The notes under the pieces were generated by a model that saw only the letters and a list, made by a program, of their open reading frames with translations, searched no databases and was not told where the DNA came from. Shown here piece after piece: positions 1-64,000 of a stretch of 64,000 nucleotides of DNA. How positions within the stretch are numbered: the stretch's first letter is position 1; each line of letters starts with the position of its first letter. The stretch is taken from the NCBI GenBank assembly GCA_021234155.1, contig JAJEKV010000096.1, positions 3,843,678-3,907,677 on the forward strand, written 5' to 3'. The DNA comes from Isoetes taiwanensis (Eukaryota > Streptophyta > Lycopodiopsida > Isoetales > Isoetaceae). The position numbers and the translations under genes were made by a program.

Positions 1-3000
1 AAGCGTTTTTGGGGCATGATCAAGAGTTATATGGGAGAGTCAAAACTGTTAAAGAAGCAAGGAAACAGATCTATCGTAATTGAGTATGTAGGATCATTTT
101 GGGCTTCGAAATGGCCGATTTGCCATTAGCTTCTTCAGATCAGCCAAATTGGTGCTAGAAAAAGGCTCTTTTCTTGGGTTACAGATTTTGCTTTTTTATC
201 ATGTTCTATGCTTTTGTGTTCATTTTTTATTAGTATTAACTTAGTTCTTGGTCTTATAACAAAAGAAGAACTTAGAAAGGCTTGGAATAGGTGTCGAGAT
301 ATATAACCTTGGCTTTGCAGCTTTAATCTGATGTATGAAGACAGATTGTATTTTGTGAGGCTTGGGGTTCAGTGTATCTTAATAGGAAGACGATTATGAT
401 CAAAGGAGTTGTTTTAACTAATCAAAGGAATTGTTTTAACTAAGGAACATGAACTAATAGAGATAAATAATTATAGCTAGCTAGGATAATGACATGCTTA
501 CTCTTGGAGATGGGGCTAGCCTAGAGATCAGATGGCAAAGGCTAAATGCAGTTACGGTCGTAAGACCTTAGGAGTTTTTAAGCCATAAGTGTTCGATTTT
601 GGGATTCTACATAATTAGCTATGGAAAGTGGGGTTTTACTCGGAATATTAAAAACCTTAGCTAACAATGGTTAGAGATAAATAAATGATGAAACCTTGGA
701 GATCATGAGAAGTTGGGCAGTGAGAGCTATATGAGGTATATGGGCCGTCTAGATGAGGCTATGGCGTAGAGCATTGTTATTCTAGGTGTACACTGTAAGT
801 TTCTAAGTTGTTGCACTATATTTTATCAAAGGCATCATAGCTAATAGATTATCCTCATGGGAGAATGGTTCTGAGGTAAGGTTTGCATTGTGTGGATTGG
901 TAGTATCTTTGTCGTAGTTACATCAATGATAGTTAGGCCTATAGCTTCCTCGAAGTGTTTGGATTGCGATCATTATCTTTGTCAATAACCTAGCTACTTC
1001 AACTTGGGAAGGTTGTATGGTCAACATTAGCAGCAGTGTAATCTAGGCACATGTATAGTCAGTTGTATTATAATTCTCTAGTCCAACATAAGAGTAGCTT
1101 TAACCTCAATTTGGAATATCAAACATTACCGTCAATATATCTTTTTGCTTCCATTTCAAGCTTTGAGGATTATATGATGTACAAAGAAGGAAAACATAAG
1201 ATTGAGCTATGACTAAATGCTTCATGCCCAAAATTCTTAACAAAAGGATGGTCTCACCTGCTTGAAAAAGCATCTAGCTGACATCAACATCTGACAATTA
1301 AAGCCTTTGCATCAAAAAGGCTTTGGACAATCGCTCCCATAGGCCTAGTGCTATACTTTATGGTGGTTGAAATCTGTCAAAGAGGATATTTCGATTAAAG
1401 TAGACATGTCAATTTTTACAAATAACAACTTGCTATCCTGAATCTATAAGCAAATCATTACCTCTCAGCCCTTCTGCAAATTGAGAATGTGACAGTTCTG
1501 TTGGATTCGGCAATGCAAGCTTCCTTCTCGTCTGTCTAGCCAGACACCTGGAGCATGCAATTGGCAGTCTGAAGACATAAAAGGCGACAGAACCACTGTA
1601 ACAGGGTTCATCACCTCTATCTTCCCGATGTGGTTGGCAGAGCACCATCATCAAAGTCTAGATTTGCCTGCAAAGCTTTTGCTAGGTCAACATCTTGATC
1701 AACCTATGTAGTGTGACTGTTTTCCTGACAAAAGCAAAATAGATGTAGTTGAAAAACAAAAATTACGTGTAAAATGTAATATATTTCCATACAAACGAAT
1801 TCCTTGGTCTTTTGGCACTAATTAACTTCTTACAACATTTGATAATGATTTATACAACATAAGTCAAGATATCCTTCAACAATTTAGCATTGCCCATGTG
1901 ACTGCTGCAATCCTTAACAAGCAAAGCACTGGTGCATGTATCTAGACTTCAATGATGTCAAAGCTTGGAGACCTAATTTCAAATAGTACCTAATGCCTTC
2001 ATCAGTTAAAAGCTAGTTGTTTATTATCATATTGTTCTTCAGCCAAAGAAAGTGCTATGGCATGATCAAGATCTTCATCCTCAGCATTATAAGAATGTGA
2101 ACCCTTATGCTTAACTCCTTGCAAGAGACACAATATAATTTAATTTATTTTTTATGAAAATCAATAACTGCTTTCAACTGATCAACTTGATATATAAGTA
2201 ACGACTGCATTTTATTCTTTAAAAACTAGCCGTGATTGTTTTCTTCAATGTTTCCTTTTTGGTTTGAAGATTTAAAAAATTTGTTCAACGAACGCATGTT
2301 GACCTAAAAAACATAGAACAATTCTTAAGCGGAAATAATCTTAATGCAGATGTATAATCATTCCATGTTTCATGATTTGGGTTTATGCCCTATCAAGGCT
2401 CTCCATGAACTGATTGCAAACTTGATTTTTCTTCTTAACCACAAAGCCAAAAATTTGAGTAGTTTAAGAAAACTTTTAAAAGCTCCATGCTTAACTCACC
2501 TATTGTATCAGCTCTAGCCCCTTCTTCAGCTCATTGCCTTTCTAGATAATGATAATTCCGACGGAGCAAGTTGATGGCCAAGTGCAATACCAAGTTCACT
2601 GAAGCAAAATACAATCCAACTGAGTACAAAGCTGGAAGGAATATCCTATTATCCTGGGTGGAATTCTACAGTGAAATTATGGGCGACAGGGCGGTGGAAT
2701 TCTGGGCAACAGGATGGGTAGCTACCAGGCCCCCAAAATTGAATTAGTATGATTTTTTTCTTATGATTTTATAATGAAAATCAATTCTTAAAATCGATAT
2801 GGGTTTGTGGGCCAAAAAGTTTACAAACCATGTCTAGTTATACAATATAGTTCGTAAATGCAATTTTATAATGTGACAAACAAACACTGTTTTCAAACAT
2901 GGTACTAAAGGTACTAAAGATGCTAATTGTAACTGGTTTTTATGACAACTTAAATATATGATCTGTGCTACTACTTGATTTATCAAGTTTATCGAAACGG

Positions 3001-4900
3001 TATTTGATCATATCTATTATCTTTAGTTTATTGGCATTGTAATTTTGCATGCATAATTAGTATGATATTTTATAGTGATTAATCATAGTTGTAATTTTAA
3101 GTGCATAGTTATTATGATATTTTATAGTGATTAATCTTCAATAAAAGTATGCTTGATTTAGATATACTAGTATGTTTTTTGAGCCATGGTACCAATGTAA
3201 TTAAAGAATATTGTAAATACATTTGATTTTGAATGTGAAAAACTAGCGTTGCATTATATTTGGCCTGGTTAATATCTCTAGTATATTAGTCTAGTTATTT
3301 TAAATGTATTATAGTAGCCTGGTTAATATTTCTAGTATATTAGCCTGGTTATTTTAAATGCATTATTAGCATGATATATTACAATGCTGCAACATAATTT
3401 ACTTGGTTTGAACATGGTAACATGACTTCTTTTCATGATATCAGTTTATACCTATGATTTGGCACCATGGTTTTTCATGTACCATATTATTTGGTTCATT
3501 CATGGTTTTAAAATTTATTTCATCTCTATTTGCAGTAATCTTATAGTATGAACCTGAATGTCATTGCATACCTGAATGTCATTGCATTGTGCTTATTGCT
3601 TTCTTTGTAGCACATGCTACAGGCACAAAAACAATGAGGTCCAAGGATTTGAACTTGGAAACCATACCCATGTGCCTATGTTAGAAAATAGAAAAACATA
3701 AAGAGTGCCCAAGAATTGGAAATGCCTCTAAATTTTTCTGCAGCTTCAGATTAGTAACGAACATCTGGTAGATGAGAGATCTGCAGCAAAACATATGCAA
3801 TTCAACATAATTTAGGCACTACATCACAAATCTACATCACAAATCTATGCCAAGTATAAGCCCAAAAAGTACAAGAAATAATATAAAAAAGTGGCTCTCT
3901 TACCTTAGATACCACCATCAACAGCAAATATTGCCCAATAATGAATGAACATCAATTATGGAGCAGCAAAATGAAACTTAACATGAGCAAGTCTGCCTCT
4001 CGCCCAAGCTCATTGCTCCATAAATAGAAAGCCAAAATCCTGTTATGCACAAAAAGCAATGCAAACTAGCCACCACAACATCATTAGGTGGAACTTTTGT
4101 AGAGCAGGGCCTTACCTACTAGAGACGAAATGCAATGCAGATTTAACACCTTGTAGTCGTATGTTGGTTAACAATCTCATCTTCCCAGAGCAGGGCCCTT
4201 TACCTACTAGAGACTAAATGGAATGACTAGCTTCAACTTCAAGGATTGCAAGCAAAAGTTTCACCAATATGTAAATAATCAAACAATGGGGCATTAGAAT
4301 TCAAAATGTTCTTAGGGCATAGATTTGATCATATGCATATAGCAATGAGCATCTAAGGCCTCTCAAGCACTAAGAACATGGCGTTACCCATCGAAATGAT
4401 GTTCAAGCTTCTTTTTCAGCCATTGGTGAAGGACAAAGCATCTTCATGAACTTCTCCAACCTGCAAGCAAAGGGAAATCCAAAGTGGAGTACTACCTCCG
4501 AAAAAAAATGCTCTGCACCGGAGCAATGAGCATGTAAGCATAAAGAAAGCAAAATAAACCACCATTGGAGGAGGAGGGTCTCCTTGCAATGCAAAAGAGT
4601 TGACAGAGTTGAGAGGAATAAGAAACATTGAATAAACAACAACAAGAAATGTTTTCAATCAAAAGCAATTGAATTGACAACAAAGTAAGTTTATCTTCAG
4701 AGTGCAGAAGAAATGGAAAAAAAGAATTTTCATACCTCCTTGTTTGAGAGAGATCGCTCTGGTAATTACAACTTATGCTCCAACTTATATATCGCGTTAC
4801 GGGGTTTGAATCCAAATGCTGCAACGGAATCAAGATCCGAAGGCATGAGAGAGCATCTTTGCATGGTTGGAGTCGCAGCTCGATCCCTAACCCTAATGGC
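1..4900. other. AT-rich stretch without a recognised gene
   Basis: No reading frame here resembles a known family and none is long. The few frames of 65-113 codons overlap one another on opposite strands and have no domain-like composition. Short tandem duplications occur near 3037-3140 and 3258-3365. A pair of plant telo-box-like motifs (CCCTAACCCTAA and ACCCTAAACC) lies at 4885-4914; such motifs are common in 5' leaders of plant housekeeping genes, but no matching coding exon could be built on either strand. Confidence 0.5.
3037..3365. repeat. two short tandem duplications in AT-rich DNA
   Basis: The phrase TATGATATTTTATAGTGATT occurs at about 3060 and again about 63 bp later, inside duplicated blocks. 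A second duplication of about 55 bp, marked by GGTTAATATYTCTAGTATAT, occurs at about 3270 and 3322. Both look like recent local slippage duplications. No coding meaning is visible. Confidence 0.7.
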
Positions 4901-5074
4901 CGAACCCTAAACCTGCCTTCAACAAAAATATCATCACGTTTAGGTTAATTATTTTCCAAGGTCTCCAAATTAAAGATATACTTGAAAAAAAATGTCCATC
5001 GTTGCCATAAGTTCAAAAACTAACAATAATAGCTAGCCAAGTTTGAAAATAATAATGCATTTGTTCTTGTTTTT

Positions 5075-5156
5075 GGGTTGCCCCTAGGGGGGCAAACCCT
5101 TGTTTACGTGGGCTTTTGGCATATCTTAGGTATATGCTGGAATATACCTAGGATAT
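5075..5156. repeat. two-hairpin module, copy 1
   Basis: Hairpin 1 (5075-5099) is a near-palindrome around GCCCCTAGGGGGGC, flanked by GGGTT and AACCC. Hairpin 2 has arms 5121-5135 (ATATCTTAGGTATAT) and 5142-5156 (ATATACCTAGGATAT) around the 6-nt loop GCTGGA. The same module recurs at 7940-8020 with paired base changes that keep hairpin 2 intact. It lies 5' of exon-like sequence here and 5' of a PPR relic in the second copy, so it may be a shared leader element or the end of an inverted-repeat transposon. Confidence 0.75.
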
Positions 5157-5469
5157 GCTGTGACTGCTCCAAACCTACTCTTACATGTAAACTCTCGGTC
5201 GCTATTGTTGATGTGCGGCTGGTGTGGAAACTGGTTAACCGGCACAGCCAAGCATTAGAGCGAAGGCTTTCTATCGAGCCTGGTCCTGCTTCACAGCTTC
5301 ATCCCAGGATCGAGGTCTCTGCTCTGCTTAAACAGGTTACGGCAGAAGATGGTTTGTGCAAGAGACTACGGTTCTAAGAAGTTGCAAGGTAACGTTTTGT
5401 TATTAATCCATTTGGTGCTTGCTTATTTTTCGAAATGTAATCCTTGGAAGTTCGTTGAATAATATTTCT

Positions 5470-7451
5470 TTGCTGTGATTCATTTTGGTAGAAGACTTTG
5501 TACGCCATACATGCTGGAGTAGGGATGTCTGTGCCCCGATGCATCGTCAACAATCACGAAACTTGAAAACCAAGGGGAATGAGAATCAAAATGACCTGGT
5601 GACCTCAGACGATACAGTATTGGAACCGGAGGTTCTGTTTCCTCAGGGGCACATAGTTGATGATGCTACACCAAAAGGGAGGCTCTCCCCAGCTGCAAGA
5701 AATACTATAGAACAGTCCAGCAGGTGCTTTCTAATGCTAAACTCCATAGTCATAGCTGTTAATTAGATGTCACGGAATAGTTTTTGTAAGATATTGATTG
5801 CTAGACATGGTTAGTGTCTCTTATGGTAAAGATGGATCCCTTATGGTTCCTGTTTAGATTCTGATAGGCTGAATGGATCAACAGGGAAAAAGATGAAAGC
5901 AAATTTCAAGACATATGCATCTGTAGATGTCCAAAATGAAGCTCGTAACTTGGTGGAATTTTGCTGCTTCCGTTATTTTTCCAGATGTGGGGCCGACTTC
6001 CATCCCTCGTTGCAAGTAAGCAAGCATGACAAGCATATTTGGTTCTATTTGGCAACTACTATGTTTTCATTGTCATATTGGTTTGCTAACTAAGAACGTC
6101 TCAAATCACATTACTAGTCCATCAGTAACATTCTGAGACCATAGTATTTCTGCTGAACCAATAAAGAATGCATTGAAACAAGAAGCAAGAGAATCAACTT
6201 AAATAAATAGGAGACTTAACAAGATGGTGGAAGGAGGAAGGTGGAGCAGTGAGGGATGGTGAAATGTTTATTGCCAATGAAGCATCCTGTAAATTACACC
6301 ACTCTGGAAGGTATTAGTTTCAGGGATGTAATAGACAATTCAGAATTTGAAAATATAGGAAGTAAGATTGCGTTAGCATTTCTTCAACAAGCTACAGCCA
6401 TGTCTTTTGATAAAACCCTGCTTAACAGACTGATTTGTCTCCTCTCAACAAATAAAAGAACAAAAGGGAAAACAAAAATACCAAGACACTTTTCTGCAGC
6501 TCTCTCCCTTTTGTCTCTGCAATCTCTAGAGAGGAAAAGAGTTTGTTAGGACCACTGTTATTTTCCATCCCCACCTACCTCAGAAAAGAAGAAAAGAAAA
6601 AGAAAACAGTCCAGCTCTCTCCCTCTTAAAAGACACGATAATAAAACCATTTCTATTGCATTTCTTATCTTTTGTCTGTGCAGTCTCTATACAGGAAGAG
6701 CGTTTGTTAGAAGAGTCATCATTTTTGCATAGATAAGCCTTCTATTTGAGAACTTTAGCTGAGCTGCACCAATGACCTGGTGATACCGTGTCTACTGTAG
6801 ATAGTTCAGGTTCTTTACAGTTTTAGTGTTTAATATCATACATCATATTTGCTTGTTAAATTAACATTAAAGATTTTCATTGTGTGTACAAGAACTGGAT
6901 TCGGTTTGTTATTCCATCACTTCTTATTTTAGGAGCAGCCATGTAATTTTCAATACGGGCAATAAAAGCCAAAGGTCAGGTAGCGGGTGATTTTGGTAAA
7001 ATAACAAGAAGAGAACCACCACCCTCAAATACGGGTAATTTTGGTAAAATAACAAGAAGAGAACCAAGTTCATTGCGCTCATTCAAACTGTAAATATTAC
7101 ATTTCTAAAACTTTGGACACTTTTTCTGTCAGGTCCGGATAAGGCTCTAAATATAGGCTTGCTTGTGCTAGTTGGAGTTGCTGTCACATTCTTATTTGTT
7201 TCATTTAATGTTCTATGTGCGATTGTCATGCTTGATCAGTTCACACAAGAGCTTCAATCAGAAAGCCAATGGCGAAAAGGTTCATTGGCCAACTGAAGGA
7301 TTGGTGGGAAACAATACCTGCTGCACCCGTTGTTGTGTTACCCTCATGAGAAGGAGGATGGTATTGATGACCTTTCATTAAAAACTCAAACACTACTATT
7401 CAAGGTAGTTGGTGTTCCAGATGCAATCATGGAATGGCTTGTGGATAACTA
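5470..7451 (+). CDS. exon-like pieces of an unrecognised gene
   Basis: Three stretches look exonic. The first, about 5485-5733, encodes a polar segment ending in SPAARNTIEQSSR just before CAG|GTGC. The second, about 5881-6018, ends at GCAA|GTAAGC. The third, about 7157-7300, reads one hydrophobic helix (GLLVLVGVAVTFLFVSF) followed by a charged segment. After a frame change, a final piece ending ...AIMEWLVDN-stop lies at about 7340-7451. Together they could be a small membrane protein gene with a C-terminal tail, but the frames do not join without invented introns and I recognise no family. It could equally be a gene fragment carried by a transposon. Confidence 0.25.
6486..7066. repeat. short direct repeats in intergenic/intron-like DNA
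   Basis: A roughly 60-bp block containing CTTTTGTCTSTGCARTCTCT and GTTTGTTAG occurs at about 6489-6549 and again at about 6657-6712. A second pair, marked by ATTTTGGTAAAATAACAAGA, lies at about 6991-7021 and 7040-7066. No gene signal is seen between them. Confidence 0.65.
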
Positions 7452-7939
7452 ATTATGTATACATGTATGGCATGGGCTCTGGTACATAATAAAACACTAA
7501 GCATGCATTCCACCTCTAATGGACCTCTCCGGATGCAAGTATGGAATGGCTGGTCTCTATGAACCTAGCTTATTTTGTATGCAAGTTACTTCATTTGGAA
7601 ATCAAAGACGAATAGAAACCAAGGATGCCCACTTATTGATAGATCTAGTGTGATGAAAGAATGACAAATAAATAAAGGAGAAGTAGTCTCCAATGCAGTA
7701 TGCAATAATATGTTTCTTCTACGAGATGTTTAGATAAAAAACTAAGATTTTAAGGGCTAACGAGCCTACGAGAGATGCACACAATGTTAACATTGCTGAT
7801 TCAATCCTTTATCGAAATCACTTTACGTTGAAGGCTTTCAGCTTTCGAAGATAAAAGAGCATTTTTCCTATTCCATTTGAGACCAACAAGCCACAAGGCT
7901 ATGATATAACCACCACTAACATAGTTCATTCGAATCATT

Positions 7940-8020
7940 GGGTTGCCCCTAGGGGGCAAACCCTTGCTCATTTGGGTTTTCGACATATTCTATGCATATG
8001 CTGAAATATGCCTAGAATAT
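7940..8020. repeat. two-hairpin module, copy 2
   Basis: Hairpin 1 is at 7940-7963. Hairpin 2 arms are 7985-7999 (ATATTCTATGCATAT) and 8006-8020 (ATATGCCTAGAATAT) around loop GCTGAA. Relative to copy 1, two base pairs changed on both sides (C-G to T-A and T-A to C-G), which keeps the pairing. It sits about 55 bp upstream of the first open PPR-type frame. Confidence 0.75.
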
Positions 8021-8074
8021 ACTGGAAACTACTTCAAACTTGCTTAAACTGGAGTCGCCAGGGTTGTTAGGCGG

Positions 8075-9330
8075 ATGTTGTTGGGCGTAAAAGGGCGTGG
8101 CATTTTACATGACGGTGAAGGCCGCGATAGTGCATGTGAATCCAATCTAACCACCCAGAAACAAGTAAATACCCCTTCAGGCCACTGTAGGGCTTATCGG
8201 CTGGTGCATAATTGCACCCATCAGAAAGACTTGGATTCAGGTAAGCTCCTTCACTCTTTGATGATTCAAAACTGTCGTGATTCTGCTCCCTTCTTAGCCA
8301 ACCATCTCATTCGTCTTTTAATGGATTGAAGCGAATAATACATTAAACATGCTTTCAAAATCCAGATCGTTATTCATGGAATGCAATTATTTATGCTCAT
8401 GCCAAGCCCAAAGATGGTGAGAGTTGTTTTTACAGTTGTATCATGAAATGCAAATTGCGAGGCATTTCCACGCACAAATTCACGTTTTGGCTCTCTTGAG
8501 AGCTTTGCCTGTGCTTGCCTAGCATGTCGTTCATGGGCAAATATTTGGCACTTATCTCAATCCGGCCTTGTTGTGGAGAATTCTTTGATTAATATGTATG
8601 CCAATGTGGGAACTCACAAGAAGAGAGGGCAAATCAACATTTCTAAAAGCCCCAATGTGATATCATGGAATGCAATAGTTCTTGGGATTTGCTCAAAGAT
8701 GATCAAGACCACCTTGCACTAAGTTGTTTTACACATCATGGAATGCAATAATTGATAGTTGCAGGATTTTCTCGGCATGATCAAGGCCACCTTGCACTAA
8801 GTTGTTTTACATATGTAGCTTAATGGATCCATGAGCAGTTTGAATGGAGATGACATTTCCTATATCCCTGAGGTCAATATGGAAAATACACTTATTGACG
8901 TATATGCTGAATGGGGTAGCTTAAAGAAGGCAATCGGGGTCTTTAATAATTTGCAAAATAAAAAGGATGTAGTGTCTTGGGGAATAATGGTATCAGGATA
9001 TGTTGAAAATGCTGAGGATAAATTGGCACTGGAATGTCTTGAGGGGATGCATAAAGAAGGAGAGCTCAATAATGTTACATTCATTATGACCTTGAAAGCA
9101 TGTAACACAGGTGGATTACAGAAGGGCAAGTGCATTTATGAACAGGTTAGTGTAGGCACCAGTCCGACTTAGCAACTGGAAGTACACTTGTTGACATGTA
9201 TACTAATTGTGGGCACTTGCAGGAGGCATATGGAGTCTTTTGCAGATTAAAAAATCGTAATGTTGTGTCATGGAACGCAATGATTGCAGGCTATGTTCAA
9301 CATGAACAAGACCATTTTGCTTAGAGTGCG
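8075..9330 (+). pseudogene. decayed PPR (P-L-S type) gene
   Basis: PPR proteins are organellar RNA-binding proteins that direct editing, splicing or stability of plastid and mitochondrial transcripts. The first frame (8075-8329) ends with a typical early PPR segment (SGKLLHSLMIQN, then FLANHLIRLL). Further repeats follow in changing frames: a SWNAIIYAHA-like helix pair near 8370, NMYANVGT near 8600, and an open block at 8831-9172 with ENTLIDVYAEWGSLKKA, KKDVVSWGIMVSGYVE and FIMTLKACNTGGLQKGK. Then comes VDMYTNCGHLQEA with NVVSWNAMIAGYVQH at about 9190-9303. At least five frame breaks, a duplicated stretch at 8699-8812 and no C-terminal E/DYW domain show that it is dead. Confidence 0.85.
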
Positions 9331-11390
9331 TCAAAAAGATGCAATATCCTATATTATAATGTTTTGGTGTGTTGAATCCAGCCCTAAATCGAAGGGTGAG
9401 GATTTGATTGATTTAATTGAACGATTGAGATTCAACATAAAAAAAAGCCCATGTTAAAGCTAAAAGGGAAAAGAGCAGAGGACCGGGTGGGCGTGGATCA
9501 GGGTGGGCGTGGATTAGATCAGGGCGTCAGTATGGAGCAGAACAGGAGGGCATGGATCAAAGCAGAGCCGAGGCATGGTTTAGCTGATCAAGGTAGAGCG
9601 GAGCAGAGGCGACGCTAGCACTGCACCAAGCACTTTTTCAAATTCGGCCTCACAGAATGGGAAGATGGCAGTGACCTGACCAGTTGATCCTACGGCCGAT
9701 TTGATGCAGCTATACCACTGTTTAGTTATGCTATGGCGCCATCGAAACAGGGAAGAAGGGGCTATCAACGGAAGGGCAAAGCTAAAGCCGAACAACGGCT
9801 AATGCATGGCGCAACCTAAATCCGGCCACTGGAGCTTCTATTGTCCACATCAGGCCAGATCTCTGTGCCCACATGGGCCTATCGAAGCTCTTTTTGAAGA
9901 GCTCTTCATCTTATCAGAGCGAGGCTCTGTGTTTGCAAGCTTTTTATTTGGAACTAGCCGTCCATGAAATTAGGCCATGGCAGGATTGAACCCAATTATA
10001 TCGTGGATGTCATGGCATTATATGCACGTAGCGGATGGTTATGGTCCCAGTGAACTTATGCTTGGTCACCTACCTATGCTTGGTTCCTTCAAGCGATGCT
10101 TAGAAAGCTTAGAAAGCCCGATCGAGACCAGTAGCTAGATGCACCAAATCCGCATAGCATGGTGTGGACTGGAGAAACAAGGAAGGAAAAAGGATGGATG
10201 GAGCTGGAGGCCATCGTAACGTGGAGCAAGCAAGGTAAACTCTTTCCTTTTCTTTTTCGTTTTTTCGCATGTTCATTTCGGATGGCAGGCTATAGCTCAT
10301 TCTGGTATGGTCTGCAAGCACAGCTATGGTTTTTAATGCCAACAATGGATTTTTGCATTAACTTAGCTGTGGTCTGCAAGCAAAGCTATGGTCTGTTGCC
10401 CTGCATGCAATAACTGACATACCAAAGCATTCTGTGTCTAACCCTTTAATCTTTCCATGAATATCAGGCAGCGTGCCAAATGACTGAGCCAATCCATGAT
10501 AGATAGCAAGGTTTTAACATTTCTAGAAATGACAGTTTGGATCTTGGTTTGTCTCTTCCTCCTAGCTTTTTCTACCAAGCAGTTTTTCCTAACATAAAAT
10601 TTAGAGGACAACTTAGTGCCAGGCTGATTGCATCATTCTCAAAGCCTCATTGTTATTCTATAACTGGATCAGAGTCAGGCTTTGAGGGTATCACCATTTT
10701 GTATAAGAGATATTCAGCTGCCTGTAACATTCTTAAGCGATTATTGATACTACAACACATGATTTGTAATGTGATTACATGCTATTTAGCAGTTGAATGA
10801 ATGTAAATAAATATGACAATTTTTTGTTGAACTATCTTTGTCTGGGTTGAAAGGACAACTCATTCTGACAACTCCTTCAATGAATTTGGAAAAGGATTTG
10901 GACAATTTGCTGGTTTATAATACTTCAGATGGACGGTTTTTTTAATGATGTAGAGCCTAGAGATGACTGTTATGGATTTCCTTGGCAGGTAATTCCGCCA
11001 TCATGCTTATGAAATCCTCATATTGTGCAAAAAGCTGTTGTGCCTTGCATTTTTGAAGGGACAATTACAAGTATTTAAAAGAATGATTGACCAGAGGAAT
11101 GTTACTATTCTATGTTTTTGTGCACATTGTGTGAGCTTGCATAAAAAGAGCAAAGAAATGCCTAGCCTTGGTGTTGATTCTGGAATGCATCAACATATTA
11201 TTCTCAAAGGTACTATAGTTTGAATATAGGGGCTTCTGGTAATTTATTAACATTTTTACATCTGTCCTTATCATTGCTATGCGCAATTGATAATTGTAAG
11301 CATAAAATGCTTTTTTTTTTTTAAGAACACAAGTTGCTTAAAGGTTGCATGTGAAAGATTGGATGTTGGCATATTGTAACCTATTTAGTT
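9331..11390. other. no recognised gene
   Basis: Only short frames on both strands, none family-like. A G-rich block with repeated GTGGGCGTGGAT occurs near 9488-9515. A 22-bp phrase beginning GGTCTGCAAGCA is repeated at about 10307 and 10373. A poly-T run lies near 11312. I see no RNA gene. Confidence 0.5.
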
Positions 11391-11497
11391 GAATGGATTG
11401 TTTATTTATTGTTGATGCGGGAACATAAAGGATGCTTGCCATTTGTTCAATTTGATACCTGCCCATAATACCATATCATGGAGTGCTATGATAGCAC

Positions 11498-12234
11498 TAG
11501 CACTCCATGATACAACATAAAAAAGATACAACAAAACATTCAATACAGATAAAAAAGATACAACATTCCATCACTATTACAAAACATGGCTTAACATTCC
11601 AAGTCACAAACGGTGACTTGGTCTTATCATTAACATGTTTCCAACTTTGCCTAGATAAACAATGCACGAATTGGACCATAATATCCAAATGTAAGGCAAT
11701 TGATTGTATCACTAAGTGGTTTCCAACTTTGCCTAGGTAAAGAAAGCTTGAAAAGATTGGACCATAATATTCCAATGTAAGGCTAGAAAAGTTTGGACCA
11801 TAATATCCAGATGAAAGACGATGTTACACTTTGCTAAAGTGATATCATAAATATAGTTTATAAAACGATCGTTATGTGTACTGAGGATGATGACTCCAGT
11901 TAATCATTTACAATGTCCCACTATATGCCCAGCCTCATAAAGAGTTATAGACTTTGACTATAGCCTCACCCCAAAACCTGCTCAAATTAACACTTTACTC
12001 ACACCCAGGCTTGCTATAAACAAGGACTGTGTTGTTTTAAAAGCTCTCAGAGATAATGATGAACTATCTAACATTAGGGAGCTAAGTTTCTTTCAAATGC
12101 TGTTTTAACTTTGGATATTTTTGTTATAATAAAAAGTTACAAAATTTGAATTGTTACTGCATGCTTTTCTTATTGTGGTCAAAATGTTTACACACTCCCA
12201 ACTTATGCCCAGCAACGCTGGGCACCCTTACTAG
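11498..12234 (+). mobile_element. Helitron-like insert in the PPR relic
   Basis: The right end has the classic Helitron 3' terminus: hairpin GCCCAGC-AAC-GCTGGGC (12207-12223), seven bases, then CTAG (12231-12234) followed by host T. The last about 120 bp, from 12111, match the minus-strand copy ending at 62431. The insert separates two halves of one PPR unit (11497 and 12238), as a real insertion would. The left boundary is unclear: no TC start was found after an A, and a 15-bp inverted repeat (11474-11488 with 11498-11512) sits at that edge. No Rep/helicase coding is present, so the element would be non-autonomous. Confidence 0.6.
11636..11815. repeat. degenerate direct repeats inside the insert
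   Basis: TTTCCAACTTTGCCTAG occurs at about 11639 and 11720, and TTGGACCATAATAT occurs three times (about 11674, 11758, 11794) followed by similar CCA-ATGTAAGGC text. They lie within the insert that splits the PPR relic. Confidence 0.7.
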
Positions 12235-13056
12235 TGATGGTATAAAGCCTGACAAAGTAACACACCTAAGTGTCCTGAAAGCATGTGGGAGCATTGGTAG
12301 CATAGAGAAGTGCTACTGCTTTCATGAAGGTATCATTGAGATTGGGCTATAATATGATAATGCTGTGGGGAGTACAGCTGTTGACATGTATGTCAAATGT
12401 AAGAACCTGGACGTGGCATACAAGGCTTTTCAAACATTGCCAAATAGAAACCTTATGACTTGGAATGCAATAATTGCTGGATAGCTCAAAATGGCGAAGG
12501 CCTTCTTGCTTTGGATTGCTTTGAAAGCATGCAAAGGGAAGGCACAGATCCAAATGAATACACATTCTCAAGCATTTTAAAAGCACGCAAGAATGTAGCA
12601 GCAGTAGACCTAGGCAGGGGCATCCACAAGACCATCATTAGAAGTGGACTTTGGCCTGATGCTCCTGTAGAAGATGCCCTTATTGATATGTATGCCAATT
12701 TCGGAGTTCTGTTAGAGGCATGTAAAGTCTTTGATAGAATGCATAATAAAAATCTAGTGTCATGGAATTCAATGGTTGCTGGATATGGTCAGCACAAGGA
12801 AGCTGGAATGGCAGTACAATGCTTTGAAGACATGTATCTATGTGGTCTTATTCCAAATGGGACAGCATATATGGTGGTATACTTACTGCATTGCGTCAAG
12901 TGGGGTTTGTCAATGAAGCCCTTTGGTACTTTCAGACTATGAAAGAGTATGGTTGATTAACTCCTGATATGCGTCATATTACATTGCTTGACGAATTTCT
13001 CGGTTATCCATTAGGAGGCGCATTAGCTACAATGAAAATAGATCCTCAATCATTGC

Positions 13057-13859
13057 GCCAAAGCGTACTGAAGAGTCGGGGTAAATGCATGTTCGAGCTC
13101 AATCACGGACTCCAAATCATTGCATTCGTGAGGACCCAAACTCACAACCAACAAAAGACATGCCTTCTTATTTCTAAGCAGCTTTCCTTAGCTTGCAACT
13201 TCCATGTATTTCATGCTATTAAATTCTTAGCAACCTTCATTTTAAAATATCGAGTTCTTCCTTCGTACCCTCAAGAAAATTGATATACAAAACAATTCAC
13301 AGTTCCTAAGTTCTTTTGCACCCCACTCCTCCTCTTACTTCTCTATTTGAATTCTTCATACATTACTTCCTATGTTATCAAGTATCAAATACTCCATGCT
13401 ATTAATAAACTCATGGTATCAAGTACTCTATTGTCTAAGTAGCAACTTGAATCGATTGTCAAAACATGACTTTGAACTATGATTTAAGTCACTTCACAAA
13501 ACATGAATTTCCATTCTCTCCTCTATTAGACTTCTCCTTATGCTTTTGCCATCCTTGTTCCATACCGAGCACCACAGACCAATACGTTACACTCAAACCC
13601 CAATGTCCATGTGTCCAGTTGGATCCTAGTCTAAGAGGAGCTCAACATCTAAGGAGGAGTTAGTGATGCAAATGGGTACAATCATCTTCACAAAATGACA
13701 ATGTTCTAAAATAGCAATTTTGATTGATTATAAAAACATAACTTTCAAGTATGATTTAAGCCACCTCAACCTCCGGCCATGGAGGGCAACCCTCCGTGCG
13801 CAGCACCTTGTTCTTTATATTTTTTAAGTGCAATGAAGACATCTTGAGAAGATATTGTA
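13057..13859. other. no recognised gene
   Basis: Short frames only. After the final PPR-like residues the DNA is unremarkable, moderately AT-rich and without clear repeats until the large hairpin at 13860. Confidence 0.5.
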
Positions 13860-13978
13860 TAGGGGAATGGAGGTTGGGACTCCATTCCCGGTTTTGCAGG
13901 TGGGGTCCCGCGACCGGCGTTAGGCGGGAGCGGGTCACCTGCAAAACCAGGAATGGAGGACCAACCTCCATTCCCCTA
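13860..13978. repeat. long inverted repeat (43-bp arms)
   Basis: The left arm 13860-13902 begins TAGGGGAATGGAGGTTGG and the right arm 13936-13978 is its reverse complement with only three mismatches. They enclose a 33-nt GC-rich spacer. The arms end in TAGGGG/CCCCTA. This is the size and form of a MITE or foldback element, or a strong small-RNA hairpin source. No target duplication is obvious. Confidence 0.8.
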
Positions 13979-15238
13979 CAAAATAGAAATAGGGGAGTGG
14001 TTCAGAGATTCGGCAAAACTAGAGGCTTCGAAGCATAACAGAAGCAAAAACAGATTCGGCTAAAACAGAGTTCTTGCAAAAGCAAAGGATCTGAAACAGA
14101 AGCTCTGGCAAACACAGGGGATTTAAAACAGAGCATTCGACAAAAACAGAGAATCCGGCACTGATTCTTTTGCATAGCTCTAGAAGATGAAATCTTGCCG
14201 AGTTTTACCTGCAGAGTTTTATCTGCATTCAGCTGGAGCATTTTCGAAGATGAAATCCGGCATTGTCTAGAATTGTCATCCTTGTTATCAATGCTCAAAA
14301 ATTGTTTATATTATCATTTATTGTCTCTATGACTTTATGCAAAACCCAAAGATTCAGTTAAAACGAAGGTTGCATATGCTCAACCCTAGTGTCCCTATGA
14401 TATCGTAAGAATGCAGTCAATCTATCCCAAAATATCTTAAAACCACTTGCCTGGTGCACCATATACGAAACCTTCTAAATAAATTTGCAAGGGTTTGCTT
14501 TCTCTATTGTTTATGTGCTATAAACTAGAGTTGTAAGTTTTTTGTAAAAGAAACCATTGTTTTGTACATCTTTCTATGCTTCAGGGCAACAATGCAGGTG
14601 GAATTCCAGGCAACAGAGCGGCCTCCATTTGCAGAGCAGACCAATTTTGGGGAGCCATGGTTTGGTAGAATATCGACATAAGGCCCCTGCTTTGGAGTCT
14701 CCAAACTGAGGGCTCTGTTCTGCTCTGCTCTGAGCGAACTGAGGGCTCTGCTTTGGGAATCAACGAGGCCTCTGTTTTGGGGCTTGCGAATTAGGGCCAT
14801 GGGCCTTACAAATCATAGTAGACAGGCTTCATATCCAAGCCTTCTTATACTTCCTCTTGTTGATAAAACAGGGGATTATACCTTAAATTGGAGCTTTCAT
14901 TCGAATTCCTTAGTTTGTGAACAAAATTTCAAGCCTCAAAATCTGGTTAATCTGGAAAGGGATGGGCCTCAAAAACTTCAGAGACTTGTTTTTATCCATA
15001 GCCATTTTGCCAGAGCAATCCCTACAGAGTTTCGTCCATCAAAAAGCTCATCCATATAACAAAATGGCCATTTATATATTGTACAGATTACTTACTCCAT
15101 AGCATTTTATCTATCAACCTGTGAGACTGCCGACAAAGAACATGTATGTAGATGTGCACGACAGAGCAAAGCTCAGACTCCAAGAACATAGTAAACAGCA
15201 GGCTGCCATAGCTTCGCATTACTCCGCCTATAGATTGT
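13979..15238. other. no recognised gene left of the LINE
   Basis: The stretch contains repeated AAACAGAG-type phrases (14035-14150) and several CTCTG-rich phrases (14590-14790). Frames of 60-98 codons occur on both strands but do not resemble any family. The LINE coding homology starts abruptly at about 15240 and nothing upstream reads as endonuclease or N-terminal reverse transcriptase. Confidence 0.45.
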
Positions 15239-16293
15239 AGACTGTAGAAGGGGTGTCAGACAAGGCTGTCCATTGGCCCCCTATCTTTTTCTCATAGTTG
15301 CAGAAATGGTGACCAGACTTGCCAACAGGTTACATGAGCAGCAGAAGATCAAATGCTTGGAATTACCACAGGAGGGAGGCCCCTTCATTCTTATGCAGTA
15401 TGCTGATGATACATTTGCCTTTCTAAAGGCAGATGATGATAGCCTCAAAAACTTTATTTCTGCCCTGGAGCTATTTGGGGATGCTTCTGGAGTCAGATTA
15501 AATAAAGCAAAATCTGCCATTATCCTGGAATCTGATTTGACAGAAATACAGGGCATCAAAATCATTGGTAACACTCAGGCTACCAAGATTTTAGGGATTC
15601 CAATCTCTCTGAATATGTCAATCCATGGCTTATGGGATTCTATTGTTACTAGAATCAAGAAAAGGTTGCTTCTGTACCCCTCCACACTCTCACTAGCAGG
15701 GAGAGTTGAAATAGCAAATTCTGTCATAGCCAGCACTCATGTTTTCTTCTCTTCAGCAATGATTGCTGACAAAGCCTCCTACAAATGTATAGAAGTGGCT
15801 ATAAGGAAGTTTATTTGGCAAGGAGCTCATAAAGTTGCCTGGACAGATTTAATCAAACCAAAGAAAGATGGAGGATTAGGTTGCAAAGATTTGTTCACCC
15901 AAGCTCAAGCTCTAGTAGCTAAGATGATCTGGAGGGCAATCTACTCCACAAACCCCTCTCCTGCTCTAAAGTTAGTCCAATACTGGGTTAGAGAATCCCA
16001 TCCAGTTGGCAGCTCAACAATCAAACATCAATTACCAGACTCTGCCTTTTTTCAATTCTCCCCTAAAGCAGGTACTTCAGTGATCATGAGGAGGATGATA
16101 ACTGCTTGGAATGAAGCTGCTCTATGTTTGGACCTCGAAGTTGACTCGGATGCCGCCAGGTCAATCTTTTCTGGCATCCTTGCTTTGTTGAGGAGGAAAA
16201 TGGTTGTATGGCTTTCAAACATCCTCAAAAATATATGCAATGGTATAGGGCTGGAATTAGGTATGTTGCAGACCTAAGAATAGAAAACAGATG
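15239..16293 (+). mobile_element. L1-type LINE, left part: reverse transcriptase C-terminal half
   Basis: Non-LTR retrotransposon pol copies its own RNA at nicked chromosomal DNA. The frame opens within the palm at RRGVRQGCPLAPYLF, reaches the catalytic YADD near 15400-15412, then LGIPI, a SLAGRVEIANSVI helix and FIWQGAHKVAWTDLIKPKKD, all typical of plant L1/LINE pol. The frame ends at 16277, but the adjacent frame continues with QWYRAGIRYVADLRIENR up to the insertion site at 16293. The endonuclease and fingers are missing, so this copy is 5'-truncated. The rest of the protein lies 27 kb away at 43132, beyond the nested chromovirus. Confidence 0.9.
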
Positions 16294-17555
16294 TGTGACG
16301 TCCCCTACTCATTATCACGATTTGCACTCACCGTATACAAACAGGAGTTCATCCCCATACCGGCTCCATGCTAATCTGGGGCCCTTCACATGACCTTTGC
16401 AAGCGTGGCGGGTGCGATTGGGGAAGAGTGAAGGGGTCATTACCCGTCTCCCTCGGGGGCCTACCTAGGCTGCGGAAGCGTAAACATACATGTCGATAGC
16501 ACATACATCAACATCATATGACCATCACGAAGGATGGTCCTCCACATATCTGCATCGACAAAGATCAGCACATCACATAGGGAATCCTACCCAAGGCTCG
16601 GACTCAAAGGGATGACCAGGCGGCTTAGGTCTCGAGTTCATTGCGCAGAGAATTCATGACAATGGATTTGGGGCATATGAACATGGCTTAGGGTTGTCCA
16701 CTCCATCCGCCCCTCACCTGCACACTTTGCGAGTGGGCTGAAAAGTGTCGGGACATTTGTAGCCAGCGGGATGCATAGCCAAAAGGGCTATTCACGGGCT
16801 CATCCTCCCGATTCCAGATGGGGCGGTAGGGATCACTCCCTCCGAGAGATCTACATCTTGACTCAAGGTGACTAGAGGGCCTTTGCCCGTATCAGGCCTG
16901 GACCCGGAAAGTGAACACCACTTCGCGGGTGCGAGCCCATGCCTTGCCCACACACGGTGGCAAGCCATTGGACCTAGTCACAATGATCCCGGGTGGGCTT
17001 TACACACGGAGGGATCGTTCAAGAGTCGGGACATGAACCTCTTTCTCGGCCCGGTCGGCCCCTTCACCCACATCCCGGTGTGGCTCTTGTGCAGGCGAGA
17101 TCTCACGGTGTGCTAGAGAGGCTACTCTAGGAGCATCAACTACAAAGCTTTAGGTCTCTACCCCCCTTCCCAATACAAGGAGTTCATAGAGATACATCAT
17201 CCATATACTTCACAGAGAACTAAAGAACTAGATCTAATCTACAACATAGAGTTAGGTTCTTTAGTTAGAATCTGCTATCTAGAGATCTAGAGAGCTGCTA
17301 TGGGCAATCTAAGAGGCTAAACCTCACGATTCTATGGTGAAATAGGGTTTAGACTATCTAATTGGCTCAATACCTGATCCTTGAGGGGCTCCTCCTGACC
17401 TGAGCTCGACCATCCTGCTGAAACGCTCGAATCAAGGGAAACTAAGGATGCAATTCTCCCAGGCAGAGTCTGGGAGGCGGTTTTGGCTGTTGAGGCAGCC
17501 AAAACAGAGTTCTAAAACCCTAGAATCGAAAATGGGCAAGTTAGGGTTTCCCACC

Positions 17556-17563
17556 CTATATAG
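17556..17563 (-). promoter_or_regulatory. LTR TATA box (3' LTR)
   Basis: CTATATAG within CCCTTGTCTATATAGGG on the minus strand, repeated identically in the other LTR at 42697-42704. Its place, about 430 bp from the LTR's upstream end, fits a U3 promoter. Confidence 0.6.
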
Positions 17564-17643
17564 ACAAGGGGGTTGGTTAGGGTTTCCAATTATCCCCTTT
17601 TGGCATGTGGGATAATTGGCAATGGGCCCACTTGCCTTTAAGG

Positions 17644-17870
17644 CTAGGTGGCCAAATGTGCCCACATGGAAATGTGTGCACCCAAATGTGCCCACATGGA
17701 AATGTGTGCACATTAATGAATGTGTACATTGGAAAATGTGCACATTAATTGCACCTATGGGTGTGGCCCACTTGGCATGAAGTGGCCATATGGGAAAATG
17801 TGCATCTAAATGAATGTGCACATTGTTTAATGTGCACATTAATAAATGCGCACTCCTTGCACGTTGCCCC
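17644..17870 (-). promoter_or_regulatory. array of TGTGCACATT motifs in LTR U3
   Basis: Variants of AAATGTGCCCAC, AAATGTGTGCAC and AATGTGCACATTAAT recur about ten times just upstream (in minus orientation) of the TATA box. The core TGTGCACA is palindromic. The same array is in the other LTR (about 42784-43003). The position suggests upstream activating sites. Confidence 0.5.
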
Positions 17871-17987
17871 CTAGGGCTACTAGCCTAGCTACACGTTGGC
17901 GTACACGTCAGTCGGGGTGGCGTGTGCGGCGTGTGACGGCGGTATAGTATCGTCACGGGCGTATCTTTTGTCTTTGGAAACGTCACA

Positions 17988-17997
17988 TTCTCCCCTT
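17988..17997 (-). promoter_or_regulatory. polypurine tract
   Basis: On the minus strand AAGGGGAGAA lies directly next to the start of the 3' LTR (TGTGACGT). This is the place and composition expected for the plus-strand primer of LTR retrotransposon reverse transcription, and it fixes the element's orientation. Confidence 0.85.
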
Positions 17998-18839
17998 GAA
18001 ATGATCTTTGTCGCGGCATCGGTGGGTCTCCACCTTGGGATCATCTAACACGCAATCAGCGATACATCGATAACTACTATAATCCTTACACATTTATTAA
18101 GATTACCTTAAGGTAATATTTTTATGACATTATCACATCATTATATTATGAAACAACTTATCAATTCATAACATCACTAAAAGCGGGTTACTCCATAATT
18201 CACTTAACATGACAATTAAGTTTATCAAAATTTAAAATTAGCTTGGGGTACTCTTCATTTCCTTGCAACACATTCCAACAAAATTTGTGTTGCAAGTCTT
18301 CTTCTTCGACCTCCTTGCCCTCGGAGGCGCTCTATTGGCTGTGGTCGACACTACGTTAGTACCATTTAATTATTAATAAAATTTTGGTTATATGGTGACC
18401 ACCCACCTATCTACATGGATGCATGGCTAATCTCCGTAGGAAGAGGGTGAATCTTCCATTATGGCCCGTGGAAGCGGCGCCTATATGCCTATATGCGCTC
18501 ATGCCTACACCCTAGTTGCCCGGTGTGGAGGATAGGTCCTTCAGGTATATGGGCGTGAAGGGCTGATTCCTCCTATCAAAGCACATATGGGGCTAGAGGT
18601 GCTTTTTATATCGTGCATTCCTCAATGACCTCCCTTTCTCTCGAGGGTGCGTCTGCTTACGTGGGACCAGTAGACTTTCTAATCTACCTTCCACTTCGCC
18701 CAAAGCGAAAATGCGGTCATGCCTACATTGACATTACACCCGCCCTAGAGATCACCAGTAGTGGTCCCATCGCCGGTAACGCGCATGCGACCCATACTAA
18801 GCATAGGTTGCATGCATAGATTAATCTTAACTACACAGA
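17998..18839 (-). other. chromovirus 3' non-coding region
   Basis: Lies between the end of pol and the polypurine tract. No frame or repeat of note; the one plus-strand frame (18613-18819) is not family-like. Confidence 0.5.
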
Positions 18840-20415
18840 ATTAACCTACACAAATCGACATGCACGGCGATTTCTTCGGAGATGACCTTGTCGTCCCATT
18901 GCTCCATAAGCGTGGGTCTTTGCTTCACTAAATCTTTCTTAAGTACCCGTGGCGTCTTCCAGCGGTAAGTGTTTCCCTTGACCAAATATTGGAGGAATTA
19001 CGATCTCCTCGTTTTCTTGAAAGCTTTATCAAGAATCAGTGCGGAACTATTTCAATTTGCTCCTCGTCATTTCCAACAACGTTGGAGTGTCCAAGACTTC
19101 ATCACGGATTTGGGTATGCTTCTTCAACAAACTCCGTGGAAGACCTTATGAATCTTTAGGTGTCTTTGGCAAGTCTAGCTTGTAGGATTGATTACCTACT
19201 CTCTTGACTATTGAAAGTTCGGCCCACCTTGGAGCAAGCTTCTTGCAATTCCCGATCTGAGCCGCTGCTTCACCTTGATCTTGAGCCAAACATCATCTCC
19301 AACTTTGAACTCTCTTCTTTGTTCGATGCTTGTCGTGATGCTCTTGACGACATCTTTAGCGCCGGTGAGATACCCTCGAACTTCTTCCACAAGGCTGCGC
19401 ATATCGGCCAACATCTGGCTGCGAAACTTCCACTTTTGACGGGGTTGTGCCAAGTTAATGCGGGTTAGGCAGCGATGGCCGTAATTGATCATAAGCGGCG
19501 ACATTTGGGATGATTCTGTTTGGTGCTATTGTATGCAAACTCCACCAAGTGAATAAATTCTTCCCACATACTTTGCTTATTCGGACATAGTTTCATAGCA
19601 TGTCCTCTAAAATCTGTTGGTCGCTCCGTTTGGCCATCCGTCTGCGGATGATACGCCCGATGCTCATGGATAGCCCGTGCGGATTGTCGCAAAGAGGTCT
19701 TGCCAAAAAAGCTCATGAACATCGGATCACATGGGATATAATCTCCCTTGGCATGCCATGAAGCACGAAGATCTCTTTGGTGAAGAGCTTTCTTTGTATC
19801 CATATTTGTATACGTGGTTACGCAAGGCCGCGAAATGTGCTATTTTCGACAATTTGTCGACTACTACCATCAAAGCGTCTTTCCCTCTTGCGGTCCTTGG
19901 GGCCACGTGATAAAATCCATGCTAATCACCTCCCACTTGGCGTTTGGCACCGCTAATGGCTCGGGCCCACGGGCCGGGGCTGCTCCGCCTTTTGTCTGGC
20001 GACATAGGCTGGCATTCCTTGATGTAGCGAGCTATCTGTTTCTTCATTCTGGCCAATAGTAGGCTGCTGCGCTTTTGAAATATGTTTTCATGAATCGCAT
20101 GGCCGGCTATTGGGAACATTGTGCGTGTCGTGGAGGATCAATTTCCTTACACGATGATTGGTGCGCACAACTTGTTCTTATGGTATAACGGGTTGCCTTC
20201 CTTCTTATAATGTTTAAAGGCTTCCCGCTCCTTATCATTTCTAGCCTCTCTAGAAGCGGCTTGCCCACACTTCCTTGAAATCCACATCCGTTGGCAAGGA
20301 CTCTTCGATCTTCTTACCAAAAGTCATTTGGAGATTCGAAATTGCATTGCAATGCACTCTAGTTGTCGGGGGATGCCTTGAAAAGTGGCGTCGCTACCAC
20401 ATTGAGCTTCCCGGC
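18840..20415 (-). pseudogene. chromovirus integrase and chromodomain-like tail
   Basis: Integrase inserts the cDNA copy. Reading down the minus strand: a connection segment after RNase H (HPPTTRVHCNAISNLQMTFG, about 20290-20370), then an HHCC-type N-terminus (LILHDTHN, then AGHAIHENIF, then MKKQIARYIKEC, 20040-20130). Core blocks follow: MVVVDKLSKIAHF near 19850, AYHPQTDGQTER near 19640 and EFAYNSTKQNHP near 19520. The GPY-side region (VGDDVWLKIK near 19260) comes next. At 18865-18990 pieces read KGKHLPLEDAT and LVKQRPTLMEQWDDK, the degraded end of a chromodomain as in chromoviruses. Several frameshifts and stops break it; some may be consensus errors. Confidence 0.85.
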
Positions 20416-20896
20416 TTGTGGGTGCAAAATCGGTCTTGGGTAGCAGAAATCACCCGTCCGGACGCCGCTTACAAGTGCTTAAAATCGGTGTGTTTTAAAC
20501 CACGGCGTGCGTGATTGAAATATTGACATGTAGGGTCTTGGCGGCAGATCAAATGGGTGAGAGAATCATGAACATGTTTGGTGCGGAAACATGAATGCAC
20601 GTAGCCCGCCATATTCTGGATGGCGAGGCTAACCCATCTTAATTCAAGCAAAATGGAGGGACTAATTGTTTCCAAAATTGCACGAACGAAATTCAACAAT
20701 TTGCCCTCAACAATTCAACAATACGAGAAATCAGGGATAGATGAAACCCAATTCCTCTCCCGTTCAATTCTGAGCCATTGATGCGACAAAGGAAGAGATC
20801 GAGGCGAGAGATTATATGCTGCAAAAGGTAGCAATGAAGAAGAATTCCCCTTCTAAAGATTAAGCCTTCAAAGGCGAATAAGAAATTGAGGCCCGA

Positions 20897-22881
20897 GTGG
20901 CCAGCGGAATAAGAGAAATTTCAGGAGAAATTTATGAAGTATTCAACCAAATCGGTACAAATGTTGATGACAATGACAAAGGCCGCATCCTTGGCGGTCT
21001 TCTTTGGAGGGCAAGGGATTTACCAATTGCTTCTATAAAGAAATCTAAGCGGGTTACTATGGCCGAGCAAATGGTGAAGAATTTGAAGGAAACAATGCAA
21101 GAACATAAGTTTGAGAGGAATTATGACATGCCGTGCAAGGAAGTCCACACCGATAATGGCGGCCCGGCGGTACAAATGGTGTCAAGCCATTGAATCAGCG
21201 AGAAGTGGCAGTTGCTCGGCATCGGAAAAACAATTTCAAATGCTTTTCAAAGAAGGGTGCAAGCTAACAAGGGGAAGGACCTTGGTCAATGTTGAGGAGG
21301 AGGAAAGCGGATGGATAGCATGTTAGATCACAATAGAGAAAATTTTGTTATCAAGTTGGGCCGAGAAAATACAAGAGTTTCTCCATACAAGAAAAGGCGT
21401 GAGGAAGTATGTATCGAGAGAGGCGGGAATAAAGATGGAACATCAATTCACCTTCTTGAAGTCATTAAGTAAGTATTCATCCTATATTGTAGTGTTCATT
21501 ATATGTAGCATTTATTTGGCATTCACGATTTCCCTGCGGTTGCAATTCTACCTCGGGTTTAGAGATGAGAATCCTCATATCAAAATTGCATTCTGAGACT
21601 TTTGAGAAGGTTGAAACCTAGTTTTGTAAGGGAGGATCGTGAGAGGCATACATCTTTGTTGCATTTACCACTTGAAATTTGAATACATCATGCAAGGATT
21701 GAGCGTCTTTGAGAAAATCGGGTGGAGTTCATGACAATTGCAAGCTGCCTTTGTGAGATTTGTGGCCCTGGCCGAGAATGTGCAGCCAAAGGAGCATACA
21801 ATCAAGTGTACCGGTGATTTATGGAGACAAGTGGTGCTGCGACAAAGGTGATGATGAGGAGTGGTTTGATCATAGCGCTTGATGTTGGCGTGTAAAAAAT
21901 GTGGGTTGGATAGAATTAGAAAATGTCCACGGGGAAATGGATGGTACGGGTTCGGTACTAGTTAATTGGAAGACATTTGAAAAGCAACTGTGGACCGGGG
22001 CCGGAGAGAATTGAGGGGGATCAAGAAAGGCTTTGAGGTACAAACTGTCTTGAGATTAGTCTGAGAGGACGAAGTCCCAAAAGAATTTCAAGAGGAAGTG
22101 AAGAAGGTAATATCAGATTTTGTTCCACACAATTACATAGCACATTGGCGGGCCAATCGGTTTAAGCGGTGTGTGTCATCATTTCGGAAGATACAATTGT
22201 ATACCATTATTGACTTTCTGAGAAAATTACGACATCAAGATCGAGAATGAGCCCAGTCAATGCAGCGGCATCTGGACCAAGTTTCTATACTTGTTCACAT
22301 AACATATAGGCATGACAAAAGTCTTGATATTCTGTTTCTGTCGGAATGAGAAGAAAGGCTGTCAAAGAAAAAACGAGAAGGTTGGGCGGTCGGGGAATAG
22401 ACTCAACAACGGTAGGAAGATCATAAAAGAGACTCACTTTTACATTTCGATGATAAAGTGCATGACTCATTATTTGTGGAACAACGCCTCTGAAGCATGT
22501 TGCATGGCTTAAGGAGCGAGGAAATAGAGTATGAGAAGCATTGGTTTTGGAGTGATGGCTGCTCATCACAATTCAAGTCGGGGAAAACCTTTTTTTTCTT
22601 AGGCGGGTACTTCACAATCAATGACAAAGGAAATAGTGTGGAACTACTTTGCCCTTGCTCATGGTAAAGGTGAACATGATGGTGCAGTCTTTGTTATCAA
22701 AAGGCTGATTCTAAGTAAGGAACAACTCAAACCCAATGGTGTGCAAGCGAGGCATGCTAAAGATATTGTAAAATTTACGTGTACATATTTGATGAGTCTA
22801 CCGGTCGATAAAGCAGATGAGATCAAAAGATATTTTTGGGAAATTGAACTTCTTTGTTGTGGCAAACATGGAAGAATATGA
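20897..22881 (+). pseudogene. broken DDE-like transposase
   Basis: Blocks in order, in changing frames: CIYHLKFEYIMQGL (about 21660-21700), a segment after CTGDLW near 21815, the first acidic motif IIDF then SENYDIKIENEP (about 22207-22260), the second motif FWSDGCSSQFKSGKTFFFL (about 22549-22600) and WNYFALAHGKGEHDGA with a following KRLI helix (22639-22720). This IIDFSENY / SDG-SSQFK / HGKG--DG order is that of an RNase-H-fold transposase found in many eukaryotic genomes, which would cut and paste the element through its TIRs. At least four frame breaks make this copy dead. The upstream frame 20897-21193 may be its N-terminus but has no recognisable motif. Confidence 0.6.
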
Positions 22882-23049
22882 AATTGAAACACTCAAAGGC
22901 ACAAAGAAGATTCAACTTTATCAGACTGTCGTGAGGACTAGACCAAGCAGGCTTGCTCATAGATGCACATCATGTTTACGCTTTCGTTTTGCATGGATCA
23001 TAATTGGGACTCTGCATCAATCTCTGGTAGATTTGGAAAGTGGGAGGTA

Positions 23050-24197
23050 ATGCTTGACTTAAAAACCGAGGAGTTGAGAAGAAAAAAGGAGACTCTTGAA
23101 CAAGCCAATGAATGGATCAGTAATTTGGTAGAGGTAGGTGACAATTTTGCGGTGAATCTTTGAGGTAGACAATTGAGGAGGGTGTGGACTTCTACATCCT
23201 CAAGTGCCTGAGAACCCAAATGCACACTTGAAGATTCATACAAAGATGGATGGGGGCAAAAAATTTGGAGTGCATGAGGTTATCTTAAGTGGATTGTATT
23301 ATCAATTCATGGGTAATTTCAAGTATATGTTGCTCACTAAACAACCAAACCTCAGGTCCCTGACCATGTGGTAAGATATCCTAAAATTGATATGGAAAAA
23401 ATAGAAGGCCTGAGACATATGCAATTTCACAGGAGACCCATGAAAAAATTATGGCCGATCTCCCAATAACAATGTAATTCTTTGACACTTAACCAAATTG
23501 ATGGCATTCTTTTCAAGTGATTTGTTGTTCCGGCACCTAAGCACGTAAGCACACATTTGTATATATATTAATAATAGTGAGGATGCACAAAGGGTGGTGT
23601 GCATGGACACGTACTTTGAAATGAAGATTGAATTGTTGTTTAGAATGTACATTTGTGACATTGGAATAACATTCAATTATTTATTTTGATACCATCACTA
23701 TCCCAACATTCTTGGCAAAATTATATTGTAAAGGCATTTCCTCGATGTGACATGTGTCAATTCAATGGTCGTCTGCAATTATTTAAGCACAGTTGCAATT
23801 AATTGTTACGGCGTGTGAGGTTTTTCATTATCTTGTGGCGCCTAAGCATAGGATTTAAGCACTAGGCCCCTAATCATAGGATTTCAGCTCTTCTTCGCCC
23901 TCCGCTACCGCCTTAAGCCCGAATCCGTTTCAATTAAGCCTCACGCTCGTTTATTTGCAATGGCCTGCATGTGGAAACCAAGCACCAGTATGTGCTTAAA
24001 CAAGTGCGAAGATCGCGGATGTAAAGCTCCATAATACAAGGGGCCTACTTCTTCGAGCGGTTCAGCCGGATTCAAACGGAGACAGAAGATCGAGGAGGAA
24101 GAAAGAAGGTATTATCTTGTTTTGCATTTTTTTGTTTTGTTTTCTTTTTCTAACATTCTTGTTTACGAAGTGGAGGCGGGAAGTGGGGCAGGAAGTG

Positions 24198-24228
<31 letters not shown>

Positions 24229-26580
24229 TGGAAGAAGAAGAGGAATCGAGAAGAAGAAGAAGACAATCGAGGAAGACAATTACGAGGAGGAAGATGGAAG
24301 ATGGAGAGGAAAGGAAGAAGCGGATGAAGAAGAAGAAAAACGGTTTTTGGAATTACATTATGAAGCCCACTAAGAGGCGAGGAGGAGGGTGGAGGAGAAT
24401 GTGTGGAGTGAGCGAAAGCCCTTGAAGACACCCACGAAGACACCCCTTGAAGACACCCCACGATTTCAAAGACACCCCTGTTCAAATACACCCTGTTCAA
24501 ATACACCCACGAAGACCACCCACGATCAAAGACACCCCCACAGGCTGAAGACAGGCACGAAGGCCTTTTTTAATAGAAAAATTTTTGTTAATATACAAAA
24601 ATTTTGTCTCTCACAACTTTCTCTATCTTGTCTCATCTACTTCTTTTCAAACATCACATTTTGTTTTTTCTATTGAGTAAAGAATGAATTCATTTGATGT
24701 TCTTACTTCTATTATCCATGCATGTGGCAAAACATTGAATTCTTATGCAGTCCATATTGCTTGAATGTAGCGGTGCTCACGGCTCAAACCACGAAGCACT
24801 TTAATTAGTTTCGGCCGGTGCTTGTGAGTAAACCTTTGGAATGCAAAACACACATGCAATAAGCGACTATCGTAGCGGTTATATAGCATAACGGTAAAGC
24901 TACGCAAAGCGATCTGAGAACATATATGTTTTCATCTATGAAATGTTATTTTTGTCTATCTATCAAATTTATGAAGTTAATTCTGTGCGTCCATTCGGTT
25001 ACGCTTGAGTGTAGCGATTAACGGTGCTCTAGCTCTTTCATTAGTTTCAAACACTAAGCACTTTAATCACTTTCGGCCGGTGCGGTGAGTAAGCCTTTGG
25101 AACACCACGAGCACTTATGCAATAAGCGGCTACCTTTAAGCGGTTATATGGCTTAGCAATAAACCGCGCACCTTACATGCATGCCGGTAAGCACATGATG
25201 ACATTAAGCAACTACATAAAAGTATCGTCTTTGCAAGACAATAGCGATATATCGCCATTAAGACTCAAACCATAGCACTTTTTTTTTTTTTTTTTTTTTA
25301 AGCACTTGATAAGTTTTAAGCATCCCTTTCGGTCGGCATTGAAGTATATAGAAACAATATAGCAAAAACTTATAGACAAGTCGCATTGAACTACATAAAC
25401 AATATAGCAATAACATTCTTAAATTAAGATAAAGATGGTACATGAAAAGTGTAGGATTCCTTGGCCTAAATAAATGACAAACGGACCAATAATCATGGAG
25501 AATGACAAAGCGTCATCACCATAAACCTTCTCAATTCCTTCTTCACAAACTGCAGAGCTGCAAATTTGTTTTCGAGAAAGTCTTTCAAGCATAGCTTCAT
25601 AATCTTTCTATCTGTCTTAGGCCAAGGCTTGTATCTATGTGTATTCTTCACGGTGACTTCATTTCTTCCTCGGTCTTGGCACTGATATTTCTTCTATCTT
25701 TGGGGTGAGTCTTTGGAAGCACTTCATCATGGACATCCATCTTGAATGCAGTACCATGAGAAATTTCGAGGGGCTGCTAAGGTAAGACTTGTACAATGAA
25801 TCATCAAGAAGCAAAAGTCTTACCCGGTGAATCTTAGGTATGACTCATATATTTTCCCAAGTGGCTTCATCATATTTGGACAGCCGGGTTTGTTAGGGTG
25901 GTGGCAGAGTGCACACATTTTCTCCCCATACAAATTCAAATCTGTCCCTCAAATCACGGACATAGTACTTGCGGCACATCTTCCACATTGGAGAGTTGCA
26001 TTGATGACCATATACCAACCACGACATACGTAACAAAGTCTTCAAGAAGAACTTTGCCGGATGCGAATATCACTTTCTTTACGCTAGTGTATGTCATTGT
26101 CAATCACCTTCCAAGCGTATGTGTTCATTTGCACCAAATGTTTTTACCAACACACCATTTAAATCCAAGACAATGAGTTTATCTTTGGGTGGCAAATCAA
26201 TATTTAATGCGTTGGAACATCACGAATACCTACACAACGGGAATTACTACATGAATAAATAGATGAAGATGAAAATGAAAAATGGGTTGAATGTGGAAAC
26301 CTTTACGTATCAACGGCGAGGATTCTCGACCTAACGAGAATGAGGCTGGTAATCCTACGATGAATGCAACAAAAGAAAATCAATAATATTCAATGTTTTA
26401 ATCAACATTAAGTTGTGGACTTGCCCAACAATGCCCATACCCCTTTCGAGGGGTTATTAATGGCAGAAATCACTTGTTGAAGATCGGGGCTCACGAACCT
26501 TGAGGGGGCGATTACGCATTTTCTTCAGAACACGCCGATATTTGTGGTGTCATGATTGAGGGGCGCTTCCGCATCTTTTG
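23050..26580. other. transposon interior, mostly non-coding
   Basis: No family-like frame. It includes a purine GAA/GAG-rich run (24165-24400) that gives artificial Glu/Arg-rich frames, a CACCC-GAAGA simple-repeat block (24425-24545), a poly-T run (25278-25301), and a roughly 140-bp direct repeat at about 24763-24900 and 25012-25150 marked by TTTCGGCCGGTG and by AATAAGCG with GGTTATAT. Confidence 0.55.
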
Positions 26581-26589
26581 CATAGCTAC

Positions 26590-28150
26590 TTCTTGTTCTC
26601 TTTCTTGTAGCCTGAACAACTACTTTGCTATCCTCCGGCTTACCCCTCTTTGTTCTTACGCCCTTTCCTTTACGCAAATATTCAGCCAAGTTGCCCTCAT
26701 CCAGATGGAATTACTCCCTCAACTTCCTTAGGTGCTTGATTGTGGCCTGTCAGGTCGTTTGTTCTTTCCTGGCCCGGTGTTGTGTTCTGGCTTCTTCTAT
26801 AGCTTCTTGGGCTGACTTCTTGGGTGGTGGTGGTGGGTTCTGTTTGTTGCAATCAAATCGATCACAATTATTGGTACTCCTATAGGACTTCGCGGTGTTG
26901 TGCATCTTCAAATGGCACCATTGTCCTTCTTTGAACCCTCAGCGGTGAGACCTCAATTGCGGGGCCGGATTAACACATCCTTTTTTTGGTGTACTATTTG
27001 AAGCACACGCAACATGGCCAAAACCTAGCTCGTCAAATACACCCTCGGCACCTTTCGGGCAACCATGAATACATTGTCCTCCTCTCAACAATGAACAACA
27101 AGCTATATGATACTCATGTTGGCAATTCGATTGCTAAACTTAACTTTTGTAAGCTTTAGTGAATTCGGACCACATGCGAACATGTATAAAATGAATCTTC
27201 CACTAGCAACTTATCTCGTATAATAGTAGAGATGCTAAATGTTTTGAGGAGTATCCATTTTCACTTCCACAAATTGTTTATGTAGAAATGCGAGGAGTCT
27301 CTGTTCTTCTTGAGAACTTTTAACTCCTCCTCAAGTTTGAGTTCACGTTTGACTGCTCATTAACAGATGTAGGGTTCATTGCTTTTTTGTACCTTGTTCT
27401 GTGCCAAGTTTCCATCGAGATGGTCTGCTCCAAATCTTTAATTTCGCCTCCAACTCACATGTTGGATTAAGCGAACTCCTCTCTTTTTGTAGCCAAATCA
27501 TTTGTGGCTGTCTTAAAGCTGTTTTTCAGCCTCTTCCAACATCATTTTACGTAATTGAGGAGGCCTTCTCATTGCCTTTCAGCTCACTTCCCTCTTTGCT
27601 TCCAGATTCTTTGTGATAAGTAAAACCGATTTTCCAATCTCATCTTTGCATTCTCTAAGGTTTTATGTTTTTCATCACATGCTGACCTCATTTGATCATT
27701 TTGCCACCTTTGGCTTTGCCTTCATTTTAGTTTTTCTAACATGTGCTACAACATCACGCCTCTGTTTTACTTGTCTATTGTTGTGGTATCTTTGACATTA
27801 CCGCGACAAATGCAGCCCAGTTTACTTTGTGTTCCTCGGGTGCAAGTATTGATCTAGTGCAATTTTCAAGCGCCAAAAGCAAAGGGGCCGGTTGCTTTCT
27901 TACTTCTTTGTTGTGACAATTCTTGTAGATTTACCGGTGAGTATTTCCAACTTCTCTTGAAGATGCTCCTTTGCCACGGTGCCATTTTATCTTTCCCTTG
28001 TTCAACTTCTTTGTCCAAGCAGAATCCCAATCTCGATCCGTGACATTATTTTCCAACCAAGCTTCTTCCTCGTGGGGCTTCACCCCGAATTACCTGAACC
28101 TCGATGGTGTGAAAATCATCCCGCTCCATGCCTCCATCGTCAGCGAGGTG
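26590..28150 (-). pseudogene. decayed minus-strand frame in the transposon, unknown product
   Basis: Minus-strand translation gives long stop-poor stretches. Near 27930-28080 it reads KPHEEEAWLENNVTDRDWDS then AWTKKLNKGKIKWHRGKG. Near 27800-27910 it reads NKEVRKQPAPLLLALENCTR and SILAPEEHKVNWAAFVAV. Near 26640-26880 it reads CDRFDCNKQNPPPPPKKSAQ then EAIEEARTQHRARKEQT. The composition is charged and helical. It could be a second transposon protein or the distal part of one split gene. I recognise no family. Stops and frameshifts interrupt it. Confidence 0.35.
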
Positions 28151-28287
28151 AAACAACGATCTGAGTTTTCGCGCCCGGGGAAAAGGAGGGAGAAGGGCGT
28201 GGCGAGGCTTCGGCGTCGCGAAGTTTCAGCACTTAAAGTGCTTAAACGCTTCGCCAAAAAGTTTACCCCACTAGCGATTTTACACCC

Positions 28288-28536
28288 TTGTAGACTATAT
28301 CAAAGTCGTACTCTTCAAGGAACTCCATCCACCTTCTCTGCCTCGGGTTGAGGGTGTGGTTCGCGTGAATACATATTGGAGGCTCGGTGGTCTGCAGTAT
28401 CCAAGCTGGAACTTCCTTCCCAAAAGGTAGTGCCTCCAAATTCTTAATGCCCTGACAACCGCAAGCAATTTCTGATCGTGCGTGGGGTAGCGCGTTTCGG
28501 CGTCGTTCATCTTCCTGGAATCATACGCTACCACAC
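28288..28536 (-). pseudogene. chromovirus RNase H
   Basis: RNase H removes the RNA template during reverse transcription. The minus frame reads VVAYDSRKMNDAETRYPTHD then QKLLAVVRALRIWRHYLLG, the usual chromovirus RNase H block. In another frame LQYVFT and WMEFLEEYDFDIVYK follow, where the 7.9-kb transposon is inserted. The upstream part (AMLMQEER) lies beyond the 3.75-kb element at about 32290-32325. The domain is thus split by two independent insertions plus frameshifts. Confidence 0.88.
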
Positions 28537-29281
28537 AAGTCGTATTTAATTAAAGTGGGACTCATTCCATTCCCACTTTTTTGCGGAACTCTGTTATTTT
28601 ACACAAGAAGGAGCACCCCGACCCGAAAACTGTCCTTAATTCGATTTTTTGACTGTTACTGTGCATCCAAGCTTTCTCCGGTTTTTTGTGGGATAGCGAG
28701 TCGAGTCCCTTTTTTGGGGCTTATTTGTCATCAAAATAAAGAGTTTTTGGCGTGAGGGGTGAATTCCTTTACCATGACATTTTGGCTCTATTTTCTTAGG
28801 TGGGTAGACAAGAGATCACAAATTCCAACAAAAAATAAGCAAATTGTTTACTTAATTACCAAAAAATACTAGTTTTGAGATACCTTATATTTATAAATGG
28901 GCTCATTACAAATATATATTACAGGTGGTGAAGCGACCATAGTGGTCGTATTATCACAATGATTACACCATCTTCACACATGAACCACATAGTGGCTTGG
29001 CGGGTGGAGCTCTGTCAAGTCACGAACAACTTCTGGGGCGATAGAAATTTGTATGAGGAGTTCCTTCATAGGCCACGTGCTTGTATGTCCAAGCGATGTC
29101 ACCACCCTCTTTCGCATCTTTCTTCAATGGGTGGTCTTTTCATTTGCTCCCAAGCATGTACTATCCGGGTCGAGATAATCGCAAAAAAGACAAAATCCGT
29201 TAGTCAAGTGATGCTCACGAGGGCAAAAAATTAAAATAAAACAGGTTCTTAGGGCCATTTTGGAAAATACGGGCTGAGAGC

Positions 29282-29630
29282 CTTTCGACTGTAGTCGAGA
29301 AAGCGGCCTCAAAGCATGAAGTTTTAAGGGTCCGGAAGGCCTTTCGACTCATGAGTTGAAAAGAAGCCCGACTCAACGAAAAACCGCGGAGGTTTAGGGT
29401 GAAGGCCTTTCTCATTCGAGAAAAGGATTTAGGGAGAGGCCTTTCTCGACTCGCTGGTCGAAAAGCGTCAAAAAATGAAGGCCTTTCGAGTAAAAGACAA
29501 TTTCAAACTCGATTTCGCCCAGAAGATTCAAAGAAATCGAGAAAAGTTTTGTGGAAGGGTAGTTGAGAAAGGCATCAAAAGCGAAAATGCAAGTTGAGGG
29601 GCCTTTCGACATTCGCGAGTCAAAAAAGGC
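29282..29630. repeat. array of CCTTTCGACTC hairpins
   Basis: At least five short palindromes built on GGCCTTTCGACTC and its complement: 29282-29303, 29338-29368, 29406-29427, 29439-29465 and 29601-29630, with weaker remnants near 29480. Loops are 3-9 nt. A similar unit (CCTTCTCGACTAG then GTGAGAAAGG) sits at 31684-31710. Repeated inverted motifs are typical of transposase-binding subterminal regions, but these are internal. Confidence 0.65.
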
Positions 29631-30399
29631 ATTTCGAGGTAAAAAAGGGCAATTTCAAAGCTCGAGTCAGGAGAAGGTCGAAAATTGTGGTAGTATAAAA
29701 GTACTAATGTGTGCTAATTAAGGTGTGCTAGTATAAAAATGCTAATGTGTGCTAATACTAATGTGTGCTATTATAAAAACAATTGTTAAATACTAAACTA
29801 TATCATACTAATTTGAAACTTAAAAAGAGGGGAGGGTTGGGGGATTTTGTACATACCTTTGAAAAAAAAAAGAGATTTGGGACAATGCCTAAATGTTCAA
29901 ACTATATCATTTTTTGGTGGTAGGCGGTGGCTCCGATCCCAAAGACCCCTTAAGTGATGGAATATATAGCACCTCGCACTGCATAAAAAAGAGAAGTGGG
30001 GGTGTATAAATAATCGTCAAATTATATATATATTAACATTAATTTTAGATGCATCAAATTGTGGAAGGGCAAAAGAAATGACTAGACCTCTAACTCGTGA
30101 AATGCAAATATTTAATCAACAAGGGAGAAAGTGAGCCACTAGAAAACAACTTGACATCAAATATTGAATTAAAAGGGGAGAACATCAACCAACTAGAAAA
30201 CAACTTCGACAATGCACATGTAAAAATAATAAATTCCATAAACCATGGGCCCTAAACGCTAGTGGGAGAATGTGACCAACAAAAACCAACTTAAATCCCA
30301 ATGGCAGCGTTAATTTTATACTTGTTTTTTTTAAAGTATTTTTAACCCGCTTTTTTTTATACCCGCCATTTTTCCCATGCTTGAAATTCAAAATTTAGT

Positions 30400-31430
30400 G
30401 CGTACCTTTTGAAATCGTGGCGGCTATGGCGAACTCTCAAGAACACCTGCTATGGCATGGGCGGAGCTATTCAAGAACCATTTCTGCTTTGTTATCTTGG
30501 CTATGACGCGAGGCATTTGCATTCAACTTTACTTGCATCTGAATCTACATTACGAATCTACATCACATTTCCGAACTGTGGGGGCAAAATATACCTCTCA
30601 TCGCCATGGCTGGAAGCTCGTGCGCGCCATAGCAGGGCTTTCGACTACCGGTTCGCGGCCTCGCTTCCTTAGACCATCGGCTATTGGCGGCCATAAGTCA
30701 ATCGCCCGGCAAAATGACCATAGCCCAATCCCTAGCGTGAGCGGAAATTTCAACAAAATTACACTTCCTTTTGCTCCATCGGTATCTGCTGGTGCGGATT
30801 GATGGCGGGCGGATTCAATAGCGAGGAGCGGATCGATGTTGGAATTGATGGCGGGGATCTGTTCTTCCGATTTGGTGTCCGGGAGTCTTCTTTCGCATAA
30901 GTTACACATGCGCCTCTATGCCGTTAGCTCTCTTCTCTTTTAGTTCGACCCTCCTTATTTTTACGTAAAAGACATGGAGGACATAGATCTGTGGCATCTG
31001 TGTGAGAATCTTGGGAACTCTGGCCGGATGGTTGGCGAGAGGCTATGGGCTTCTTCCTTTCTTTATTTTTAGCCTCCCATTTCTCTTTTTCTTTAACTTC
31101 TTTCTTCTTTGTGCGAGGAGCGGGGAAGCTTATCGTAGGTTGGAAGCGAGCGGCAATGGCGAATGACTAGATCGCCATTGATCTGGTATACAATGGAAAT
31201 CGGCGAGGAGCAAATTCTAGTTTGAGCTTCCACCAGATCGGTGTGGCAAAATCTGTTGCCAAAATTTAATGGCCCGGACGTCGGATCTGGCTGCGTCGCG
31301 TGAATCGGGCATGGCGATCGCCATGAAATCCACATCTCCGTTCTCGAATCCGCTTTCCGAGGCCAGCGCCGGCGATCAAAATCTGCCCGATGGCTCTGGC
31401 GTTTCAATATTTGATCGAAGCGAGTAGGAG
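30400..31430. other. mixed-composition interior of the TIR element
   Basis: Less AT-rich than its surroundings, with frames on both strands (for example minus 30598-30909 and 31093-31407). They have no recognisable motif. The stretch may be captured host DNA, but nothing supports a named gene. Confidence 0.3.
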
Positions 31431-31861
31431 CATTTTTTTTTTGCCCTCAGCTCGAAGGGGTTTTCCCCAAAGCGATGGCTTTGCATATGGAAATGGGGTT
31501 ACATGTATATTTTGGGGGGCGGGGACCCTTTGGCAAATTTTTGAGCACCGTTTATGCCCTATAATCTGAGAAGCAAAGCTGGCGTCTCACGCCCATCCCT
31601 CGCTCATCCTCATCTTTAAGCTTTTTTTTTTTTAATGTTTGAAATTCCTCATCTTGGTGTTTTTTTGTCTTTGGAATTAGATTGCCTTCTCGACTAGTGG
31701 GTGAGAAAGGTTTATGATGGAGTATTTATTTAATTTAATTTATATTTGATTATTTTATCAATAGATTAATTTAATTTATTATTTAATTAATTATCTAATT
31801 AGCTTAATTAATTATTGATTATATATTAATAATTAATACTTTTTTTTTTGTGGGGGGGGGG

Positions 31862-32222
31862 GGGCTTGCCTGCCCCTCGCTCATCCTTTGCTCCTCCCCC
31901 TCCTCTTTTGCCTCTTTGCTCTCCGCCCCTTCCCTCCCCCTTATCCTTGCCCCCTGCCCCTTCTTCCAACTTATCCCCTTCCCTCTTCAGCGTGTGGCCC
32001 CTCCCTCTTTCTCCTCTTACCCTTCTCCTTATCAAGGTGTGCCCCTCTCCCTCCCCCTCCTCCTTTGCCCTTTTGCTCTCCTCTCCCCTCCTTGCCCTGC
32101 CCCTTCTTCCAACTTATCCTCTTCCCCTCTTCAGCGTGTGGCCCCTCCCTCTTTCTCCTCCTACCCTTCTCCTTATTAAGGTGTGCCCCTCTCCCTCCCT
32201 CTTTTTTTTTTTTTTTTTTTTG
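31862..32222. repeat. CT-rich tandem repeat ending in poly-T
   Basis: A unit of about 140 bp containing CTTCTTCCAACTTATCC, CTCTTCAGCGTGTGG and CTTACCC/CCTACCC-TTCTCCTTAT is present twice (about 31958-32080 and 32101-32200) in a pyrimidine-rich tract that ends in about 20 T. Long Pro/Leu/Ser frames on the plus strand and Arg/Gly frames on the minus strand are by-products of this composition. Confidence 0.75.
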
Positions 32223-32287
32223 TATGAGTCCCATTTTTGGTCCGAGTCCCAAAATTGAGATTTGTCCCACTTCAATTAAATCGACTT

Positions 32288-33480
32288 ACCGCTCTTCTTG
32301 CATAAGCATTGCTCTGTAGCTATCTTACTTGCGTCAATGCTACAAGCTTATCTTTCTCCGGGTCGGGGAGTTAAGGCTAGGCGGTTGTTAAAGCTTCCTT
32401 CAACAATTCAAACCACAGCTTGGGCTTTCTTGTACCAATGCTCTTGCCCAATCTTTCACTTTCTCCGCCCTCGTCAAGTAAATTAGCAGGGGCGCTATCT
32501 TGGCAAAGTTCTTCCACGAACTTCTGTTAGTACCACTGGTAGAAAACCGACTTCATGCACATTCTTGACGGCCAGCGAATAGCGGCTTCAATCTTTCGCG
32601 GGGATCCGTCGAGATGCCTTCTGGCGAGATCACATGACCTAGATACTCCACCTTCTGCATTTGAGTGGTGGCGCCCGACAACTTGGCGTACAACCGGTGC
32701 CTCTTCAACTTCTCGGCCTCTTCTCAAGTGTTGTACATGCTCTTCAAGGGATCTGCTATACACCAAAATGTCATCAAAACAATCACAAAGGTGTCTAAAA
32801 CTCCCACGAAGATGTAGTTCATGAGCCTCATGAGCGTCGTTGGGGCATTCGATAAGCCGAAAAGGCATTACAGTGAACTCATAGTGCCCATACGGCGTTA
32901 GAAGGCGTCTTATGGATATCTTCTTCCTTTATCCTGATCTGATGATAAGCGACCTTAAGTCAATTTTGGAAGATTTTTGCTCCTTGTAGCTGATCCATCA
33001 AGTCATCTGATGCAGGGGGGCGTGATACTTGTTCTTAATGGTGTGCTTGTTCAAGCTGCCTATAGTCTATGCACATCCTTAAAAGCGCCATCCCTTCTTC
33101 TTAACGAAGAGAATGGGCTCCAAATGGCGAAACACTAGGTCTAATGAAACCTAGGTCAAGCAGCTCGCAGCTGCTTCTTTAGCTCAGGCAACTCTGCGTT
33201 GTCATTCTATATGGAGCCTTGCTTTCGTTGGCTTTGTTCGGTTGAGTGCTATCTCACTTTCGACTCCCCTATAAGGAGGGCTGCTTGATCTCATCCGAAA
33301 GAGATCATGGAACTCCGTGATCGGCTTAGCTACTTGCTTGGCAACTGGCGAGCACCTTGTCTTCTTTGCTTCCCGATTTAGGCTCACTAATCTCAAGCGA
33401 GGGATGTATGCCACCTGCTCGCTCTTGATGCGCTTGAGCAGCCTCTTAGAAGGCAATACCGCGCATAATGGGAACAACTT
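32288..33480 (-). pseudogene. chromovirus reverse transcriptase
   Basis: The minus strand reads EFHDLFR at the pol linker (about 33300), then near 33120-33060 FVKKK followed by a degraded DYRQLNKHTIKNKY-like block. At 32868-32700 come MPFRLIECPNDA and the catalytic FDDILVYSRSLEEHVQHL. The distal part with SVFYQWY ends near 32527. These are the standard Ty3/gypsy blocks with the FDD active site kept. Several frameshifts separate them. The enzyme copies element RNA primed by tRNA at the site near 39550. Confidence 0.88.
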
Positions 33481-33900
33481 CTTTGTGATCTCGATGATCT
33501 TGCCGTCGGTGTTGGAAAGGTCACCTTAAAGCTTTCCCTGTCGATGGCGGCCCCTCTTCAGTCCAAGATACTCCATGCCTATGATCAAGTCATACTTGCC
33601 AATGCCCATTACTTCTGCCCCCCCATCACGGATATTAATCCACGGCAAGTCGATGTCGAAGTTAATTCTCTTGCCCGTCGCCTTCTTTGCACCACTTGCT
33701 AAGACAAGCGGGCCTTGGCTTTGACTTTAATGGTTTTCAGCTTCAACATTTGAACCATTAGGGGGATGCAAAGTTATGGCTACTTCACGAGTCTATCAAG
33801 ACTATGAAGGACTTAGTCTTGGCCTTCCCTACTGTGGAAATTACTTTATACTGGCTCTCTGCTTGCTCTGTATCTATTGCGGCAAAGATATGGCACTCAC
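33481..33900 (-). pseudogene. chromovirus aspartic protease
   Basis: The minus strand reads SFIVLIDS-stop-SSHNFASP at about 33770-33820. This is the retropepsin active-site block (LIDSGSSHNF) in which the glycine codon appears as TGA. Further on, KYDLIIGMEYLGLKRG at about 33550-33600 matches the second flap-side block of gypsy proteases. The frame between the two is broken once or twice. The protease would process the Gag-Pol precursor. Confidence 0.75.
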
Positions 33901-35300
33901 CTGAATGTAGTCAGCGGCATTCCTCGCCGTCGTCGTCCGAATGAGCGTCCCAATCTCCCAACTCCGCTAGAGCTGCACTCATGGCGTAAAGGCGGTTTCT
34001 TTGTCCTATGGCCTGTTTGGAAGCACTGGAAACAAAAGCTGCTTTTCTATGCACTCTGCCTCTTTTTCCTTGGGCATCGCACGCAAAAGGATCGCCTTCT
34101 GCTTTGGAGTAGTTTGACCCCTCCTGCTTGTCCTTGAAGGACACCTGCTTCTTCTCCTGCTGTTTCCCCTGGTTTCCACCATGTGGGGCTCTAGTTGGAC
34201 CTGGACTGGCTGCTCTAGGGCTATAGCTTCTTGTCGCCTTGCCTTTATAATGGAAATCACTGCTTTGCACGCCCGCTATTACGAGGTCAGTCCCCGCAAG
34301 CTTATAGCCTTGGACTCAACTTAAATCTTGTCCTAGGGTTTATTGCTCTCCACAAGCTTCGGATCTCCTCATTCAACCCCTCAATATAGCTTTCTCTTTG
34401 CATGCTTCTCTTCCAACTTTGGCACATCTGACCTTAGCCTCATGAATTCCTCGTATATTTTGGACTGATTTGTTTCCCACTGTTGGAGCCTATAGAACTG
34501 CTGCATCATGCTGGACTTATGTTCCCTTGGGACGTAATGGCGCTTGAAGGCTTTAGCAAACTTCCTGAACTTACAAGCATCCCTGCTTAAGCCATGTGCC
34601 TTTGCATAACCCTTCCACCAAATCCGAGCGGCCCCTTTCAAGTTGGCTGTTGCAACTCTGCCTTTGTCTTTATCTTTCATGCCATAAGCATTGCCGTACT
34701 CACTCATTTCGTCCAGCCATGCCTCTGCTTCCAATCGACTGTTCTCCCCAGAAGCTGTTCGATTCAGGGCCTTCCATACATTGCCCAGTGCGGAATCTAC
34801 CTTCTTCTGGTAGCCAGAGGCCCTGGTATCTCTTTGTTATTCCTCTGGGGTGTTCCTCTGCCTTCCCTCTTTAGTGTTCCTTTGCCTTCCATCTGTTTGG
34901 TTCTGGGCCTGCTCTTCTTCTTCCTCGGAGTCGAAGTCTGAGTCTGAGCTTGAGTCGGAAGATTCCGGACTGGAGGATCTCCTTCTCTTGCTCCTCTTCT
35001 TGTCCCTTCACGCTCTCAGGAGCTGATGCTTCAGGCAACGGCGTTGCCCACGAACCCACTCACCTTTGCGGGGACACCAAGGCCTTTATCTGCTCACCGT
35101 CCTCATCACGGGATATCTCCTCCTCAGGGTCATGGGTTCCATTTCTTCAAATAGGTTCCTTGCCGGGGGTGGTCTAGGCGGGGTCTGTTCTTCTCTAAGT
35201 TTTCGCAGTTGTCGTTCCCCTGCGTTTAGGCCTCTAGCTGCATACACAAGTGATTCATGGCTATATGGTTAGTTTTCCTTGTTCTCTTGCATTGTTTATG
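33901..35300 (-). pseudogene. chromovirus gag
   Basis: Gag forms the particle that packages element RNA. A likely start is the ATG near 35300 (MQENKEN). An acidic Ser/Asp/Glu-rich N-terminal segment follows (ESSDSSSDSDFDSEEEEE, about 34920-34970). The retrotransposon gag domain is at 34381-34734 (ARIWWKGYAKAHG, KFAKAFKRHYVPREHKSSMM, IYEEFMRLRSDVP). Near 34020-34060 one frame reads CFQCFQTGH, the first three ligands of a CCHC zinc knuckle, with the last cysteine not seen. Basic segments follow. A few frameshifts are present. The unusually acidic N-terminus is worth noting for a chromovirus. Confidence 0.8.
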
Positions 35301-35419
35301 TTTGTTGGTATAGTTGTGGGGCAAAAATACATCAACGAAACATTTAAAGTGCAACAGAGATTATACTCATATATTATATAATATTTTAGTACAAAAGGTC
35401 TACGGGATCAAGAGTCTAA

Positions 35420-36898
35420 CTAGTCTTGAAATCGTAGGTAAGGCGGGTTGTCCTCAAGGAACTTCTTAACTTGGGCCGTTCCTACCGAAAGTGACCCAAG
35501 TTCACGATGGCGCTTCCGGCGAGCCCCCTGAAGGCTCTCGCCCGGATCTTCCACCACGGATGGGATGTGAGGGGCGGCGGTCACAGCCAATCTTCGCCTG
35601 ACGTCGATGGGGTATGGCGAAGTCGAAGAGGTCGAGTGCCATTGCTCTCTTGACCAAGACAAAGATACTTTCGACATTTTGCCGCTATGCGAGCATGCCC
35701 GCCGAAGCCCGAGAGTGCAATCAACATGAACCTCCTTCCTCCCTCGATCGAGGTTGAACTGCGGGTGTATCACCGCTATTCTCCCATCGGCCCAGCAGTG
35801 GCAAGTAGTACTGGCGACATTGCCGTTGTGTGTCGCGAGAAGCTTCTCCACTTGTCGGCCTCCGCTCTATGTCGCCACTGCATACTCGTCGACCCTATCT
35901 CGGTGAGTTCGATTTTATCCTATTCCTCCTCCTCTTGCGGGGGGTGGTGTTGGGGACTTCGGCATTAGGATGCTCGTGGTTTTCCACGGATCCCCATCTG
36001 TTCTTGGAGGGCGAGGAACTCCTCCTCTGTTGGCAGCCTCCGCCGTCCATCATTTGCCCGATCTCCGCTTTGTAGGCGGATATCGGAGGTCGCTTCCCTG
36101 TGTAGGTGTCGGCTTCTCGACTGACCCCGGAAGTCAGAGACTCGGACGATGAAGTCGTCCATGTCGGTCTACCCTTGATTGGTGGAAGCGATTCATCCAA
36201 TCGAGCTCCCTCTCCCCTGCATTAGGGAAGGTTACGGATGTGTTGAGGAGTAGATACTCCTCTCGTTGATGATGATAGGGGCTAGGCTTGTGATGCCTAG
36301 CCCGAGTGGGAAACAACTTTCGATGCCTCGCCTCCATTTCGAAGTTGATCAGCTCCTACTACGCTTGGCGCCGTTCTTCATCACGAGTCGAGCTCCAGGT
36401 GTATTCCTCGTCATCCTCCTCTTCTTCTTCCTTTACTTCTTGCTCACGCTATCTTTGCGAAGCATCTACTCTTCTGCTTGGGCTGCTATGGGGTCCACCT
36501 CCATCGGAGGGATAGAGTTGCTCCCATCGGGTTTTATTGTGATGGGACAAGAAATGGCTAGAGGCGGTGTAGGAGAAATACTTGGTCACGTTGGCGCCGG
36601 GACCATGTAGTCGAGTAACCCTGGCGCCTTATTGGTTAAGTACTTGGCGATGTTGGGGACATCACCCAAAGCCTTGAAGGGATTGGCAGGGGGCGAAGTA
36701 TCCTATACAAGGGGGACTGAACAAGGGAGGGCCCTACCCTAGCTTGAAAGTCTGCTAGCACTTGCCTATATCTTTGGTGTTGCATTTAGCGTAGCTTGGA
36801 TGTCAATTTCTTTCCCAAAGACTTGGAAGTGTCGTTGACATCCGCCCGGCAAGATGGGCCCGGCTGATGTACCATCGCCCGAAGTCGGCGGTGGCCAT
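35420..36898 (-). CDS. second extra gene of the chromovirus, unknown function (frameshifted)
   Basis: The start is chosen at the ATG at 36898 (MATADFGRWYISRAHLAGR), about 113 bp after a minus-strand TATA box. The region reads, in several frames, VPNIAKYLTNKAPGLLDYMV (about 36610-36670), an acidic run near 36420, then MDDFIVRVSDFRG with an Arg-rich stretch and LPTEEEFLALQEQMGIRG (35965-36162). A final open block (35420-35851) has EKLLATHNGNVASTTCHCW and KVSLSWSREQW and ends ...LRFQD. I recognise no family and see no histone, SANTA or chromodomain motif. The promoter and leader are duplicated from the H3-like gene next door, so the two are probably co-regulated partners. Confidence 0.45.
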
Positions 36899-37010
36899 TG
36901 ATCTAGCGAAGAAGAGAGTATCAAACGGATGCGAAGCGCCTCGGGGGAGTTGGAAGATCGCCTAAGCAGTTGAGAGCAAACTTGCAGGGTGCTAAATGAG
37001 AAATGGGGAA

Positions 37011-37021
37011 CTTATTTATAG
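37011..37021 (-). promoter_or_regulatory. TATA box of the second extra gene
   Basis: CTATAAATAAG on the minus strand, followed by a leader containing GGCGATCTTCC that is shared with the H3-like gene's leader, and an ATG at 36898. Two palindromes lie upstream at 37205-37271 and 37405-37471. Confidence 0.55.
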
Positions 37022-37204
37022 AATTGGGGGAAACCCTAATTTTTGGATGACCTAGATTTTACTGAGATCAGGTGATTCTGATCTATTAAGGGATGCAATT
37101 GCAAGTTTGAAGACTATTTCTAGGGTTTGAGCATGCTAAGGACAAATAATGAGCCTATTGCAACAATTTGGAGATCATTTGGTGAAGCAAATAAATAGTG
37201 CGAG

Positions 37205-37271
37205 GTCTCCTGCGTTGCGCCCGGACCGATTTTGAGAATCTCATTTTTCATTGGTCGGCGGCGTGTGAGAC
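37205..37271. promoter_or_regulatory. palindrome P1 of the second extra gene
   Basis: A 67-bp imperfect palindrome: outer arms GTCTCCTGCGT / GGCGTGTGAGAC, inner core TTTTGAGAATCTCATTTT. One of four related copies, about 185 bp upstream of the TATA box. Confidence 0.75.
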
Positions 37272-37404
37272 ATGGGTCCCTAATTGGGCTAGGCTTACTC
37301 AATTTAAGTGATCTAAGGCTGTAATTCCACTAAACTCATCGAGTTAGGCAGAATTGACCCCTTATTTGGTCGATTTGGAGCTGTTTTGGGCATTTTTGGG
37401 CATG

Positions 37405-37471
37405 GTCTCACACGTTGCGCCCAGCCCGAAAATGAGAATCTCATTTTCTGTCCTGGCGCGACGTGTGAGAC
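37405..37471. promoter_or_regulatory. palindrome P2 of the second extra gene
   Basis: The clearest copy: GTCTCACACGTTGCGCCCAG pairs with the CTGGCGCGACGTGTGAGAC-type right arm, around the core AAAATGAGAATCTCATTTT. Its start is exactly 200 bp from that of P1. Confidence 0.8.
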
Positions 37472-37629
37472 ATCGTCTCAATTTTGCTCAAAAGCTCCAA
37501 TTTGACTAAAACAAAAGCTAGAATTCTATAACTTAACTTAATTAAGCTAGATCAGACATGTTATTTACTTCCAAAATTCTTTATATTAACAAAATTCTGA
37601 TTATTTACAAAATCTCAAAGGCGTTCTCC

Positions 37630-38898
37630 CTTGATGTGTGAGGCCATTTGCATGTCTGCTTCATGAGGGTGACCCTCTTTCGTGTAACCGTCGCGGTAGA
37701 TGAATCTTCAAAGTCTTTGCACTATTTTTAGCCTCTGGCGCCTCGCGTAAAGCACAACAACATTTCATCCGTCACCGCATGTTTGTATTATACTCTGCAT
37801 GACCTCTCGGACCAAGCGTTGAAAGCGGTGCAGGGGGATCGAGAGTCCGTAGCTCCTCTGGAAGTGCCGGATTTCCTTGAGCGCCCTATTCTCCAGCTTC
37901 TTTCTGCCGGCCCGCTTCTTTCCTGGTGCTCTGGGAGGCTTCGGCTTTGGTGGGGGTGGCTCAGAGTCTGCTTCGCCGCGGGGTACTCCACCTTCAACTG
38001 TCCTCACCCGATGCTCCTGAAAGTAGGCATTGTATGCCTCCCACTTCTCCATATAGGAGTTGTGCTCCCTAATTCTCTTCTGATAGACCTTGACAGGGTC
38101 TATCACATACGCCTCCCGTTGGGGTCGCGGGGCTTTAACCCTATCCCACATCGGAAAGGTGGGGTTTATGGTGTCAGGCCTCTCACGCTCACGTGCTACA
38201 CGCTTTCGGGGCTTCTTCCTCTGACTAGGGGGTTTGAAGAGCTTGCTCCCTCTGCGCCAGGCACGTAGTCTTCATCCGAGTCGTCGGTAGTAGGCGGGGT
38301 CTCTTCGCCTGATGGTTCATTGATGTTGATCCCGTTCACCGCTTGCAGAGCCCTCCGACCTTCCTCTTGCGCCTTAATGGCTTTGGCCTTCCTCTTCTTG
38401 GGCTGGGGGCGAATTAGTCGTCTTCGGAAACTCTTCGTCCTCGGCTCCGTGGCTCTTTAGCTTCATACTGGCGATGAAGCGTGCAAGATCGGCTTCTTAG
38501 GGGCTGAGTGTTGTTGTTTTGCTGCTCTTCTCTTCCTTGTTCTTCTGCGGGTGGGTCGGCCTTTGGGGTTGTTCTGGTACGTTGGTACGTCCGCTTTGCT
38601 CCGTACTCCTCAGGTGGTTGGGCCTCGGCTGGGGTTGCTCTGGCTGTTGATCGCCTGCTCGCGCTCCTGCCGCTCCCGCTTCTTCCCTCCTCTTGTGCGA
38701 TCTCCTCGAGGATTTGGTGCATGATGTCGGCGGCCGTCCTCTATGAGCTCCGTATGGTCGCTCGATCCGATCCGCATCCTCGCTCGAAGAAGATTCATGG
38801 AGAAGGCGTTCGAAGGACTCTCGAAGAGGTAGGGTACCGGTATTTGGAGGATCCGCCGGCTAGGCTTCCTTGCGGTTTGTTTGGTCGCGGGCCATCAT
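37630..38898 (-). CDS. histone H3-like protein gene within the chromovirus (frameshifted)
   Basis: Start at the tandem ATGs at 38898/38895, about 103 bp after a minus-strand TATA box. A long basic, Pro/Arg/Glu-rich N-terminal region of about 300 residues spans several frames (for example 38414-38722 and 37997-38151). The C-terminus is histone H3: at 37787-37917 one frame reads KKRAGRKKLENR, ALKEIRHFQRSYGLSIPL and FQRLVREVMQSI, matching H3 alphaN-alpha1 (ALREIRRYQKS...PFQRLVREI). Beyond a stop, three frames supply ALREAPEA, then FED, KRVTLM and DMQMASHIKGERL, in the H3 alpha2-alpha3-alphaC order (ALQEACEA...FED...KRVTIM...DIQLARRIRGERA). The long divergent tail recalls CENH3, but loop 1 does not decide it. 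The breaks may be decay or consensus error. Confidence 0.8.
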
Positions 38899-39000
38899 TT
38901 TCTGGTTTGTCGATCGGAGACTAAAGCGCCCGGAAGATCGCCTTTGTAAGCACGCGAGCAAAGTTCTAAGGAAGAACACGAAAATGGGAGGGGTCTAGGT

Positions 39001-39010
39001 CTATTTATAG
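39001..39010 (-). promoter_or_regulatory. TATA box of the H3-like gene
   Basis: CTATAAATAG on the minus strand. The leader that follows shares GGCGATCTTCC and nearby GAGCAAA-type text with the second gene's leader, which indicates a duplicated promoter plus 5' UTR. The ATG is at 38898. Confidence 0.55.
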
Positions 39011-39087
39011 GGGCCAATTTTTAGGTCAACTTTTAACTACCTTTTGGGTTGCCTAAAGCATCTAAAACACCTAATTAAGCAGAAAAG

Positions 39088-39156
39088 GCCTCACCGCGTT
39101 CGCCCAGCCCAAAAATGAAAAAGTCATTTCCTGTCACCGGGCGCGACGTGTGAGAC
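39088..39156. promoter_or_regulatory. palindrome P1 of the H3-like gene
   Basis: Outer arms GCCTCACCGCGTTCGCCCAG and GGGCGCGACGTGTGAGAC, with core AAAATGAAAAAGTCATTT. It lies about 80 bp upstream of the TATA box and is one of four related copies. Confidence 0.75.
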
Positions 39157-39295
39157 ATGGTGGGGCCCACTACTAAATTTTGTACTTTTTTGAACATGTA
39201 ACATGCTAAGTCTACTGATTCTTAGCTTAAAATTAGAATTATCAAGTTATTTCACTTTGTAGTTTACAACTTTTTTGGTGCCTAAAATGTTGAAT

Positions 39296-39358
39296 GTCTC
39301 ACGCACGTTAGCCCGGCAAAATGAAAATGTCATTTTTCGTCTGGGCGGCGTGTGAGAC
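39296..39358. promoter_or_regulatory. palindrome P2 of the H3-like gene
   Basis: Outer arms GTCTCACGCACGTTAGCCC and GGGCGGCGTGTGAGAC around core AAAATGAAAATGTCATTTT. It starts 208 bp from P1, repeating the about 200-bp spacing seen at the other gene. Confidence 0.75.
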
Positions 39359-39542
39359 CACCTACCACGGATGTTGGCTCACCAATTTTAGTCTTTTAAC
39401 GTTTTTATTCATTTTAGCATTACTAGCTTAGCATAACTACAAAAATGAGAAAAAAATTTCCCATTTTTCGAGGTTTAAAGATCCTATCAAGTTAGTGCTC
39501 TTTTTGGGAACATGGCGCTGCTTTGCTCTTGGTTTCCAAGAA

Positions 39543-39557
39543 CATAGCTCGATACCT
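39543..39557 (-). promoter_or_regulatory. primer-binding site (initiator Met tRNA type)
   Basis: Directly after the minus-strand end of the 5' LTR the sequence reads AGGTATCGAGCTATG. The usual plant initiator-methionine PBS is TGGTATCAGAGC, so this copy is degraded by one substitution and one missing base. Its place confirms the element's orientation and that the two extra genes lie between PBS and gag. Confidence 0.65.
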
Positions 39558-42500
39558 TGTGGGCGTCCCCTACTCATTATCACGGTGCACTCACCGTATA
39601 CAAAACAGAGAGTTCATCCCCATACCAGCTCCATGCTAATACTGAGGGCCCCTTCACATGACACCGCAACCGTGGACGGTGCGGTGGGAAGAGTGAAGGG
39701 GTCATTGCACCCCGCCTCCCTCGGGGCCTACCTAGGCTGCTTGAAGCGTAAACATACATGTCGAGCACATACATCAACATCATCATATGACCATCACGAA
39801 GGATGGTCCTCCACATATCTGCATCGACAAAGATCAAGCACATCACATAGGGAATCCTACCCAAGGCTCGGACTCAAAGGGATGACCGACGGCTTGGGTC
39901 TCGAGTTCATTGCAAAGCGAGAATTCATGGCAATGGATTTGGGTGGCATATGAACATGGCTTAGGGTTGTCCACTCCATCCAGCCCCTCCTTGTGCACAC
40001 TTTGCGAGTGGGCTGAAAAGTGTCGGGGACTGGATCAGAGCTCACCGGATGCATAGCCAAAAGGGCTATTCACGGGCTCATCCTCCCGATTCCGATGGGG
40101 GGGTAGGGATCACTCCCCTCCGAGATCTACATGCGACTCAAGGTGACTAGAGGGCCTTTGCACGTATCCGAAATTTGGACCCGGGAAAGTGAACACCACT
40201 TCACGGGTGTCGAGCCCATGCCTTGCCCACACGCAGCGGCAAGCCATTGGACCTAGTCACAATGATCCCCAGGGCTTTACACACCAGGAGGGATCGTTCA
40301 AGAGTCAGGACATGAACCTCTTTCTCGCCCGGTCGGCCCTTCACCCACATCCCGGTCGGCTCTTGTGCACAAGCCGAATCCACGGTGTGCTAGAGGCTAC
40401 TCTAGGAGCATCAACTTCAAGGCTTTAGGTCTCTACCCCCTTCCCAATACAAAGGAGTTCATAGAGATACATCATCCATATACTTCACAGAGAACTAAAG
40501 AACTAGATCTAATCTACAACATAGAGTTAGGTTCTTTAGTTAGAATCTGCTATCTAGAGATCTAGAGAGCTGCTATGGGCAATCTAAGAGGCTAAACCTA
40601 CTGATTCTATGACTGAAATAGGGTTTAGACTATCTAATTGGCTCAATACCTGATCCTTGAGGGGCTCCTTCTGACCTGAGCTCGACCATCCTGCTGAAAC
40701 GCTCGAATCAAGGGAAACTAAGGATGCAATTCTCCCAGGCAGAGTCTGGGAGGCGGTTTTGGCTGTTGAGGCAGCCAAAACAGAGTTCTAAAACCTGTTG
40801 CCCCTTGAAGTGGCAACATGAAGAAAAGATGAAGATATGAAGAAAATTCTAAGTATTGGAGGAGCTATTAAGGAAAGGTATCAGGCTGAAAGAGAATCTA
40901 GGCCAGGTGAGCACCCTTGCCAAATCCTTTAGCCAAAACTAGCCACCCTTGATTTTTCCCAAATTTTTTGAGCCTATCTCCTATTTTTCCTTGAATTTCC
41001 CCTATCGCTGGCCAAATATTCCCCAAAAATGCCTAAAAATCTATACCTTTGCCAAGTGGCATCCTAGTCATCATCCTAAAGTACCAAAGATGTCAAAAAG
41101 TCAAGTGAAAGTCAAAATAGAAAGTCAAAAGGCACACTTTCCAAAAAATACCCTTGCCACGTCATCAAGAGTCAAAATGCCACCTAGGATGGCCACCTTG
41201 CTCACCAAAATGCTTTGTCATCCAACTTTGGTTATATCTTTGCCACTTGGGTCAAAATCATGCCACCTCATCAAAAAATATCAAGGGGCATTTAAAAGAA
41301 AATCCACTTGGGCAAAAAGCCATGTTTGACCTTGCCACATCATCCTCCATTATGCCAAGTCATCATTATACCATGTCCAGTCACCATTGATTCACCTTTT
41401 TTTAGCCAAAAAATCAAAGTGCCATTTTTCAAAACTTGACCACATCACCATGTTGCCCCAATGAAAATATGCCACCTGGCACAAAAAATTTCCAAAAAGA
41501 CCTTATATAGACCTTTGAATTCCAATTCTTGGGAATCGTGCCCTTTGAAAAAAATATAAAAAAATTGTCCTATTCTACCCCCGACCTAGATTCCTTTTCA
41601 CCAATCCCCCCCCCGTGGCTCACCCGGGCGTGGGGCGGTGGAGAATACCGAATCCCGTGGGCAAGACCGTCAATTTAATAGTTAGCCCGGATCGAGCTAT
41701 ATATACCTGGGCTGACTTTTTGATTTAGGCCTGTGGGATATATCCACTGAAGAAGATCTGGCAAAAAAACCATTAGGGTTCTATGATTCTCGGCTTCCCG
41801 CGCACTTTGAATGATGCAGAGCAGTTCGCCTGATCATAACCGACTTCTGGAACCAATCGAATTATGAAAAGGATGCCGAATTAATGGAGATCATACCAAG
41901 AACAGAGCATTGCCTATTTTTGGGAAAGAAGAGTTCGTGCCCATATGCAGACAAATTAGAGCTCTAACTACCCTGACACAGGTCTATAAAGATGATCCGA
42001 GCCGTATTCCAATTAAGGAGAGGAGATTTTTGATTAGAAACCCGCCCTTGTTCTTGAAAGCAAAGATTTTGGAAGTTCTGATACCAATTCTATTTCAGAG
42101 TGATCGAATGGATTACCTGACAAGTGTATCATGTTCCTAAGATAATCTGAGAAAAGTTTTCTTGAGCAATCCATGGTGTTTCCCCTTTTCTTCAATCGAT
42201 TTCTGAGTGTTTTTTTCAAAAAAATAGTTTTTTCCCATTTTTTATGTGCCAGTCCACTTCTGGCGAACTTTGCCAAGAATTTCCCATCAATCCTGATCAA
42301 CAAATGAGTTGAAATCAATTCAAACTATCTGATATCATCTAGATTTGGCTTAACAAATAGCTATTCTGCCAGGATTTGCTCGTATATTTCATTTGCATTC
42401 AAAGGAAATTTGACTGCATCCCAGAGCTTTTTCTTCAATCATTTTCACCACCTTGTTCCAGAAAACATCCTAGTTATACACCTGCATTCACATATCACCT

Positions 42501-43126
42501 TATTTCCTCACATTTGCACATCTTTTCTCATCCCCTCACCACACATTTGGCTCTCTGCACCCTAAACACAGAATTTGGCAAGTATCTTTTAGAAAATCCC
42601 ACAATTTAGAGATTTGTGCATCACAGTTTTTGCAAGGATTCTGTGAAAGGCAACAAAACCCTAGAATCGAAAATGGGCAAGTTAGGGTTTCCCACCCTAT
42701 ATAGACAAGGGGGTTGGTTAGGGTTTCCAATTATCCCCTTTTGGCATGTGGGATAATTGGCAATGGGCCCACTTGCCTTTAAGGCTAGGTGGCCAAATGT
42801 GCCCACATGGAAATGTGTGCACCCAAATGTGCCCACATGAAAATGTGTGCACATTAATGAATGTGTACATTGGAAAATGTGCACATTAATTGCACCTATG
42901 GGTGTGGCCCACTTGGCATGAAGTGGCCATATGGGAAAATGTGCATCTAAATGAATGTGCACATTGTTTAATGTGCACATTAATAAGTGCGCACTCCTTG
43001 CACGTTGCCCCCTAGGGCTACTAGCCTAGCTACACGTTGGCGTACACGTCAGTCGGGGTGGTGTGTACGCGTGACGAGGCAGTATAGTATACGTCCTGGG
43101 GGCGTATACTGTGCTGGAACGTCACA
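39558..43126 (-). repeat. chromovirus 5' LTR, interrupted by a solo LTR
   Basis: Two pieces, 39558-40795 and 42656-43126 (about 1704 bp without the insert and its target duplication), match the 3' LTR at 16294-17987. The minus-strand TATA box is at 42697-42704. The insert junction at 42655 is about 40 bp downstream of it, close to the expected transcription start. Confidence 0.92.
40796..42655 (+). mobile_element. solo LTR of another retrotransposon family (1860 bp)
   Basis: It starts TGTTGCC, ends GGCAACA (perfect 7-bp terminal inverted repeat), and is flanked by AAACC on both sides (40791-40795, 42656-42660). The uninterrupted 3' LTR of the chromovirus shows the empty site TAAAACCCTAG. The interior has many TGCCAC / CCACTTGG phrases and no internal retroelement genes, as in a solo LTR left by LTR-LTR recombination. 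A plus-strand TATA motif (CTATATATAC, about 41697) suggests plus orientation. The frames at 40949-41390 and 41910-42140 are not gene-like. Confidence 0.9.
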
Positions 43127-43131
43127 AGATG

Positions 43132-44466
43132 GATGTCTTGGGAGGAGGTGAAGGATAAAATAAAAGGCTCCAAGGTAGATAGGGATATCTTTCAAGCTTT
43201 TATGAATGTATTGCAACAATATCAGGAGTTGGCAATGAACACCAATTATTGGACTTTGAATGGCAGTATTGGATACAAGGTCAGTGCAATTTATAAAGGA
43301 CTCTTAAATCCTAAACCCTCAAGAGCTACCTTGTTGTGGAATTGTAGTGAGGGTCAATTAGCCAAGAACTGTGCTAAAGGTTGGAAATCCTACATGGCAA
43401 GCAGGATTCAGACATTTAGATGGCTAATCTTACATTAAAGTCTTCATACAAATGCAGTAAGGAGCAAATATGTTCAGAATACTTCAATGTTGTGCCCCTT
43501 AGGGTGTGGAGAGAAGGAAACATCCAACCATGTCTTCCAATGCCCCTGGCTCCAGGAGTTCTGGACTTGGACTTCTCAATTGAATAAAGGTTCACTTGGT
43601 GACCTGAGGCATTTCTTAGAAGCTGAGTCGAGAATAGTGATCACTACGAGGGCCTTATGCTGCTGGTGCATATGGAAACATAGAAACAGAGTAGCAATAG
43701 AAAAGAAACGACCAAACCTCACCTGGATCAAAATCAGTTTCTTACAGGCATTAACAGACTCAGCAAATGCACACAGAATGGTTAAAGGGAAAAGTTATGA
43801 CAAGGAATGGGACAGAATCGGGAAATTCTGTGGGAATTTCAATTTCTTCTTTCTATTACTAACTGATGCTAATGGTTTGCTTCACAGAACAAATGAAGAG
43901 AATGACTGAAACTGGTGCTCCCTCCAGATGGGGACATGATCGATTGTCAAGGACCGAGGTAGCTGACACTTTTATTATGTTGAAGCAGGAAGTGGTACAC
44001 GCCATGGCTATACAGAAAATGCTGATAAGAAGGGAGGTCTGGTGCTTCAACAACCTCAAGCCGTACTTCACACGACTTTTTCATAAGTGGCAGCAGAGGA
44101 GAGAGGCGCATATTCTACTGCTCCTTGTTTTCACTTCCTTCTCTGTTAAACAGTTAGATAAGATGCTCTGCATCTTTGGCAACTCGGCTGTAGCTGATAT
44201 AACCATACATGACCTTATAGAAGTGGATGATTAGGACTATGGAATAGTATGACAGTTGTCAGTTGCAGCTTTTTGAACAGCTAGATTTAATGTATCTCAT
44301 AACTAACTTTTCAGTTATGATCTAAAATGATGCTGCTAATGTTAGAATTTGAGCAGCAATGGAGGTATATCTTTAGATTCCTCCGGGTGATCCACTCACC
44401 TTTTTTCCTTATGTATCTTTTTTAAATGAAATATAAAAACTACCGTGCCTTCAAAAAAAAAAAAAA
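43132..44466 (+). mobile_element. L1-type LINE, right part with zinc-binding domain and poly-A
   Basis: The frame resumes directly after the target duplication (WMSWEEVKDKIKGSKVDRD), then YWTLNGSIGYKVSAIYKGLL and FRWLILH. An in-frame TAA at 43436-43438 precedes HTNAVRSKY and the zinc-binding domain of LINE pol (LCPLGCGEKETSNHVFQCPW, 43490-43550). The frame ends at 43909. A different frame (43866-44234) stays open for 122 codons and may be the shifted pol tail or a small extra ORF. The copy ends in A14 at 44453-44466. It joins the pol part at 15239-16293, giving a 2.4-kb 5'-truncated LINE. Confidence 0.9.
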
Positions 44467-45781
44467 CAAGATACACAACTATTTATGCAATAGGAATGTA
44501 TAATTCTCAATATCTTCAAAGCTTTCAATTCAATTTCAACTTCATCGAATTTTAACGAGTAAAACTATTGCAGACAATATCACAACCATTAAGTCATTAA
44601 TCTCATCATTTCCATCATTTGTCAGCTTTAAAAAACCCTGTTCCTTCAGGAAATCATTTATACAAGCATACCATTCTCTGGGTGATTGTTTTAGGCCATA
44701 AACAGCCTTTTTCAATTTCCACACTTTTCCAATTCCCTTCTCAAAGCCCTGAGCTTGATACATGTATACCTCTTCTTTTAAATCAGCATTTAAGAATGCA
44801 GTGCATACATCCATATGATGTAGATCTAAATTAAAAGCATTTGAAATTGCAATAATAGTTCTTATGCTGACCAACTTTACCACTGGAGAATATGTTTCTT
44901 CATAGTCAATGCCTTTCTTCTGTGAGTATCCCTAGGCAACTAATCTTGCCTTATACATTGGAGTACCATCAGAGTTCATTTTCAGCTTCTAAGTCCATCT
45001 GTTTCCTATTAGATGCTTTCCTTTTGGTAAATCCACCAATTCATATGTGCCAGTTCTCTCAAAAGAGTTCATTTCTTCCAACATGGCATGTTTCCATTTA
45101 TCCCCTTCAATACCTTTGATTGCATTTTCAAAAGTTTCTGGTGTCCCAACTTGCATTATCATTAAAGCTTCATCATTGTTTGATTCTTGATCCAATCTAT
45201 TGCTTCTCCCATCTGCCCTTCTTCCATACTCTGATATATCCATCTTTAGTTCCTCTCTAAGTCTTTCCCCTTCAGGCTTTCTTCTTTTTGTTTTCATGTT
45301 ATCTTTCATGTTTTGATGCTCAGCAATTTTTTTCTGGAATTTCAGTGGCTCTTGTGGCTGTTTCTTGCTCATTTTCATCTCCTCCTTCTGTGTCTGTATC
45401 AGATTCCATTCCTTGGTCAGTGTTTTCTGCTGTGATAGTCTCCTTGTTTGTCAAATTAATATCATTACTGTTTGCATTCTGTTTTTCATCTTCCTTTTCT
45501 TTTCCAGGTTTGTATAACACGTTTTCAACAAAGCTTACATCCCTGCTTACCACAATGTTTTTCTTTAAGGGGTTGTACATTCTGAAACCTTTTGAATTTT
45601 CATCATATCCCACTAGATATGTGATCATTGACCTGTCATCCAACTTCTTTCTCATTTTCTGAGGTATATGAGTGTAACCTAGACATCCAAACACCTTAAA
45701 TTTGTCATAGTTTGGCAATTTTCCTGACCACATTTGATCTGGACTTTTTCCTTTTGTGCAACTCGTTTCCTTTTTTCCAAA
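44467..45781 (-). mobile_element. Ty1/copia pol fragment, copy A
   Basis: Minus-strand order: the integrase C-terminal region (KLPNYDKFKVFGCLGYTHIP, LVGYDENSKGFRMYNP and VSRDVSFVEN, 45320-45733), then an acidic linker, then the start of copia reverse transcriptase (ALMIMQVGTPETFENAIKG, MNSFERTGTYELVDLPKGK, GIDYEETYSPVVKLVSIRTI, MDVCTAFLNADLKEEVYM, AVYGLKQSPREWYA). It stops before the YVDD active site, where the frame ends ...LVKIR. The fragment thus lacks gag, protease, integrase core and half of RT. It lies between the LINE poly-A and the first glycine-rich unit. Confidence 0.9.
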
Positions 45782-46608
45782 CCAGGTTCATATTTCTTGT
45801 CTCCATTTATTCCATGAAGTCCGTTTCTCTTTTTAACATGACGGCATTTTCGCGGCACAGGAGATGGACTCGGTTCTGGGCTCGCAGGTGGAGGTGGAGT
45901 TAAATAATGGCCATGCACGCCAATAAAGTTTGTCACGTATTTTAATTTTGCCACTCATGACAAAGGCAAATCCTTTTTTGCAACTCGTGATAAAAATTCA
46001 AACTCCAAAACCGTGACAAAAGATTAAAATTTGACTCTCGTGACAAATTATGTCACTCTCTTGTCATGCCCGACAAATATTTGTCATGCGTGACAAATTT
46101 TAATCACTTTTTGTCACAGTGATAAATTTTTATCACGGGGGCCCACTATTTAGCGTCAAAAGTTTTAGTATAGAACTGAAATCACTATAAGGCGCAAGGG
46201 TCTTTCGTCACGGGCAAATAGGGAGGAGCAAATTCTACACTGGAACATGAAACAAATTCCATAAACATGGCAATGGAAGAAGAATGTACTTGATATTGCT
46301 TGTGGAAAGCTTGGGTCATACACTGTCAATAAGAAACGACTGAACTTCCTTCAATATACTGAACCTCGTTTAACAGAGAACTCAATCTCATAAATAGAAT
46401 CAATGACAATGGCAAAAAATACATTGTAGGTTCAAAATAAAAAACATATACTACTAAGAGTTTTTAACATATATTCAGTTATCGACCATTTCCTCCAGGT
46501 CCACCTGATCCGCCAGGAGCAGCTGGCCCTCCGTTTCCGCCCGCACCGCCATTGCCAGGCCGTACTCCGCATTCTTCGTTTGCATCTGATCCAGCTCCAT
46601 CTGGAAAA
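45782..46608 (-). repeat. glycine-rich unit Y1 (827 bp)
   Basis: First of four copies. The minus strand encodes a short secreted-type segment (GVHGHYLTPPPPASPEPSPS, then VPRKCRHVKKRNGLHG) at one end and a Gly-rich tail (GNGGAGGNGGPAAPGGSGGP, stop near 46484) at the other. Between them, in the unit's geometry, lies non-coding DNA with about 11 GTGACAAA/GTGATAAA motifs in both orientations (about 45930-46140). This looks like a piece of a plant glycine/proline-rich protein gene caught in transposon subterminal DNA. Here the coding part is fused to the copia fragment at 45778. Confidence 0.7.
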
Positions 46609-46823
46609 CCAGGTTCACTTTTTGATCACGGTGATAAATTTTTATCACGGGCAATATAAGATATCAAATGTTGCAGTCAATGTAATATTAAGGTTCTTCC
46701 TGCCCTTCCTAACTTTTCCAAGAAATTAAATAAAGAGAACCATCATGTTGTAAAATTAAATTGTTAATCAATCTAATGACAACAATTTTCCAAGGCAATA
46801 TAATCTTGCATTCTTATGTTCAA
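46609..46823. other. partial glycine-rich-unit end plus spacer
   Basis: After CCAGGTTCA the text jumps to CACTTTTTGATCACGG, i.e. a glycine-rich unit with its middle deleted, and then runs into a unique AT-rich spacer that leads to copia copy B. Confidence 0.55.
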
Positions 46824-48120
46824 CAAGATACACAACTATTTATGCAATAGGAATGTATAATTCTCAATATCTTCAAAGCTTTCAATTCAATTTCAACTTC
46901 ATTGAATTTTAACAAGTAAAACTATTGCAGAGAATATCACAACCATTAAGTCATTAATCTCATCATTTCCATCATTTGTCAGCTTTAAAAAACCCTGTTC
47001 CTTCAGGAAATCATTTATACAAGCATACCATTCTCCATAAACAGCCTTTTTCAATTTCCACACTTTTCCAATTCCCTTCTCAAAGCCCTGAGCTTGATAC
47101 ATGTATACCTCTTCTTCTAAATCAACATTTAAGAATGCAGTGCATACATCCATATGATGTAGATCTAAATTTAAAGCATTTGAAATTGCAATAATAGTTC
47201 TTATGCTGACCAACTTTACCACTGGAGAATATGTTTCTTCATAGTCAATGCCTTTCTTCTGTGAGTATCCCTAGGCAACTAATCTTGCCTTATACATTGG
47301 AGTACCATCAGAGTTCATTTTCAGCTTCTAAGTCCATCTGTTTCCTATTAGATGCTTTCCTTTTGGTAAATCCACCAATTCATATGTGCCAGTTCTCTCA
47401 AAAGAGTTCATTTCTTCCAACATGGCCTGTTTCCATTTATCCCCTTCAATACCTTTGATTGCATTTTCAAAAGTTTCTGGTGTCCCAACTTGCATTATCA
47501 TTAAAGCTTCATCATTGTTTGATTCTTGATCCAATCTATTGCTTCTCCCATCTGCCCTTCTTCCATACTCTGATATATCCATCTTTAGTTCCTCTCTAAG
47601 TCTTTCCCCTTCAGGCTTTCTTCTTTTTGTTTTCATGTTATCTTTCATGTTTTGATGCTCAGCAATTTTTTTCTGGAATTTCAGTGGCTCTTGTGGTTGT
47701 TTCTTGCTCATTTTCATCTCCTCCTTCTGTGTCTGTATCAGATTCCATTCCTTGGTCAATGTTTTCTGCTGTGATAGTCTCCTTGTTTGTCAAATTAATA
47801 TCATTACTGTTTGCATTCTGTTTTTCATCTTCCTTTTCTTTTCCAGGTTTGTATAACACGTTTTCAACAAAGCTTACATCCCTGCTTACCACAATGTTTT
47901 TCTTTAAGGGGTTGTACATTCTGAAACCCTTTGAATTTTCATCATATCCCACTAGATATGTGATCATTGACCTGTCATCCAACTTCTTTCTCATTTCCTG
48001 AGGTATATGAGTGTAACCTAGACATCCAAACACCTTAAATTTGTCATAGTTTGGCAATTTTCCTGACCACATTTGATCTGGACTTTTTCCTTTTTTGCAA
48101 CTTGTTTCCTTTTTTTCAAA
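46824..48120 (-). mobile_element. Ty1/copia pol fragment, copy B
   Basis: Almost identical to copy A, offset by 2357 bp. An 18-bp in-frame deletion near 47036 removes LKQSPR from the AVYGLKQSPREWYA block, a hallmark motif of copia reverse transcriptase. It starts at CAAGATACACAAC, the same point at which copy A abuts the LINE poly-A. Here the text continues upstream (CTTATGTTCAACAAGATAC), showing that the LINE inserted into, or recombined at, copy A. Confidence 0.9.
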
Positions 48121-48947
48121 CCAGGTTCATATTTCTTGTGTCCATTTCTTCCATGAAGTCCGTTTCTCTTTTTAACATGACGGCATTTTCGCGGCACAGG
48201 AGATGGACTCGGTTCTGGGCTCGCAGGTGGAGGTGGAGTTAAATAATGGCCATGCACGCCAATAAAGTTTGTCACGTATTTTAATTTTGCCACTCATGAC
48301 AAAGGCAAATCCTTTTTTGCAACTCGTGATAAAAATTCAAACTCCAAAACCGTGACAAAAGATTAAAATTTGACTCTCGTGACAAATTATGTCACTCTCT
48401 TGTCATGCCCGACAAATATTTGTCATGCGTGACAAATTTTAATCACTTTTTGTCACAGTGATAAATTTTTATCACGGGGGCCCACTATTTAGCGTCAAAA
48501 GTTTTAGTATAGAACTGAAATCACTATAAGGCGCAAGGGTCTTTCGTCACGGGCAAATAGGGAGGAGCAAATTCTACACTGGAACATGAAACAAATTCCA
48601 TAAACATGGCAATGGAAGAAGAATGTACTTGATATTGCTTGTGGAAAGCTTGGGTCATACACTGTCAATAAAAAACGACTGAACTTCCTTCAATAGACTG
48701 AACCTCGTTTAACAGAGAACTCAATCTCATAAATAGAATCAATGACAATGGCAAAAAATACATTGTAGGTTCAAAATAAAAAACATATACTACTAAGAGT
48801 TTTTAACATATATTCAGTTATCGACCATTTCCTCTAGGTCCACCTGATCCGCCAGGAGCAGCTGGCCCTCCGTTTCCGCCCGCACCGCCATTGCCAGTCC
48901 CTACTCCGCATTCTTCGTTTGCATCTGACCCAGCTCCACCTGGAAAA
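48121..48947 (-). repeat. glycine-rich unit Y2
   Basis: 827 bp, near-identical to Y1, directly joined to copia copy B on its left and to Y3 on its right. The minus strand carries the same PPPPASPEPSPSPVPRKC and GNGGAGGNGGPAAPGGSGGP coding ends and the same GTGACAAA-motif cluster. Confidence 0.75.
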
Positions 48948-49795
48948 CCAGGTTCATATTTCTTGTGTCCATTATGAAGTCCGTTTCTCTTTTTAGCATG
49001 ACGGCATTTTCACGACACAGGAGATGGGCTCGGTTCTGGGCTCGCAGGAGATGGACTCGGTTTTGGGCTCGCAGGTGGAGGTGGAGTTAAATAATGGCCA
49101 TGCACGCCAATAAAGTTTGTCACGTATTTTAATTTTGCCACTCATGACAAAGGCAAATCCTTTTTTGCAACTCGTGATAAAAATTCAAACTCCAAAACCG
49201 TGACAAAAGATTAAAATTTGACTCTCGTGACAAATTATGTCACTCTCTTGTCATGCCCGACAAATATTTGTCATGCGTGACAAATTTTAATCACTTTTTG
49301 TCACAGTGATAAATTTTTATCACGGGGGCCCACTATTTAGCGTCAAAAGTTTTAGTATAGAACTGAAATCACTATAAGGCGCAAGGGTCTTTCGTCATGG
49401 GCAAATAGGGAGGAGCAAATTCTACACTGGAACATGAAACAAATTCCATAAACATGGCAATGGAAGAAGAATGTACTTGATATTGCTTGTGGAAAGCTTG
49501 GGTCATACACTGTCAATCAAAAACGACTGAACCTCCTTCAATAGACTGAACCTCGTTTAACAGAGAACTCAATTTTATAAATAGAATCAATGACAATGGC
49601 AAGAAATACATTGTAGGTTCAAAATCAAAAACATATACTACTAAGAGTTTTTAACATATATTCAGTTATCGACCATTTCCTCCAGGTCCACCGATCCCCG
49701 GGGAGCTTGGTGGCCCTCCGTTTCGCCCAAGACCGCCATTGCGGAGCCGTACTCTGCATTCTTCCTTTGCATCTGACCCAGCTCCACCTGGAAAA
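48948..49795 (-). repeat. glycine-rich unit Y3
   Basis: 848 bp. Similar to Y1/Y2, with a short duplication of the ATGGACTCGG-TTCTGGGCTCGCAGG text (about 49020-49075) that lengthens the Ser/Pro run, and a small deletion near 48970. Confidence 0.75.
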
Positions 49796-50399
49796 CCAGA
49801 TTCATATTTCTTGTCTCCATTTCTTCCATGAAGTCCGTTTCTCTTTTTAACATGACGGCATTTTCGCGGCACAGGAGATGGACTCGGTTCTGGGCTCGCA
49901 GGTGGAGGTGGAGTTAAATAATGGTCCGTCGAGGCAGGAAGGGTTGCATCTCCCCTTCCTGGGGTCTAGAGGTTCCACGGGCAGCTAGAGAATCGTGGCG
50001 ACACACGATTCGTCCCCGACTTGGCCATGCACGCCAATAAAGTTTGTCACGTATTTTAATTTTGCCACTCATGACAAAGGCAAATCCTTTTTTGCAACTC
50101 GTGATAAAAATTCAAACTCAAAAACTGTGATAAAAGATTAAAATTTGACTCTCTTGACAAATTATGTCACTCTCTTGTCATGCCCGACAAATATTTGTCA
50201 TGCGTGACAAATTTTAATCACTTTTTGTCACAGTGATAAATTTTTATCACGGGGGCCCACTATTTAGCGTCAAAAGTTTTAGTATAGAACTGAAATCACT
50301 ATAAGGCGCAAGGGTCTTTCGTCATGGGCAAATAGGGAGGAGCAAATTCTACACTGGAACATGAAACAAATTCCATAAACATGGCAATGGAAGAAGAAT
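49796..50399 (-). repeat. glycine-rich unit Y4, truncated
   Basis: The unit carries a 100-bp insertion (49925-50024) between TAAATAATGG and CCATGCACG, relative to the other units. It is cut at 50399, within AAGAAGAAT|GTACTTG, by the second gypsy element. An open minus frame (MPRKCRHVKKRNGLHG then DKKYESGFPGGAGSDAKE, ending GGPGGNGR) crosses from this unit into Y3. Confidence 0.75.
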
Positions 50400-50976
50400 T
50401 GTTAGTCCTGTGCCTCCTGGCTCAGAACTATTCATGCACACGACGGACCAGGTCAAGCTCAAGGATCCACAGTCAGCCACGGGTCAGCCATCAAAGGCCC
50501 AGCAGAAGACCAAACAGCAGACCACGCAGTCAAAGCCTGGGTCTGCTATCAAGAGGCGCCGCTCAGACAAGTGATGGCCTGTCACCGCCCGCGTCAGCGT
50601 CAGCGTGATTCTAGGCACTTCAAGAGGCACCGTCAACATTCCTGCAAATCAGGCCTCCTTCCAGGAGTCGGCACCGAGATCAGTCAGAGTGTCTATATTG
50701 GGCCAAAGGCCATTGTACTATATATATGATCAGAACTAGCACATGAAGGCTAGATGAGTTTTGAGTCTTGTCTCCTTTCAGTTTTCTCTCTATTGCGAGA
50801 GCTCATGTATGTTCATCATTGATATCAAGGAAGCTTATCATTTTCCTCTCCATTTACGTTTTCTTCTTCTTGTTCTCTTCTTGCAAATCCGCGTGACATA
50901 GTCCCCGGACTCTCTGTTAGATCCACGGGTCCTCCGGGGTGTCTTCCGGGAGTTCGAACCCGGACCCCAAACAACA
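50400..50976 (+). repeat. probable 5' LTR of gypsy element 2
   Basis: The glycine-rich-unit sequence breaks at 50399 and new text starts TGTTAGTCC. A TATA box (CTATATATATGA) lies near 50719, with pyrimidine-rich leader DNA after it. A plausible end is CAAACAACA at 50976 (TGTT...AACA). No second copy of this LTR is visible downstream, and no convincing PBS follows, so the right boundary is uncertain. Confidence 0.5.
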
Positions 50977-52633
50977 TGCCCGCTGCGAGGTCACGATTCA
51001 ATCCTACCTTTCTTACGCCCGCCATGCGTAGAAACTTCCGCGCGGAAGAACTCCTTTCGAGCGGCATCTCGCGGCTTGCGCCATCGGCGTCGAAACTGTT
51101 CGAGACATGTATGGATACGCTTATGACATTGAGGGAGGCCATCGCCGGTCCTAGGGCTCGGTCGGCGCCACCCACCCTCGCATTACATCTCGCCCCACTT
51201 TCCCGCCCCAAAGCGTGCAAACATTGCTCACGACCTCGGTTACCTCATCACTATCGGGGAGCCCTATCAGGGCTCAACCTTCTCAACCTTACTTTCATAC
51301 CCACGAACATGCCTACATCCATCACTCTTCAGGGCCATACGCCTTTTCCTTCACGACCATCATCTCCCGGGGTGGGCGGGGATATCCACAAGTCTCTTTT
51401 GCACTTACCGGTGAATTTCCTTTCCCTACATTTCCCACTTTGCACTTCATTTTACAACCTTCACAGATCTCAAACCAATGCTTTCGGGCACCTTCGGTTC
51501 CTCAACCACGGTCACCCCTTCATCAGGGTCCTTCCGGCACCATGCCACCTCCAACTCAACCTCCATATCCTCATTATACTGGTCCTGTCCAGCCAAGCAC
51601 TTTCACATCTACCTTCCGGACTGAAACTGACTTATCCCACCTTTGGCAACATTTAAAGGCAAACCCTTAGACCAAAGTGCTCGGGCCCACATGGAAGAAT
51701 TTGAGGCTCTAGCTGTCCTAAATGGTCATGCGCAACCTCAACTGAAATTCCACATCTTTTCTACCACCCTGCGTGGCTCTCCTCATCAATGGCTCATGTC
51801 CAACAAAAGCCATTGGAAACAAGATTGGTCGAAATGAGCGCTTTTCTTTCTCATTATGGGACCACGGATGATGATCAACTTCATCTCAAGCAACTCAATG
51901 AACTTCAACAAGAGCCCCAGAGTCTGCGGGGGATTTTATGGATCGCCTTCACATTACGCTAAGTAAGCTCAAGGAGTACCCAACTGAGAGCAGATTTTTG
52001 GTCTGGTTTCTCCAAGGACTTCCTCGGCTATTCGACTCATGATGAATACACAAGCGTCCCAAGACTTTGGAGCAGGCTATCGACCTTGTCAATCACTCAG
52101 TCAATGTTTCCTCCCGTGGCGTGGCTCTTCAAGAGCTCCCTTTCATTCCACCTGTCATGGTTCCACAGACGGCTGTCCAGCCTCAACACGCCAATCCACA
52201 ACGCAGTCAGATCTGGTGCCATATTTGCAAATACCAAGGCCATTTGGCAAATGAGTGCAACTCCACCAATGGCCCGCCTCATTGCAAGCGATGCAACATG
52301 TGCAATCATGCCACGGAAGAGTGCACTCGCACTCATCCCACACCTTTCCGAAACAAACTCGTTTATCAAGTGCAAACCACACCTCAAAGAACAATCGCAG
52401 ACTATCGTGACCACCACTTCAGCGAACCGGCTCAACTCTATCAAGAACAAAAGAGCAACAACGGGGACCAAACCCACGTCCTCCTTTTGATCCTTCAAAA
52501 GCTCAGTGTTATCACTGTCAAGAATGGGGTCATACCACCACGGCGTGCCCTCAACTTCCACAAGTTCAGATCTGACTTCGGCACCAATCGGACCACATCG
52601 GTCCGCCTCGGCTTACCAACTCTGGATTGCTAA
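50976..52633 (+). pseudogene. gypsy 2 gag
   Basis: The N-terminal frame starts MPAARSRFNPTFLTPAMRRN and is followed by a long Pro/Ser/His-rich stretch (51215-51670). The gag core is FKGKPLDQSARAHMEEFEAL and FSTTLRGSPHQWL (51643-51837). Two zinc knuckles follow at 52210-52325: CHICKYQGHLANEC (a perfect CCHC box) and CKRCNMCNHATEEC. Gag packages the element RNA. Frame changes at about 51660, 51840 and 52060 break the protein. The double knuckle fits Tat/Athila-type gag. Confidence 0.82.
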
Positions 52634-53730
52634 TGGCAAACAAGGCCCGAGACCAGTTCTTAAGAAGCCACCAAGAGCCAAAGCAATCACGCTTATCAAC
52701 CAGCTCCGGCAAATCAACCCATTTGGATCAACAAGCATGGGGAGGAAATTTTTCGGGCACTTAATCCTCCAAAGTCTGACCATCAAATTGGGTTGGTTTG
52801 GTTTCACGCCCGGCACTGTGGCATCACGTCCCTTGACCATTATTCCAAATGGCACGCAACCCGCCTTTGCGGTTGACACCATTCCTCATGAGGAAGAAAA
52901 AAAGGTTCATTTTGCACGACTTGGAGAAACTCATGCCAAATGTCATGCCTAAAGTTCGCCAAAGCATTTTGAATCTCATGCAAGCTGGCGAAGGCCGCAT
53001 GCTAGCAAATGTTCATGCCACCACCAGAGCTCAACAAAGACCACGATACACCTTCCACATCTCAACCTCCACGCCTCGGACATATCCCAATATTGCTGCA
53101 GAGGTTGACTTACTCAAAGAAGTTCTTTGCGCTTCACTACCATGCACTCAAAGACCCGTGGAACCAAAGGAGATCCTTTTTCTCATGTGCCTCGGAACTC
53201 CAAGAGGAGCTAGCCAAGATCAAAATTCCTTTAAAGCTTGGCAACCATTTTGAAACTTCGTCACGCTCTCAAGGACCGGTTACCACTCTCAAGCTGTTTT
53301 TAGTTAACGTGGCTACCTCTACACCCACGATCCATGCCGCGGTGGGTAATCGGCAAGTCAACCATGTTCAAATAGGCGAGGTAGCGCGGTCAATCTCATC
53401 GCGGATAAACTCCGCCAAACAAATGGGCATCAAACAACTCTTTTCGTTGCCCCATATGACATCAAGTTGGCTAATGGCCATATCACTGGACCTCAAAGCG
53501 TCCACGCCTCTTCTTCACATCAACATCGGTGATCTCCGATTCCCCATGGAATTTGGAGTTTGGAAGGCTGGCGAAGATCCTGGTGATTATGAAATGTTGG
53601 TGGGCCGACCTTTTCTCCGCCAGGGCCAAGAGTATCCATTACTAGGCCCGCAGTCGGTTGGTCATCAGCGATGGTCACCTCAATGCCACCATGGACTTGG
53701 AAACAGGCAAGATCATTTACGGTGAACATC
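52634..53730 (+). pseudogene. gypsy 2 protease region
   Basis: After gag, frames run through 52506-53253 and 53009-53725. Near 53520-53620 the text reads LRFPMEFGVWKAGEDPGDYE then MLVGRPFLRQGQ, the DYEMLVGRPFL block that follows the active site in plant gypsy proteases. The DTG/DSG motif itself was not found cleanly, because the frame is broken upstream. Confidence 0.6.
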
Positions 53731-54958
53731 GCGGAACCCTCTCATTACGAACCAGTTGAGGAAGCTCAAAATATTTATCAAGTTCGGGGCTCCCCCTGCT
53801 TGAGTGCGCCTCTGTCATCCTACCGAATATGCTGATCCTTGGGGCGACATGACTCTTGATCGGGGACCGGTCATGGCTGCTTTGCTTGACCCTTACGGCT
53901 CCTTGCAATAGAATCCAACGTGTTGATCACTTTTCAGATGGTGAACCTCCCCGCCACTCCTGTTGATGTACATCTTTGTCATGAAGCAACCCTGGCTGGA
54001 TGAAACTTCGGCAACCTCTCTTTTTCACCACGCAAAAGTGCCACGATCTGTTATGCTTCAACGCTGCACATATTGTCGGGACACTGAAGTAATACCTCAT
54101 ATTTAGACTCACGAAGTTGAGATCGTGGGACGTGGGCAACAATCACTGTCGCATTAGTTTTTGCAAATCTTCCGCCCCTTATCGTAACGGGGCCGTCAAA
54201 GCTCGTTCAAAAATTCAAACACATTTTAGCCGGAGCTACTCTGAGAGATCTTGGGGGAATCAACAAAAGCTTGGGGAACTCACCATTCCTACCAAATCTG
54301 ATGCAAGACCGGTTTAGCAGCAGCGATCTACGGCTCAACCCTAATTACCGTGATCGCGTCAAAGGCGTAAATTGACAAACTCACCATTGCGGGTTTGATC
54401 TATGAGGTCAAACATTCCGGAATGGGTGAGCCCCATCGTCATTGCCCTCAAACACAATGGTAAGATCCGCGTCTGCGTGGACTACCGAAAACTCAATCAG
54501 GCCCGCGGGCGTGATCATTTTCCACTTCCCTTCGCCGGACGGGCTCACGGAAGAGGTTCTTTGGACATGAGATGTACTCCTTCATGGATGGTTTTACGGC
54601 TACAATCGGATCTCCATCAAAGAATCTGATCAATCGAAGACTACTTTCACCACCCGGGTAAAGCACTTTTTTTTGCCTACAAGGTGGTTTCCTTTTGGCT
54701 TATCAAACTCTCCATCCACATTTCAACGCATCATGCTCTCGGTTTTTCATGATTTCATGAAGGAAAATCCCTTCTTACAAATTTTTCAAGATGACTTCTC
54801 GCCTCACAGTTCCATGGCTGACCATTTGGATAAATTGGAACTTCGTCTTCGAAATGTGATGAGTCAGGCATTAGTCTCAATCACGAGAAATGCACCTTTT
54901 CGTCACCTCGGGGAGTTACGTTAGGCCACGTTGTCGATAGCGGTATCACCCGAGATCT
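53731..54958 (+). pseudogene. gypsy 2 reverse transcriptase
   Basis: Between 53731 and 54370 the linker is scrambled. From 54402 clear RT blocks follow: EWVSPIVIALKHNGKIRVCV with DYRKLNQA, GYNRISIKESDQSKTTFTT (about 54596-54655), FPFGLSNSPSTFQRIMLSVF and the active-site block LQIFQDDFSPHSSMADHLDK (54771-54835), with the aspartate pair kept. Frameshifts occur after 54540 and near 54650. Confidence 0.85.
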
Positions 54959-55562
54959 GCCAAAATCGGTTATTGTGCTCAAGGCTCAAGCCCCACCAAT
55001 ATCAAGGAGAGACACGCTCTTTCTGGGTAAGGTCAATTATTACTCCACCTTCATTCCCGGACTAGCGACCATTGCAGATCCCATTCATAAACTTACGGTG
55101 GCGAATCCACGGGCTTGGAATTCTAAGGCGGATCTTTCGCTTTCAACGGTTGAAGCTTTTGCTTTTCGGGCCCGGTTCTTGTTCCTCCTCAATGGGACAA
55201 GCCCTTTCATGTTCATGTCGATGTCTCGGCGTTTGCTATTGGAGCTGTTCTTTTCGCAAGAATATGATCGCTGCTTCGACAAAACCAAATCGATCGCCCG
55301 GTAGAAAACTCAATTCTGGCTGGCGCAACTATTCTGCCCGCAGGCGTGAAGCTTTGGGTCTCATTTTTACGTGTCCAACGCTTCCGTCACTACCTTTTGG
55401 GCGATCAAATCAAGTTCTTTGTGGACCACCAAGCACTCCTTTATTTGATCAACAAGTCCACGCCCACCGGGCGCATTGCTCGTTGGGTCCTTCTTCTTCA
55501 AGAATTTGCCCTTTTGAAATTGTTCATAAAGTAGAGGCAAATCTCATGTTGTCCCCGGATTA
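54959..55562 (+). pseudogene. gypsy 2 RNase H
   Basis: It begins with LGKVNYYSTFIPGLATIADP, then IHKLTVANPRAW (55020-55120), the usual RT-RNase H connection. The distal block FRHYLLGDQIKFFVDHQALL, then YLINKSTPTGRIARWVLLLQ (55380-55500), matches gypsy RNase H. Two frame changes separate them. Confidence 0.83.
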
Positions 55563-56931
55563 TCTTTCACGCATCCCACGGATGATCCCTCAACCGGAGT
55601 CTCGGACGCCTTTTCACGATGCTCAACTCTTTTTAGTCGCGGCAACACCACATTGGTTCCATGATTTTCAGCGGTACCTCCTCCTCGGGTGGTCTTCCAC
55701 CGAAGACGAGGCGCTCTCTCCGCCAAGAGGCAATCCCGTCGACATCAATTTCTCTCGCGAGGTCGTGACTACACCATGGTTGCGGGGACATCTCTACAAA
55801 AAGGGTAAGGACACCATCAGCCCGTGGCGTGTGTTCTACCTCATGAAGTTCGGATATTGTTGAGAAGCTCATCAAGGGCTAGGTGGTGGTCATTTTCATG
55901 GTGACACCACGGCCGCATAAAATCCTTCTTCTTTGGGTATTTTTTTGGCCCACGCTCTTCAAAGGCAGCTCACACCTGCGCCCCATACGTGTGATGCTTG
56001 CCGGCGTGTGGGACGTACGGCGGCCGTGGCGGCTCTTCCCTTGGCGCCCGGTTGCCCGCTTTACTTCGCCCGACCAAATGGGGAATGGATTTTTGTGGGA
56101 CCCATCGACTCTCTGGCGGCGGCACCCGTGCTTTCGTTACGATACAGTTCTCGCGCGACTATGCTGCAAATGGGCGGAAGCTTGCGCGCTTCCGACAACA
56201 ACGCTGACCCAACGACCGCCGGTCCTTTATCAACAAATCATCGCGATTCGGCTGCCCCCCGAGCTGGTCGGTGATCGTGGTGTCCACTTTATCAATCATA
56301 CCATCAAGGAGCTGACGGATTATCTCCTGATACATCATCACAAGAGCACACCTTACTATCCTCAAGGTAATGGTTTGGCAGAAAGCACCAACAAAACTTT
56401 GGTCACCATTCTCAAGAAAATTTGTGACGCTTCACGCACAGACTGTCAAACAAAACTTCCTACTGTTCTTTGGGCCTACAATACTTGTTTCAAAATTGCT
56501 ACAGGTCACACTCCTTTCAAATTGGTTTATGGTCAGGAGCTCTCATGCCGTTTGAATACATCCTTCCAACACTCCGTTTTCAACTGGCTACTGCTCATAA
56601 TCCACCTGCTGCATTCAAAGAAAGGGTTTATCAATTAGAACAGTTGGATGAACTTCGAAGGGATGCTTATATTCGTGTTCTTCATGGACAACAGTTGCAA
56701 AAATCTTTACATGACAAACGACTGAAGACAAAGACATTCAAAGAAGGAGATTTGGTTCTTTATGATTCTCGGTACAAAAATTTTCCGGGTAAACTTAAGT
56801 TTCGTTGGCTTGGCCCTTATCAAATTGTTCACGTGGTTCGACCTAGCATTTTCCAACTGGCTGAGTTAGATGGCACTCCATTACCTACACTGGTTAATGG
56901 TTTTCGCCTCAAAACATTTCATCACACATAA
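55563..56931 (+). pseudogene. gypsy 2 integrase with GPY/F module
   Basis: The zinc-finger end CDACRRVGRTAAVAALPLAP is at about 55993-56052. The core is DRGVHFINHTIKELTDYLLI and HHKSTPYYPQGNGLAESTNK (about 56270-56395), then LPTVLWAYNTCFKIATGHTP. The C-terminal frame (56470-56931) ends with DLVLYDSRYKNFPGKLKFRW, LGPYQIVHVV and GFRLKTFHHT before the stop at 56931. The GPY/F-type module binds DNA. Frame changes occur near 56270 and 56540. No chromodomain follows. Confidence 0.87.
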
Positions 56932-57918
56932 AGTGACAATCAACAAAGCAGTCTGAGTTCAAGAAGCAAACACCACGGATAGTGACTAAACGGTGGCATA
57001 TTATATTATAAGTGGATATTTTTACAAAATGCGGGCCTGACCCGACTAATTCGCTATGGGCACCGTCCTATATACAAAAAGCGGGCTCGAGCCCTATCTA
57101 CTAAAACCCTAAGAGGAAAAACCCTCTACCGGGTTGGGCAGAGGTAATGCGGAGAGGAGGTGGTAGAGGTTCTGCTTTCGGGGTCCCAGCGGTGCGAGAA
57201 CCACCTCCATCCCGTTGGTCATAAGTCGGGATGTTCAGCCATCGGGGAGCACCAGCCATCCATTCGCGACGCCACGGTTGTGGCGGCGCCTACGAGTCCG
57301 CACAATTCATTTTCAGGTGATCCACTCTTGACAGTTAGTCGGCATGGTGCAACCCTCGTTCAAACCAGCATCCGCCATGCTAAGCGCCATCGAATGTCTT
57401 CGCTTCACTCCCGGTTCGTCTTATATAGCCAACCGAGGAACTGCTAGTCGAGGTGGACCAATCAGAAATTCGCCAACGTGTTTGCAATGCAAGGCTCTTT
57501 CTAAATTGAGAATCTTTTCTCCCGCCGCCTATCTAGCCCGGGTACCCTCTGACACATTCGTTTTAATGATATCCCACTTCAAGTTGCCAGCATTAAATGC
57601 CATTGCTTCTTTTCATACCCGTCAAGCATTAATATGTGTCATTTGGCCACCTGTCACATCTGATCCTTCTCTCACGTCTCATCCACACCGTTCATTGCTT
57701 CTCCCTTAAGTTGTTTGGGGACTTATCCAAATTTTTGCCTCTTAATCCCCTCCTTGGCATCTTTCGACACACAGCACCATCAAGCGGCTCTGATTTAAGC
57801 CCTCATCATGCCCTTTAAGCCTCAATTGCGGCGCCCTAAACCTTTTAGATCTCTCTGCGCCCCGTTCTCCGTTCTCCGCCTTCTTCACACAGTTCTTTCT
57901 GTTCCGACGTTTTTCGCC
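56932..57918 (+). other. gap between pol and the extra ORF
   Basis: No family-like coding. TATATAG occurs near 57421 and a pyrimidine-rich leader (57850-57915) precedes an ATG in good context (GCCATGGCC) at 57919, so the extra ORF may have its own transcript. Confidence 0.4.
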
Positions 57919-59706
57919 ATGGCCACTCTCAAGCTTTCTACACTTCAAGCTTCTGCTCCAAGGGATGCGACTCTTTTCGGGTCTGTGTCTTTTTTGACGC
58001 CCACCTTTCGAGAGGCCCTTGTTGGTGCGAGTCGGGGAAGTTCTTGAGCGCATACAAGCTTTACGAATTTTCAAAATGGAGCTCCGGCCCCAAATCGAGC
58101 AATTGCTAGTTCATAGCACACATCGTCAACAGCCCGGAAGGATTTGCTACGGTGGTCGATGGCACCACCATTTTACTTACTCAGCATTTGATTTCTGAGG
58201 TATTCCACATCCCTTTGCCAAAACCTGCTGTTTCTTGGGCTGCTTTACAGGACATAGACGTCACTCAGTTTGGCGCTCCTGCTTATCAAGCAAACCAGCA
58301 TCGCCTCACCAATATTGCCAAACCACATGAGACTTTTGTGAAGTTTCTGTGGAGAAAATTGCTTGGGCATTCCATTAAGAACACCCACATCAATAAGCCG
58401 TTTTACAATATGGTCATCACTGCCATCCACTCCAATATGAATATTGATTGGCCACAGCTTTTATTCTATCGCCTTCTTCAAGAAGTAGATCGCATCCGGG
58501 CTACTCCCTCCTCTGTCTCTGAAATTTCCGTGGGAGGCCATCTACAAGCCCTAATTCGTCATTATCTTCCTGTTCTTGAGAGCCCTTCCACTTCCCATAC
58601 CTCCACTCAGCGCTCTCGGCATTCCCAGCATCAAACTCAACAAGCTGTACCATCACACCAGGCCTCCCCTCGTCCTGTTCAACCTCAGGCTGTGCATGTT
58701 ACTGTATCTTCTTCCTCCTCTGAGGCCACGCCTGTCAATTCCTGCCATGCTTCTCAACACTCTCAGACACAGCAGCAACAGGGCCCTGTGCCTCCCCATC
58801 CTCGACAGCTCCTGTACCAATTCCAGCAAGATGTTCAAGCCGCTGCCATGCAATTACAAGCATCGGGGAAGCTCTCTCATGGACTGGTGTTCAGCGCCCC
58901 ACGGAGGCTTCGATCTTTGTTCAAAGAGACCTTCAAAGGCGCCACTGCCCGATTCAAACTTTGGAGACCAACCTTCAAGACAAGCGCGGCGTCTCTATTA
59001 CAGCCCGTATTGACCTCACAAGTGCTTTCGAGGAACGGACTAGCCTCCTTACATATCGGCGAGGCTCGGCTCCAAACCCAAATTCGAGTTATTGGAACAA
59101 AACAAGTCCAAAGATACTCTCCTGGGTGAAAAGGAGAAACACATTGCTAAGCTCGATACTTTGTACTCTGAGCTTTGTGACAATTACAACACTCAAGTTC
59201 AAAACCTAACGGAGCATGAAACTCGACTCACCTCCCTTGAAGCTCAGCACACCACGCTTAAATCAGTTAACGTCCCTCGGACTTCAATTTGTTGGAGGTT
59301 CGAAACAAAAAGTCATCGATGATCGAGATTGCCACCCACGCCTCCATACTCACGGGCAATCCTCTTCACATGCCACGCTTCCTGGTAAACGGGTCCGTGA
59401 TCAGTCCCGTCTTTTGTTAGAACAGGAGAATCGGATCCGTGACCTTGAACATCAGCTCCAGCAAGCAGTTCAATCTGCTGAGGAAGCCCAACACAAACAG
59501 GAGGGATATCTTGAAATTGCTACCAACATCCCGGTGGACTTCTATACTCCTTCCAGCTATCTAGATTATGTGGTGGCCCGACGGCACCTCTTTCTTTTGA
59601 AGTGGTACGCGGCCAATGGCCAAGTTCATCAACCGCCGTTCCACAGTGTGGACTTCCTTCGGATCTGGCCGGATCTTTCTATCTTCTTATATTATAATGT
59701 TATACC
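57919..59706 (+). pseudogene. extra ORF downstream of gypsy 2 pol
   Basis: Start ATG at 57919 (MATLKLSTLQASAPRDATLF), then a frame change to SAYKLYEFSKWS and VNSPEGFATVVDG. The main open block (58152-59129) has LTQHLISEVFHIPLPKP, FVKFLWRKLLGHSIKNTHIN and MNIDWPQLLFYRLLQEVDR. It resembles the domain annotated as 'putative plant transposon protein' in angiosperm Athila/Tat elements. A Ser/Gln/His-rich linker (58570-58820) follows. Then come coiled-coil-like heptads (EKEKHIAKLDTLYSELCDNY, 59120-59180; LLEQENRIRDLEHQLQQAVQ, 59416-59475) and a tail with YVVARRHLFLLKWYAANGQV. Three frameshifts. Its role is unknown. Confidence 0.6.
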
Positions 59707-62430
59707 GTAAGTGCGTAGTGCACCGCGCCCTAAATTGGGCGGCCCAGATTGATTTATGCAACGTGGCATCATCTTGCACTTTCATTTTAACTTATCTTTT
59801 TGTCGCGTGGTCAACGCACCCTAAAAGTTCGGCAACCCATGACCAAGCAAGCAAAACTCTGCTTAGGCGATGGCAATCTCCTCTTCAGCTCTTGGTGATG
59901 GCAGCTTTGGAGAGGACAGAACGGATATACTGCGGCTATAGCTATGGCGGCCTGCTATGATCAAGGCGGTTGGGATTACCATAACTGAAGGTTCAGAGAT
60001 AAAGAAATAAGGTTTCTTCAAGGGTCAGTTATCCCCTGTTGCTTTTATGGAGCCTTTGCTTTAGAAATCTCGAACTGGAGAGATCTGGCCAGTAAAATCA
60101 CGGCGAGCAGAGCTGGCCAGTTGTTCCTGTAGACATTGCTTTCTTTGGAGTTTAGGGTTTTCCAAATTCGTTTCTAGCATTGAAGTTATGCTTCTGGATG
60201 GGAAAAACCAAAATTCATTTTCAGCATTGAGGTTATGCTTGCTGGACGGAAAAAATGACAGAAAGGGTCGGACAGGAGAATCCAACGATCAGAAAGCTCG
60301 GTACATATAGATCTAGATGCTGGTCTGAAACGACTGCTTTGAAGAAGAGTATTGCTCTGGCATCTACAGGACATGGCTTTAGAGCCAGACATACGATATG
60401 AATGCTTCTGGAAGAGACCTGTGATGCTTCTGGAAGAGACCTCTGGGAACTTCTCTGCCCCATTCTACAAGCTAGGTAATGCTTTCCAATATAGATGAAA
60501 TAGTTTACGTTATTTGTTTTCTTCTACTGCATATACCTTTGCAGACCTTCCTTTAAAATTTGTATTAAATGAAATATTTATCAAGCGTCTGTAGTCTTCA
60601 TTGTTGTTTGTTAAGGGAAAGGGGAGTCTATGTGTGACGTCTTCAACCTTGGACACCAAACAGAGCTTCCAGACCAGAAGCCTTATTTGCTTAGAGGAGC
60701 TCTAGAAACATTCCTATTGTTCAGATTGCTTGCACGATATTGTTGTTTATTTATTATTACGCAAAGATTTTCAACAGGTGTTGATTGAAAGGGATAACCA
60801 TGGCATACTAATCAGCCAAATGTGCCAATCTCTCAGGCCTTTCCAGAATCATCAAGACATGGTAAGTTTACATGTACTTGCACTTCATCCTTTCCAGAAT
60901 CATCAAGACATAGTAAGTTTACATGTACTTGCACTTCATCTTTAATGTTTTGTGTCCATTCTGTTTAGAGTAGGTGCAATGCTTATTTTATTTTATATAC
61001 GGAAACGTGCATTTATATAATGGAAGTGATCATTTTAACAGGACATGCTGCCTTTAAGATTGATGGAGGGATGATAGCTCAGAAATTAAGCGAAATATTG
61101 CCAAAGAAGTACGTGCAATGCATGACAGCAAGGGAGTTATCTCCAAGGTTGGATGTGAAGAAGTTGGAATTGAATTTAGTGACCATGTTTGTGCTACAAA
61201 TTGTACTACTTTGTTGTTCTAGATAGCACATTCTGTCAACAGTAGGCATGTTTGTGGTAAGTAAGTGCTTCCAATATCCAAAACCATTTGGGGTTCAATT
61301 CTTCTACATATCTACAATCTAATATATCACAATGCAGGCAGCGCCTTTCTCAGGGCATATGTTGTTCCATATGATCACTGGATGTACATGTATGGAGGTC
61401 CTATATTCTCTTTCTTTTTGTTACTTAATTTTTAAGATCACAAAGGTTGCATCAGACATTCTACATAATCATTACATATAGATGCTTTCTTGTGCTGGCA
61501 GGACAGCAAATAGCATGATTTAATCCCAGGAGCTGTACTTTGGATTCATAGAGTCATCAATTTAGAAGCTAAGTCTGGTTGCAGGAATTTTCCAAACATC
61601 GTGTGCCAATTTGGAGAGCTGGCTGCAAGGAATGTTGTTCCATATAAACCGTGGTATGTAGTACTTCTCATAAATTTGCAATTGCAGCATGTTAGTATAT
61701 AAGGTTAACAAGAAGTCACTGTGCAAGTTCCTCAGAGGGTGCAATTCTTCCATATGGTCTTGACTCTATTTTCCATGCCATGGATCCAGTTCTACACTTC
61801 ATCAGTGTCTAGGCATATTATCCTTGCTGTGATTCTCACACTTGGAGCTTACAATTCGAATAACAGTTTATACATTTGGCACAAGCCAATCTACTGCCAC
61901 ATATCTAGGTTCAATGTAGAAAATATTTTGATGTTCCTCTAATAGCACCATAGATATTATTGTTTATGACTTTGGGCCGTTTGCAAGTACATGTGTACAA
62001 GTATAAGCTTATGAACAATTAATGAAATAGTTGCAGCAACTAGATATGCTCGAGCAAATGGCATGTGATGAGGTACTTTACAACTTTTGTAACAGTCTTC
62101 GTTCTTTTTAATACATCTCGGCAGGCAGACATTGTAGTTCTTACCAATACAAGCATGCCTGAGTGTGAGACGTGGATCTGGTTGTTCAATTGGTTGCATC
62201 ACTTATTGTACATGTACTTAGTGGAAGTTTGATACACTTATTGGTTGCATCAATTGTACATGTACTTATTGGAACCTTGATATTGATACACTGGAACCTT
62301 GATATTGATACACTGAATGACCAATTCAAACATTTGGAATTCTTTATTTGAGTCAAGTGTTTAGCTGAATGACCAATGCAAAATCAAACTATATAACCTT
62401 GAAGGTGCTAATTGCAATGTTATGGTAAAA
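59707..62430. other. no recognised gene; short repeats and weak exon-like pieces
   Basis: Small tandem duplications occur at 60178-60255 (GAAGTTATGCTTCTGGAYGG type), 60400-60445 (GCTTCTGGAAGAGACCT), 60843-60944 (CCAGAATCATCAAGACATRG, 51-bp unit twice) and about 62270-62315 (TGGAACCTTGATATTGATAC). Exon-like text with GTAAGT after GACATG at 60862 and an open piece at 61043-61135 (FKIDGGMIAQKLSEILPKKY) suggest a plus-strand gene fragment, but I recognise no family and cannot join the parts. Confidence 0.35.
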
Positions 62431-62575
62431 CTAGTAAGGGTGCCCAGCGCTGCTGGGCATAAGTTCGAAGTCTATAAATGTTTTGATTGCAATGAGGAAA
62501 GTGTGCAGTAACCTTTTTTTTAACAAAAATGTCCAAACATAGTAACAGTGCACAGCGTTGCTCGGGATTAGTTTG
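62431..62575 (-). mobile_element. Helitron-like 3' ends, one clear and one degenerate
   Basis: On the minus strand the text ends with hairpin GCCCAGC-AGC-GCTGGGC (62442-62458), seven bases, CTAG (62431-62434), then host T. The preceding roughly 95 bp match the insert end at 12111-12234. Just upstream, 62540-62575 holds a weaker copy (CCCGAGCAACGCTGTGC, then CTAT). No 5' terminus or Rep/helicase coding was found. Confidence 0.6.
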
Positions 62576-63579
62576 AACCTTGTAAAGTTATAAGAAGAAT
62601 GAGAAGAGAGTGTAGTATAAACTCGAGAGTGTAGTATAAACTCTACAGTTGAACTCTTATTCTTGACATCTTTTATTGTTGGCATGGCAATATGTGAGCG
62701 AGCTTAGATAGGGGAGAGCATTGCTAGGTTGCGTTCTTCGTGTTTGCATTAAAGAAATTGATTTCTTAACTTGTTGCAAAATTGAGCCATTTAAACGGAT
62801 TCACTTCAACCATTGCTTCTAACACATAAACTTCAATGCATATGTTTATCTTGCATAGAACTTCTTCTATGAAGAGATTGAGGTTCACAGCTTTTAGCAG
62901 GGACTGGTGCCTGATTTAGATTTATGCATTTATGCATCTTAGTTCCTGATTTAGAATATGTAAGTCATTGCATTTTCCAGTCTCAAATGTTTGAGCCAAA
63001 TATGATGGCTAGTTTACAATTGTTCACAAACATTTCTCATCTCAAGTTAAGGACAATCAATGAGACACAAATCATGGAGAATACTACAGATGCAAATATT
63101 TTTGGCAATCTTATGGTCCTCTCCATATGTAAAAGACACCATAAATGGTTCCATATCAATAGGCCTTTGGTGCTTGTAAATTGGTGCATCTTCTCTCTAG
63201 TTCCACATTCTCATACATTCTGTTGAAGGCTTGTAATATATTCTACGCCTCCTTGAAATAACAGGGCATGGCCTACGGGATGAATCATGCAATTGTTACG
63301 ATCCGTGGTTGGCTCAAAACCATGCCACTTGATTTGTGCGAAATACCGGATACCAAGAGCCCCTGATCCACTAAGTCAGCGTGCTTACATGCGAGAACCA
63401 CGAGAGAACACAGAGGAATGTGGCATTGTTTAGTTTCACACCCTCAATTTGCGTTTCCTTGAAACAAAGGAATGTGACATTGTACATTGTTTGGTTTCCC
63501 ACCCTCAACTTGCATTTTCTTGGACCAGTTTAATGCAAGTGCACCTTTGCCATAGTGCAAGTGCACCTTTGCCATGCTC
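62576..63579. other. no recognised gene
   Basis: Contains a duplicated GAGTGTAGTATAAACTC (about 62607 and 62625), a degenerate direct repeat of about 60 bp (63413 and 63467, GAATGTGRCATTG then CACCCTCAA) and a doubled AGTGCACCTTTGCCAT (63538-63575). The plus frame at 62924-63226 is not family-like. Confidence 0.45.
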
Positions 63580-64000
63580 TGCATAACTTCCTACCATTCG
63601 CCCAAGATATAACATCTCGTTTAGACATCTTGCTTTCAAGATGGTGATAATGTGAAATAATTTTGCATGGAGTCCCCTTGGCTCATGCTATTGTAAAAGC
63701 TGTAGACTCAAATTCTCATTGCCATGTTCGTTATGAGCCTCGAAAATTGCATTCCAATTAACATGGTTTTACCAGATTAGCAAAGGCAACATTTGCTTCC
63801 ACTAAGTGACCAGAAGAAGTGAATACTCGAATAAGATGGCTTGCTAGCACCCCAATGCAATTAAGGCCACTTTATACAATAAGAGAATAGAGATTCTTTT
63901 CAAATATAAAATCTTTCTGAGGATTTGTACACACATGGATGATGTGGTAGGCAAGATCTCTAGATATGGAAATTCCTTGTTCCTGTAAAAACTTCACAGA
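63580..64000 (-). pseudogene. decayed PPR gene, continues past the window
   Basis: Minus-strand reading from 64000 downwards gives FLQEQGISISRDLAYHIIHV, then LYSLIV-stop-SGLNCIGVL with ASHLIRVFTSSGHLVEANVA and FANLVKPC, then NWNAIFEAHNEHGNENLSLQ and, after frame changes, SKMSKRDVISWANGR. This is the standard N-terminal run of a P-L-S PPR protein (HLIRVF...GHLVEA...W-NAI...AH). Stops and at least three frame breaks show that it is a relic. It is a different copy from the two plus-strand relics and has the opposite orientation. Confidence 0.75.

Follow-up and report, generated by a model that had tools for sequence, protein, structure and literature searches.

An LTR retrotransposon family of the quillwort Isoetes taiwanensis with an extra open reading frame resembling histone H3

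The window analyzed here, i.e., the whole stretch of 64,000 nucleotides from contig JAJEKV010000096.1 of Isoetes taiwanensis, contains a broken-up LTR retrotransposon on the minus strand. Its chromovirus features are the LTR pair, a 5-bp target duplication (CATCT, at 16289-16293 and 43127-43131) and a primer binding site (PBS) of the tRNA-Met type, which is decayed. In window coordinates, the features of the element are these:

16294..43126, minus strand: whole element with nested insertions, a chromovirus-type Ty3/gypsy LTR retrotransposon (LTR pair, target duplication)
39558..43126, minus strand: 5' LTR (TGTGACG..CACA), with a 1.86-kb insertion at ~40796-42655 (window self-comparison)
39537..39557, minus strand: PBS (limits approximate), matching in decayed form the tRNA-Met type TGGTATCAGAGC, which relatives have intact
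37615..38898, minus strand: extra open reading frame (ORF1), decayed, with an H3-like tail, a long insert and an H3 core, interrupted by several frameshifts and stops (frame reading, relatives)
38866..38898, minus strand: decayed H3 N-terminal tail, MARTKQTARK in complete relatives and frameshifted in the window copy (frame reading, relatives)
37615..37887, minus strand: H3 core from alphaN to the C-terminus, in three frames (frame reading, Pfam Histone)
34297..35007, minus strand: gag (capsid; Retrotrans_gag PF03732, E 4.3e-11 on 34381-34734)
32569..34225, minus strand: protease and reverse transcriptase (RT), decayed (alignment to the proteins of the relative L011)
28287..28534, minus strand: RNase H, with an insertion at ~28.5-32.3 kb between RNase H and RT
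18869..20420, minus strand: integrase, with a chromodomain-like tail at ~18.87-18.98 kb and an insertion at ~20.4-28.3 kb between integrase and RNase H
16294..17987, minus strand: 3' LTR (K2P distance from the 5' LTR 0.029, 1633 aligned sites)

The divergence between the LTRs corresponds to 1.1-2.3 My at rates of 1.3e-8 and 6.5e-9. The order gag, protease, RT, RNase H and integrase is intact in L011 and is the same in the window, where insertions break it up. As an initial annotation of this DNA had proposed, the H3-like gene lies between the PBS (~39,557) and gag (35.0 kb). The chromodomain-like end of pol claimed there has its basis in an alignment of the window to a single relative, L011, whose Chromo domain is intact; the pol tail of the window copy aligns to this domain but is decayed. 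Around the H3-like ORF we also found four palindromic units of ~70 nt (TCTCACACG..GCGCC..AAAATGA..), two per side, on the minus strand (39285-39385, 39090-39185, 37390-37490 and 37190-37285), with predicted folding energies of -21 to -45 kcal/mol.

All H3-type blocks of the window copy are on the minus strand, between 38,898 and 37,615, and they occur in the order across three frames that the annotation had described. ALKEIRHFQRSYGLSIPLHRFQRLVREV is found inside an open frame of 168 codons (38,271-37,768), and ALREAPEA (from 37,753), KDFEDSSTATVTRKRVTLMK (from 37,718) and ADMQMASHIKGERL followed by a stop (from 37,659) are each in a different frame. The decayed tail, which the annotation had missed, is the start of ORF1 at 38,898. 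The longest open piece, an ORF of 128 amino acids, matches the Pfam Histone family PF00125 significantly (E 1.6e-7, 32.1 bits, cutoff 26.4), and its best match among histone H3 chains in the PDB has an E value of 1.1e-5; therefore, the similarity is not due to chance, an explanation that the relatives described below exclude as well. A protein database search with pieces of the window gave 6086 candidates, none at E <= 0.001, and a second one gave seven, none at E <= 0.01.

We searched the I. taiwanensis assembly (1,658,258,908 bases in 1110 contigs) for further copies. At the DNA level, the window ORF had 40 scored places among 1565 first-look candidates, the window itself included, which leaves at least 39 other relatives, 14 of which are 75-86% identical to it in one piece that spans almost all of the 1,283 bp, while the others are partial or two-piece matches. 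When the protein of an intact relative was the query, 96 places were scored, its own among them, out of 13,970 candidates, and by manual count the main matched stretch is free of stops in 66 of these; intact ORF1 frames of ~400-460 amino acids are numerous in the assembly. The H3 piece is thus shared by other family members, and its insertion into a single copy is ruled out by the DNA and protein relatives across the assembly. Since intact relatives match H3 (with HMMER, the best E value of L058 against PDB H3 chains is 1.3e-29, over H3 residues ~7 to 134), the H3-like similarity of the window copy is real. Together, the HMM match and the multicopy family support the earlier reading of a retroelement family with its own H3 gene, of which the window copy is a dead, decayed member, the extra ORF encoding what we predict to be an H3 variant.

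A search of the assembly with the Pfam Histone model scored 150 places among 8705. Scores typical of canonical H3 were obtained for the top 15, and seven of the eight that were fetched were read, all of them being canonical. In the other 135, it is mainly the core that is matched, and many are in frames of 300-494 codons. We fetched 40 of the 135, picked for long frames, a choice of loci that favors conserved copies, and found in all 40 a full H3 core behind an extension; these constitute a sister clade to that of the window copy (the window clade). The Pfam Histone scores of five sister-clade ORFs scanned are 141-151 bits. When the protein database was searched with an intact sister-clade ORF, 7938 candidates were scored, and 4456 of them were hits. 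Eight gene models were read among the best 120 of these, and each contains at least two H3 copies; none of the best 120 has the N-terminal extension of the sister clade by BLAST, while weaker relatives could exist below rank 120. In IMG/VR, 27 pattern matches included no relative.

The sister clade provides the element context. In 16 of 20 longer stretches, the PBS TGGTATCAGAGC (with at most one mismatch) is found upstream of the ORF, preceded by an LTR whose end is of the GGGAGCGTCACA type, and in these 16 copies the leader from PBS to ORF measures 596-761 nt, so that a forward ORF between PBS and gag, as in chromoviruses with 5' extra ORFs, is present. The annotation had also assigned the gene its own TATA box; a TATA-like motif does exist in the window near 39,010, but the trait is inconsistent: of the 16 sister-clade copies that have a PBS, nine contain TATA[AT]A in the leader. 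In eight of the 20 sister-clade leaders, the longest inverted repeat has an interior of 47-49 nt. Downstream of ORF1, a Pfam scan of L011 detected capsid, RVP_2, RVT_1, RNase H, H2C2, integrase and Chromo (PF00385, 32.9 bits, in this one relative scanned); because it has the Chromo domain and the full set of gag-pol domains, L011 is a chromovirus. The window-clade relatives were read over the ORF1 stretch, and the LTR and gag-pol context of this clade is known from the window copy.

Another gene found in the sister clade is a second extra ORF between ORF1 and gag (PTLQQWYLDGEHWDP..), open over at least 250 codons in 12 of the 20 stretches (L009-L028) and 443-465 amino acids long in three complete copies. 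The one protein tested has no Pfam family, its AlphaFold model is poor, and in the window no trace of the ORF rises above shuffles.

We read 18 window-clade loci, 10 of which have a complete ORF1. All 10 start with MARTKQTARK (H3 residues 1-9 after the Met), a count to be read with the fact that L059-L066 were picked for an intact match reaching the start, which favors intact tails; the first ten codons of these ORFs show synonymous differences only. Among the eight broken loci, MARTKQTARK is present in another frame in L056 and L057, and a variant of it in L055. In all 10 complete copies, K9 is followed by P instead of S, and the ~300 residues behind the tail are rich in Gln, Ser and charged amino acids. 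HMMER aligns the window-clade protein to H3 residues ~7-134 without gaps (VEGGVPPKQ against STGGKAPRKQ). This arrangement is most simply read as an H3 gene into which a long segment was inserted directly behind K9.

The extension of the sister clade is different, with a predicted folded domain at residues 10-220 (AlphaFold2 pLDDT mostly ~90), while in the one protein modeled the pLDDT is below 50 over most of the H3 part. A Foldseek search with the whole protein had a nucleosomal H3 chain as its best match (81% identity, E 1.1e-3, TM-score 0.27), and this whole-protein query gave no convincing PDB fold for the N-terminal domain. No similarity could be detected between the extension and the insert of the window clade, so the inserts of the two clades need not share a function. 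Sister-clade proteins start with MPRFK, MARTKGTK or MExxKQ..RKP, most copies that show a start being reduced to MPRFK or MExxKQ; to judge by these sequences, the start looks like a worn H3 tail. Sequence comparison therefore places an H3 coding sequence between PBS and gag, with a predicted H3 fold at the C-terminus of the product and, in the window clade, tail residues 1-9 followed by the ~300 extra residues.

Whether the gene had been H3 or CENH3 was left undecided in the annotation. Loop 1 of the ORF1 cores has the length of H3, shorter than in CENH3 sequences, and the tail is ARTKQTARK; hence, we consider the gene to be of the H3 type. The cores are 83-89% (five from the sister clade) and 56-59% (two from the window clade) identical to host H3, compared with 53-69% and 49-53%, respectively, to two CENH3 sequences. 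A captured CENH3 would agree with the IRHFQ and LLIPRAPF of the window-clade core, which look CENH3-like, and with the midpoint-drawn tree, which puts this clade on a long branch outside canonical H3. However, the tail, the length of loop 1 and the greater closeness of the two window-clade proteins to host H3 speak for H3, and we regard a CENH3 origin as very improbable.

In the tree, the sister-clade cores are grouped with a support of 91/81, which falls short of what the program counts as firm, and this group is joined to canonical H3 with 96/93. The window clade is a long branch of its own (100/99). A single capture is favored by the MARTK-like starts, the RKP after the tail and the final GERP common to both clades; two captures are allowed by the unrelated inserts and the long window-clade branch, the tree being compatible with either. 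The host H3 genes that we read have Y41 and L90 together, unlike the H3.1 of rice and cassava. The H3.3 of flowering plants also has Y41 and L90.

Selection was estimated by the NG86 method. Of the 465 pairs formed by 31 sister-clade ORFs, those with a saturated dS number 340 for the N-terminal domain, 266 for the linker and 244 for the H3 core, and the median dN/dS of the unsaturated pairs is 0.10, 0.20 and 0.033 (221 of 465 pairs for the core), respectively. In the window clade (nine ORFs, 36 pairs; L062 was dropped because its frame is partly shifted), the tail has a dN of 0 against a pS of 0.54, and dN/dS is 0.045 in the core and 0.08-0.22 in the other regions. None of the nine tail codons differs in its amino acid among the nine copies, while seven differ in the codon used; elsewhere, nine of 297 nine-codon windows are equally conserved, six of them in the H3 core and the other three, which overlap, in a single stretch preceding the core. 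Purifying selection acts on both the tail and the core. When six elements were compared directly, dN/dS was 0.044 for the H3 core (with a saturated, capped pS of 0.82) and 0.037 for RT, so the core is constrained about as strongly as a needed enzyme; the value for the capsid is 0.019 (11 elements).

Plant LTR elements are known to capture genes (PMC7264820), and the ORF could be a host H3 gene captured once and merely carried along. This passenger reading is contradicted by dN/dS, since tail and core are under strong purifying selection across diverged copies, and many frames are open despite deep divergence; we give it an extremely low probability. Among L011, L022, L023, L025, L026 and L028, the H3 core has a median pS of 0.82 and RT one of 0.46, a difference that hints at different histories of ORF1 and pol and suggests the exchange of modules between elements.

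By inspection, interface residues of H3 are conserved. In H3 numbering, C110, H113, D123, L126, I130, R69, R72, R83, K115, R116 and T118 are invariant in 29 sister-clade proteins, and the same 11 residues are kept in 10 window-clade cores, except for K at 83 and Q at 113 in L064. Other positions have changed. In the window clade, R63 is replaced by P and K79 by N, and H3K27 is aligned to P; in the sister clade, K36 is replaced by R and EDTN by [SG]DAN. The window-clade cores have diverged to a degree that normal nucleosomes may not form.

Considering these data, it seems likely, with a probability of about 0.6, that the ORF1 protein would be used by the element to tether to or mark chromatin. 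We infer that the protein would enter the nucleus, where its core would pair with H4, and perhaps also with histone chaperones, and would thereby fix the insert domain of the element to chromatin. There it could be a landing mark or tether for the integrase-chromodomain complex, or it could supply new copies of the element with nucleosomes poorly modified by the silencing machinery.

Other roles have to be weighed against tethering or marking. An excess of H3 tail, or the replacement of H3 on element DNA, could counteract silencing as a decoy that absorbs or blocks the enzymes and readers acting on H3K4 and H3K9, with no role in integration. Such a decoy would account for the exact conservation of ARTKQTARK in the window clade and for the loss or change of other modifiable sites (K27 and K79 in the window clade, K36 in the sister clade). 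A tail alone would do for this purpose, yet the constraint on the core is close to that on RT; moreover, the P after K9 may weaken the action of some H3K9 enzymes, and most sister-clade copies showing a start have a reduced tail. We therefore consider a decoy possible but, on the whole, unlikely. The H3 core could also be only a nuclear import signal or a mitotic chromatin anchor for Gag or the preintegration complex, with selection on the tail explained by N-terminal processing or stability. In grasses and sunflower, the products of similarly sized 5' extra ORFs of Tekay elements are predicted to be nuclear (PMC11728184), but a simple import signal needs no entire H3 fold at a dN/dS of 0.03-0.05, which makes this role quite improbable.

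A narrower form of the preferred reading, chromatin tethering or marking, is that the element places a self-made H3 variant in host chromatin, where the displayed ARTKQTARK tail or the insert would guide the element's chromodomain integrase like a private address. If true, one element would encode both a chromatin mark and its reader, although we consider this form unlikely. By inspection, the L011 chromodomain has no aromatic residue at the first cage position, which is described as a trait of type II chromodomains (PMC6317226). Because this aromatic is missing, direct reading of methylated K9 is uncertain, and H3K9me reading by the L011 chromodomain would be doubtful.

Tekay-type chromoviruses with 5' extra ORFs (aORF, eORF and ORF0) are well known (PMC11728184, PMC3485330). 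The family described here resembles RIRE3, RIRE8, Retrosat2, FRetro3 and sunflower Tekay group 2, which have an ORF of ~400 amino acids and biased composition upstream of gag-pol (PMC11728184), and the ORF0 of Retrosat2 homologs is more divergent than their gag-pol (PMC3485330), as is ORF1 here. It differs from the Tekay extra ORFs, from which we set it apart by description only, in its lycophyte host, the H3 tail and the complete H3 core. The word "histone" is absent from the texts of PMC11728184 and PMC3485330, and among the full-text literature matches listed, no title or abstract opening mentions an LTR element carrying a histone gene. Giant Gypsy elements of orchids with a captured m6A demethylase domain likewise have a host-type gene as an extra ORF, but the protein and the host are others (PMC9289625).

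The tail 1-9 (in the window clade), the length and fold of the core and the interface residues are as in canonical H3 and H3.3, from which ORF1 differs by the ~300 extra residues after K9, the changed core residues and the fact that it is encoded by a mobile element. Some 5' extra ORFs of grass chromoviruses were reportedly found by Steinbauerova et al., in Genetica in 2011, to be partly similar to histone H3, and were attributed to the capture of a cellular gene. These ORFs reportedly share with ours the chromovirus setting, the 5' position and the H3 similarity, but they are described from grasses only and with partial similarity, whereas here we have the full core, tail 1-9 at the N-terminus, the insertion point, two diverged clades, measured selection and a non-seed plant. 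Since those ORFs are said to resemble H3, this kind of element is probably known, and the statement in the initial annotation that no LTR retrotransposon with such content had been described was too strong; the lycophyte host, the conserved tail, the complete core and the measured selection look new. To our knowledge, mobile elements with a complete core histone under selection are almost undescribed. The copies constitute a natural series of H3 variants with many differences, in which a nine-residue tail and the core are nearly fixed. If the protein enters nucleosomes, a plant retroelement would be altering host chromatin with a histone of its own, and the long-unexplained role of the 5' extra ORFs of chromoviruses would become directly testable.

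Beyond the element, the window contains a cluster of direct repeats at 44465-50399 (98% identical over ~2.1 kb, units of 300 bp being present up to four times), which by eye seems to hold copia-type pol fragments. Further Ty3/gypsy-like pol fragments (RT, RNase H and integrase, found by tblastn with the L011 proteins) are located on the plus strand at 54402-56859.
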